Origin: Methanosarcina sp. MSH10X1
Lineage (GTDB): Archaea; Halobacteriota; Methanosarcinia; Methanosarcinales; Methanosarcinaceae
Reading direction: 5' to 3'
Length of the DNA: 45,681 nucleotides
NCBI RefSeq assembly: GCF_004099695.1
Contig: NZ_SCHL01000023.1
Span: forward strand, 1-45,681
The notes beneath the pieces were generated by a model. It was not told the origin of the DNA, searched no databases, and saw only the letters and a program-made list of their open reading frames with translations. Made by a program: the position numbers and the translations under genes. Positions 1 to 45,681 of this stretch are shown one piece after another. How positions within the stretch are numbered: position 1 is the first letter of the stretch; every line of letters starts with the position of its first letter.

Positions 1-1
1 C

Positions 2-1933
2 AACACTTCTCAGATCTATATTAATGGTGTGGGGAATCCAGCGGACACTCGTGCATGGAATTCACCTGCAGTGGGGAATGATAAAAACATTACCATATGC
101 TCTGGCTACGATTTAACCCCAGGTAACTGTAGTATGTACACTTTTAGACTCTATAACCGGTCGCTATCCCAGGATGAAATTAAGCAGAATTACGAGAATG
201 TAACATATGTTCCAGTTAATGATACAACAATAATTAAAAGACGGGTGTATGGCGACGGTGGGTTACCTCGGTATATGGGGTCATATGCAATTCAGCAATC
301 TGATTATGGTTTAAATGTATTAAATAAAGATTTGAGTATTAATAGCTCCATAGGAACGCCATTTTTCCAGAACCATGATAGCAGTTCATTGACTAACTGT
401 TCACTGGTAGGATCTACTATTAATGGCATTCGATGGAAAAACTATTATGCTCCTGGCTCAAGTGCTGTTTTAACATACAAAGGAGAGAATCGTAGTATCA
501 AAAATACCTGCTTGTTATCCAATGACTCTTTTAATCTCAATCATTCAGTTACGTATTTAAATCAAACTCGGACTACCCAAGACGGCGTGCCTATAAACGG
601 TGGCAGTGCATATGAGTTCTATGGAGACGGCTTAAACACTATTAGTCAAAATGATGCTGGTGGAAATAACGTTATACTGTACACAGACAACGCAAAAATT
701 CAATGCAATGTACTGTATAACGAAACAGGTAAAGAAGCATATTCATATTATCAAACCAGGAATAGTAACACTACTAGAGCCAGTTCATTAGACCTTCCAC
801 TTTCTTCACCTGAGTTAACTCCTATGTCTGTTCCTTCTGGATATTTGGGGGCTTTAATTTTTACGGAACATGCGGACTATACAGATCACGATTCTCTACG
901 GACTATTATGTATGGAACCAATAATACAAGTGATCCTACTTACGGGACAAAGGGCTTTATCGGGCATAATCTTAAAGCAACTTGGTCGGTGTTTGCGGTT
1001 TCATCATACGGTGGGGAGGGACTTGATAGTCCCGAGTTGAAATCTGTGGTTGACGATATGTATGATCACGGTTTCGAGATTACACCGCATAGTCTCTCCG
1101 CAATAGTAAATAACAACACTCCTGACCGTAAAATGGTAGAAACTTATCTACCCTGGTACGTTGAAGAAGAAAATTATTCGTGCAGGGATTGGATAGATCA
1201 TGGTCTGGCTAGTGGTGCCAGAAACTCTCAACTCAAGAGCCTGGGATGGGATCCTACTAGTAGCCAGTATTATATTATGGATTTGCTTCAGGATCAAGGT
1301 ATCACATATGCTTGGTCTTTTATTGATGCAAAACCCGATGATGCAAAAGGACTCAGTACATCTAAGAATAGTTCAGTTGGGTTGCCTGCTGATATTGTTT
1401 GGCAAAATACAAATCTCGCACTTCCAAACGGTACTCCTGTCTATCAATGGAAAACATGTGCTACAGGAAAGGGATTAGGGCTTACCTACTATACTAATAG
1501 TACAGTTGATCACATGCTTTCAACTTACGGGGTAAGTATATGGCACGATTATTGGCCTGATAATTCTTCAGCACCCAATTACTATTATGTCCGGAGCCAG
1601 CCGTCGTATATGATTAATGAAACTTTTGACAGTTTTTTGACAAATATATCAGACCAAAAACGAGATGGTAAGCTCTGGAATCCAACAGCATCCGAGTACA
1701 TTGATTACTGGATTGCTGCAAGCAATGTAGAGGTGAGATGCACAGGGGTAAATACTTACACTGTTGTGAATCATAATCCCGACACATTAGATGGCTTTTC
1801 TATGAGAGTTAAAGGAGCTTACACGCCGAAACTTGATGGTGTGCCCCTGAGTAATACAAAACCCAATAAAGGAGATACGATTTTCTGGATGGATCTGCTG
1901 ACTGGTACGCATACTATTACACTGGAGGCCTGA
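2..1933 (+). CDS. Surface protein, 5'-truncated: LamG-like end plus polysaccharide-deacetylase-like region
   Basis: The reading frame is open from base 2, so the start lies outside the window; 643 residues are visible. Residues 1-65 match the end of the LamG/concanavalin-like domain seen in the next two genes (shared motifs SQIYINGVG, TWNSP or AWNSP, CSMYTFRLYNRSL). Around residues 280-560 the pattern ALIFTEHADYTDHDS followed by HGFEITPHS recalls NodB/CE4 polysaccharide deacetylases (an early Asp/His metal site, then a His in a 'HGxEIxxH' strand). This fold call is an inference. Many Asn-x-Ser/Thr sequons and almost no Cys fit an extracellular glycoprotein. No dockerin-like tail is present. 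The next gene starts 2 bases after the stop, so the two are probably co-transcribed and translationally coupled. Confidence 0.75.
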   Translation, partial: NTSQIYINGVGNPADTRAWNSPAVGNDKNITICSGYDLTPGNCSMYTFRLYNRSLSQDEIKQNYENVTYVPVNDTTIIKRRVYGDGGLPRYMGSYAIQQSDYGLNVLNKDLSINSSIGTPFFQNHDSSSLTNCSLVGSTINGIRWKNYYAPGSSAVLTYKGENRSIKNTCLLSNDSFNLNHSVTYLNQTRTTQDGVPINGGSAYEFYGDGLNTISQNDAGGNNVILYTDNAKIQCNVLYNETGKEAYSYYQTRNSNTTRASSLDLPLSSPELTPMSVPSGYLGALIFTEHADYTDHDSLRTIMYGTNNTSDPTYGTKGFIGHNLKATWSVFAVSSYGGEGLDSPELKSVVDDMYDHGFEITPHSLSAIVNNNTPDRKMVETYLPWYVEEENYSCRDWIDHGLASGARNSQLKSLGWDPTSSQYYIMDLLQDQGITYAWSFIDAKPDDAKGLSTSKNSSVGLPADIVWQNTNLALPNGTPVYQWKTCATGKGLGLTYYTNSTVDHMLSTYGVSIWHDYWPDNSSAPNYYYVRSQPSYMINETFDSFLTNISDQKRDGKLWNPTASEYIDYWIAASNVEVRCTGVNTYTVVNHNPDTLDGFSMRVKGAYTPKLDGVPLSNTKPNKGDTIFWMDLLTGTHTITLEA

Positions 1934-1935
1934 AG

Positions 1936-4900
1936 ATGAAGAAATTAATAGCTATATTAGCATTACTTGGTGCTCTTTCTGTTATTTCAGTCGCCTCTGC
2001 TCAATCTTCATCTTCACAGAGTTGGGGTTCAATTGGAAATGAGAGCGGACAATTTTACGGTATGAGTGGCGTTGCTACTGACATTTCTGGCAATATCTAT
2101 GTAGCTGAGCTTGATAGCCGGGTACAAAAATTCAGCCTAGACGGTACATATCTCACCCAATTCGATATCCCGGCTAGAAGTATTGCAATTGATTCAGCTG
2201 GAAACATTTACGCGACTGTAAATGACTCAATACAGAAGTTTAATTCCAATGGAACTCTCTTAAACACCTGGGGTAGCACTGGAACGGAAAATGGGTATTT
2301 TAAGTTCCCTACTGGAATTGCATTAGACTCCTCTGGGAATATATACGTTTCAGATATGGAGAATAACAGGATTCAAAAACTAGACCCTTCAGGCAGGTAC
2401 GTTATAAGCTGGGGTACATTAGGATCTGGTAACGGAAATTTCAAATCGCCAGCTGGAATCGTTGTAAATGGAGACTATATATACGTTGCTGATACGGGCA
2501 ATTATAGAATACAGAAATTTGATTTAAACGGGAATTATGTATCAAGCTTAGGTAGCAAAGGAACTGGCAATACTCAATTTAATGGTTCTATAGCTGTTGC
2601 AAGCGATTTATCTAAAAACATTTACGTGGCTGATTACTACAACGGCAGGGTGCTTGAGTATGACAGCAACTTTAATTATTTAAATGAATATACCGGGCTT
2701 AGTTACCCGACGGCACTGGTTAAAGCCAATGACAATTTATATGTTCTTGATTCTGGGAATTATCGTGTCTGTATTGCCTCTCATCGACCCCCAGATCAAC
2801 CTCCAGATCAGCACCATTGGGGCTCATTCGGCAATAAGAGTGCACAATTTTACGGCATGAGTGGGATTGCTGCTGATAATTCTGGCAATATTTATGTAGC
2901 TGAGCTTGATAACAGAGTACAAAAATTCAGTAGAAATGGCGCGTATCTCACCCAGTTCAATATACCAGCTAGAGATATTGCAATTGATCCAGCTGGAAAC
3001 ATTTACGCGACTGTAAACGACTCAGTACAGAAACTTAATTCCAATGGAACTCTTTTAAACACCTGGGGCAGCACTGGAACGGAAAACGGGACTTTTAGAG
3101 TTCCTGCTGGGGTTGCATTAGATTCCTCAGGGAACATCTACGTTTCAGACATGAATAATAACAGGATTCAAAAATTAGATTCTTCAGGCAGGCACGTTAC
3201 AAGCTGGGGTACATTAGGATCTGGTAACGAAAATCTTGACTCGCCGACTGGAATTACGGTAAGTGGAAGTTATGTATACGTTGCTGATATGGGAAATTGC
3301 AGGATACAGAAATTTGATTTAAACGGGAATTACATATCAAGCTTAGGTAGCAAAGGAACTGATGATACTCAATTTAATAGCTCTATAGCAGTTGCAAACG
3401 ATTCAGCTGGAAATATTTATGTGGCTGATTACTTCAACGGCAGGGTGCTTGAGTATGACAGCAACTTTAATTATTTGAATAAATATACCGGGCTCAGTTA
3501 CCCGACTGCACTGGATATAGTCAACGACACTTTATATGTTCTTGATTCTGGGAACTATCAAGTTGTATTTTATAATGATAATACTACAATGACTCCTATG
3601 ATTACCTGGAATACTCCTGCTGATATTCCCTACGGAACAGCATTAAACAGTGCTCAGTTAAATGCTAATGCTTCAGTGCCTGGTAACTTTACTTATACTC
3701 CAGCAGCAGGCACTGTGCTGGAGGTAGGTACTCATATCTTGCATGTTGACTTTACACCTGCTGATGCTGCAAAATATACTACAACTTCAAAGGAAGTCAC
3801 AATTAATGTTTCCGGAAATCCAGGACCTATTGCAAACTTTGATGCCAATGTGACCAGTGGTCCTGCTCCTCTAACTGTCCGGTTTACTAATCTGTCAGAA
3901 AATGCAACTGCTTTGTCCTGGAACTTTGGAGATGGGAATAGTTCGACTGAGCAGAATCCAGTGCATACCTATTCTGTAGAAGGAACCTATACAGTGAGTT
4001 TGAATGCAAGTAATGCCAACGGTTACAATATTTCGACAAAATCAAATCTAATTACTGTAAACCAAACTACACCAGGTCTGGTTGTTTATTACGATGGTAG
4101 TTTCTCAGGAAATTTCCTGGTGGATCTCAGCGGAAACGGTAATACCGGCTATGCTACGAGTGTAACTCCGGGGATAAATCAATCAACTGGTGCAAAATAT
4201 ATAGACCTGAACGGTGTCAATAGCAAGATCGACATTCCTAATAATGCACAGACTAACATCTCCAGTCCTGTGACGATTGAGTTCTATGGCTCAATTAATA
4301 ATTTCACGAGATATGGAGCACTTGTGAGCAAGTATAACAGATCAAGTGGTTGGTATCTGAGTTGTTCGCCTGAGGAACCTTATTACAATCAAACTCGTTT
4401 TAGTGTAGTCAAGGAAAACGGTACTATATCAAAAGCATACAACTCAAAAGTTAACCTTACTGCTGGACAACTCTATCATATTGTAACAACTTACGACAAC
4501 AACACTTCCCAGATTTATATTAACGGTGTGGGGGATCCAGTTGATGCTCGTACGTGGAATTCACCTGCAGTAGGTAATGATAAAAATATCACCATAGGTT
4601 TTGGTTACGACTTAACCCATGGTAACTGTAGTATGTACACATTTAGACTCTATAATCGGTCACTATCCCATGATGAAATTAAGCAGAACTACTATGATTT
4701 GACAAATAGAACCAAGCAATCAACTCTAATTACCTGGAATACTCCTGCTGACATAATCAATGGAACAGCCTTGAGTAGCACTCAGTTAAATGCTGCTGCA
4801 ATTGATTCTATGACTGGAAATACTGTAAATGGTACTTTTGTCTATACTCCAGCAGCAGGAACTGTATTGAGTGTAGGCACATATACATTACATGTTAATT

Positions 4901-7131
4901 TCACACCTACTGATACTGTAACCTATGAAGTAGCATCAGCAGATGTTCAAATCAATGTTACAAGAAAGCCAGGGCCTATTGCAAACTTTACAGCCGATGT
5001 GACCAGTGGTCCTGCTCCTCTAACTGTCCGGTTTACTGACCTGTCAGAAAACGCAACCTCATTATACTGGGACTTTGGAGACGGAAGTAGCTCTGCAGAA
5101 GTAAATCCAGTTCATGTATATAACTTCTCAGGACTCTATACTGTTAATTTGACTGCAAGCAATGCAAATGGCACAGGTTCGGCATTGGCTACAATCAATG
5201 TTAACAAAGATGAGTTGCAACTCTGGACATTCGACGCAAGTAAATTAAGTGATGTTCCAGACAACATTTACACGGCTAGCAAAGATTATACAACTACATC
5301 AAACGTTAGTCTGACATACAACTCGACATTGGGTTCTGTTGACTCCATTCGCTGGCACAATGATGGTGGGGAAACTTACATAACAGGTGCGTACCCCACT
5401 GTTAACGAAAACTTGACGTTTACAATGGGAGTGGACTCGAGTTCACCAAGGTCATATGGGAACCTACGTACTTCAGTTGCTTTCTTGGAGGTCAAACACG
5501 CTTTAAATGGTAGTTATGAGGTAAAGTCTTACTGGATGCCTGATAATAGCAGTAGTTATTCAGAAAGTTCTAGTCTCCAGATTCCTGCAAGTTCAGTTAT
5601 TAACAATAGAGTTACGGTTAGTATCCACAGTTACGATTCAAACCGTACGAATGTTATTACTGCTGGGCCTGAACTGAATATGACCACCCCCTATAGAACT
5701 GGAACAACTCGAAAACTGCAATACACAAACGTAATTCAGCCTCTGATCTTTATAGACGGTTATGCGTCGGGTAAAGACGAAGATTGGGTTAATGTGCACC
5801 TCTACAACATTACACAGTCAATCCCGAGAGATACTATTACGCCATATGCACGAGACGACATAATGGGATTTGGTCTGGACTATCCGTCTGTCGCAAATAA
5901 CAAGAACGGTACAGATTTCTTAATATCTCGCAATCAAACTGCGACTGTTTACGTCTCGGAGGATAATCTGAAAAACTCTGACGATGTAGCGTATGATAAC
6001 AGTCTGTTTGCCAACGGGTTTGAGGAAGGTATGCACTCCTATCCTGGACTCGCAACGGTATCTTTCGAGCAAGCCAAAACAATAATAGATTCGGACATGG
6101 CGCTTGCGAAATCGACCTTTGGTTCGACGCCTGTTTCATGGAGTTGCCATGAGAATAAAGATAACGTAACACATGCGAACTATATATACAACAAGTATGG
6201 GGCTCTGTATAGAAATGGTATGATGGGTATGGGTTTCGTTTCCAGTGTAGATACCCTCTGGAATGAAACTTGGCCCTGGTGGTCAGTAAGTTCAGAGCAC
6301 GGTGCAATTTGTCCATGTTTCACACATGAGACAGATTATTACCCAGCGAGAAAAGACTACTCAATCGATCCAGAGTTTTTCAAGACTTTTGTGACCAACC
6401 TGAATTCGAAAGGTATCAACCTGGTTGGTTTCTCGGAATGGTACTATAGCTCAATGGCACAAACTGCCACCACTGACATCCTGCAGTCTGATGAGAATAG
6501 TATGAAATTCCAGCTGAATACGACTGGTGGATATCCAGTTAATCTGAATTTACAGACTGTAATTTCTCCTTCGCATCTGGATTGTAATGGTGTGTCGATA
6601 CCATTCGAACGAACATCTGATGGCATTAAGTTCAGGAGTGTTGGAAATGGAACATACACTTTAACAAATGTAGGAGTTCCTCCTAAAGCGAATTTTACTG
6701 CGAAGCAAACTGGATCGTTGATGGTTCAGTTTAACGACACATCGAGTAACAGTCCAAATGGATGGAATTGGGACTTTGGAGATGGAAACACTTCAACCAG
6801 CCAGAATGTAACGCATATTTATTCTGTAGCAGGAAACTATACAGTAAGTCTGACTTCAGTTAATGGTGCAGGTTCAAGTACCAAATCAATGAATATAACC
6901 GCAAAGGCAGTACCTACTCTGCCCAATTGCACTAATCCACCAAAAGATTTGGACAACGATGGCCTCTATGAGGATATCATTGGAAACGAAATAGTAGATT
7001 TCGATGATGTCATAGTATTGTATGAAAGCATGGATTGGATAAAAGAAAATAATCTTGTTGCTTTCTTTGATTATGACAGAAACAGCTTAATCGACTTTGA
7101 TGATATTATAATTCTTTATAAAATGATTTAA
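1936..7131 (+). CDS. Secreted multidomain protein: two NHL propellers, Ig/PKD/LamG, deacetylase-like domain, dockerin-like tail
   Basis: A 1731-residue protein. Residues 1-22 form a signal peptide (basic start, hydrophobic core, VASA). Two NHL beta-propellers follow (about 30-280 and 290-545), joined by a Pro-rich linker. Next come an Ig-like repeat (about 552-625), PKD (630-715, WNFGDGNSS), LamG-like (720-925), Ig-like (930-1015), PKD (1018-1090, WDFGDGSSS), a unique region (1095-1580) and a third PKD (1585-1656). The unique region resembles a polysaccharide deacetylase at 1298-1511 (GFGLDYPS, SWSCHENKDN). Residues 1671-1731 look like a dockerin: two Ca-loop-like segments, DLDNDGLYED and FDYDRNSLIDFDDIIILYK. 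GGAGG sits about 8 bases before the ATG. The NHL halves are near-copies of each other. The enzymatic role is inferred; the module order is clear. Confidence 0.85.
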   Translation: MKKLIAILALLGALSVISVASAQSSSSQSWGSIGNESGQFYGMSGVATDISGNIYVAELDSRVQKFSLDGTYLTQFDIPARSIAIDSAGNIYATVNDSIQKFNSNGTLLNTWGSTGTENGYFKFPTGIALDSSGNIYVSDMENNRIQKLDPSGRYVISWGTLGSGNGNFKSPAGIVVNGDYIYVADTGNYRIQKFDLNGNYVSSLGSKGTGNTQFNGSIAVASDLSKNIYVADYYNGRVLEYDSNFNYLNEYTGLSYPTALVKANDNLYVLDSGNYRVCIASHRPPDQPPDQHHWGSFGNKSAQFYGMSGIAADNSGNIYVAELDNRVQKFSRNGAYLTQFNIPARDIAIDPAGNIYATVNDSVQKLNSNGTLLNTWGSTGTENGTFRVPAGVALDSSGNIYVSDMNNNRIQKLDSSGRHVTSWGTLGSGNENLDSPTGITVSGSYVYVADMGNCRIQKFDLNGNYISSLGSKGTDDTQFNSSIAVANDSAGNIYVADYFNGRVLEYDSNFNYLNKYTGLSYPTALDIVNDTLYVLDSGNYQVVFYNDNTTMTPMITWNTPADIPYGTALNSAQLNANASVPGNFTYTPAAGTVLEVGTHILHVDFTPADAAKYTTTSKEVTINVSGNPGPIANFDANVTSGPAPLTVRFTNLSENATALSWNFGDGNSSTEQNPVHTYSVEGTYTVSLNASNANGYNISTKSNLITVNQTTPGLVVYYDGSFSGNFLVDLSGNGNTGYATSVTPGINQSTGAKYIDLNGVNSKIDIPNNAQTNISSPVTIEFYGSINNFTRYGALVSKYNRSSGWYLSCSPEEPYYNQTRFSVVKENGTISKAYNSKVNLTAGQLYHIVTTYDNNTSQIYINGVGDPVDARTWNSPAVGNDKNITIGFGYDLTHGNCSMYTFRLYNRSLSHDEIKQNYYDLTNRTKQSTLITWNTPADIINGTALSSTQLNAAAIDSMTGNTVNGTFVYTPAAGTVLSVGTYTLHVNFTPTDTVTYEVASADVQINVTRKPGPIANFTADVTSGPAPLTVRFTDLSENATSLYWDFGDGSSSAEVNPVHVYNFSGLYTVNLTASNANGTGSALATINVNKDELQLWTFDASKLSDVPDNIYTASKDYTTTSNVSLTYNSTLGSVDSIRWHNDGGETYITGAYPTVNENLTFTMGVDSSSPRSYGNLRTSVAFLEVKHALNGSYEVKSYWMPDNSSSYSESSSLQIPASSVINNRVTVSIHSYDSNRTNVITAGPELNMTTPYRTGTTRKLQYTNVIQPLIFIDGYASGKDEDWVNVHLYNITQSIPRDTITPYARDDIMGFGLDYPSVANNKNGTDFLISRNQTATVYVSEDNLKNSDDVAYDNSLFANGFEEGMHSYPGLATVSFEQAKTIIDSDMALAKSTFGSTPVSWSCHENKDNVTHANYIYNKYGALYRNGMMGMGFVSSVDTLWNETWPWWSVSSEHGAICPCFTHETDYYPARKDYSIDPEFFKTFVTNLNSKGINLVGFSEWYYSSMAQTATTDILQSDENSMKFQLNTTGGYPVNLNLQTVISPSHLDCNGVSIPFERTSDGIKFRSVGNGTYTLTNVGVPPKANFTAKQTGSLMVQFNDTSSNSPNGWNWDFGDGNTSTSQNVTHIYSVAGNYTVSLTSVNGAGSSTKSMNITAKAVPTLPNCTNPPKDLDNDGLYEDIIGNEIVDFDDVIVLYESMDWIKENNLVAFFDYDRNSLIDFDDIIILYKMI

Positions 7132-7144
7132 GGGGGCCGAAAAT

Positions 7145-7381
7145 ATGAATAAGCTGTATAGATTTCAGTCCTCCTAGTTTTTGGACTGGGAATATCATGT
7201 GCATTGGTATAAAACATCAGTTGTTTGATCCTCAAACAATTTAGATGGACATTGGTACTTTCCAGAATGTCTGGAATATGATGGATGAAGTTCCTGACTG
7301 AATGTTAGGATTCAAACATCATAATTTCCTTTTTAAATTCAGAAATTGTGAAAATAGCTGCGGTTTGTTTCATTCCTTAGT
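7145..7381 (+). pseudogene. Decayed copy of the 5' end of the downstream cohesin-domain gene
   Basis: The stretch aligns by eye with the first 240 bases of the gene at 7786. It keeps the ribosome-binding AGGGGG, ATGAATAAG, 'TTTTTGGACTGGGAATA', 'GATCCTCAAACA', 'GACATTGGTACTT', 'ATGGATGAA' and 'GCGGTTT'. The frame stops after 10 codons (TAG) and is further broken by stops and small indels. It lies 13 bases after the dockerin-tailed gene. It therefore marks an old duplication of the signal-peptide and cohesin start, now dead. Confidence 0.8.
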
Positions 7382-7785
7382 TATATCTTGCTGTCAAAAA
7401 ACTTCTTGATTTCTTCGAGTTCGGTTCTCAGAGTCTTATTATCTATTTCTACCACCCATTTCATAAGAAAAAAATTTAAATAGTCTGAATGTTTTATTAT
7501 TAGTATTGTTACTTTCTGACAAGTCAAAAATATCAAGAAAAGATAGGAGACGAATCTGGTTATAGGGGATATCTTGTTTAAACAGAGATAAAAACGTATA
7601 TAAAATGTTTATATAAAGATACAGGAGACAAAACTTTACAAGATCTCATACAAAACTTCGTAACACACCTTGTAGCATGCACTGAGTAAAATAAATGCTA
7701 CTGTTGCTTTTTTAATTTTATAATAATTTAATCAACTTTGATAATTTAGTAATACTTTGTGTCACGGTTTAAGGAGATAGAACAA
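7382..7785. other. Intergenic: promoter region of the cohesin-domain gene
   Basis: AT-rich DNA with several TATA-like runs near 7596-7616. A perfect 7-bp inverted repeat, GTAGCAT (7672-7678) with ATGCTAC (7694-7700), is followed by a T run at 7706-7712. It could be a terminator for a short upstream transcript or a leader hairpin. The ribosome binding site AAGGAGAT (7771-7778) ends this region. No gene is seen. Confidence 0.5.
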
Positions 7786-10700
7786 ATGAATAAGTTGTAT
7801 AAAATTTTAATTTTTCTAATCTTTTTTGGACTAGGGATACCATGTGCGTCTGCAGCAAATACCATTTATTTTGATCCTCAGACAGTTCAAACGGACATTG
7901 GTACTTCCCAGAATATCCAGATTGTAATGGATGAACTTCCCTACGGAATGTCAGGCTTCAACCTCACAATTTCTATTTTAGATCCAGAGATTGCGGAAAT
8001 AACTGCGGTTTCATTCCCTGGTTGGACTTTTCTACCAGAAACCTCCACAGTTCCCTCAAATTCGGTTTGGATAAAAGCCATAGATCTTACAAATGAAACT
8101 GTTGCCGGCAACACTAATGTCGTGCTAGGAAACATTACTATAACCGGAAAAAAGGCAGGCACTGCAGATCTAAACATATCGGAAGGATCTTTTTACGATT
8201 ATGACTATAGCTCTTATCCTTATACGGAAGATACAATTCCTGATGCAATTTCAGGTGAGATAAATGTATTACCTGCCTTTGTGACTCCTTCAATTACCTG
8301 GAGTGATCCTGCTGACATAATCAATGGAACAGCTTTGAGTAGCACTCAGTTAAATGCTGCTGCAATTGATCCTGTAACTGGAAATACTGTAAATGGTACT
8401 TTTGTCTATACTCCAGCAGCAGGAACTGTATTAAATGTAGGTACATACACATTGCATGCTGATTTCACACCTGCTGATTCTGCAAACTATACTACAGTAT
8501 CAAAGGAAGTCACAATCAATGTTTTAGGAGGAGACCTGCTAAGAAATGGCCTGGTCGTTTATTATGATGGCAATTTATCAGGAAACTCCCTGGTGGATCT
8601 CAGCGGAAACAGTAACACCGGATTTGCTACTAATGTAACTCAAGGGACAAACCAAACAACTGGTAAAAGTTATATAAACCTTAACGGTGTCAATAGTAAG
8701 ATCGACATTCCTAATAGTGCACAGACTAATATTTCCAGTCCTGTAACTATTGAGTTCATTGGGTCAATTAATAATTTCAAGAAGTATGGAGCAATTGTAA
8801 GCAAGCACAATAGGTATGTAAGTGATTGGTATTTGGGCTCTTCTGCTGCCTCTCCTTACAACCGTGCTCGCTTTGCTGCAGCCACGAGTGCCGGGTGGAA
8901 ATCCTACGAATCAACAACTGGTCTTGTTGCCGGACAGGTATGTCATATCGTAGTAACTTACGATAAAAACATTGCCCATACTTATATCAATGGTGTAGAT
9001 TCAGGCTCTAGCACCTGGAATTCCCCGATAGTAGGAGGTGCTCAGAATATCACAATAGGCTCTGGCTACGATTTAAATTACAGCAATTGTAGCATGTACA
9101 CATTCAGACTCTATAACAGGTCACTTACCCAGGATGAGGTCTTAAAGAATTATGAGTATGACCATTGGAGGTATAATGGAAATACAAATAACTCAACTCC
9201 TACAATTACCTGGAATACTCCTGCTGACATAATCAATGGAACAGCCTTAAGCATCACTCAATTAAACGCCGTTGCAACTGATCCTGTAACTGGAGATACT
9301 GTAGCTGGTACTTTTGTCTATACTCCAGCAGCAGGAACTGTATTGAGTTTAGGCACTCACACATTACATGTTAATTTCACACCTATTGATACTGCAAAAT
9401 ATACCAGTGCTTCAAAGGATGTTACAATTAATGTTACAACCAAGGTGCCTCCTACAATTACCTGGAATACTCCTGCTGACATAATCAATGGAACAGCTTT
9501 GAGTAGCACTCAGTTAAATGCTGCTGCAATTGATCCTGTAACTGGAAATACTGTAACTGGTACTTTTGTCTATACTCCAGCAGCAGGAACTGTATTAAAT
9601 GTAGGTACACACACATTGCATGCTGATTTCACACCTGTTGATTCTGCAAAATATACTACAGCATCAAAGGAAGTCACAATTACTGTAAAACCAACTGCGC
9701 CACGGACACCAGGTCTGGTCGTTTATTATGATGGCAATTTATCAGGAAACTCCCTGGTGGATCTCAGCGGAAACAATAACATCGGCTATGCCACGAGTGT
9801 AACTCAGGGAACGAACCCAATAACTGGTGCTAAATACATAAACCTCAACGGTGTCAATAGTAAGATCGACGTTCCTAATAGTGCACAGACTAACATTTCC
9901 AGTCCATTGACTATTGAGTTCATCGGGTCAATTAATAATTTCAAGAAGTATGGAGCAATTGTAAGCAAGCACAATAGGTATGTAAGTGATTGGTATTTGG
10001 GCTCTTCTGCTGCCTCTCCTTACAACCGTGCTCGCTTTGCTGCAGCCACGAGTGCCGGGTGGAAATCCTACGAATCAACAACTGGTCTTGTTGCCGGTCA
10101 GGTGTATCATATCGTTGTAACTTACGATAAAAACATTGCCCATACTTATATCAATGGTGTAGATTCAGGCTCTAGCACCTGGAATTCTCCGATAGTAGGA
10201 GGTGCTCAGAATATCACAATAGGCTCTGGCTACGATTTAAATTACAGCAATTGTAGCATGTATACATTTAGACTCTATAACAGGTCACTGTCCTCAGATG
10301 AAGTTAGGCAAAATTACGAGAATGATCTTTGGAGACATAATGGATATACAAATACAAAGGCAACTCCTACAATTACCTGGAGTAACCCTGCTGCTATAAC
10401 CTATGGAACAGCTTTAAGCAGCACTCAGTTAAATGCAAAAGCTTCCGTTCCTGGTAGTTTTATATATAACCCTGCTTCTGGAACTATTCCAAGAGCTGGT
10501 ACTCATACCTTACAGACCACTTTCACGCCTACTGATTCCGCACACTATAACACGGCTACACGTAGTGTTTCGTTAACCGTAGATAAAGCTACACCTGTGA
10601 TAACCTGGAACCCTGCTGCTATAACAAGTGGAGTAGCCTTAAGCGTCACTCAGCTAAACGCTGTAGCAACTGATCCTGTAACTGGAGATACTGTAGCTGG

Positions 10701-11616
10701 TACTTTTGCCTATACTCCGGCAGCAGGAACTGTACTGAGTGTAGGCACTCACACATTACATGTTGATTTCACACCTGCTGATACCGCAAATTACAAGAGT
10801 GTATCAAAGGATGTTACACTGATTGCAACTAGTCACAGTATAACTCCTTCAATTACCTGGAGCAAGCCTGCTGACATAACTTATGGTACAGCCTTAAGCA
10901 GCATTCAATTAAACGCATTGGCTTCAGTACCCGGTAGTTTTGTCTATACTCCAGCTTCGGGAGCGATTCTGGGAGCTGGTGTTCACGCATTACAGGCTAC
11001 ATTCACTCCTTCTGACTTAACAAACTACACCACGGCTTCAGGCGGTGTTTCATTAACCGTGAATAAAGCTTTACCTTTGATAACCTGGAGTAACCCCGCT
11101 GATATTTCATCTGGCACTCCCCTGGGTGAAGCTCAACTGAACGCAGTTGCATCTGTGCCTGGATCTTTTGTTTATACACCAGAAGCAGGAATGGTTCTTA
11201 GTGAAGGGACTCACACTTTACAAGTTGCGTTTACTCCGGCTGATGTGACTAACTATACTACAGCTTCCAGCAGTGTCTCGATAAATGTTGTAAGTAAAGC
11301 TCCTTCTAAGAGTTCTTCAGGTACTAAAAAAGATAATCCGGTAAAGCTAAAAATATTGGAACCTAACTCTACCCAATCATCGAGTTCAACTGGAAATATT
11401 GGAAAGGAAATAAAGTCAGAGTCGGGGAATAAAACGATAAACGAAGGTAATGAAGAGAAAATAGATTCAGAGTTAGGGAACGAGGTGATTAATCAACATA
11501 ATATGTCGAATAAAGGGAAACAAACTGAGCAGAAAGAAATACAGAGCATACCTGGCTTTGGAATAGCCTGCAGTATGGTTTGTCTCTTTGGCGCGCTCCT
11601 ATGTAAGAGAAAGTAA
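7786..11616 (+). CDS. Cell-surface protein: cohesin-like domain, seven Ig-like and two LamG-like repeats, PGF-CTERM-like anchor
   Basis: The ATG at 7786 is chosen over the in-frame GTG at 7759 because AAGGAGAT lies 7 bases before it and the signal peptide begins there (MNKLYKILIFLIFFGLG, cut near CASA). The protein has 1276 residues. Residues 24-160 look like a cohesin (FDPQTVQTDIG, then GNITITGKKAGTADL and a DAISGEINV end). Ig-like repeats (ITWxxPADI, QLNA, FxYTPAxGTVL, FTPxD) lie at about 167-247, 471-552, 555-635, 860-933, 935-1015, 1021-1093 and 1097-1168. LamG-like domains lie at 255-462 and 641-848. A Ser/Glu/Asn-rich linker leads to PGFG, a hydrophobic stretch and CKRK, the pattern of archaeosortase-processed PGF-CTERM proteins. 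It probably sits on the envelope and could receive dockerin-bearing partners; pairing with the upstream gene is inference. Confidence 0.85.
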   Translation: MNKLYKILIFLIFFGLGIPCASAANTIYFDPQTVQTDIGTSQNIQIVMDELPYGMSGFNLTISILDPEIAEITAVSFPGWTFLPETSTVPSNSVWIKAIDLTNETVAGNTNVVLGNITITGKKAGTADLNISEGSFYDYDYSSYPYTEDTIPDAISGEINVLPAFVTPSITWSDPADIINGTALSSTQLNAAAIDPVTGNTVNGTFVYTPAAGTVLNVGTYTLHADFTPADSANYTTVSKEVTINVLGGDLLRNGLVVYYDGNLSGNSLVDLSGNSNTGFATNVTQGTNQTTGKSYINLNGVNSKIDIPNSAQTNISSPVTIEFIGSINNFKKYGAIVSKHNRYVSDWYLGSSAASPYNRARFAAATSAGWKSYESTTGLVAGQVCHIVVTYDKNIAHTYINGVDSGSSTWNSPIVGGAQNITIGSGYDLNYSNCSMYTFRLYNRSLTQDEVLKNYEYDHWRYNGNTNNSTPTITWNTPADIINGTALSITQLNAVATDPVTGDTVAGTFVYTPAAGTVLSLGTHTLHVNFTPIDTAKYTSASKDVTINVTTKVPPTITWNTPADIINGTALSSTQLNAAAIDPVTGNTVTGTFVYTPAAGTVLNVGTHTLHADFTPVDSAKYTTASKEVTITVKPTAPRTPGLVVYYDGNLSGNSLVDLSGNNNIGYATSVTQGTNPITGAKYINLNGVNSKIDVPNSAQTNISSPLTIEFIGSINNFKKYGAIVSKHNRYVSDWYLGSSAASPYNRARFAAATSAGWKSYESTTGLVAGQVYHIVVTYDKNIAHTYINGVDSGSSTWNSPIVGGAQNITIGSGYDLNYSNCSMYTFRLYNRSLSSDEVRQNYENDLWRHNGYTNTKATPTITWSNPAAITYGTALSSTQLNAKASVPGSFIYNPASGTIPRAGTHTLQTTFTPTDSAHYNTATRSVSLTVDKATPVITWNPAAITSGVALSVTQLNAVATDPVTGDTVAGTFAYTPAAGTVLSVGTHTLHVDFTPADTANYKSVSKDVTLIATSHSITPSITWSKPADITYGTALSSIQLNALASVPGSFVYTPASGAILGAGVHALQATFTPSDLTNYTTASGGVSLTVNKALPLITWSNPADISSGTPLGEAQLNAVASVPGSFVYTPEAGMVLSEGTHTLQVAFTPADVTNYTTASSSVSINVVSKAPSKSSSGTKKDNPVKLKILEPNSTQSSSSTGNIGKEIKSESGNKTINEGNEEKIDSELGNEVINQHNMSNKGKQTEQKEIQSIPGFGIACSMVCLFGALLCKRK
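8551..9126 (+). repeat. LamG-module direct repeat, copy 1 (copy 2 at 9715-10290)
   Basis: About 576 bp are almost identical to 9715-10290, offset 1164 bp, within the same gene. Long blocks match base for base, for example from AAGAAGTATGGAGCAATTG through the TGGTATTTGGGC stretch. The divergence is far lower than in the related LamG modules of the two upstream genes, so this is a recent internal duplication or gene conversion. Confidence 0.85.
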
Positions 11617-11665
11617 AATCTTTCACTACTTCGCATTGACTGAAAAATAATCGATAGGAGCAAAT

Positions 11666-11707
11666 AAGGGCTAATTCCAGCCTTTTCAAAGGCTGGATAC
11701 GGCCCTT
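11666..11707. terminator. Nested hairpin between convergent genes, likely bidirectional terminator
   Basis: The inner stem is CCAGCCTTT (11677-11685) with AAAGGCTGG (11688-11696). The outer stem is AAGGGC (11666-11671) with GCCCTT (11702-11707). It lies between the cohesin gene (+, ends 11616) and the glycosyltransferase operon (-, ends 11767), where a shared transcription end is expected. Confidence 0.6.
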
Positions 11708-11766
11708 CATTAAGAAAGGTTTATAAACAAAATGCAAAATCACTGTGCTAAAGACTCAGTGGTAGT

Positions 11767-12897
11767 TTACTTTAAATCAGCTAGATAGTTTATTCCTGGA
11801 GAATACGTCTTGTTTTTCTTAAGAAGCTTTTGCTCATATGCGGATTTAGTTGTTTTGGCGATATTTTTCCAGGTAAAAGTTTCAGCATATTTTTTAATTC
11901 TAGAACTATTCCAATTCTTATCTAAGGCTAATAATATAGTCTTTTCCAGTTCTGCTGAACTTGCAGGCTCACACAGTAAGCCATACTCTTCTGAGGCTAT
12001 TATTTCAGGAATTCCCCCGACTTTCGTCCCTATAAACGGTTTTCCACACCCGATTGCTTCAAACATGACAATGGGATTTCCCTCACCCAGACTTGGAAGG
12101 ACAAAGAAATCACTTGCGTTTATATAGATTGGAATCTCGTTGTCAGGAATCCATCCTACAAGTTTTACATAATCCTCAAGTTTGGAATTTTTAATTTGTT
12201 GCTCTAGAGTTTCTGACAGATAGCCTTTCCCTGCAATAATACAGTAAATATCGGATCTGGTTTTTGCAATATTGCCAATTGCTTCAATAAGATACTTATG
12301 ACCTTTTATATCAATTAGGTTTGATATGTTAAAGATAACCTTTTTATTCATAGGTACTTTCAGCGTAGACCGGCATTCATCAGTATTCCTTGGGAAAAAG
12401 ATAGCTGAATCGTAGCCGTTTGGAATTACAACTAATTTGTCAGAGTATTGTGGGAAAGTCTTTGAGATAAATTCTCTCTGTCTATTTGAAACTAAAATCA
12501 TCGTGTCTACGTTTTTTAAAACAAAGTTAAAAAAAAGTTTATACTTTTTCACGAATTCTTCTGTTCTTGAGTGATGAAATGTAACAATTAACTTCTTATC
12601 TACAATCTTTGATGCTATGGATGCCGTAACGGAGGAAACGAAGCTGAAGATTCCTCCCGATGTTTGATCATGGATTATCTCGTATTTTTTTCGATTGGAT
12701 ATTATCTCTAAGAATAATCCAAAAGTGCGCCGATAGACCTTCTCAAAGTTCGTGTTTTTTGAGTGAGCTTTGTTTGTGTAGTAATTATATAATAATATTT
12801 CGTTCTCCTCAACAGACAAATTTTCAATTAAGTTCTTGGTATGTGTAGAAACCCCACCTGAAGAAGCTACAGATCCACACATTAAAACTTTTACCAT
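11767..12897 (-). CDS. Glycosyltransferase family 4 (group 1)
   Basis: The start is ATG at 12897 (MVKVLMCGS), preceded by GGGGGTGG; the 21 codons upstream overlap the neighbouring gene and lack family features. The 376-residue protein has the GT-B layout. The N-terminal part carries GGVSTHTKNL, typical of the acceptor-side loop. The C-terminal part carries FNISNLIDIKGHKYLIEA and the donor-binding LGEGNPIVMFEAIGCGKPF, with the E-x7-E pair of GT4 enzymes, then VGGIPEII. It would transfer a nucleotide-activated sugar onto a surface glycan at the inner membrane face. It is the last gene of a minus-strand polysaccharide operon and overlaps the preceding gene by 7 bases. Donor and acceptor sugars cannot be told from sequence. 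Confidence 0.9.
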   Translation of the reverse strand: MVKVLMCGSVASSGGVSTHTKNLIENLSVEENEILLYNYYTNKAHSKNTNFEKVYRRTFGLFLEIISNRKKYEIIHDQTSGGIFSFVSSVTASIASKIVDKKLIVTFHHSRTEEFVKKYKLFFNFVLKNVDTMILVSNRQREFISKTFPQYSDKLVVIPNGYDSAIFFPRNTDECRSTLKVPMNKKVIFNISNLIDIKGHKYLIEAIGNIAKTRSDIYCIIAGKGYLSETLEQQIKNSKLEDYVKLVGWIPDNEIPIYINASDFFVLPSLGEGNPIVMFEAIGCGKPFIGTKVGGIPEIIASEEYGLLCEPASSAELEKTILLALDKNWNSSRIKKYAETFTWKNIAKTTKSAYEQKLLKKNKTYSPGINYLADLK

Positions 12898-14093
12898 TTT
12901 GCCACCCCCGCTTTTTCCAAATATGTTGCCATTGACAGCATCATCCAAGCTGCTCCCCATCTCATATAGGGAATTCTGTTTGTGAAAACTCGGCTTTTCT
13001 GATAGAAGAAATATCCAGAATTACCCTGCATATTAGAGATTGTCCATTCCAGAATCTTTTTTGCAAATTCAAGGAATTCTGGATCAAATGTACTTAACTT
13101 ACTAAACGTAATTATCCCCTGGGCTTGATTATGTATATCTATAGGGTACAGTTTGGGATATCGGTAATAGCACCTACCATTATCTAAAAACTGTTTTTTC
13201 CTGTAAAAATTTACACCTCTCTTAATTGAGTCTGTTAGCTGGTCCCGTTCTCTCGGCTCAGCAAAAGGAAGGTACTCGACCAGAGAATCTATTATAAAAC
13301 CTTGATGGAAATCCGTTTGACGCCTTATCTTTCCACTTTTATATTTACTGTAGATCCAGCAACCATCTGCATCCTGGGTATGTATTATAAATTCAGAAAG
13401 TTTAGAAGCTATCTTTCTTATCTCAGCATCGTCAAATAGATGCATTAACCTGCACATAGCGGTAAGACCTTCGGCAGAAGCGTTTATTACTATTTTATTT
13501 TCACTTAAGACATCGTACTTCAGGTAATAATAACCATCATCGGTTTCTCCCAGCAAATATTCTATTAAGAAATCGTAGGCGCTTTTTCCGATATCTTTTA
13601 ACTCCTTGTCCTTAAAAATTATGTAACTATCAACCATTGTTTTGATCACATTTGACGTTGTGATAACATCAGGTATATCCGGAGCTAGTATGCTTCCATC
13701 AAATCCCCTGTAATTAAAATAGTGTCCTGCCCAGCAATCAGACCCATACGTTTGTTTGAGAGACTTGCTTTTTAAAAGGTTGATACACTCAAATAAATCT
13801 TCTTTATAGCGCTGATCATTTGTCAAAGAATAGATTTTTGAAAATGATTGGGCAAAAAGGGATATCCCTTTTACGTCTAGCCCTTTTTCAATACCCATAA
13901 TTGGCCTGATGTTTAAGATGGAGTACTTATTCAATTGAGTTACTAGTATCTCAAGTAGCTGAGAGTTCGAACAGAATTTGTTTACTATTTCACTGTTCAG
14001 TGCATCATAAGGGTCCCATCCATAGTACTCTTCGCTCTTTACCCAGTTATAAAGCGATCTCATGGAATTATCTACAAGTATATCGAAGGCCAT
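12891..14093 (-). CDS. Six-hairpin (alpha/alpha-toroid) glycosidase/epimerase-like protein
   Basis: A 400-residue soluble protein without a signal peptide. Regularly spaced helical repeats with aromatic and acidic residues (SDCWAGHYFNYRGFDGS, DGYYYLKYD, DADGCWIYSKY, DFHQGFIIDSLVEYL, IDIHNQAQGIITF, MRWGAAWMMLSM) fit the alpha/alpha-toroid fold of glycoside hydrolases and sugar epimerases. The actual reaction is unknown. Proteins of this type recur in archaeal polysaccharide loci next to wecB and GT4 genes. It lies 20 bases after wecB and overlaps the GT4 start by 7 bases, so it belongs to the same operon and probably acts on a sugar or glycan made there. Confidence 0.6.
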   Translation of the reverse strand: MAFDILVDNSMRSLYNWVKSEEYYGWDPYDALNSEIVNKFCSNSQLLEILVTQLNKYSILNIRPIMGIEKGLDVKGISLFAQSFSKIYSLTNDQRYKEDLFECINLLKSKSLKQTYGSDCWAGHYFNYRGFDGSILAPDIPDVITTSNVIKTMVDSYIIFKDKELKDIGKSAYDFLIEYLLGETDDGYYYLKYDVLSENKIVINASAEGLTAMCRLMHLFDDAEIRKIASKLSEFIIHTQDADGCWIYSKYKSGKIRRQTDFHQGFIIDSLVEYLPFAEPRERDQLTDSIKRGVNFYRKKQFLDNGRCYYRYPKLYPIDIHNQAQGIITFSKLSTFDPEFLEFAKKILEWTISNMQGNSGYFFYQKSRVFTNRIPYMRWGAAWMMLSMATYLEKAGVAKW

Positions 14094-14113
14094 AAGTTAT
14101 CCCCCAGTTTAAC

Positions 14114-15178
14114 TTATAACGCATTAATTGTTGCAGCTATCCTGCTGCTTGCATTTCCTTCCCCGAATCTGTTCCGGTGTTCCTGGGCCAAAGGCATAAA
14201 TTCATTCACTGCTTCTACAATCTTATCTTTATTGGAACCAACTAGTACATTCCATCCATCTCTAATGGTCTCAATCCACTCTGTGTTCTCCCTGAGTGTT
14301 ACACACGGGACTTTCAAAATATATGCTTCTTTCTGAACGCCTCCGGAGTCGGTCAGAATCATCTTAGCATGATTCATGAGTTTTATGAAATCAAAGAATC
14401 CCAGAGGTTTTGTTAACGTAACAGAGGAGCGTAAGCTCTCATATAAGCCGTAGCTCCTTAGCAATTTTTCAGTTCGTGGATGAACGGGGAAAATGATATT
14501 TCCGTCCAGTTCTTGAAAAGCCTCAATAATATTTCGAAGGTTCCCGATATTATCAGTATTACTTGCTCGGTGGATGGTAGCAACCAGATAATCCCTGTTC
14601 TTCAGGTTAAGATCCTTTAAGATTGAGGATTGGGTTTCTGCAATCTCCTTATTGAGAAGAAGAGAATCAACCATAACATCGCCGGTTAAATACACATTTT
14701 TAGTGATTCCTTCTTCTTTCAGGTTGTCAACGGCATTCTGAGTTGGGCAAAACAAGATGTCTGAGCAATGGTCTGTCAAAACGCGGTTGATTTCTTCGGG
14801 CATAGACCTGTCAAAACTCCTTAATCCGGATTCGACATGGGCGTTTTTTATTCCAAGCTTTGATGCTGCCAGAGCTCCTGCAAGTGTCGAGTTTGTGTCT
14901 CCATAAGTCAGCACAAGGTCCGGTTGTTCAATTTTAAGGACCTCTTCTAGTTTTCGAAGCATTTCTCCAGTTTGCTGACCATGTGAGCCTGAACCCACAC
15001 CAAGATAGTAGTCAGGCTCAGGAATGCAGAGTTCCTCAAAGAATACCTTGTTCATCTCATAGTCATAATGCTGGCCAGTGTGAATCAAGCATTCTTCGTT
15101 AGTTTTTCTTAATTCTCTTGAAACCACAGAAGCTTTCACGAACTGAGGTCTAACGCCTACAACACTTGCGATTTTCAT
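14114..15178 (-). CDS. wecB: UDP-N-acetylglucosamine 2-epimerase (non-hydrolysing)
   Basis: This enzyme interconverts UDP-GlcNAc and UDP-ManNAc in the cytoplasm, the first step to ManNAc-derived envelope sugars. Its 354 residues match the family length. Visible signatures are VVGVRPQFVK at the N-terminus, TYGDTNSTLAGALAA, HVESGLRSFDRSMPEEINR (acidic residues of the active site), TIHRASNTDN (catalytic-region His), FPVHPRTEKLL and LTDSGGVQKEAYIL. The start overlaps the stop of the DUF354 gene by four bases (ATGA), showing translational coupling. A UDP-ManNAc dehydrogenase gene is not present in the window. Confidence 0.95.
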   Translation of the reverse strand: MKIASVVGVRPQFVKASVVSRELRKTNEECLIHTGQHYDYEMNKVFFEELCIPEPDYYLGVGSGSHGQQTGEMLRKLEEVLKIEQPDLVLTYGDTNSTLAGALAASKLGIKNAHVESGLRSFDRSMPEEINRVLTDHCSDILFCPTQNAVDNLKEEGITKNVYLTGDVMVDSLLLNKEIAETQSSILKDLNLKNRDYLVATIHRASNTDNIGNLRNIIEAFQELDGNIIFPVHPRTEKLLRSYGLYESLRSSVTLTKPLGFFDFIKLMNHAKMILTDSGGVQKEAYILKVPCVTLRENTEWIETIRDGWNVLVGSNKDKIVEAVNEFMPLAQEHRNRFGEGNASSRIAATINAL

Positions 15179-16287
15179 AATAGATCACCCTGCAGGGTGA
15201 TGGAATTGCCATCTCTTTTAGAATATTTTTTCTGTTCTTTTATTTTGTTTAGACTATCTGGATAATTGCCAATGAAGGAAGCCAGAAATTTGGTAGCATC
15301 GATCTTGTCAGCCAGGAGCTTATCTCTTCTTTCTTTCCATTTGTTTTTCAGATCAGGTTGCTGAATAAGTTCTACTGCTTTCTCAATGGCTTTTTCAGGA
15401 GCATTGAAGCTGAAAATAAGATTGTACTTGTTCTCAAGTTCAATGAAATTGCCCATATCTCTCTTGCCTACAAAAGAGTTGAATCTGACAACTGGGGTTC
15501 CCAGGACTGCAGACTCGGTAGTAATTGTCTGGGTGTCAGCCACAACAAGTTTGGCATAATATAAGATATCGTGAATGCGAGATTTCGGGATTTTCAGCAA
15601 ATACCTGTTAAAATCATCTGGCAATTTTATTTCAGACGAGATAAACACACGTGCATGCTTGCTCAGTTCATTAACCAGGAACCTTTTTTGATCAATGGAA
15701 AACCCATTTATTCCAAAATCATGTACGGCGTCAAATGCATTGAAGCGTAAAAGTACGTAATCTTCATCCTGACTTATTCCAAGGAAATCATAAATTTTTA
15801 CATCCGGTACAAAATAATTTTTATGTAAATAGGCAATTTCTTTAAAGCTATTAAATTTGATGTGCTTTGGACCCAGGTCTATAGTAAACGACGAAGGAGT
15901 GAGAACTACATCTACAAAAGGCTTAAAGAGCATGAACTGAAAAGGTGTAGGTTCTGAATCGTTAAAAATTATGCATCTTTTACGTAGCAACTGTGATGTA
16001 TACGCTGAGTAAACTCCCATTCCAACTAACAGATCCGGCTTTTTCTTCCGGAGAAAATGATATGCTGTTAGCACATTGAAGGGTAGATCTAAGATTTTTC
16101 CATATTTTGAATCAGGTACATTGGCGTATACAAAATACTCAAAACCCATCTCATCTAATAGGTGGACTGTATCTCCATAATTTCTTGCCAAAATAATGGC
16201 TTGATGCCCGCTACGTTCTAAAGATTTTATAACATTCTTATATAAGTGAACATGTGCTGGCGTATTTATAAAAAATGCAATTTTCAA
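15175..16287 (-). CDS. DUF354 family protein, GT-B-like sugar-modifying protein
   Basis: A 370-residue protein with the DUF354 pattern: MKIAFFINTPAHVHLYKN, GHQAIILARNYGDT, KKPDLLVGMGVYSAY, FNDSEPTPFQFML, and a C-terminal VVADTQTITTESAVLGTPVVR block like the nucleotide-sugar site of GT-B and epimerase folds. The family's role is not established, though it is found in archaeal surface-glycan loci beside wecB, as here. The start codon is TTG at 16287; AGGGGGT lies 7 bases upstream and decides it. Its stop overlaps the wecB start (ATGA). Confidence 0.8.
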   Translation of the reverse strand: MKIAFFINTPAHVHLYKNVIKSLERSGHQAIILARNYGDTVHLLDEMGFEYFVYANVPDSKYGKILDLPFNVLTAYHFLRKKKPDLLVGMGVYSAYTSQLLRKRCIIFNDSEPTPFQFMLFKPFVDVVLTPSSFTIDLGPKHIKFNSFKEIAYLHKNYFVPDVKIYDFLGISQDEDYVLLRFNAFDAVHDFGINGFSIDQKRFLVNELSKHARVFISSEIKLPDDFNRYLLKIPKSRIHDILYYAKLVVADTQTITTESAVLGTPVVRFNSFVGKRDMGNFIELENKYNLIFSFNAPEKAIEKAVELIQQPDLKNKWKERRDKLLADKIDATKFLASFIGNYPDSLNKIKEQKKYSKRDGNSITLQGDLL

Positions 16288-16324
16288 AAGTATACCCCCT
16301 GCATTTTGCTCCCAAAATTTATAT

Positions 16325-17086
16325 TTAAATATGTTTCTTCGAGATCATATCTTTCAAAATCGCTGCTAGGACCTCAAGGCCATGAGAAACCGGTTTTTTG
16401 GTAGAGCCGTCAACATCGTAACGGACTCCGATTTCAACTTCTTTTAGTCGGAGGCCGGCATTTCCAGCATCCGTAAGCATTTCGCTTTCTATTGCCATGC
16501 CCTGCGCATTGAAGCGAAATTTTTCAATTGTTGAAGCGGCAAAGGCGCGAAAACCACTCTGTGAATCCGTGATCTTGAGACCTGATTGTATGTTGGTAAA
16601 CCTGTCCAGGATGGTCTGGCCTATTCGACGGTATGCAGGCGTGTTCTTTTCCAGACCATACAGGTATCGGCTGCCGTTGACCATTTCAGCCTCGCCTTCG
16701 ACAATAGGAGCCACCAGTCTTGGGATCTCGGCAGGATTATGCTGGCCATCAGAATCCATTGTCACAATTATATCAGCACCCATAGTGAGTGCGGTTTCAA
16801 AGCCAGTTTTGAGAGCCCTTCCTTTTCCTTTGTTCACTTCGTGGACAATGACCTCGGCTCCGGCTTTCCTGGCAACGTCCGCTGTCCGGTCCGAACTGCC
16901 ATCATCAACAACAATCACTTTGTCTGCGTATAATCTTGTAAGGTGAACCATGCTTCCTATGGAAATTTCTTCGTTATAAGCAGGAAGAATCACTGAAATT
17001 TGTTTGATAGCTGTCTGCATTTTGTGTGGATAATCATTCAAAGTTACACACTCAGGTTTGTCAATAATATTCGACTCTCCTCTCAT
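16325..17086 (-). CDS. Glycosyltransferase family 2, dolichyl-phosphate sugar synthase-like
   Basis: A 253-residue GT-A enzyme without membrane segments. The nucleotide site reads ISVILPAYNEEISIGS and VIVVDDGSSDRTADVA. The metal-binding DxD-type motif is TMDSDGQHNP. NKGKGRALKTGFETAL and SDSQSGFR-like IKITDSQSGFRAF segments follow, typical of dolichyl-phosphate mannose/glucose synthases. It would load a sugar onto a lipid carrier for surface glycosylation. ATG at 17086 is preferred over GTG at 17092 because GGGGTG lies 5 bases before it; a later ATG at 17020 has no ribosome site. It is the first gene of the operon, 37 bases before the DUF354 gene. Confidence 0.88.
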   Translation of the reverse strand: MRGESNIIDKPECVTLNDYPHKMQTAIKQISVILPAYNEEISIGSMVHLTRLYADKVIVVDDGSSDRTADVARKAGAEVIVHEVNKGKGRALKTGFETALTMGADIIVTMDSDGQHNPAEIPRLVAPIVEGEAEMVNGSRYLYGLEKNTPAYRRIGQTILDRFTNIQSGLKITDSQSGFRAFAASTIEKFRFNAQGMAIESEMLTDAGNAGLRLKEVEIGVRYDVDGSTKKPVSHGLEVLAAILKDMISKKHI

Positions 17087-17343
17087 ATTCACACCCCAAT
17101 TTGACTCTCAAGTGAAAGATACAGAATACGATATTTAATCCTTTCAATTTATTGAAATATAATTAGATAGAAATTCCAATAAGATAACATTTCATCAATG
17201 ATGTTAGAATATCAAACTAGACTAATATTACGGCGGTGAAATTTAAAAAAAATAAATAAGTTCGGAGATAGAAATCTTTTCTAGTAAAAATATTGAATTG
17301 TGCCAGAGCTCACTGAAATAAAATTCTGTATAGGACTGAATAG

Positions 17344-17499
17344 CCTGAGAAACCTGTTTTTGCGGCAAAATCTATTGAACTGCTGGCAGTAGTCAGGAGA
17401 AAGAAGCAGGAAACCCCTAAGTTTTTAGTTTTGGGTAGTTCAAAAAAAGAACCAGACTCTCATGCACCTTATGAAAATAATTATGCCTATGTTAAATAA
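17344..17499 (+). pseudogene. Gene fragment, possibly from a GT4-type glycosyltransferase
   Basis: A 51-codon open stretch reads PEKPVFAAKSIELL, VRRKKQETPKFLVLGSS, DSHAPYENNYAYVK and then a stop. The helix-strand pattern and 'PKFLVLGS' resemble the donor-domain start of GT4 enzymes. It begins right after an in-frame stop, has no start codon or ribosome site, and ends abruptly. It is best read as the remnant of a larger gene, in the promoter region of the glycosyl-transferase operon. The family assignment is weak. Confidence 0.35.
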
Positions 17500-17634
17500 T
17501 TAAACAATTTTTTGTAAAAAACAATTTAAACTGCATAGTTATATATTTTTCGTAAAAATAATAAAACCAGTCTATAAAGAGAAAAGCTTTTATAATTTGT
17601 TATATCTTACATCAATGATCTGTTATTAGAGTAA

Positions 17635-17690
17635 TAATGGATCACTAGTTTACTTGAAGTATTAATGGATCACTAGTTTCTTGCAGTATT
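17635..17690. repeat. Two tandem 28-bp repeats
   Basis: TAATGGATCACTAGTTT starts at 17635 and again at 17663, and both units end in TTGxAGTAT. They lie directly in front of a small membrane-protein frame, so a duplicated operator is possible, as is simple slippage. Confidence 0.7.
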
Positions 17691-17949
17691 GAAGCAACCA
17701 TTGTCATTGCTCACAGGAATCTTTATGCTAACAAGTGTTATCTCACCTATCATTTCCGCAACTCCCGGTCTTCCCGAGTACTGGAACATCGTTATTGCCG
17801 GGCTTTTGATACTTCTATCTCTTATGGAAGTCCTAGCTGCAACTCAAAAATGGAACAGAGATATTAACTGTTCTTTTAATATTGCAATCATTCCTTTAAT
17901 TCTTAATTTTATTGGGATTATCATTTTTAAAGCTACAGAAGTTATCTAA
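17689..17949 (+). CDS. Small predicted membrane protein
   Basis: 86 residues from a TTG at 17689; an ATG at codon 13 is the alternative. Three hydrophobic segments are visible: PLSLLTGIFMLTSVISPI, WNIVIAGLLILLSLME and IAIIPLILNFIGIII. The short LPEYWN before a membrane helix recalls SPW-repeat membrane proteins, but the match is too short to name a family. No good ribosome site is seen and the gene stands alone, so its reality is moderate. Confidence 0.4.
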   Translation: MKQPLSLLTGIFMLTSVISPIISATPGLPEYWNIVIAGLLILLSLMEVLAATQKWNRDINCSFNIAIIPLILNFIGIIIFKATEVI

Positions 17950-18309
17950 TTTAGATTCCCTAATATCCTTTCTAAGATCAACCGCCCAAATGTTTATGGA
18001 TAACATGAAAATACAGTCTACAAATAAAAATCAAACTGATAGTGTATAATAAAATATAAACAAAAAAACGATAAAATAGTCTGCATTAAATTAAGAATTC
18101 TACAAAGCCTTTATCTGATGATAGTATAGATTGCTTCTTATTTTTTTTAGATAAGGAAGAAAGGGCACTTTTACAATCATATTTTTATAAAACTTTAAGT
18201 AAAAATGGAAGTTAGAAAATTCCTATAGAGTCAATATTTTATATTATTCAATAATGGTTAACACTTTCCTTTTTTGGCAAATTCTTGTTTTTAATTATGA
18301 AACGGTTCT
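17950..18309. other. Intergenic, AT-rich, no feature recognised
   Basis: The stretch between the small membrane-protein frame and the 3' end of the ABC ATPase gene is very AT-rich, with oligo-A and oligo-T runs. Nothing coding or strongly structured was seen. Confidence 0.6.
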
Positions 18310-19137
18310 TCAAATCAGGGCCTGATAGTAACCTTTCTTCTCCACAACTTCAACCGGAAGAGAAAAAAGTTCGGAAAGGTTTGCATCGGTCAGGATTTCC
18401 TGTTTTTTCCCGTCCATGAAAATTCTTCCGTCCTTTATAAGGATCACACGGTTGATTTCGGGAATTATGTCTTCAAGGGTATGAGTAACCAGAATAATAT
18501 TTTTTCCCGAACCTGCGATTTTCCTAACACTCTCGCGGAAACCGTGAAGGGCTTTAAGGTCAAGGCTATTTGCAGGCTCGTCTAAAATAAGGGCTTGCGG
18601 GTTGTGCACAAGGGCTCTGCCTATAAGTACCCTTCTGGCTTCTCCCGAAGAGAGTTCGGACATGAGCCTGTCTGCAAGGTGGGAAATTTCAAGAAAGGCA
18701 AGTACTTCCCTTGATCTGGCTTCCATTTCAGGGGTAATTTTATGGTTGTAGTAAATTCCTATGCTGCTGAAAAATCCTGAGAGTACGACCTCGAGCACGC
18801 TGACCTGGCGGCAGTATATATGCTGAAGATCCCCGGATACTATCCCGAGTAATTTCCTGAGCTCAAAAACGTGCCAGGTCGCTTTGCCCATGATATTAAG
18901 AACAAGCCCGTCGGCTGCTGCAAGGGGATGATATTCCTTTGTAAAGGTCTTGATAAGGGAAGATTTGCCGGAGCCGTTAGGCCCGATAATTGCAACATGC
19001 TCCCCCTGCTCGATAGATAGGGAGATAGAGTCAAGGATTTTTCTCCCGCCCCTGACAACGGTTACGTTTTTTAGTTCCAGTAGGGAAGGGGAATCAGTCT
19101 TCCCTGGAAGGTGCATATTCTGAGCCATTTTTACCAT
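18310..19137 (-). CDS. ABC transporter ATP-binding protein, stand-alone
   Basis: A 275-residue ATPase with all nucleotide-binding motifs: Walker A GPNGSGKSS, Q-loop region GIVSGDLQ, signature LSSGEARR, Walker B ALILDEPANSLDL and switch His in LVTHTLED. The N-terminal block LELKNVTVVRGGRKILDSISL is typical of single-domain importer ATPases; the sequence resembles the ModF/YlmA type. No permease or binding-protein gene is adjacent, so its transporter partner, or a non-transport role, is unknown. ATG at 19137 has only a weak upstream ribosome site; a second ATG lies three codons in. Confidence 0.9.
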   Translation of the reverse strand: MVKMAQNMHLPGKTDSPSLLELKNVTVVRGGRKILDSISLSIEQGEHVAIIGPNGSGKSSLIKTFTKEYHPLAAADGLVLNIMGKATWHVFELRKLLGIVSGDLQHIYCRQVSVLEVVLSGFFSSIGIYYNHKITPEMEARSREVLAFLEISHLADRLMSELSSGEARRVLIGRALVHNPQALILDEPANSLDLKALHGFRESVRKIAGSGKNIILVTHTLEDIIPEINRVILIKDGRIFMDGKKQEILTDANLSELFSLPVEVVEKKGYYQALI

Positions 19138-19293
19138 CTATCCGAAAATCTGGGTTAATATCTTATAAATACTCGAAATCTAAGATTACACTCGGTTTTT
19201 CTATTAGCAAACAAACCTGTAGTTCCAATATAAAGATTTACATTTAACTCATGAAGAGATTATAAGCAAAGAAATTAATCGGAGGTAATAATT

Positions 19294-19380
19294 TTGAATA
19301 TAGCTGTGAATGTAGCCGGTAACATGACCACGAATATAATTACGAATATAACCACGAATATACTTACGAATATAACCTGA
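19294..19380 (+). CDS. Microprotein frame with Thr-Asn-Ile repeats
   Basis: TTG at 19294 follows GGAGGT (19281-19286) by 7 bases, an ideal ribosome site. The 28-codon frame reads MNIAVNVAGNM and then four near-copies of a 12-base unit built on ACGAATATA, giving TTNI, ITNI, TTNI, LTNIT. It could be a real short peptide or a slippage product inside a leader. A similar repeat frame lies near 45.4 kb. Confidence 0.35.
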   Translation: MNIAVNVAGNMTTNIITNITTNILTNIT

Positions 19381-19819
19381 AACAAACAGTATATCTAACC
19401 GTGAGTAAGAAACATGGAAAACTCTCGAAGATCTATTCTATTGATTTTCAAAGACTGGCTCAAAAAATTGGTTAATTTGTTGAAGAATTCCCTGAAACTA
19501 CCCCGGATTAATAATAATAAAACATATAATTATAATTAATCTGTCCCGTTTTATGGACATTCCAGCTTATTCTATAAATCATTTCTAAAGATTGAATCAT
19601 AAAAATAAATATAGTTGACTCATATTCTTTTTGAGTTTTTTAATTCCATTGTGTCCTTTTAAGGGCTTTCTCAAATCCTCTTTCTTATTTAATTTCTTAA
19701 TAACACCTTTCTGAAAATTATTAGTCTCTATTTTAGTTTCTTGTATTTGTTTCTGGCGTTTATATAATCTTTTAACATAGTTTTGCTTCTACTGGATAAC
19801 GGGGGATTCTGGGGGTTCT
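19381..19819. other. Intergenic, AT-rich; one weak 41-codon frame
   Basis: A frame at 19414-19539 (MENSRRSILLIF, DWLKKLVNLLKNSLKL) could form an amphipathic helix but lacks a ribosome site, so it is not called. The rest is T-rich. TATA-like sequence near 19760 may serve the next gene. Confidence 0.5.
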
Positions 19820-20179
19820 TTGTTGGAAGTTTGCAATACTCGAGGTTCATTCAGTTCCTACCTCTACGAGATACGCTTTATCATTCTTTTCTATGTAATC
19901 GGAGACTGGGCCTCTACGGTTTACGCCCTGCCTCAGGGCATGGAGTATAATCCGGTTCCTGCCATGATTCTGGAAAATTACGGGATTTACCACCTGTTAC
20001 TTGTTAAGATAGGGTTTATCTTCCTGCTTTTTTACATAGCACCCATGATAAAAGCTTCAGCGGAAAGATGGGCTCTTACAAAACATATTATTGAATCTGT
20101 AGGTGTCTTTGTAACCGTGAATAATCTTATGGTTGTCTGGTACGGGAATAGCCTTTTACAGGTTCTCGGGCTTATCTGA
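19820..20179 (+). CDS. DUF5658-like small membrane protein
   Basis: 119 residues with four hydrophobic segments (RFIILFYVIGDWAS, AMILENYGIYHLLLVKIGFIF, LLFYIAPM, VGVFVTVNNLMVVW). The motif GDWASTVYALPQGMEYNP matches the 'D..T...L..G..E.NP' pattern of DUF5658 proteins, whose function is unknown. It starts at one of two consecutive TTG codons, with GGGGG about 6-10 bases upstream. The gene is monocistronic and its 3' end overlaps the possible tail of the convergent acetyltransferase frame. Confidence 0.65.
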   Translation: MLEVCNTRGSFSSYLYEIRFIILFYVIGDWASTVYALPQGMEYNPVPAMILENYGIYHLLLVKIGFIFLLFYIAPMIKASAERWALTKHIIESVGVFVTVNNLMVVWYGNSLLQVLGLI

Positions 20180-20375
20180 TTTTATCAGGCTCATACAACT
20201 GCCTGTTTTTCTTCTTTTTCCCAGGCTGGTATGAATCATCTTTATTATTTATCTGAACCTCTTTTCCGGGCGGTCTAATTTTCTTCTTATACCATCTGGG
20301 CCTCTCTGTCTTGACAGGGGCTCTGAATTTTTTCTTCCTGCCAACTGATTTTCTCTTTACTCCAGCTTTTCTTTC
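20172..20375 (-). other. Open, highly basic extension in frame after the GNAT stop codon
   Basis: Directly after the TAA of the acetyltransferase, the same frame encodes 67 residues rich in Lys, Arg and Pro (RKSVGRKKKFRAPVKTERP, KKKIRPPGKE, YQPGKKKKNRQLYEPDKIR) before its own TAA. It contains no ATG or GTG; its only TTG is near the end. It may be the amputated tail of a formerly longer protein. Purine-rich DNA makes long open frames easier by chance, so the call is tentative. Confidence 0.35.
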
Positions 20376-20870
20376 TTACCTGGTTTTTGCATAAAGGAAG
20401 CAGTCGTAATAATCTTCCCCTACCCTGTGGACTTTTTTCATAGTGCATTCTTTCTGGTACCCGCATTTCCGGGCCACACGCTCGCTTGCAAGATTCCGGG
20501 TATCCATAAGAATGATGATTCGCTGTAAATCCAGCATCTCAAACCCGAGCTTTTCAAGCTGTTTCACAGCCTCGGTTGCAATGCCCTTTCCCTGATAGTT
20601 CCTGTCAATGAAGTACCCGATTTCTCCTATCCAGGGCCTGTGCTGGTCGATCCTGATCCCGCAGGCTCCGACAAGTTTTCCGTAATAAAGAACAGAGTAG
20701 TTGTGTTCAAAATTAGCCCTTCTCTTGGCTTCATTAAGCTGCAGAAAATACCTTTCTTCTTCAAGCGTTTTTATGGGAAACTCAATGAATTCAAGGTCTG
20801 TATGTGAAATTATCTCAATGAAGCGTTCGGCATCAAAGAGTTCCTGAGGGCGGATTTTTACTTCAGGCAT
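20376..20870 (-). CDS. GNAT family acetyltransferase (RimJ/RimL-like)
   Basis: 164 residues. The acetyl-CoA-binding motif is DRNYQGKGIATEAV, followed by LQRIIILMDTRNLASERVARKCGY and a C-terminal EDYYDCFLYA, the arrangement of RimJ/RimL-type N-acetyltransferases that modify protein N-termini or small amines. The substrate is unknown. The protein ends ..YAKTR at a TAA codon, after which the same frame stays open for 67 strongly basic codons (20172-20375); see the separate entry. The upstream region is shared with the divergent AlkD-like gene. Confidence 0.85.
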   Translation of the reverse strand: MPEVKIRPQELFDAERFIEIISHTDLEFIEFPIKTLEEERYFLQLNEAKRRANFEHNYSVLYYGKLVGACGIRIDQHRPWIGEIGYFIDRNYQGKGIATEAVKQLEKLGFEMLDLQRIIILMDTRNLASERVARKCGYQKECTMKKVHRVGEDYYDCFLYAKTR

Positions 20871-21021
20871 AAACAGAGATTGAATCTTCCCTATGAAAAA
20901 CGTTTTCAGGCCCGGTTTTTATTTCTTTTCTTTTCTGTTTTATCTTCTGAAGGAAAGTTAAAAAAAGATCCAGATAATATATAAATAAAATATAAGTACA
21001 CCTATAATTAAATAAAGGATT

Positions 21022-21732
21022 GTGGAACCCAATATCGTATCCAGGATCAGAGAAGACCTGACCCTGAATGTGGACGAGAAAACCAGAGCCAGTTTTTCCC
21101 GATTTTTTAAAGAAGAAGTACACTGCTATGGGGTAAGGTCTGCGCTTGTGGGAAAAATTGCGAAAGATTATTTTAAAGAAATCGAGTCCGAAGATCGGAA
21201 AACAGTCTTTGCCCTGTGCGAAGAACTTTTCAGGTCCGATTACTGCGAGGAAGCTTTTATCGCAGCCGAGTGGGCTTACCTGGTGAGAGAGAATTACTCT
21301 GAGACCGACTTCTTTACCTTTGAACGCTGGATTGAAAATTACGTTAACAACTGGGCGAAGTGTGACACCCTCTGCAACCATGCCGTGGGCTCTTTTATCG
21401 AGAAATTTCCGGCGTATGTGGAGAACCTCAAAGTCTGGGCCAGATCGGACAACAGATGGGTCCGACGGGCGGCGGCAGTGACCCTTATCCTGCCTGCCCG
21501 AAAAGGCAATTTCTTGAACGAGGTTTTTGAAATTTCCAACATCCTGCTCAGAGACCGGGACGATCTGGTGCAGAAAGGCTACGGCTGGATGCTCAAAGAA
21601 GCCAGCAAACCCCACCGGCAGGAAGTCTTCGAATACGTCATGAAAAACAAAAAAGAGATGCCCAGGACCGCACTCAGGTATGCAATCGAGAAGATGCCTC
21701 CGGATTTGAGAGCCAGAGCTATGGAGAAATGA
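21022..21732 (+). CDS. AlkD-like DNA alkylation repair glycosylase
   Basis: 236 residues of tandem helical HEAT-like repeats, the normal length of the AlkC/AlkD superfamily, which removes alkylated purines from DNA. Residues corresponding to the AlkD active site are present: Trp and Asp in NNWAKCD (W111, D115), Arg in RWVRRAAAV (R148) and Trp in YGWMLKEAS (W189). The start is GTG at 21022 with AAAGG upstream. The gene is divergent from the acetyltransferase and stands alone. Confidence 0.88.
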   Translation: MEPNIVSRIREDLTLNVDEKTRASFSRFFKEEVHCYGVRSALVGKIAKDYFKEIESEDRKTVFALCEELFRSDYCEEAFIAAEWAYLVRENYSETDFFTFERWIENYVNNWAKCDTLCNHAVGSFIEKFPAYVENLKVWARSDNRWVRRAAAVTLILPARKGNFLNEVFEISNILLRDRDDLVQKGYGWMLKEASKPHRQEVFEYVMKNKKEMPRTALRYAIEKMPPDLRARAMEK

Positions 21733-22370
21733 CCGGAAAACTTGAACCAGGCAACGGAAGCTTTACAGGAAACCTGAAAGATTAGATAATGTTACACGGA
21801 TAACGAGTAGCACTTAAAGAGAGACAAATATCAGAAAAAGTCAGTGGTAGTGGGGAGTAAGAAACTTTCCCGACACAGTACCCCCATACTGTATCTTCGT
21901 TCCTTACTCCCGGATGTTCCCTTTTAATTCCTGTATCTTTGCCTGCAACTGAATTCTGCAGGAACTTTACTTCACTTACATATTTTTCCCTAGGTTACAA
22001 TTAGAAGGATCTCTTCACAAGTATTTTGTTCTATTTATCCAGTTATGATACGAACTTAACATTTAAGTAACTTTTAATAGCATCGTTCTCCCCGACCGGG
22101 TTCTTTAAATAGCCCTTTTCTACTAGGCAGGTTGTCAGGTATCCCTATTTTCCATTTAATGAGATAAAATGTGAATGAGCAGGGAAAAGGTAAGAGAACG
22201 GGCTATTGAGAGTGTTATCCGATCAAGAAAAGTATTTTCTAGTTAATCTCAGAAAAGTAAATTTTTACATACTTTTCCCAGATTAAATCAGTGCAATTTT
22301 TCTAGAATTACCTGTAATCTATCTATTGGAAACTTTTTAGGCAATTGGTTAATACATCTCCGTATTGTTT
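21733..22370. other. Intergenic: nested hairpin, then AT-rich DNA
   Basis: No gene is seen. At 21853-21911 an outer stem GGGAGTAAG (21853-21861) with CTTACTCCC (21903-21911) encloses a perfect inner hairpin ACAGTA (21875-21880) with TACTGT (21887-21892). This could end AlkD-like gene transcription or be part of a small RNA. The rest is AT-rich up to the CRISPR remnant. Confidence 0.55.
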
Positions 22371-22480
22371 ATTGGCTAGCAAAGTTCATTAAAATAAGGG
22401 TTGAAAGTAATCGTCTCTGCCTGCACAAGCCTCACCTGGCCGAATTAAAAAGCAAGCTCCATTAAAACAAGGATTGAAAC
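22371..22480 (+). CRISPR. CRISPR remnant: two 37-bp repeats and one 36-bp spacer
   Basis: The repeats are 22371-22407 and 22444-22480, 73 bp apart, identical at 27 of 37 positions. The second ends CAAGGATTGAAAC, with the ATTGAAAC end typical of archaeal type I-B and III crRNA tags and close to Methanosarcina repeats as remembered. The spacer is 22408-22443. No third repeat is found at the same period and there are no cas genes, so this is a dying fragment. Confidence 0.7.
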
Positions 22481-22660
22481 ATTATCCCTACTCAATTTAC
22501 AGTTCCATAAAAGTTACTAAAAACCATATAACTTCAAAACTTCTCTCAACAAACTTAATATACTGGTTACTTTTATTTTTATTCCAATTGAGTTATTAAT
22601 TTGCTCCTGCATTTTTAGGCACAAGATGGAAGGGGAGCTTAATTTAAGCTTTTTATAATA

Positions 22661-22969
22661 ATGCAAAAACTAGAGCTTTTACGAGCTTCAATAATAAACA
22701 CGGATGGGAAAATGATAGAAAATATTTGGATAATAATTCCGAATATAATAGCGTCTTATATGGTCATGATCAATAAAGCATTTTATGCCAACGTGATCTA
22801 CTGCTTCGGTTACCTTCTATTCATCTGGCATAATTATAATTCTGGTGACAGCTCACAAATGATCTATTTCACAATTTTAGAAGTAATGTCAATTGTTGGG
22901 GTCTTTCTATATTTATATACGACTAGAAAAGCGACCAGAATTGATAAGACGAAAAGCAGTAATGGGTGA
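22661..22969 (+). CDS. Small predicted membrane protein
   Basis: 102 residues with three hydrophobic stretches (NIWIIIPNIIASYMVMI, FYANVIYCFGYLLFIWHNY, MIYFTILEVMSIVGVFLYLY) and a basic tail. No family was recognised. The ribosome site is weak; an internal ATG at codon 18, in front of the first membrane helix, is an alternative start. It lies between two CRISPR-repeat-like sequences. Confidence 0.5.
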   Translation: MQKLELLRASIINTDGKMIENIWIIIPNIIASYMVMINKAFYANVIYCFGYLLFIWHNYNSGDSSQMIYFTILEVMSIVGVFLYLYTTRKATRIDKTKSSNG

Positions 22970-23068
22970 TCCGGGGCCAGGTGAGAGTACTGCAGCAGCC
23001 TATCTCTCACGCCCTGTAAACAAAAAGGAATTTACTGATTATTTCACGAGTTCGCGAGAGGAAATAAA

Positions 23069-23105
23069 GATTATGAGCAAGACCCATTAAGACAAAAGTT
23101 TGAAC
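23069..23105 (+). CRISPR. Isolated degenerate CRISPR-like repeat
   Basis: The 37 bases contain GAGCAAGACCCATTAAGACA and end TTTGAAC, about 24 of 37 positions matching the repeat at 22444. No partner repeat sits 73 bp away on either side. It is probably a fragment of the same former array. Confidence 0.35.
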
Positions 23106-23256
23106 ACCGCACAGATCTGTTGTCGCGCGGTTCAATGCCTGCCCTCAAAAAATAAAAATGAACGTTTTTTATTTCACATATTAATTTTTGATCTATTATC
23201 CGTAATATATTGTAGCACGTTTTTAACTGAAATAACCTTCTTTTTATTTTTCAGGT

Positions 23257-23655
23257 TTATTCCGTAGTCACTCCGTCGAATTCGGCTTCATTGGCTTCGG
23301 CTTCTTCTTTCGTGGCGCGCACGATTCCGTCTTTGTGATGTGCCGGCGAATAGATCGTATACATTTTCAGTTCTTCTGTTTCCGAAGTGTTGATAATATT
23401 GTGCTGCGCGCCGGCTGGCACAACTATTGCTATTCCGTCACTGAGTTCGTATTCGTTGCCGTCGATGACGCACTTGCCCTGCCCGGCTTCAAAACGGAAA
23501 AACTGGTCGTTTTCCTCATGCACTTCCATCCCGATATCTTCCCCGGGCCTGAGGCTCATGAGTACTAGCTGGCTGTACTTTGAGGTGTAAAGCACCTTAC
23601 GGAAATTGTCATTTTCCAGAGTGGCGTCTTCGATATTGATATGGTATCCTTTCAT
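23257..23655 (-). CDS. Cupin-domain protein
   Basis: A 132-residue single cupin barrel. The first metal motif is GMEVHEENDQFFRFEAGQG and the second is VPAGAQHNIINTS, giving the His/Glu/His set that binds a metal ion. The acidic C-terminus (KEEAEANEAEFDG) is usual for this small family. The ligand or reaction is unknown. There is no ribosome site before the ATG; a TATA box on this strand centred near 23683 would start the RNA at about 23656, so the message is probably leaderless. Palindromic sequence further upstream may be an operator. Confidence 0.9.
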   Translation of the reverse strand: MKGYHINIEDATLENDNFRKVLYTSKYSQLVLMSLRPGEDIGMEVHEENDQFFRFEAGQGKCVIDGNEYELSDGIAIVVPAGAQHNIINTSETEELKMYTIYSPAHHKDGIVRATKEEAEANEAEFDGVTTE

Positions 23656-23675
23656 ACGTTTTAATTCATGGATAC

Positions 23676-23801
23676 TGGTATATAAAGTTACTCGATAACT
23701 GTTTCAACTTAACTAAATATAGGGATCTTCAACTCTCAAATCCTAAAGCTTTAATAATATCAGAAATCGGAACAGTTAAATCAAAATTGAAACTGTTCCG
23801 A
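23676..23801 (-). promoter_or_regulatory. Cupin gene promoter with an upstream inverted repeat
   Basis: TTTATATA on the minus strand (centred near 23683) is a TATA box about 27 bases from the ATG. An 11-bp perfect inverted repeat, TCGGAACAGTT (23767-23777) with AACTGTTCCGA (23791-23801), lies upstream. A matching half-site AACTGTTTC occurs next to the TATA box at about 23697. This layout suggests a repressor or activator site. Confidence 0.45.
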
Positions 23802-24083
23802 GAACATAAAAATAGGCAGAAGCGAAAAAAAGAGCGAAAATAATCGGCTGATGAATAATAAAGTTAATATTTATAAAGTAGAATTACTAATAAAACTTTT
23901 TAAGGCAATTTCAAATCAAAAAATGGATTCCGTTAAAATTGAAATTAAAATTAAACTTCTTTACAACGCTCCCTGTAAAAAAGCAGTAATTTAAGAGAAA
24001 TTGAATCGTATCGAAACCCTTAAAAGATGATGTTATGATTATGTGAGCTTGATGCCGCAGAAAAATAAAAAGGAGTAGGTAAA
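23802..24083. other. Intergenic leader of the next small gene
   Basis: AT-rich DNA with no recognised gene. A minus-strand open frame here is low-complexity (NFNFNFN) and is not called. The ribosome site AAAGGAG lies just before the ATG at 24084. Confidence 0.5.
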
Positions 24084-24269
24084 ATGTCACCGATTGAAGT
24101 TCAGATGTCAATATGTACCTTATTTATCTCAAGTATATCTGTTATAATGTTATTCTTTGTCTATAAGTTCTTCACATGGCAGAGTTCTAAGTACGGACAG
24201 AGAATTCCCTTTATAGGTTCATTGGACCGGGCTATATACCAGCTGTCGGGTAGGAAAAAACTGCACTAA
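24084..24269 (+). CDS. Small single-span membrane protein
   Basis: 61 residues: a short polar start, one long hydrophobic helix (ICTLFISSISVIMLFFVYKFF), then a basic cytoplasmic-type tail ending SGRKKLH. AAAGGAG lies 8 bases before the ATG, which supports real translation. No family is recognised. Confidence 0.6.
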   Translation: MSPIEVQMSICTLFISSISVIMLFFVYKFFTWQSSKYGQRIPFIGSLDRAIYQLSGRKKLH

Positions 24270-24728
24270 AAAGAGACTAATAGGTTAAATGAGTATAAAA
24301 GCCAGATGACTGTGGAGATGAAGATAAACAGGATAAGAAAGTATGGGAACAAGCACGGAATATTGCCCTTATATTTATACCAACTTTAAGTGAAACCGGA
24401 TGCAAACCAGAATGTAAACCAGTATAAATCCCAATGCAAATTAAATTTTAAGATTAACGAAAAATGAAATACGAGCTGAAAATTTAATAGCTTTAATTTT
24501 TTTTACAATAAACTTAATATACTTGTGCATACTATTTTTATTTATAATAATTTATTTTAATGCCATGCTTTTTTATCATGGGAAATGATAAAATATCTGA
24601 TTTAATTTTTTCTTGATAACTTATATCTATAGTTCACAGCTTAGCGTTTTACAGATTTGAAACGCTAGAATCCACAACCTGGAAAATTATTTCAAAAACA
24701 ATATTAATTAAAAAAGGATGTGAGAAGT
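24270..24728. other. Intergenic with an inverted repeat before the paralogue gene
   Basis: Mostly AT-rich. A perfect 8-bp inverted repeat, TAGCGTTT (24642-24649) with AAACGCTA (24660-24667), lies 62 bases before the next start, after a TATA-like run near 24620. It could be a leader hairpin or an operator. Confidence 0.5.
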
Positions 24729-25085
24729 TTGGATACACGAAAAATGAAAACTCTGGTTCGAAAATTCAATATCTGTATTGAAATGAATAAAGATTATCAG
24801 GCCTATTCAGATTTTAAGGAAGGGGTTAACAAAGGCCTGGATCTCGCCAAGTGCAGTTTCGAGGAGAATCTGGAAAAACTTTCTTTATCCTTCCCGGATG
24901 ATGATCAGGTTGAAGGGGTAAGAATCCTGGAAAATGACTTTAACCAGTTTTTAGACGGGATCACCCTGTCAAAAACGCCTAACTGCTCGGAGGAGCGCTT
25001 GGATGGGGTACACACCGGATTCGAAAGATCTAAAAAAATATTTAAAGAATTTATAAAGGAATCATTTTTCCCGATGAACACATAA
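24729..25085 (+). CDS. Uncharacterised two-repeat helical protein, paralogue A
   Basis: 118 residues from TTG at 24729. The TTG is preferred to GTG at 24720 because AGGATG sits 8 bases before it and the paralogue at 26222 starts at the matching TTG-GAT. The protein consists of two similar units of about 40 residues, each ending in an 'EGxxxGxxxxKxxFxE' helix: DFKEGVNKGLDLAKCSFEEN and LDGVHTGFERSKKIFKEF. No enzyme motif, signal or membrane segment is present. It shares its layout with the gene 1.1 kb downstream; a zinc-ribbon gene lies between them. Function unknown. Confidence 0.8.
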   Translation: MDTRKMKTLVRKFNICIEMNKDYQAYSDFKEGVNKGLDLAKCSFEENLEKLSLSFPDDDQVEGVRILENDFNQFLDGITLSKTPNCSEERLDGVHTGFERSKKIFKEFIKESFFPMNT

Positions 25086-25091
25086 AAGTCT

Positions 25092-25124
25092 AGAGCTTCT
25101 TGAGCCCGGAAGCTCTGTTCTTTT
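25092..25124 (+). terminator. Intrinsic-type terminator after paralogue A
   Basis: A perfect 8-bp stem, AGAGCTTC (25092-25099) with GAAGCTCT (25109-25116), is followed by a T run (25120-25124). It starts 7 bases after the stop codon. Confidence 0.7.
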
Positions 25125-25548
25125 TATGTAGTTTAAAAGCTCCACTTTTATGAATACAAACCCTCTATGCTTTTTTGTCAATTTTAATAATCCACCATTT
25201 TAGCGAGCCTGAAACCTCTGATGTTAAAAAGGGTTCAAATTGTCGTGCTTTTGAACCTATAAAGGTGAAAAAAGAAAGAAAACATTAAGTATAAAGTTAT
25301 TTAGTTCGATACAAAGTTATTTAGTCCAGAAAATTATACGGCTGAAACCGATCCACAGGCAAGATCCTTTAAAATAAAGATTTGAATTCTTCTGGCAGGA
25401 AAGTCCAGTCTACTTATAAAGATTTGAAAGTAGGAACAATTCCAAGAAGAATCGAAAGCTAAACAAAATGAATATATAAAATGGAATATATAATCTCCTG
25501 TGCACATCTGGATAAATCCGAATTTTTTCATTCATAAGGGGGGAATTT
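25125..25548. other. Intergenic with a short direct repeat
   Basis: AAAGTTATTTAGT occurs at 25293-25305 and 25313-25325, 20 bp apart, upstream of the zinc-ribbon gene. The rest is AT-rich and shows no gene. AGGGGGG just before 25549 is the ribosome site. Confidence 0.5.
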
Positions 25549-25851
25549 ATGGACGAGAAAGAAGATCAGACAATGTTTGGGGTCTGTCCGAATTGCGGAA
25601 AGCCGTTCAGGATAGAATCAAAAAGTGGCGGGGAAGACTGGCGTTATTGCGCAGACGTCTGCATAAACCCTGCAGCAATACCGGCAGGGGCAAGGCTACA
25701 GCCCGATCAGGCTACCTTACGCTTCGTAGACGGAAATATGAATGAGTATATGCGAGACGAATATATCAAAGTTCATGGCATTGATCCTCTGCCTATCTGG
25801 AAAGCAATGGAAAAATGGCGTGAAGAGCAGATGAAAAAGTGGAAGATGTAA
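25549..25851 (+). CDS. Zinc-ribbon protein of unknown function
   Basis: 100 residues. Cys13 and Cys16 (VCPNCGKPF) with Cys34 and Cys38 (YCADVC) form a four-Cys zinc ribbon at the N-terminus. The rest is charged and helical, ending in a Trp/Lys-rich helix (IWKAMEKWREEQMKKWKM). AGGGGGG about 5 bases before the ATG supports the start. It sits between the two paralogous helical-repeat genes, each spaced by several hundred bases, so they are neighbours rather than one operon. A nucleic-acid or protein-binding role is possible but not shown. Confidence 0.7.
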   Translation: MDEKEDQTMFGVCPNCGKPFRIESKSGGEDWRYCADVCINPAAIPAGARLQPDQATLRFVDGNMNEYMRDEYIKVHGIDPLPIWKAMEKWREEQMKKWKM

Positions 25852-26221
25852 CTCTCCATATTTTATTTTGAGTTATTCTACTTTCCCACTTTCTATTTAT
25901 TTTGCTTTTACCCGGTTCTATTCTTTTTTCCATTTTGATTTTTTAGCCTTTGGTTTCTAGTTTTTTATTCTTTCGAATTTATTCCTTTTTATGTTTTGCG
26001 TCCTCTTTATTTCTTTATTTTTCTATCAGTTTTAATTTTCCACTCTATCTCTCCTTTCTTATTATAGCACTCGACGAATTAAATGAATTGATCGATTCGA
26101 AATAAAATATATATAATATATCAATTAATTATCTGGAAGCATGTTAATTTAATCAAGGGTTAAAACTTCCTTTTACGGCGTAGATAATTTTTTTTAGTTT
26201 TTAAGATTGGGAGAGGGTAGA
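25852..26221. other. Pyrimidine-rich intergenic tract
   Basis: From 25852 to about 26060 the + strand is strongly T/C-rich and may act as the transcription end of the zinc-ribbon gene. A TATA-like AT run lies near 26105-26125. No gene is seen. Confidence 0.5.
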
Positions 26222-26569
26222 TTGGATGAACAAAAAGCTAAAGATGCAATTGGTATGTTCAGTAAGCTGATTGAGAGGAACAAGGACAGGCAACCTTATT
26301 CTGATTATAAAGAAGGAATAAACCATGGGCTCGAAATAGCCAAGGATGCTTTTGAGGAGAACGCGGAAAAATTTGTTTATTCCAATTCAAGTAATTCGAA
26401 TGAAGACAGGGATGCGAAGATAAAAAGTTTACAGGATAGATTTGAAATGCTTTTAGACACGACTGTTGTCGAAAAACCGCGTTATACCAGAGGCCATTTA
26501 GAAGGAATAGACCGGGGATTCGAAAAATCTAAAATGCTATTTGCAGAATTTATAAAAAATTTTGTATGA
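26222..26569 (+). CDS. Uncharacterised two-repeat helical protein, paralogue B
   Basis: 115 residues from TTG at 26222, with GAGAGGG 4 bases before it. It matches paralogue A in layout: MDEQKAKDAIGMFSKLIERNKD, then YSDYKEGINHGLEIAKDAF, a variable acidic middle, and HLEGIDRGFEKSKMLFAEFI. The internal two-fold repeat is again visible. No known domain is recognised. The variable middle and the conserved 'EGxxxG' helices suggest the helices are the functional surface. Confidence 0.8.
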   Translation: MDEQKAKDAIGMFSKLIERNKDRQPYSDYKEGINHGLEIAKDAFEENAEKFVYSNSSNSNEDRDAKIKSLQDRFEMLLDTTVVEKPRYTRGHLEGIDRGFEKSKMLFAEFIKNFV

Positions 26570-27146
26570 GTAAGGGTCAAAATTAATAATTCATTTCTGA
26601 CTTCTATTATTTATTGACTATTCATTATTATATATTGACTCAATTTATTAATTTTTAATTAATTCTTTTATTAACTATTGTTATCTCTCCTATCATTGAT
26701 TACTTTCTTCTCTAATTATTAATTACTTTTTTCCGTTAATTATTAATTACTTTGAAAGTAGCTGCTTCATTTTTTCTCTAACTGAAACCAGGGGTTTTCA
26801 GTAGTATAATAATGCGCTGTATGTGCTCATCCATAAATATTATCTTTTTTCGCAGCTTCCGTGAGATACATCGTTCTTTCACAATGTAATCATTTCATTA
26901 TGCTTTTGCGTTACTGTATACTGTTTCAATAAACCTTAATTGCCATATTTTAAACTGAACATTATATCTATTGACAACGTTAATTTTTTGCTAGCAGCAT
27001 GCATTTTTTTATTGACAGTGTAATACCTCTGCTTTTAACAATACATTCTTCAGCTGGTTTAATTAAGCTTACTGGCATGAATTTTATTTGCTGACCAGAT
27101 GAAGATCTGTTGGTGTCGAATGCTGATTCTTTATAATGAAGTGAGC
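26570..27146. other. AT-rich intergenic, one hairpin
   Basis: Runs of TTATTAATTA-type sequence dominate 26600-26750. ACTGAAA and TTTCAGT form a 7-bp stem near 26780-26801. No coding frame is supported. Confidence 0.5.
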
Positions 27147-27323
27147 TCATCTATTGTCGTTTAAAGCCACTCCGCGGATTTCTAATAGTTCGGATAATCT
27201 ATTTAAAGCGTACTTCTTTTCGCCTATCATAATTTCCAATTTATTAACTTCGGCCTCTAACTGCGCGATTTCTATTTTTAACTGTAATATCTGCTCTTTA
27301 ATAAGATCATTACTTTGCATCAT
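27147..27323 (-). CDS. Coiled-coil microprotein
   Basis: 58 residues, starting MMQSNDLIKEQILQLK, then IEIAQLEAEVNKLEIMIGEKK and YALNRLSELLEIRG. Leu/Ile residues at heptad spacing from residue 7 to 48 predict a continuous coiled coil. GGCGGAT lies just before the two ATG codons. The frame has clear amino-acid bias for a helix rather than AT-rich noise. No family is recognised; it could be an assembly or regulatory subunit. Confidence 0.6.
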   Translation of the reverse strand: MMQSNDLIKEQILQLKIEIAQLEAEVNKLEIMIGEKKYALNRLSELLEIRGVALNDNR

Positions 27324-27722
27324 ATCCGCCCAATAATTGTGTATTAACCCCTTAACTCAATGCTATTGCTTATGTATAAATCAATGCTTTTTCACTTTTT
27401 AGATATTCATGTTACTGTAATGGGTATTCGCTTCACTTATTGTACTGTCACCACTGCACTCTTCAGCTGGCAATTTTATGCTGTCATTACGGTATTCTAC
27501 TTCCATTATCAATTCTGTTTTTATTATCTACTTATCTGCCCGCAGTTGCGCAATCCAAAAATCCCCTTTTATTACTAGATTCGCGGGTACGGTCTGCTGA
27601 AGCAGGAGCTGAGACCGTCTACTGTTAATCTTTAATCAACATTTTTCCTTTTTAAACCGATACTGTCAATATGTATAATTCTCTTTATGAAATGTGCCTT
27701 CTAACGGATAGATATATGTACT
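27324..27722. other. Intergenic with a hairpin, no gene
   Basis: Short plus-strand frames here are low-complexity and not called. ACGGTCT with AGACCGT forms a perfect 7-bp stem near 27589-27618, with an additional GCT/AGC pairing inside the loop. Confidence 0.5.
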
Positions 27723-27831
27723 ATTTGAAAACAAAATCCACTAAAATAAGATTTAAAATGCCTTAATCAGGAGCGAGCTGCCTTATCTCTTTAAATAATT
27801 AAAAATAAAGCTCATTAATAGGACATTGAAG
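27723..27831 (+). CRISPR. Second CRISPR remnant: two degenerate repeats, one spacer
   Basis: 27723-27759 matches the repeat at 22444 in 26 of 37 positions (ATCCACTAAAATAAG core). 27798-27831 begins ATTAAAAA and keeps AAGCTC, ATTAA, AGGA and TTGAAGC with small indels. They are about 74 bp apart, the same period as the remnant at 22.4 kb. Both point the same way. No cas genes are near. Confidence 0.55.
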
Positions 27832-27913
27832 CCGTTCAGCTTCAAGAGACATCAAAACTACATGCAGGAGAAATCACGTGCTTCGAAGCTATTTATTCAA
27901 AAGGCAGATCCAT

Positions 27914-27983
27914 TGCAGCAGGGACAAAAGACCCCTGCTGTTTGCCCGGACGTATGGAATTGAAATATACGTTCGAATTGTCA
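27914..27983 (+). promoter_or_regulatory. Two hairpins in the leader of the APC-USP gene
   Basis: CAGCAGGG and CCCTGCTG, separated by 9 bases (about 27916-27941), form a perfect 8-bp stem. ACGTAT and ATACGT (about 27950-27973) form a second. They lie 75-140 bases before the ATG at 28058 and could be part of a regulated 5' leader. Confidence 0.4.
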
Positions 27984-28057
27984 AAGTAAGAGCGATCTGA
28001 GACTTATAAACGGATGGATTTACCGGTTTGAAAGCCTTATGACAGACGGAGATAGAA

Positions 28058-30310
28058 ATGGCAGTAGTTGAAACGACCGAGAGATTGGGGCGTAGCCTTG
28101 GCTTTTTCTCGACTTTCGCAATCGGTACCGGTACAATGATTGGTGCCGGGATATTTATTCTTCCGGGAATTGCTTTAGCAGGTGCGGGTTCCGGAGCAAT
28201 AATCTCATTTCTGATAGGCGGGCTTATCTCAATAGCCACAGCCATCAGTATGGCAGAACTGGCGACAGGCATGCCTATGGCAGGCGGCAGCTATTACTAT
28301 ATCAGCAGAACAATGGGAGCTGCACTTGGCGCAGTAATCGGCCTCGGTTCCTGGCTAGCCTTAATTTTCAAAGGCACGTTTGCACTCATCGGACTTGCAG
28401 AATATTTCCAAATCTTCTATCCCCTGCCTCTTTATTTCGTAGCAGCTGCTACAGGTGTGATGCTTTTAGTGATTAACTATCGTGGGGCAAAAAGTAGTGG
28501 TTCGCTGCAGAATTTCATTGTAGTTTTCCTGCTTGTAATCCTGGCTCTTTTCATAACCAGAGTGTCTTTTGTGGTTGATCCGGCTAACTTTTCATCTGCC
28601 ACATCTCATGGAGTCGCTTCGATAATTACAACAGCGGGGGTGATTTTTATTTCCTATCTGGGACTTGCAGAGACTGCTGCAGTCTCCGAGGAAGTAAAAA
28701 ACCCTTCAAGGAACCTGCCCATGGCGTTTATTGCTTCAGCAGTTGTAGTAACCTTATTTTATGTTGGAATAATGGCAGTAATTGTCGGATTCTCTGATCC
28801 TCGGGGAGCCGGGACATCAGTCACTCCCCTGGCAGATATTGCAGGCGTGATGACAGGCGAATCCGGAAGAATCGCAATCTCTCTGGGCGCGCTGCTTGCA
28901 ACGCTTTCCACAGCCAACGGGGCTATACTCTCGTCTTCACGTTTTCCTTTTGCCATGAGCAGGGATGCGCTTATGCCTGGATGGTTTGTTCTGATCCATC
29001 AAAAGTTCGAGACTCCTCACAATGCTATACTGGTAACAGGTACGGTAATGGTCCTGCTTTTGTTCCTGTTCGATATCGAGGAACTTGCAAGATTGGGTGG
29101 GGCTTTTAACATTTTAATATTTATTCTATTAAATATGGCAGTGATTATCCTTAGAAAAAGAAGACTGCCTGGATATGAGCCCACATTCCGCGACCCGTTT
29201 TTCCCTTATACGCAAATCTTCGGGGTAGTCGGGAGCATAATACTGCTGCCTTTGCTTGGAGGACTACCTCTTTTTTTCACCGTAATGATGATTTTTGCTG
29301 GAGTAGGCTGGTATTCATTCTACGGAAGGGGCAAAGCCGTGCCAGAATACAATTTATTCGATCTGCTGGAAGATACTGTCGAAAAAAAGGATGTCGAGCC
29401 TGTCTCCCTGGTTAAGGTGCTCGTGCCGATTTCCAACCCGAAACATGAGCGCGACCTTTTGAAACTGGCAGATTTCATGGGAAGCGAGATGGTTTGTCTC
29501 CATGTCATTGAGGTTCCGAGGCAGACAACCTTAAAGTTAGCTCAGGAAGCCTATCACGATAGAAAGATCGAGATGGACTCCCATTTCAAGGAGGAATTTG
29601 ATAATTATCCTGCAGTCCTCGGGCATAAAAGGGAATATATCATTGCCTTTGACCACAACATATCGAGTTCAATCCTTGAGCAGGCTGAGCTCGAAAACGT
29701 AGATATGATCATTATGGGATGGCATGAATCAAAAAGATTCCAGTATTCACTCGGGGTAACAAATGATATTCTCCAATCTTCGAAAAGTCCGATTGCTTTA
29801 TTAAAGGGGCATCTGCCTGACAGAATAAATAAAATCCTTGTAGGATATAATGGAAGAGAAAATTCGGTTTACGGCCTCTATCTTGCAGAAAAGCTGGCTA
29901 CGAATACAGGAGCCGGAATTGAAATTCTGAGCATCGTTAGCCCTGATGAATCTCCGGAAACAAGGCAGAAACTTACTGATGAACTTGAGAGGCTTATTGA
30001 GAAAATAAGTTCAGTATCTGTTAGCTTCAGAATACTGGAAAAGTATTCCATAGAAGATGCGCTGCTCGAGGCTTCAAATAACAGTGACCTGACAATCATT
30101 GGCGATTCAAGTGAAAGATTTAAGATTTCTTTACTTGGCACTTTATCACATAGGGTTGCCAGACATTCCAGGAAACCTATAGTGATAGTCAAAAAATCAA
30201 AGCCGATTTCTAAAGAAAGTTTTAACTATCTTGTTAAAAAATCCTTCCGCAGAATATATGCCGGACCGCTGACGAAAAAAGGTCAAAGTAAAAAGTTAAA
30301 ACCGGAATAA
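28058..30310 (+). CDS. APC-family amino-acid transporter fused to two universal-stress (USP) domains
   Basis: 750 residues. Residues 1-430 form about 12 membrane helices of the amino acid-polyamine-organocation family, with the first-helix signature TGTMIGAGIFILPG and the AETAAVSEEVKNPSRNLP loop. Residues about 447-585 and 595-725 are two USP domains (VKVLVPISNPKHE and IIMGWHESKRF; KILVGYNGRENS and IIGDSSERFKISLLGTLSHRVARHSRKPIVIV); the second keeps the glycine-rich nucleotide loop better. It probably imports an amino acid or amine, with the cytoplasmic USP pair sensing nucleotide. GGAG lies 7 bases before the ATG. The substrate is unknown. Confidence 0.92.
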   Translation: MAVVETTERLGRSLGFFSTFAIGTGTMIGAGIFILPGIALAGAGSGAIISFLIGGLISIATAISMAELATGMPMAGGSYYYISRTMGAALGAVIGLGSWLALIFKGTFALIGLAEYFQIFYPLPLYFVAAATGVMLLVINYRGAKSSGSLQNFIVVFLLVILALFITRVSFVVDPANFSSATSHGVASIITTAGVIFISYLGLAETAAVSEEVKNPSRNLPMAFIASAVVVTLFYVGIMAVIVGFSDPRGAGTSVTPLADIAGVMTGESGRIAISLGALLATLSTANGAILSSSRFPFAMSRDALMPGWFVLIHQKFETPHNAILVTGTVMVLLLFLFDIEELARLGGAFNILIFILLNMAVIILRKRRLPGYEPTFRDPFFPYTQIFGVVGSIILLPLLGGLPLFFTVMMIFAGVGWYSFYGRGKAVPEYNLFDLLEDTVEKKDVEPVSLVKVLVPISNPKHERDLLKLADFMGSEMVCLHVIEVPRQTTLKLAQEAYHDRKIEMDSHFKEEFDNYPAVLGHKREYIIAFDHNISSSILEQAELENVDMIIMGWHESKRFQYSLGVTNDILQSSKSPIALLKGHLPDRINKILVGYNGRENSVYGLYLAEKLATNTGAGIEILSIVSPDESPETRQKLTDELERLIEKISSVSVSFRILEKYSIEDALLEASNNSDLTIIGDSSERFKISLLGTLSHRVARHSRKPIVIVKKSKPISKESFNYLVKKSFRRIYAGPLTKKGQSKKLKPE

Positions 30311-30868
30311 TCTTGATAGTGATATATGGAAGGCAGTTGGACGCTTTTATTTAATACTAAAGGATTCTTCGTTTCTGAATGCGCGGTTTCGGGAAATCCG
30401 ACTCTGTAACCGGGCCGGTTTCCCGCCGTCAGGATCTATACTGCCTGCCTCAGGAACTCGGAATAGGGCGTGCACATGTGTTGCGCCGCTCTCCTGGCAG
30501 AAAAATGGCTATAAATTTTATGCTCGTATGCCCTTAAATGGTCAAATCGCTGATAATTGTCAGCGGGACTCCAGGCTGCTTATAAGTCGTAGTCCCCGAT
30601 GAACTGGAACCTGGAGTTCCAAGCCCCGCAGAAACATAAATCAGAATATGGCTTACTGTAAATTTTATCACACTGTGCCCCCTCTCGTCTGCCCTTTCCT
30701 TTTTAGAGCTCTGGGTTTTAGTTACAAAGTTGAGCTATATATGATATAAGATTAATATAACATTATAGGCAAAAGCTTATAAAAATAATTGAAACAGTTT
30801 ATTAATGAGCTTTTGTTTTTTGAGTGCGCAGTCCTGATGGACAATGCATATTTGAGAGGGGGAATCTA
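30311..30868. other. Intergenic with a GC-richer, structure-prone island
   Basis: At 30365-30650 base composition is clearly richer in GC than the flanks and no frame is supported. A stem pairs CGGGAAATCCG (30390-30400) with CGGTTTCCCG (30416-30425), one bulge. TGGAAC and GTTCCA pair near 30606-30622. It may be a non-coding RNA, or the remnant 3' end of an IS605-type element; neither is proved. The stretch after 30700 is AT-rich with TATA-like runs. Confidence 0.45.
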
Positions 30869-31129
30869 ATGTCAGTTAAAATAGAATGGCAAATCTTTAC
30901 AGCCGAGACCCGAAGAGACGGCACCTGGAGCTCGAACAGTCCTGCACTCGCGGAACTGCTCAACGCAATCGCAGGCCCGGAAAAAATTAAGGAGCCTGCT
31001 CAGGATATTGAACTCGCTATGGCCCATCTGGCTATTAAAGGGCTGCCCTACTTCGAAATAACCAGGGTAAACTCCGGAAACAGCAGGGGGAAAAACAGCA
31101 CCAAAAAATACTCAGGAGCTCTCTGTTAG
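30869..31129 (+). CDS. Conserved-looking small protein of unknown function
   Basis: 86 residues from ATG at 30869; GAGAGGGGG 5-13 bases upstream decides this start over the longer frame. The sequence is soluble (MSVKIEWQIFTAETRRDG, PALAELLNAIAGPEKIKEP, LAIKGLPYFEITRVNSG). No domain is recognised. It stands alone. Confidence 0.6.
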   Translation: MSVKIEWQIFTAETRRDGTWSSNSPALAELLNAIAGPEKIKEPAQDIELAMAHLAIKGLPYFEITRVNSGNSRGKNSTKKYSGALC

Positions 31130-31523
31130 CGTAAGCCTGCAGGTAATATCCGCTAAAAACAATTCACTCATGTAAAGCCCGGATACAATCTGTAGAAAAT
31201 GTGTTATTTCAGTTATCTTTATGCGCTCAGAATATTAATAAAAACTAAATATTGTGGTGCTTGTTTTAAATTATTATTTATTTTTTATAGTTTCTCAATC
31301 TGGTTAAATCGATAAAAGAAATTGGGCCGGGTTATACACTAAAATCCAGTTTAATTCTTGATATCTTTTGCTTTTTTTGTAATTTAGTTTATTCTCAATC
31401 CTGAGACGGATGCGAACACAGGGCATTTCTTAAACCAGCATTGAAAATACCGTCAATACTGATTCCTCGTTGTTTGTACAAATCCTTTTAAAATGGTCTC
31501 CCATACTTAAATGGGGGTAATAA
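31130..31523. other. AT-rich intergenic before chaB
   Basis: No gene is seen. GGGGGT a few bases before 31524 is the ribosome site of the next gene. The middle of the stretch (31240-31400) is T-rich. Confidence 0.5.
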
Positions 31524-31754
31524 ATGCCGTACAGGTGTAATTCCGAACTTCCGGAAACGGTTAAGGAGAACCTGCCGGAACACGGGCAGGATATCTACAG
31601 GGAAGCTTTCAATAGCGCCTGGGAAGAGTATAAAGAGCCTTCCGAACGACGGGGAGATGCCACAAGGGAAGAGACTGCTCACAGGGTCGCCTGGAGCGCA
31701 GTCAAGAGAGTCTACGAGAAGGATTCGAAAGGAAACTGGGTAAAAAAGGATTAA
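31524..31754 (+). CDS. ChaB family protein
   Basis: 76 residues spanning the ChaB domain: LPETVKENLPEHGQDIYREAFNSAW, a variable loop, then ETAHRVAWSAVKRVYEK and a final W-K-K. ChaB proteins are small cytoplasmic proteins of uncertain role, first linked to a cation transporter in enterobacteria. The gene has a GGGGGTAAT ribosome site and no operon partner. Its 3' flank is a repetitive T-rich stretch. Confidence 0.9.
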   Translation: MPYRCNSELPETVKENLPEHGQDIYREAFNSAWEEYKEPSERRGDATREETAHRVAWSAVKRVYEKDSKGNWVKKD

Positions 31755-32166
31755 AATCTTGATTTTTAAAGTTATGCTGTTTCTTTTCTAAATTCTTCTT
31801 TGGATTCTTTTTTGAACATTTTTTTGAATTTTTTGAATACCTTCCTGAATACTTTTTTTGAATATCTTTCTGAATACTTTTTTTGAATACTTTTCTAAAT
31901 TTTTTTCTGTTTTGTGAGGGCTTTGCCCACGTCAACAATGGATAAAGTAATTTGAGGACTCTGCAAGTTTTTAATGTATTTCTCCGCAACCATCTTTTAT
32001 AAAAAGTTAATCGAAAATTACTGTGCTAAAGTGTTTAGGGTACCGATTTTTTAAAGACCTGAAGCTTGAGGGATACAGGTTAGGAGATAGGGATATGGAG
32101 TGAAAGGCAACAGAACCTCTTATATATTCGGACAAAGTATTTAATATATGCAGGAAGGTATCAAAA
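31755..32166. other. Intergenic with T-rich near-repeats
   Basis: From about 31795 to 31905 the sequence repeats TTTTTGAATA and CTTTCTGAATAC units imperfectly; on the other strand this reads as a Lys-rich frame that is not called. It may end chaB transcription. A TATA-like run near 32120-32145 precedes the Cys-rich gene. Confidence 0.55.
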
Positions 32167-32307
32167 ATGGGTATGTTATCCTTCATAATACGCCGCAAAT
32201 GTAAATACCGTACTTCATGTTCGCATTTCCAGAAAGGAGGTAAATACTGCGAAGGATCGGATTACTGTAAGTGCGGGCTATTTTTGAAAAGGCAACGGGA
32301 AATCTAA
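32167..32307 (+). CDS. Cys-rich microprotein
   Basis: 46 residues with five Cys (12, 18, 28, 34, 36) and a His at 20: RRKCKYRTSCSHF, KYCEGSDYCKCGLF. The spacing suggests a zinc or iron-sulphur knuckle. AGGAAGG sits about 7 bases before the ATG, a good ribosome site. It lacks membrane or signal features. No family name can be given. Confidence 0.65.
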   Translation: MGMLSFIIRRKCKYRTSCSHFQKGGKYCEGSDYCKCGLFLKRQREI

Positions 32308-32512
32308 GTTTTTAAGTTCTTCCACGGATGTATCATCTCTCTGGAGTATCCGGTAGTCCAAATAATTTTACACTTGAAAAGTATTCAACTTACGGGTCTA
32401 TAACTCGCAGACTTGGATTTTACAGGCAATCCTTAAAGCTTATCTAAAAGTCTAAACCTTATCTATCCATATTCAATTTTGAATTTATATTATACTTTGG
32501 GGAGCTGGCAAT

Positions 32513-33405
32513 GTGATAAGGATAAAATCTTTATGTCTATTGGGCTTGCTTCTGTTCCTTCTTATCCTTCCGGATTCACTGCCGGGCGTATAGATCCTGC
32601 GGCTACTGATGTAACTCCTGCTTCTGATCAGGATTCAGAAGCTTCGGTAAAGGATATGCAGGACTCAATGCCTGACAGAATAAACAGTTCTTTGCCCGAA
32701 GAGGCAGCTTCAGGAGAGCGAAATAATATAGAGAGGAATAAAGGTACTTCAGGTCCGGCAGATCCCGTATCCTCTGGGATCCCGGATGTTCCGACTTATT
32801 CCGAAGAAAAATCAATTATTGTTTATCCTAAGGAATACAGGTTGCTATCCCTGAATTTCCAGAGAGGCATCGGGTCAGGAAGTGAGAAAATTGCATCTGA
32901 GATCTTCAATATTACCGGAAAGACTTCAGGATACGATATTAAAGATGCATGTGATGTTTTTGATTATGTGAACCGGCACTGGAAATACCGTTACGATGAA
33001 AATGCCGAGTTCTTCTTTGGGGCTGCTCAGACTATAAATGACGGTTATAAAGGCGACTGTGATGATTATTCCATAGTCGTATCTGCCCTTTTAAGGAATA
33101 TGGGATTCAATACAAGGATCGTTACTGCAACAAATGAGGGTTACGGACACGCCTATCCTGAGCTTTACATAGGGGATAATAAAGAAGCTGCGTATGAGAT
33201 TCTCGGATATGTACATGGCAGATATCCTTATGCTGAAAGCATTTTGTGCTCGGGCAGGGAACTTGAAGGAGGGGAAATTCAGTACTGGTTGAACTTCGAC
33301 TGGAGTGGTTCAAATGGGTCCAGGCATCCTGGAGGGGCATATTTTGAAGGAGCTGAGGTAATTTACTATCCGAATGGATTAATCGAGTTCCGGATAAGGA
33401 CATAA
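32513..33405 (+). pseudogene. Secreted transglutaminase-like protein, signal peptide and body in different frames
   Basis: GTG at 32513, 8 bases after GGGGAG (32499-32504), opens a clear signal peptide (MIRIKSLCLLGLLLFLL, then LPDSLPG) that stops at TAG 32591. The rest lies one frame over, open from 32479 to 33405. That body has an acidic Ser/Pro-rich linker and a transglutaminase-like domain with Cys in KGDCDDYS (residue 194 counted from 32479) and His in YGHAYPELY (residue 224), the papain-like Cys-His pair. One base gained or lost between about 32540 and 32590 would explain it. Alternatives are a sequencing error or initiation at ATG 32533, which would give a protein without a signal. Such domains often act as cell-surface peptidases. 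Confidence 0.7.
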
Positions 33406-33675
33406 ATTAAATTCCCCAGAGCCCGTTCTTGAGCGTAGAAATTCATCTCTTTCCTATTTTTCCCGTTTCTTTTTCATTACTTTTTATTTTTCTTCCTGGC
33501 AGGCAGGAAATTAGAAGTCTGCGGCAAAGTATGTCTGATTCCTTTTCCTGAAAAAGGCTTTAGTATTGAAACTAAATTTTTATGATTAACTTTATATGGG
33601 CATACCTCTACCTCTTTAGTAATAAGAAATTCCGGACGGGCTATATATCTTAAAAAAGAAGTAAAGGGGAGTATT

Positions 33676-34155
33676 ATGATGATGAACGACTACAGTGAAC
33701 TAATACGTGGAGATAGAGTACGGGCTAATACGCCTCCCGAGATTAATCAAACAATCGATACTGAAATAGCTGCATCAGTTCGGTTCTATGCGAGCAAAAC
33801 CGATTATGAAGTCTCCAAAAGGATAATAGAGCTGGATTCGGAATGGGATATCGAGCGCTATCTGGAAGCTAATGCAGCTATACTTACCGTTATCGGATCT
33901 GCAATGGGGTTAAAAAAGGGCAGGATCTGGTTTATTCTTCCTCTTACAGTAGCGATTTTTCTGCTCCAACACGCGGTGCAGGGTTGGTGTCCTCCAGTAT
34001 CCGTATTCCGAAGGCTTGGCATACGTACAAGACGTGAGATCGAGGTGGAGAAATACGCACTTAAAGCTTTGCGCGGGGACTTTGACGATGTCTCCGATCA
34101 GGAAAGCACCGTAAGCCGTGCAAAAGAGGCTGTAACTGACAGTAGAAGTGTCTAA
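33676..34155 (+). CDS. YgaP-like membrane-domain protein (DUF2892)
   Basis: 159 residues. The core ANAAILTVIGSAMGLKKG, WFILPLTVAIFLLQHAVQGWCPP and FRRLGIRTRREIEVEKYAL matches the DUF2892 / YgaP-type membrane domain with two hydrophobic segments. The N-terminal 60 residues are soluble and the C-terminal 35 are charged. No rhodanese domain is attached. GGGGAG lies before three consecutive ATG codons. Its role is unknown. Confidence 0.75.
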   Translation: MMMNDYSELIRGDRVRANTPPEINQTIDTEIAASVRFYASKTDYEVSKRIIELDSEWDIERYLEANAAILTVIGSAMGLKKGRIWFILPLTVAIFLLQHAVQGWCPPVSVFRRLGIRTRREIEVEKYALKALRGDFDDVSDQESTVSRAKEAVTDSRSV

Positions 34156-34497
34156 TAATTACGATAAAAATAGTACGATAAGAGTCGCATATCCAGCAAA
34201 AATGCCTGAGATTTAATTGCAGTAAAATTTCTTACTAGATTTATTTTTTAAGTTTGCTTGATGAAACTTTAGCTGCTTTCTGAAATCATTAAAGTCCAGG
34301 CTTTCCTGCTTATTTCGTTCGGGAAATTTTGCCCTGCTGATCTGCTAAGCCTGAATCCTTTTCTGCTCCTGGCCACGGCATCCTGTAATTCCCGTTTTCC
34401 TCTTCGAATTTTATTCTTAGATATTATTAAATAAATACAGACCATAATTTGATTCTGCCGAACGATATTCATTTTTTAAACTTAAGGGGGAATTGAA
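34156..34497. other. Intergenic before the DUF2267 gene
   Basis: AT-rich with no supported gene. A TATA-like stretch TTATTAAATAAA lies near 34425. AAGGGGG (34484-34490) is the ribosome site of the next frame. Confidence 0.5.
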
Positions 34498-34938
34498 ACG
34501 TCTACGGGAGTAGGTAATCTCGACAAAAGTATTGACCTGACCAATGTATGGATACGGGATATTCTGAGCCAGTTGAGGTGGCAGAGCAAGGAAAGCGGCT
34601 ATCAGGCACTGCGGGGCACGCTGCACGCGCTCAGGGACAGGCTTCCGCCAGAAGAAGCCGTCGACCTCGCGGCACAGTTGCCCCTTGTGATTAAAGGGAT
34701 GTATTATGACGGCTGGACTCTCAGGGACAAGCCTGAGAAATTCAAAAAAGAAGAGTTTGCAAGAAGGGTGCACGCACAGTTTGAATTCGATGATAATATA
34801 AATCCTGCTGAAGTTATCCGTGCTGTGCTGCGGGTAATGTACAGGCATATGGGTGAAGGCGAGCTTCGGGATGTAAGATCGAATATGCCGAAAGAAATTC
34901 AGGAATGGTTCCCTGAGGAGGTCGCACCAAAGGGATAA
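34498..34938 (+). CDS. DUF2267 family protein with an ACG codon at the expected start
   Basis: The family signature covers the frame (STGVGNLDKSIDLTN, YQALRGTLHALRDRLPPEEA, DLAAQLPLVIKGMYYDGW, FARRVHAQF, VLRVMYRHMGEGEL, WFPEE). The DUF2267 N-terminus is in frame from 34498, but the codon there is ACG; AAGGGGG lies exactly 7 bases before it. The first standard start is TTG at 34573, which would remove 25 conserved-looking residues and has no ribosome site. Either ACG is used, at low efficiency, or the gene is damaged. Function of the family is unknown; 146 residues if ACG is used. Confidence 0.75.
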   Translation, partial: TSTGVGNLDKSIDLTNVWIRDILSQLRWQSKESGYQALRGTLHALRDRLPPEEAVDLAAQLPLVIKGMYYDGWTLRDKPEKFKKEEFARRVHAQFEFDDNINPAEVIRAVLRVMYRHMGEGELRDVRSNMPKEIQEWFPEEVAPKG

Positions 34939-35169
34939 TAAGCGTGCATTTAATTGGATTTTTTCTGAAACCCTCCATCTGTCCATTCCGGGTTTCTCTT
35001 TTCTTTCTCTTTCCTTTAGAAATATCTTTTCTTCATTTCCTTCAAAACTTTCTCCCGTTGTTCCTTTCTCAAAAGAATTATATCATATAAATCCTAACTA
35101 TGTTAAACTCTTCAATGTTACAAATTCAGATAATTGTGTTAAGCCCGAATAGAGATTGAGGTTTTAAAA

Positions 35170-35562
35170 ATGACAGAAAAACTTGGAATTCTGGCCATAG
35201 GCCACGGGAGCAAGCTGCCTTATAACAAGGAAGTTGTGACTCAGATCGCAAATTATATCGCACAGAAGCACTCCGATGTTGTTGTGAGAGCCGGTTTTAT
35301 GGAGAATAGTGAACCAACGCTTGAAAAAGCAATTGAAGGCTTTTCAGGAACTGGCGTTACAAGAGTTGCAGCAGTGCCGGTTTTCCTGGCTTCGGGAGTT
35401 CATATAACAAAGGATATCCCGGAAATCCTGAGCCTTGATGAAAAAGGCTGTGGTACCCTGGAAATTGATGGAAAGACGATTCCCGTGTGCTATGCAAAGC
35501 CTCTCGGGGCCGATGAGCTTATCGCTGAACTTGTGTTCAAAAGGGCTCAGGAAGCCCTTTAA
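35170..35562 (+). CDS. cfbA: Sirohydrochlorin nickel/cobalt chelatase
   Basis: 130 residues, the half-size CbiX-S type of chelatase that works as a homodimer. It inserts Ni into sirohydrochlorin, the first step to F430 (and can make Co-sirohydrochlorin for cobamides). His12 in ILAIGHGSK and His78 in [13 protein letters not shown] are the two metal-binding histidines. The fold pattern [15 protein letters not shown] fits the family. GAGG lies about 9 bases before the ATG. It opens the F430 cluster; cfbE starts 25 bases after its stop. Confidence 0.95.
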
Positions 35563-35587
35563 ATTCATAGCCTGGTCCGGTTATATC

Positions 35588-37048
35588 ATGGACCTGCATA
35601 GGAAAAAGTTCGCCGTGCTCGACCTGACCCACGGCGGCATTCCAATTGCAAAAAGTCTTGCAGGCGCTGGAAACGAAGTATCCGGCATAGACGTCTACGG
35701 GACAGTCGAGCCTGGTATATTGCTTGAACTTGAGGAAAAACACGGGATACACAGCTCAAAAACTCCTTTTCCTGTCTCCGAATTCGATTTCCTGGTCGCG
35801 CCCGTACATCTGGACCCTGCCTATCCCATGCTCGTAGAAGCCAGAGAGCAGGGAAAAATTGTCCTTTCGCACCATGAAGTTGTTGGAGAGATTCTCAAAG
35901 GCGATTCAAGACTCTCCGGAATGAAAACGGTTGAGGTTACGGGCGTAAAAGCGAAAACTAGTACAGCATCCCTCCTTGCCGATATGCTATCCGGGCAGTT
36001 TGAAGTAGCGCTGCATACATCGCGGGGGCTAGAATACTGGAAAGCGGGCGTTTCTTCCCTGATCTACAAAGGTCTGAGCATAACTCCCGGAAGTATTCTG
36101 GTCGCAGTTGAGAAAGTTTTTGAAGCAGGTTTCAGGCCGGATTTTTTTATCTTTGAAATCTCAATAGGAGGCACAGGCACTGCCGATTTCGGGATCCTTA
36201 CCACCCTTTCGCAGGACTACGGAATAGCAAACAATACCGTCCCTGCAAGCGAGGCAAAACTCCAGCTTGTCAGGCACGCAAAACCCGGAAGTATCCTTCT
36301 CATTAATTCAGGAGCCGAAAAAGCCCTTAAAGTTGCAAAAACAACCCGGGCAGGGATTCTAACCTTCAAAGACCCTTTCAATACCGAATTCTCTGAAACC
36401 TCGGGGCAGATAGCCGATTTTGTACTGGAGACCGGATACAGGACCGGGGAACCGCTAACATCTTCAGAATTGTCGACATCTCCGGGGTTATCAGGTTCTG
36501 TCGTTCGCTTAATGCGCAGGGGAAAGGAAATTTTTTCAGCTTTCCCGCGTCCGGGATATAATATTCTGGCTTACAGGACTGCCTTCGTTGCAGCATCAGC
36601 AGCCGCCCTCGAACTTGGAGCTAGACGTGAAGCTGTTATATCAGTAATCGAGAGGTTCACCGGGCTTTCGGGTAGAATGCAGGAGAAGGAAATAAACGGG
36701 ATCTTCCTGATAGATAATTCCAACTCAGGCATGGATATCCTCTCCGCCGAAAAAGCCCTTGATTATGCTCTTCTTAAGAAAAAGGACGAGAAAAAGGAAG
36801 GTATTATCCTCGTGCTTGGAGAAGAAGCTTCTCAGGTCTGCGAGGGGCTGCCCCCAGAATCCGTTCAGGGTTTTGTAACAAAATTCGGTACAAAGTGCAG
36901 GCAGGTTATCCTGGTAGGAGAGCGGATGAGGGCAATAATCGGAAAAAATGTATCTTATGCGCAGAACCTTCCTGAAGGGCTTTCGAAAGCTTCGGAATTT
37001 GCAGGAGGAGACGATATAATACTTTCTTCGGTAAAATGTTTCCGTTAA
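35588..37048 (+). CDS. cfbE: Coenzyme F430 synthetase (Mur ligase-like)
   Basis: A 486-residue cytoplasmic enzyme that uses ATP to form the last carbocyclic ring of F430 from 15,17(3)-seco-F430-17(3)-acid. It has the Mur ligase layout: an N-terminal Rossmann part ([19 protein letters not shown]), the ATP loop [16 protein letters not shown], central domain segments [18 protein letters not shown] and a C-terminal domain with [27 protein letters not shown]. The ATG at 35588 is chosen because MDLHRKK begins the conserved fold; upstream frame overlaps cfbA. The ribosome site is weak, so coupling with cfbA is likely. Confidence 0.93.
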
Positions 37049-37146
37049 AGGTTCCCTTTACGGGTTATTTCCACTGAAGAATTACTGAGGAATTCCGTAG
37101 AATTACCGGAGACATTTCTATCCGGGTAACTATTCCGAAGAGCCAT

Positions 37147-37192
37147 ATTCCGGATACAGACCGAAATAAGGTTTCAGGTGTCTTTCCGGAAT
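37147..37192 (+). terminator. Hairpin between cfbE and cfbD
   Basis: Arms 37147-37162 and 37177-37192 pair at 13 of 16 positions, ending in TCCGGAAT followed by TTTTTA. The loop is about 14 bases. It resembles an intrinsic terminator or attenuator and separates cfbA-cfbE from cfbD-cfbC-cfbB within a 340-base gap. Confidence 0.5.
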
Positions 37193-37388
37193 TTTTATGA
37201 TATAGTTTTATACAGGCTCTTCCAATCTGTATCCGTTCTCATTATTTGTTTAAATTTCAACTGATCGCGTTTCCGGACCCTTCATGCGGTACAGGCGGTA
37301 TCCTATGCCACTGGATGCAGAAGCCATCTGAAAGAAACACACCTTATTATTCCTATCAGCATCAATTATCAGAATAAGAGGATTTGTC
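37193..37388. other. Promoter region of cfbD
   Basis: Together with the hairpin before it, this makes a 340-base gap in the cluster. A TATA-like run (TTTTATGATATAGTTTTATA) lies near 37193-37212. GAGGAT (37378-37383) is the cfbD ribosome site. No gene is seen. Confidence 0.5.
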
Positions 37389-38501
37389 ATGACTGGAAAA
37401 GAGATTTCAATCATCCATCCCCGCCCGAGTTCCATAGTTGCGGCTCTTTATACTCTCAGGGACTTAAATGTCGATGTCGCTATCCTGCACGGGCCTCCCG
37501 GCTGCTCTTTCAAGCATGCAAGGCTGCTCGAAGAAGATGGCATACATGTCGTAACCACAGGTCTTGATGAAAGCGGTTTCGTCTTCGGGGGGCACGACAG
37601 GCTTGTAGAATTAATAAACAAGTCTGTGGAACTTTTTAACCCCAGGGTTATCGGAGTTGTAGGCACCTGCGCCAGCATGATTATCGGAGAAGAGATGCAC
37701 GAAGCCGTGCTTGAGGCAAATCCCGATGTCCCTGTAATCGAAGTTGAGGTGCACGCAGGCTACCACAATAATACAAAAGGCGTGCTCTTTGCCCTGGAAT
37801 CCGCACTCGATGCCGGGATTATCGACCATAAAGAATTCGAGCGCCAGGAGTACCTGCTTGCAAAAGCCACAGACGTGGAAAAGAGGTTTGGGGCTGCAAG
37901 CAGGGAATATCTTGCCCCCTCCCGGGGGGATGTTAAATATAAAGTTGCAAAGCGTGTAATTGAACTTCTCAAAGAAGGCAAGAAAGGCCTGGTCATAATG
38001 AATGCCAAAAAGGAGACCGGCTACATGTTTGCAGATATCACCCTTGCAGTCAATGAGGTTGCAGCAGCCCTCGGGAAAAAAGACAATCTTATTAATATGG
38101 CAAATATCGATCCGAAGCTCGGGCTTCCGCGAGTAAGGCAGCATGCCGAATACATAATGAGAGACCTGAACTTACACGGCGTTAAGGTGCATGAAATCAT
38201 TGGCGGCATGGACGAGTATCCGGTTGCAGGGGAAAAGGTTAGTGAACTTATAAAGGAAAAATACAGCGATTTCGATTTTGCGATCATTACGGGCGTTCCT
38301 CATGCAATCCCTATGGAGCACATAAGGGGCATGGAGCTGATTTCGATTACTAACGGCCCGAGACAGGTCCTGCCCTTAAAAGAGATGGGACACGAATATG
38401 TGCTGGTCGAAATCGACCTTCATCCGAAAACTCTGGGTGTCAGTGAGATCGTGGAATCCGAGTTCGGGGCTACCTTAAGGGAAATTGCAAAGGAAGCCTG
38501 A
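37389..38501 (+). CDS. cfbD: Ni-sirohydrochlorin a,c-diamide reductive cyclase, NifD-like subunit
   Basis: 370 residues of a single nitrogenase NifD/NifK-type subunit, much shorter than NifD. With CfbC it performs the six-electron reduction and cyclisation of Ni-sirohydrochlorin a,c-diamide. [16 protein letters not shown] holds one iron-sulphur Cys and [16 protein letters not shown] another. [30 protein letters not shown] closes the catalytic domain. It starts at ATG 37389 after GAGGAT. cfbC follows 37 bases after its stop. Confidence 0.95.
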
Positions 38502-38538
38502 GCGAGAAGAAATGGGATAAAATCAGGAGGAAGATCCT

Positions 38539-39336
38539 TTGAAAAAACAAAAGATCATAGCAATCTACGGAAAAGGCGGCATAGGCAAATCAAGTACGGC
38601 CTCAAACGTTGCCGCCGCCTGTGCTGAAGCAGGCAAGAAAGTAATGATCATAGGCTGCGATCCTAAAAGCGACTCATCAATCACCCTGCTTGGAGGCAGG
38701 AGAATTCCAACCATTCTGGACCTCCTGCGCGAGGGCGTGGATATAAAAGAAGAAGACGTGGTTTTTGAAGGATATGCAGGAGTCAAATGCGTGGAAGCCG
38801 GCGGCCCCGAACCCGGTATAGGGTGTGCGGGACGAGGGATAATTGTTGCAATCCAGAAACTGAAGAGTATTTCAGGAGATCTCCTGAAAGAGCAGGATCT
38901 GATAATTTACGACGTGCCCGGAGACATTGTCTGCGGCGGGTTTGTTGCCCCTGTCAGGAAAGGATTCGTAAATGAGGCCTATGTCCTGACTTCAGGAGAG
39001 TACATGCCCCTTTACGCAGCTAATAATATCTGTAAGGGCCTTTCCAAGATAGGAATGCCTCTCAGCGGAATAATCTGCAATTCCAGAAATGCAAGCAGGG
39101 AAGAAGAAATCGTTGCGAAGTTTGCTGAAGAGATCGGCAGCCGGCTTATGGCTTTTATCCCGAAGAGTCAGGTTGTCCAGGACTGTGAAAGGGAGGGTTA
39201 CTCTGTAATGGAAAAGGCACCCGAGTCCGATATTGCAGATACTTACCGCAAACTTGGAAAAGAAATCCTTGAAAACGAGAAAAAAGTTACATCCGATTCC
39301 CTGAGTGACGAGCGATTAAGGGAATTGACAAAGTGA
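38539..39336 (+). CDS. cfbC: Reductive cyclase ATPase, NifH-like subunit
   Basis: 265 residues of a NifH-type homodimeric ATPase that passes electrons to CfbD. P-loop [12 protein letters not shown] near residues 9-20; Cys96 in GIGCAGRG and Cys132 in GDIVCGGF are the ligands of the bridging 4Fe-4S cluster; DPKSDSS and [11 protein letters not shown] are switch regions. The start codon is TTG at 38539, fixed by AGGAGG 10 bases before it. It lies between cfbD and cfbB in one transcription unit. No nitrogenase genes are present, so it is not nifH. Confidence 0.95.
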
Positions 39337-39393
39337 ACTGAAGCATATTTAACCTTATAATATCGCATGAAATAGATCAGGGGTATCGAAAAA

Positions 39394-40881
39394 ATGCTTA
39401 GTGACAGGCAATCCGCAGCAGGGAGCATTCCAAGGATTCTCATCTCCGCAGACCGTTCTTCTTCAGGCAAGACCACAATTTCCATGGGTTTAATGGCTGT
39501 CCTAGTCTCAAGGGGATACAAAGTCCAGCCTTTCAAAGTCGCTCTGGACTACATAGATCCGAGTTACCATACTGAAATAACGGGCAGGTTCTGCAGGAAT
39601 CTTGACGGCTACCTTATGGGCGAGAGCGGGATTCTGGATGTCTATACCCATGCCTGCGAGGCCGGAGATCAGGCTGATATTACGATTATCGAAGGGGTTC
39701 GAGGACTTTACGAAGGTTTTGAGAGCCTGAGCGATCTTGGAAGCACTGCCCAGGTTGCAAAAATCCTCAAATGCCCTGTAATTCTTGTAATCAATGCACG
39801 AAGCATTACCCGTTCGAGTGCCGCCCTTGTCAACGGATATAAAAACTTTGACCCTGATGTTGAAATTTCAGGGGTTATCCTTAATAACATCGGAAGCCGC
39901 CGCCATGCCGAGAAGGCAAAGGAGGCGATCGAGTATTATACAGGCGTTCCGGTTATAGGAATTGTTCCTAGAGACCCTTCGATGCAGATTTCCATGCGCC
40001 ATCTAGGGCTTATACCAGCGCTCGAGGGCCGAAGACGGCTTGGGGACGGAGGTTTTGATGCCCGCCTTCAGGGCATTGAGGAAATTATCAATAAAGGTAT
40101 TGATGTGGACCGTTTCCTGGAAATCGCAAAAAGGGCAGAGCCTCTGAAAAGCCCTGAAAATAGCGTTTTTTCTCCTGCTCCCAATGCCGGAGTCTCCAGA
40201 CTGAAGATAGGTGTAGCTCTGGACGAGGCTTTCAACTTCTACTATCGCGATAATCTCGACCTTCTGGAACTTGCAGGCGCAGAAATAGTTTACTTCAGCC
40301 CGGTTAAGGATACATCCCTTCCTGAGGTTGACGGGCTCTATATCGGGGGAGGCTATCCTGAACTCTTTGCAGCCGAACTTGAAGCCAATGAGTCCATGCG
40401 CCAGGATATCAAAAAAGCTTCTGCTGCAGGCATGCCTATTTACGCCGAATGCGGGGGGCTTATGTACCTTACGGAAAAAATAAGCACAGGAGTCCCAGGG
40501 AAGGGAACCTATCACGATGCTTCAATGCCGGAGTCCACGTACTCAATGGTCGGGGCTCTCCCAGGACACACTGTTATGGGACAGACAAGAGTGGTCAGCT
40601 ACAATATCGGAATCCTTACAAAGGACTGCCTTATCGGGAAAAAAGGCAACAGTTTCAAAGGGCACGAGTTCCACCACTCAGAAATAAGGGAAATTCCCGA
40701 GGATGCCGAATTTGCAATAACCCTGTCGAGGGGAACTGGCATAAAACACGATAAGGACGGGCTGATTTCCGGAAATACCCTTGGCTCTTACGCTCACCTG
40801 CATGGAGTTGCGTACAGGGAACTTGCAGGCTCACTTGTAGAGGCTGCAAGGAAGTTTCGGGAATCCAGAACTCTTCCATAG
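39394..40881 (+). CDS. cfbB: Ni-sirohydrochlorin a,c-diamide synthase
   Basis: 495 residues, a homologue of cobyrinate a,c-diamide synthase CbiA. It amidates two acetate side chains of Ni-sirohydrochlorin using ATP and glutamine. The N-terminal dethiobiotin-synthase-like ATP domain carries ISADRSSSGKTTISMGL and FKVALDYIDPSYHTEITG. The C-terminal class I glutaminase domain has the catalytic Cys353 in IYAECGGLMYLTE and the pair GHEFHHSEIRE. Within the F430 cluster this fixes the nickel substrate; alone it could be cbiA. A hairpin follows the gene. Confidence 0.95.
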   Translation: MLSDRQSAAGSIPRILISADRSSSGKTTISMGLMAVLVSRGYKVQPFKVALDYIDPSYHTEITGRFCRNLDGYLMGESGILDVYTHACEAGDQADITIIEGVRGLYEGFESLSDLGSTAQVAKILKCPVILVINARSITRSSAALVNGYKNFDPDVEISGVILNNIGSRRHAEKAKEAIEYYTGVPVIGIVPRDPSMQISMRHLGLIPALEGRRRLGDGGFDARLQGIEEIINKGIDVDRFLEIAKRAEPLKSPENSVFSPAPNAGVSRLKIGVALDEAFNFYYRDNLDLLELAGAEIVYFSPVKDTSLPEVDGLYIGGGYPELFAAELEANESMRQDIKKASAAGMPIYAECGGLMYLTEKISTGVPGKGTYHDASMPESTYSMVGALPGHTVMGQTRVVSYNIGILTKDCLIGKKGNSFKGHEFHHSEIREIPEDAEFAITLSRGTGIKHDKDGLISGNTLGSYAHLHGVAYRELAGSLVEAARKFRESRTLP

Positions 40882-41004
40882 TATGCACAGGACTTCCGTT
40901 AATACAGGCATCTTACGTATGCTGCAATTATTTTAATAACGTGTGCGGATTCAGACGAAGATATGCCTGTAAACAACTAATCCGTATGATACATTCCAGA
41001 TTGC

Positions 41005-41031
41005 AGGTTCAAATCCCGAAAGCCTGAACCT
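41005..41031 (+). terminator. Hairpin downstream of cfbB
   Basis: AGGTTCA (41005-41011) pairs perfectly with TGAACCT (41025-41031). It lies 124 bases after cfbB. There is no following T run, so termination is possible but unproved. Confidence 0.4.
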
Positions 41032-41247
41032 TTGCAGGTCGAAAGAGCAATATTATATTAAACCACATTATAACAAGTTAGATTATAGTAAATGGACTGT
41101 AACAAATTATATATGAGAATCCAGATTAAGATAACTCACATTATAATAAATTAGACTACTGCACGCAAAATTATAACAGGTCGATTACAACAAGCCAGCC
41201 TGTTATAGAAACTTATTTTCATTTTATTTTCTTTTCAGGTGAATCTA
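41032..41247. other. AT-rich near-repeats upstream of endA
   Basis: CACATTATAA plus an ATTAGATTA-like tail occurs at 41064-41088 and, with about four changes, at 41137-41161, 73 bp apart; a weaker copy lies near 41171. TATA-like motifs are plentiful. AGGTGA (41237-41242) is the endA ribosome site. Confidence 0.5.
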
Positions 41248-42300
41248 TTGAAAACACAACTTAAAGGAGACCGTGTACTTGCCGGAAAGGAAGCGGTAGC
41301 CGAACTTTACAAAACTGGTTATTTCGGACGCCCTAAAGGTGATGGGCTCGAACTCTCACTTGTAGAAGCTGCTTTCCTTCTGTCCAGAGGAAAGCTGGAA
41401 ATCGAACTCGAGGGTAAATTGCTTGATTTCAGAACCTTTTTCGAACAGGCTTCTTTGAGGCAGCCGAATTTTGAGCTGAAATATATCGTTTACAAGGATC
41501 TCAAGGAGAGGGGTTATTATGTCCAGCCATCAGCCGCGGATTTCCGGGTGTACCCCAGAGGCAGCCATCCGGGTAAAAGTGCAGCAAAGATCTTTGTCCA
41601 TGTCCAGTCGGAAAGACAACTTCTTCCTGTAAAACTTCTGCAGGACTCGGTCGCCTCGGCAGAGAATGTACGCAAGCAGTTTATCCTGGCTGTGGTGGAT
41701 GAGGAAAGCGACCTCACATTCTATGAGGTTAAAACCGCAGTCCCTGAAGGAGATATGCCTGAGCCGTATCCCGCGGTCGAAACCGATGCTACTTTCCTGG
41801 AAGACAGGGTAATAGTGTGGGATGCCCAGGCTTCGGAAACGCTCTATTCAAAGGGCTTTTACGGGAAAATGCTGGACTCTGAAAGGCTGCAGCTCTCCCT
41901 GGTGGAGTCCCTTTACCTCTTCTCCAGAGGTGTGATAACGGTTCGGGACAGAAAAGGCAAGGTATTTTCATTCGACGAGTTTATCAGGAAAGCCTCGGAG
42001 ATTGAGAGCTCTTTCCTGAGAAAGTACAGTGCATATAAAGACCTCAGGGATTCTGGGCATGTAGTCAAAACCGGCTTTAAGTTCGGGACGAATTTCAGGG
42101 TATACCGGAAAGTCGAGTCGATTGAAAAAATTCCACATTCGGAGTACCTTGTTAATGCCATCCCTATAGATTTCGAGTTCAGGCTTCCGGTTATGTCGGG
42201 AGCGGTCAGGCTTGCAAACAGCGTGCGGAAAACTATGCTTTTTGCAGTTGAGAACGGGGAAAATCTCGAATATCTGGACATCAGCCGGACGAAAATGTGA
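41248..42300 (+). CDS. endA: tRNA-intron endonuclease, alpha2 type
   Basis: 350 residues, two fused copies of the archaeal splicing-endonuclease subunit, as in alpha2 homodimers. The C-terminal copy keeps the catalytic triad: Tyr286 (FRVYRK), His297 (IPHSEYLV) and Lys328 (SVRKTMLFAV). The N-terminal copy (YFGRPKGDGLELSLVEAAFLL, FRVYPRGSH) is structural, without the complete triad. The enzyme cuts the bulge-helix-bulge motifs of pre-tRNA and pre-rRNA. TTG at 41248, 5 bases after AGGTGA, is preferred to the GTG at 41239, which overlaps that ribosome site. Confidence 0.93.
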   Translation: MKTQLKGDRVLAGKEAVAELYKTGYFGRPKGDGLELSLVEAAFLLSRGKLEIELEGKLLDFRTFFEQASLRQPNFELKYIVYKDLKERGYYVQPSAADFRVYPRGSHPGKSAAKIFVHVQSERQLLPVKLLQDSVASAENVRKQFILAVVDEESDLTFYEVKTAVPEGDMPEPYPAVETDATFLEDRVIVWDAQASETLYSKGFYGKMLDSERLQLSLVESLYLFSRGVITVRDRKGKVFSFDEFIRKASEIESSFLRKYSAYKDLRDSGHVVKTGFKFGTNFRVYRKVESIEKIPHSEYLVNAIPIDFEFRLPVMSGAVRLANSVRKTMLFAVENGENLEYLDISRTKM

Positions 42301-42390
42301 TCCCTGTCCGGAATGTACAGAGTATTTTCTCCTGCTGTCAACATTCCTTAGAATTCATAGAATAGGATCTTCAGCCGAGGATGAGTATAA

Positions 42391-42786
42391 ATGTGGGATA
42401 TAATTGCAGTAGACATCTCTGGCAGGCACAGGATTAAAGGAGGCTATTACATGGTATGTGCAGCAGCAGCTCTGACGGTCTCGGCTAACTATATTGAGAA
42501 GGTCAAGCAGGTCAAAATCCTGCCCCTCTGGCTAAAAAGAGCTCCCAGCCTGCTGGATATTGTGCAGTTGATTGAAGATACGGCTGACCAGCTTTCCTTC
42601 GAGGGCACAATTGTTGCAGAAAAAGGGGACATGTACAATAAACCGAGATGGGTGACCGAAAGCATGTTTTCCAGAGCTTTCAAGTATCAGGAGTCCATTG
42701 CCGAGAGACGGTCCATCGAGCTCGTGCACCATATTTCCCTGAGCACCCGCAATCTATTGATAAAAGAACTTCAAATCGAGGCATGA
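42391..42786 (+). CDS. DUF2209-like protein upstream of hflX
   Basis: 131 residues. It begins MWDIIAVDISGRHRIKGGYYMVCAAAALTVS, which looks like the first strand of an RNase H-like or ATPase-type fold with an Asp (VDISG) in the first strand; an acidic-residue site is possible. The family resembles DUF2209 of methanogens, function unknown. GAGGATGAG precedes the ATG. Its stop overlaps the hflX start (ATGA, 42783-42786), so the two are translated together. Confidence 0.65.
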   Translation: MWDIIAVDISGRHRIKGGYYMVCAAAALTVSANYIEKVKQVKILPLWLKRAPSLLDIVQLIEDTADQLSFEGTIVAEKGDMYNKPRWVTESMFSRAFKYQESIAERRSIELVHHISLSTRNLLIKELQIEA

Positions 42787-44069
42787 AAATTTCAGCAGAA
42801 CAGAAACCCGGAAACGGGAACAGGGTAATTCTTGCTAAACGGACAATTCCCAATTCTGATCCGGAGCGTGAGGAATACCTCTTTCAGGAACTCAGAGAAC
42901 TTGCAAAAGCAGCAGGTTACCTGCCGGTAGGTGAGCTCAAGCAAACCAGGTATCCCGACTCAAGGTATCAGCTGGGCAGGGGGAAAATTGAGGAGCTTGC
43001 CGAGCTTGTGAGGAACACGGGTGCAGATAAAGTAATTTTCTATAACAGGCTTTCTACGACCCAGCTCTTCAATATTTCGGAAATTTGTAAATGCCAGATT
43101 ATTGATAAATTCCAGCTCATCCTTGAGATCTTTGCAAAAAGGGCGATTACCCACCGCTCAAAACTGCAGGTAGAACTGGCAAGATTGAGGTACGAGGTAC
43201 CCAGGGCAAGAGCCGTTGTTTCTCTTGTTAAAAAAGAAGAAAGAGCAGGGTTCATGGGGCTTGGAGATTACGAGGATTCGTATGAACAGGACCTGAAGAA
43301 AAGAATAGCAAGGATTGAGAATGAACTCGAATCGGCAGAAAAAGACGATGAGTCCCTTCGGGCTTTAAGGCATAGAAAAGGCTTTTCCTTAATTTCCCTT
43401 GCAGGGTATACAAATGCCGGAAAAAGCACACTCTTCAATGCTATTGTAAGTGAGTGTGTCGAGGCAAAGAATATGCTTTTTACGACGCTTGTACCCGTGA
43501 CCCGGGCTCTGGATCTCGGCGGGCGAAAAGCTCTTCTGACCGATACCGTGGGATTTATAGAGGATCTTCCCCACTGGCTGGTTGATGCCTTTAAATCCAC
43601 CCTTGACGAAATTTTTCTCTCGGACCTTATACTCCTGGTCGTGGATGTAAGCGAAAAACCCGAGATGATCCTGCAGAAACTTTCTACATCTCACGACACT
43701 CTCTGGGACCGGATTCAGGGAGCTCCTATTATCACTGTGCTTAACAAGGTCGATCTGGTTGACGAATCCGAACTTGACAGTATTCTGGAACAGATCGGTT
43801 ATATGGCTCCGAACCCTGTATTTGTCTCCGCAAAAAAAGGTACCGGCATTACTGCGCTAAAAGCCGAGATAGTCAAGCACCTGCCTCCGTGGTGTTTTTG
43901 TTCCCTTTCTCTTCCAAATTCGGAAGAAGGAATGTCAATTCTTTCCTGGCTCTATGAAGAGGGAATTGTACACAGGGTTGAATTCGGAGAGCTGATCCAT
44001 GTGGATTATGAAGCTAGAACCGAGATAATCAACAGAGCACATGCTCTCCTCGGACCCAAAGAAACTTAA
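42783..44069 (+). CDS. hflX: Ribosome-associated GTPase HflX
   Basis: 428 residues from the ATG that overlaps the previous stop. The N-terminal HflX domain has the glycine-rich YQLGRGKIEELAELV. A helical linker follows with RLRYEVPRARAVVSLVKKEERAGFMGLGDYE. The G domain has G1 GYTNAGKST (208-216), G3 LLTDTVGFIEDLPHWL and G4 LNKVDLVD. HflX binds the 50S subunit and splits or rescues stalled ribosomes in bacteria; a similar role is inferred here. The last codons are duplicated in tandem after the gene. Confidence 0.95.
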   Translation: MKISAEQKPGNGNRVILAKRTIPNSDPEREEYLFQELRELAKAAGYLPVGELKQTRYPDSRYQLGRGKIEELAELVRNTGADKVIFYNRLSTTQLFNISEICKCQIIDKFQLILEIFAKRAITHRSKLQVELARLRYEVPRARAVVSLVKKEERAGFMGLGDYEDSYEQDLKKRIARIENELESAEKDDESLRALRHRKGFSLISLAGYTNAGKSTLFNAIVSECVEAKNMLFTTLVPVTRALDLGGRKALLTDTVGFIEDLPHWLVDAFKSTLDEIFLSDLILLVVDVSEKPEMILQKLSTSHDTLWDRIQGAPIITVLNKVDLVDESELDSILEQIGYMAPNPVFVSAKKGTGITALKAEIVKHLPPWCFCSLSLPNSEEGMSILSWLYEEGIVHRVEFGELIHVDYEARTEIINRAHALLGPKET

Positions 44070-44192
44070 ATATTGTTCTGATCAAACTTTTCTGAAAAGT
44101 TTGGCACACGCTCTCCTCGGACCCAAAGAAACTTAAATATTGTTTTGATCAAACTTTTCTGAAAAGTTTGGCACACTCTCTCCTCGGACCAG
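44044..44192 (+). repeat. 67-bp tandem duplication covering the hflX 3' end
   Basis: CTCTCCTCGGACC starts at 44044, 44111 and 44178, exactly 67 bp apart. The first two units are nearly identical along their whole length. The third stops after about 15 bases. Each full unit holds the last hflX codons, the stop and the palindrome CAAACTTTTC-T-GAAAAGTTTG, a likely terminator, so there are two terminators in a row. Confidence 0.9.
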
Positions 44193-44384
44193 AAGAAGTC
44201 TTAAGGCATCCGGACCATTCCCAGGTTCTTCTGGAGATTATAAAGCCTTTTCAAATTTATAAAAGGTGCTGGAATATTAATAGAACGTTTTGCAATATCT
44301 TTTTCTTATAAAATTTTTTGTATGGCTGGAGTACTGTTCGTATAAGTACGAAAGGTATTTATATTCAAAAGTCGTTTGTATACA
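44193..44384. other. Intergenic; promoter of the candidate small RNA
   Basis: The first 70 bases after the tandem repeat read like leftover coding sequence (GPEEVLRHPDHSQVLLEII in one frame) without a start. A TATA-like TTTATATT at about 44357-44364 lies some 25 bases before the structured element at 44385. Confidence 0.45.
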
Positions 44385-44535
44385 TGCGAACGGGCGTCTA
44401 CTGAAGACATCAGACCCTCCTAATATCATAAACTATACCCTTAAAACCAGATTTTGCTATGTTTCGGCCCGTTCGCAATTCCTCCTATGTTTTATTTTTT
44501 ATGACTCGATTCGTTCGTAATACGACGAATTTTTT
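44385..44535 (+). ncRNA. Candidate small RNA with two anti-Shine-Dalgarno motifs
   Basis: An 11-bp perfect long-range stem pairs TGCGAACGGGC (44385-44395) with GCCCGTTCGCA (44467-44477). CCTCCTA occurs at 44416-44422 in the enclosed loop and again at 44481-44487 just outside it. ATTCGTTCGT, AAT, ACGACGAAT and a T run (about 44510-44535) form a terminator-like hairpin. A TATA-like box lies about 25 bases before the first stem arm. No protein frame is supported. The model is inferred from sequence alone. Confidence 0.5.
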
Positions 44536-44552
44536 CAGGTTTCGTTTCAAAA

Positions 44553-44586
44553 TTTATATAAATTCATTTCTCATTTTCCTGTTTGC
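44553..44586 (+). promoter_or_regulatory. TATA box of a leaderless gene
   Basis: TTTATATAAA (44553-44562) is centred about 29 bases before the ATG at 44587, and there is no ribosome site in between. The transcript therefore probably begins at or just before the start codon. Confidence 0.55.
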
Positions 44587-45261
44587 ATGAAATTCGATCT
44601 GCACGTACACTCCGAGCATTCAAAGGATAGCAAATCGAGCCACGACGCCATTCTTGAAGCAGCGCATAAAAAAGGACTTGACGGGTTTGCTATCTGTGAC
44701 CACGATACTGTGGAAGGCGGGCTTACCTGTCGAGAAAGGGCTCTGGAACTTGGCTTTGAGCTTACGGTCATTCCCGGGGTAGAGGTTACCTGTTCGAAAG
44801 GGCACATTCTGGTGCTCGGAGTCAGCCAGAATATCGAGCCCTTTCTGAGTCCGGAAGAAACGATCGCAAGAGCCCGGAAACTTGGGGGCACGGTTATTAT
44901 CCCTCACCCTTTCAAGCGCAGTTCTCACGGCATAGGAAGTTTTGAGGGGCTTGATATTGACGCTGTTGAGGTTTTCAACTCCCGCTGCCTTTTCAATAGC
45001 GCCAACCGGAAAGCCGCAACCGAGGCAAAGAGGCTTGGAATCCCTGGCGTTGCAGGAAGCGATTCCCACATCGCTGAAATGGTGGGTCAGGCGTACACCG
45101 AGATTGATGCGTCGAAAAATACTCTTGAAGCCGTGCTGGAAGCTATCCGGAAAGGAAAAGTAGCCCCTGCAGGAAAAAATACGCCCACGCACATTATTCT
45201 TAAACAGATGTCAGGCAGTGCCGGGCGAAAGATTAAGAGAAAAATGTTTCGTAAAACCTGA
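44587..45261 (+). CDS. PHP-domain metal-dependent phosphoesterase
   Basis: 224 residues covering one PHP domain. Metal-binding motifs are FDLHVHSEHSKDS, AICDHDTVEGG, IPGVEVTCSKGHILVLG, IIPHPFKRSSHG and GSDSHIAEMVGQAYTEI, so the full His/Asp/Glu set is present. Stand-alone PHP proteins of this size hydrolyse phosphoesters such as 3'-5' nucleotides or small phosphates; the substrate here is unknown. The C-terminal tail is basic (GRKIKRKMFRK). It follows a TATA box with no ribosome site. Confidence 0.93.
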   Translation: MKFDLHVHSEHSKDSKSSHDAILEAAHKKGLDGFAICDHDTVEGGLTCRERALELGFELTVIPGVEVTCSKGHILVLGVSQNIEPFLSPEETIARARKLGGTVIIPHPFKRSSHGIGSFEGLDIDAVEVFNSRCLFNSANRKAATEAKRLGIPGVAGSDSHIAEMVGQAYTEIDASKNTLEAVLEAIRKGKVAPAGKNTPTHIILKQMSGSAGRKIKRKMFRKT

Positions 45262-45339
45262 GAATCAAAATAAAACTTTTAACATAATCTGAAGTCTCAA
45301 AGGGATTACAATATCCTTAACAGGAGCTATAATCTTCTT

Positions 45340-45507
45340 ATGATTGCCTACTGTCAATCCTCTTTTTACTTGTATACTGATTTTACAATAATTGTCACAA
45401 ATGTGATGGGTACTATCACAAATATGATGGGTACTATCACAAATATGATAGGTACTATTACATTGAATGTAACCACGATGTTACTGATTTTCATTTTTCT
45501 TCTTTAA
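45340..45507 (+). CDS. Small frame with 21-bp repeats
   Basis: 55 residues from ATG 45340, with AGGAG 13 bases upstream. Three 21-base units (45397-45459) encode TNVMGTI, TNMMGTI, TNMIGTI in a row, then a hydrophobic tail (MLLIFIFLL). It could be a small secreted or membrane peptide, or slippage DNA that happens to stay open. Its Thr-Asn-Ile repeats recall the frame at 19294. Confidence 0.35.
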   Translation: MIAYCQSSFYLYTDFTIIVTNVMGTITNMMGTITNMIGTITLNVTTMLLIFIFLL

Positions 45508-45637
45508 TTTACTTTCATTTTTAAATTCTTGATATTAATCGATTTTTTCTTTTTCAAAGTAAAGTATTTATTGTGGAAACTCTAATAATTTTTTGTTTCA
45601 GTTAAATTTTTACTTATTTTGTTTTGGGGAAATTCTA

Positions 45638-45681
45638 ATGGCCGGGAAATTTGACGAATTTTCTATTTTCTTTGAGGATAC
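45638..45681 (+). CDS. Possible start of a gene cut by the window end
   Basis: ATG at 45638 follows TTGGGGA by 7 bases and the frame stays open to the window end (MAGKFDEFSIFFED). Too little is visible to name it. Confidence 0.35.
   Translation, partial: MAGKFDEFSIFFED

Follow-up and report, generated by a model that had tools for sequence, protein, structure and literature searches.

In bacteria, cohesin–dockerin pairs build cellulosomes. Non-cellulosomal cohesin and dockerin modules have also been counted in many archaea, few of them with an assigned partner or function. An Archaeoglobus fulgidus cohesin and dockerin are reported, as cited in PMC9012536, to form a specifically binding pair, and extracellular cohesin–dockerin networks have been described in the related ANME archaea, the multi-cohesin scaffoldin-like proteins of ANME having up to five cohesins and taking ABC-transporter binding proteins as cargo (PMC9012536, PMC5244752). 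Archaeal cohesin–dockerin systems are already known; the present one is an unannotated, plasmid-borne, polysaccharide-linked variant, of which the stretch of Methanosarcina sp. MSH10X1 DNA analysed (45,681 nucleotides, contig NZ_SCHL01000023.1; the window) carries a chromosomal copy. We consider it likely that the locus as a whole is best explained as a predicted non-cellulosomal cohesin–dockerin pair at the archaeal cell surface.

The window cohesin has, as predicted, an archaeal cohesin fold in common with the non-cellulosomal A. fulgidus cohesin 2xdh, at 15% identity over the aligned part. Its conserved two-gene order, probable PGF-anchored stalk and polysaccharide cassette are Methanosarcina features that were not seen in A. 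fulgidus in the searches made, and the extra DxDxDG loop is likewise a feature of the Methanosarcina dockerin family. In contrast to the ANME networks, the system described here has one cohesin per anchor, LamG, NHL, protease and lectin cargo, and a cassette shared with plasmids. The clostridial type I cellulosome resembles this arrangement in the folds predicted here, the duplicated-loop F-hand dockerin, the anchored cohesin and the dockerin-tagged secreted cargo, whereas in the present system neither cellulases nor cellulose-binding modules nor a scaffoldin with several cohesins were seen, the probable anchor is of the PGF-CTERM/archaeosortase type instead of a sortase or SLH anchor, and the dockerin has an additional calcium-type loop.

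The original prediction, made from the sequence, had placed a cohesin-like domain at the start of the protein encoded at 7786–11616 on the forward strand (in an intact frame of 1285 residues that opens at a GTG at 7759), and the predicted fold of this head is indeed a cohesin-type beta-sandwich. The protein runs from an N-terminal signal-like segment through the cohesin into a stalk of Ig-like repeats and two LamG domains, and ends in a C-terminal PGF motif. Its cohesin module (7855–8274, forward strand) is the sole intact copy of its type in the genome, and keeps every invariant residue of the family. The head scored 150.5 bits against a held-out cohesin-like family profile, compared with 5.7 bits for the best of 1000 shuffles; this profile and the corresponding dockerin profile were built without window sequences and controlled with shuffled copies, all of which stayed below 6 bits. 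A Foldseek comparison of the AlphaFold model (pLDDT about 95) with the PDB returned solved cohesins at every rank from 1 to 44, one of them 2xdh (E 5e-9, TM 0.74 by target length). A cohesin-profile sequence search of the PDB returned no cohesin, and membership therefore rests on the fold. The Pfam Cohesin model PF00963 gave no hit on the window cohesin and was matched weakly by 3 of 21 sampled relatives (best E 0.0074).

The dockerin is carried by the predicted secreted product of an intact reading frame at 1936–7131 (forward strand; 1731 residues), which is without a C-terminal anchor and comprises, in order, a signal-like segment, two NHL propellers, PKD, LamG, PKD, a deacetylase-like region, PKD and the dockerin; Pfam matches bear out the propellers expected from the outset. 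The dockerin module (6916–7128, forward strand) is identified by its family profile, by PDB profile matches and by a model with pLDDT about 92. Its tail scored 102.7 bits against the held-out dockerin profile (best shuffle 5.9), in agreement with the dockerin assignment first proposed, and the family profile matches the solved dockerins 5lxv_B, 2y3n_B, 2yik_A, 2ccl_B and 1ohz_B. Pfam's own dockerin model PF00404 gave no hit on the window tail and matched 16 of the 22 family members at E<=1 (best 1.5e-6). As modelled, the tail carries the type I dockerin hallmark of two duplicated 12-residue F-hand loops, each with a helix: loop 1, DIIGNEIVDFDD (6973–7008, forward strand; D20 to D31 of the tail), and loop 2, DYDRNSLIDFDD (7069–7104, forward strand; D52 to D63), are followed in the AlphaFold model by helices 29–37 and 61–71. 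Loop 1 is degenerate at positions 3 and 6 in the window and intact in most relatives. The two-calcium-loop tail originally proposed stands, but DLDNDGLYED, which had been counted as one of the two, is an extra calcium-type loop ahead of loop 1 (6946–6975, forward strand; tail residues 11–20) rather than a canonical one. Its DxDxDGxxED motif is conserved in the family, with D11 present in 21, D15 in 19, G16 in 20, E19 in 21 and D20 in 21 of the 22 members. Pfam and NCBIfam run on the window proteins alone missed both the cohesin and the dockerin, so that family profiles and structure were needed.

Between the two genes lie decayed pieces that the original prediction did not mention. The first, just after the dockerin gene, is the broken start of another cohesin gene (7145–7366, forward strand; E 7.6e-5), with one TGA and one TAG inside; the second, which immediately precedes the intact cohesin gene, is a remnant resembling a dockerin gene's 3' end (7693–7779; 70.7% in blastn against the L068 dockerin end, across 92 columns). 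L067 and L068 show similar truncations with an unrelated spacer. Together with the degenerate loop 1, these pieces favour a reading in which the modules are real and the pair is degenerating, the true partner of the dockerin being the broken cohesin at 7145–7366 and the survivors no longer recognising each other. The 1936 dockerin may originally have been paired with the product of that broken gene; degeneration of the surviving pair is nevertheless unlikely, as both reading frames are intact, the dockerin retains loop 2 and the cohesin all of its invariant residues, and a second dockerin of the matching type in the genome (contig C11, tail 74% identical) has a perfect loop 1. The window dockerin and cohesin frames are in register, and the intervening stretch can therefore be read through as a linker. 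In single-chain models that use this read-through of decayed DNA as linker, pTM was 0.45 with the dockerin and 0.46 without it. One part of the cohesin with many invariant residues, FPGWTFLPETSTVPSNSVWIK, had model confidence of about 92–96 with the dockerin and 66–83 without it, with pTM no higher and the same decayed-DNA linker.

Pairing of the intact dockerin with the intact cohesin is supported by relatives of the two genes. The order of a dockerin ending the first gene and a cohesin starting the second is seen again in other Methanosarcina, and in G082, G077 and G104 the dockerin gene is directly followed by the cohesin gene, and about 90 bases separate the dockerin end from the start of the mature cohesin. 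At other loci both modules end one protein, alongside a separate small cohesin protein with a PGF-type end; dockerins in the loci examined all lie at, or a few residues from, a C-terminus without an anchor signal. All 18 genomes with a strong cohesin match (E<1e-30), among 238 of the class, also have the matching dockerin (hypergeometric 3e-24, kinship and fused genes uncorrected). Against the pairing, in the two Methanosarcina genomes G088 and G090 this dockerin was found and a cohesin was not detected. Alternatively, the dockerin could serve homodimerisation or calcium-driven binding to the S-layer or polysaccharide, the beta-sandwich could be a carbohydrate-binding or structural domain of cohesin fold, and the neighbourhood could reflect only modular clusters of surface genes; archaeal PKD, LamG and propeller proteins do cluster, and Pfam called neither window module. 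Class-wide co-occurrence, the conserved junction order and fused cohesin–dockerin tails make this quite improbable, as does the match of the folds to cohesins and not to carbohydrate-binding modules.

The contigs of the genome gave six matches to PF00404, of which that on C11 is of the matching type and that on C33 (L001) has the look of a genuine classical dockerin; the four others were rejected as fragments of PGF-CTERM or beta-helix proteins matched at chance level. A search of viral contigs for relatives found none.

The PGF-CTERM-like signal at the end of the 7786 protein (11548–11613, forward strand) was also part of the original prediction. The motif is visible, but it scores 12.3 bits against PF18204, below the cut-off of 18.8, and 11.9 bits in a second profile comparison that needs 24.5. 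In G082, the homologue (71% identical in its cohesin domain) scores above the PGF-CTERM cut-off at 27.7 bits, and the genome encodes archaeosortase A (ArtA; 262.5 bits). The window protein would be anchored in the membrane through this PGF-type end.

The region at 5209–6675 (forward strand) is an uncharacterised domain, possibly a distant relative of polysaccharide (NodB) deacetylases. It has no match in Pfam or NCBIfam, and hhalign similarity to PF01522 members is weak (P 0.001–0.003, probability 9–18%); from the NodB D-H-H metal triad it has a conserved Asp 1315 and His 1367, and the paired His of HxxxH is absent. Plasmid loci have the deacetylase-like domain on the cohesin side, the window and G082 on the dockerin side. 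The deacetylase call is a weak and distant likeness, and a polysaccharide-modifying role of the complex would be a candidate at most; no glycoside hydrolase was found in any of the scanned dockerin proteins (part of all dockerin proteins). A true cellulosome-like complex degrading plant polysaccharide, for which only the cohesin–dockerin logic speaks, is rejected as highly implausible, because a scaffoldin with several cohesins is absent, the genome having one intact cohesin of the type, and because the scanned dockerin proteins contain neither glycoside hydrolases nor cellulose-binding modules, in a methanogen host.

The pair sits within a larger polysaccharide-biosynthesis cassette, shared with plasmids, which the original prediction did not mention. 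The first gene of the cassette (29–1933, forward strand; truncated at its 5' end where the contig begins) encodes a LamG-type surface protein that shares 70–73% identity with plasmid proteins annotated LamG in M. barkeri MS, M. vacuolata and M. sp. Kolksee, and its N-terminus is 80% identical to the 1936 protein's LamG part. Beyond the cohesin gene, on the reverse strand, follow genes for a glycosyltransferase (11767–12960; 85–87% identical to plasmid homologues), a conserved hypothetical protein (12891–14093; 84%), UDP-N-acetylglucosamine 2-epimerase (wecB; 14114–15178; 86–93%), a protein whose plasmid homologues are annotated DUF354 (15175–16287; 90–92%) and a family 2 glycosyltransferase (16325–17092; 81–86%). 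The first 17.1 kb of the window, from the LamG gene through the dockerin and cohesin genes to the glycosyltransferases, wecB and DUF354, is collinear with LamG/PKD/wecB cassettes on plasmids of M. barkeri, M. vacuolata and M. sp. Kolksee (NZ_CP009527, NZ_CP009529, NZ_CP009523, NZ_CP009519), with 81–93% protein identity over the polysaccharide genes, and plasmid similarity ends at about 17.1 kb. Unlike the plasmid cassettes, the window copy is chromosomal and its dockerin protein is domain-shuffled. The plasmid gene tables examined label no gene as cohesin or dockerin, so the system is easily overlooked.

Fold, gene order, co-occurrence and anchor logic together give good support to a predicted mechanism in which the cohesin–dockerin pair keeps a secreted protein attached to an anchored partner. 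The 7786 protein would be exported and its C-terminal PGF-type signal fixed to the membrane by archaeosortase A, and the Ig-like and LamG stalk would hold the N-terminal cohesin at a distance from the cell surface. The 1936 protein, with its NHL, LamG, PKD and deacetylase-like parts, would be exported without an anchor of its own and retained when its calcium-ordered C-terminal dockerin binds the cohesin; both the binding and its calcium dependence are what we infer from the modules. The C11 dockerin protein could compete for the same cohesin, and with two matching dockerins competing for one cohesin the anchor would be a socket for exchangeable cargo. Across loci, the cargo on the kept clip varies and includes a papain-like protease with a lectin-like domain, kelch, NHL and PQQ propellers, and beta-helices. 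The linked glycosyltransferase, wecB and DUF354 genes would make a surface polysaccharide, which the LamG and propeller proteins probably bind or organise.

The genome offers a minimal set, a single intact cohesin with two dockerins of its type. Because genetic tools exist for the genus and cultured strains have collinear copies on small plasmids, the partner, the need for calcium and the influence on the cell coat are directly testable. Tentatively, and as a possibility that we do not hold firmly, Methanosarcina plasmids may carry, and chromosomes may acquire, a self-contained coat module that combines genes for making a surface polysaccharide, a PGF-CTERM stalk bearing a cohesin socket, and exchangeable LamG, propeller, protease or lectin cargo attached by a dockerin with three calcium loops. 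If so, the pair would represent a mobile, non-cellulosomal archaeal cohesin–dockerin clip that builds a changeable cell envelope or multicellular matrix.

The N-terminal head of the 7786 protein (ORF 7759/7786-11616; cohesin at 7855-8274), described in the original prediction as cohesin-like, is predicted to adopt a cohesin fold that does not reach the Pfam cut-off, and a Pfam search returned no cohesin match in the window or elsewhere in the Methanosarcina sp. MSH10X1 genome. The assignment is based on profile score, an AlphaFold model and Foldseek ranks, which together bear that description out. With a profile built without the window sequence the domain scored 150.5 bits, against 5.7 for the best of 1000 shuffled proteins, and the AlphaFold model, whose alignment input held nine relatives, formed a beta-sandwich at a pLDDT of about 95. 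Foldseek ranks 1 to 44 against the PDB were all cohesins, and the matches included classical type I cohesins and the non-cellulosomal A. fulgidus cohesin 2xdh (E 5e-9, TM 0.74 by target length). In a single-sequence search 16 of the 112 genomes of the family yielded relatives, and ten residues are invariant across 21 aligned representatives.

The dockerin tail of the 1936 protein (1936-7131) scored 102.7 bits with a held-out profile versus 5.9 for shuffles, and has a 74% identical relative within the same genome and many more in the family. The two loops proposed for it stood only in part: loop 2 is intact, but DLDNDGLYED, taken as the first, is an extra conserved motif ahead of canonical loop 1, which starts on the motif's last aspartate, a residue common to both, and is degenerate in the window, with I instead of N at position 3 and E instead of G at position 6. 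The AlphaFold model places a helix after each loop, as in dockerins. Members of the family match the Dockerin_1 and EF-hand models, and the profile retrieves solved dockerins, above which calcium-binding EF-hand proteins rank in score. A second dockerin protein of matching type, on contig C11 (407706-407915), carries NHL domains, six PKD domains and a perfect loop 1, with no matching cohesin alongside. On contig C33 (220787-220924) a classical-looking dockerin ends another surface protein, and a PF00963 search of the genome found no partner cohesin for it. A ricin-domain protein on the Halomicrobium urmianum plasmid NZ_CP084091 has a related dockerin at its end (37% identity), and its gene adjoins a xylanase-annotated one.

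Four lines of context say that the window-type cohesin and dockerin are predicted partners: co-occurrence, gene order, the cohesin-dockerin proteins of the relative G075, and anchor distribution. Of the 238 class genomes, 18 have this cohesin at E<1e-30, all of which also have this dockerin, and only three have this dockerin without the cohesin; these counts ignore kinship, and several genomes carry both modules in one protein. In three relatives (G082, G077, G104) the cohesin gene directly follows the dockerin gene, an order that the window pair once had. G075 (5,751,492 bp) encodes about two dozen large proteins with cohesin-dockerin at the end, and at two of its loci (L076, L081) such a protein is accompanied by a small cohesin protein whose end is PGF-type and by a two-cohesin protein. 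These loci are two copies of a three-gene unit whose two-cohesin protein carries propeller and PKD domains, possibly a chain-forming system. Dockerin proteins terminate at the dockerin without an anchor, split-type cohesin proteins bear the predicted anchor, and archaeosortase A is present in the MSH10X1 genome. Because the dockerin and cohesin frames are in register, the DNA between them can be read through as a single chain, which was modelled with and without the dockerin. Cohesin residues 50-79, containing five of the ten invariant positions, rose from pLDDT 66-83 without the dockerin to 92-96 with it, the control having fewer alignment rows, but pTM was 0.45 with and 0.46 without, and the comparison was read from pLDDT and pTM alone.

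This clip is constant while its cargo differs between loci, comprising a papain-like protease with a lectin-like domain, kelch, NHL and PQQ propellers, and beta-helices. In the window and G082 the deacetylase-like domain accompanies the dockerin, on plasmids it accompanies the cohesin, and this change of side shows that cargo is exchanged across the joint. The domain itself (residues 1092-1580) belongs to a family present in most Methanosarcina, the congeners of this 3.56 Mb genome, where relatives of window 5209-6675 are about 600-aa proteins. The proposed deacetylase resemblance is weak: about 100 columns align collinearly with PF01522 members (P 0.001-0.003; hhalign probability 9-18% by profile comparison), and an aspartate and a histidine are each conserved where NodB motifs are expected, but the paired histidine is not conserved and the family has no Pfam or NCBIfam match. 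A distant relationship to NodB/PF01522 is possible, and deacetylase activity would be putative. His 1367, 1413 and 1464 and Arg 1426 are invariant in the family.

The stretch separating the two genes contains a broken cohesin start (7145-7366) and, immediately upstream of the intact cohesin gene, a dockerin-end remnant. At loci L067 and L068 the arrangement is similar but spacer and breakpoint differ, the window spacer being unrelated, and truncation at this junction therefore seems to have recurred, at least twice. Broken cohesin starts separate dockerin and intact cohesin genes in several species, at window 7145-7779, L067 6345-6911 and L068 6368-6923. The neighbourhood of the window genes may be secondary, and this above all calls for caution over the exact partners.

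The window, the entire 45,681-base contig C15, is collinear from 1 to 17.1 kb with circular plasmids of M. barkeri MS and 227, M. sp. Kolksee and M. vacuolata Z-761; the plasmids collinear with 1-17100 are NZ_CP009527, NZ_CP009529, NZ_CP009523 and NZ_CP009519. ORFs 29-1933, 1936-7131 and 7759/7786-11616 read in the same direction, and five downstream genes are oriented towards them, giving a cassette of LamG proteins, NHL-dockerin protein, cohesin protein and convergent polysaccharide genes. The latter (glycosyltransferase, conserved hypothetical, wecB, DUF354, family 2 glycosyltransferase) share 81-93% protein identity with the plasmids, whose gene tables list the proteins bearing the two modules as PKD, lectin-like or hypothetical. 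On the plasmid of M. barkeri Wiesmoor some of the polysaccharide genes remain, together with a PKD protein, and a search of it found no cohesin or dockerin of window type. Plasmid similarity ends abruptly at about 17.1 kb, which suggests plasmid-chromosome exchange of the cassette; genes beyond it are of chromosomal type.

Cohesin-dockerin systems are already known as a kind in archaea, since the modules have been reported there, including in ANME and methanogens, and specific binding of archaeal pairs is reported in work that they cite (PMC9012536, PMC5244752). The window adds an unannotated, plasmid-shared, polysaccharide-linked variant that combines a putatively anchored N-terminal cohesin with an extra-loop dockerin.
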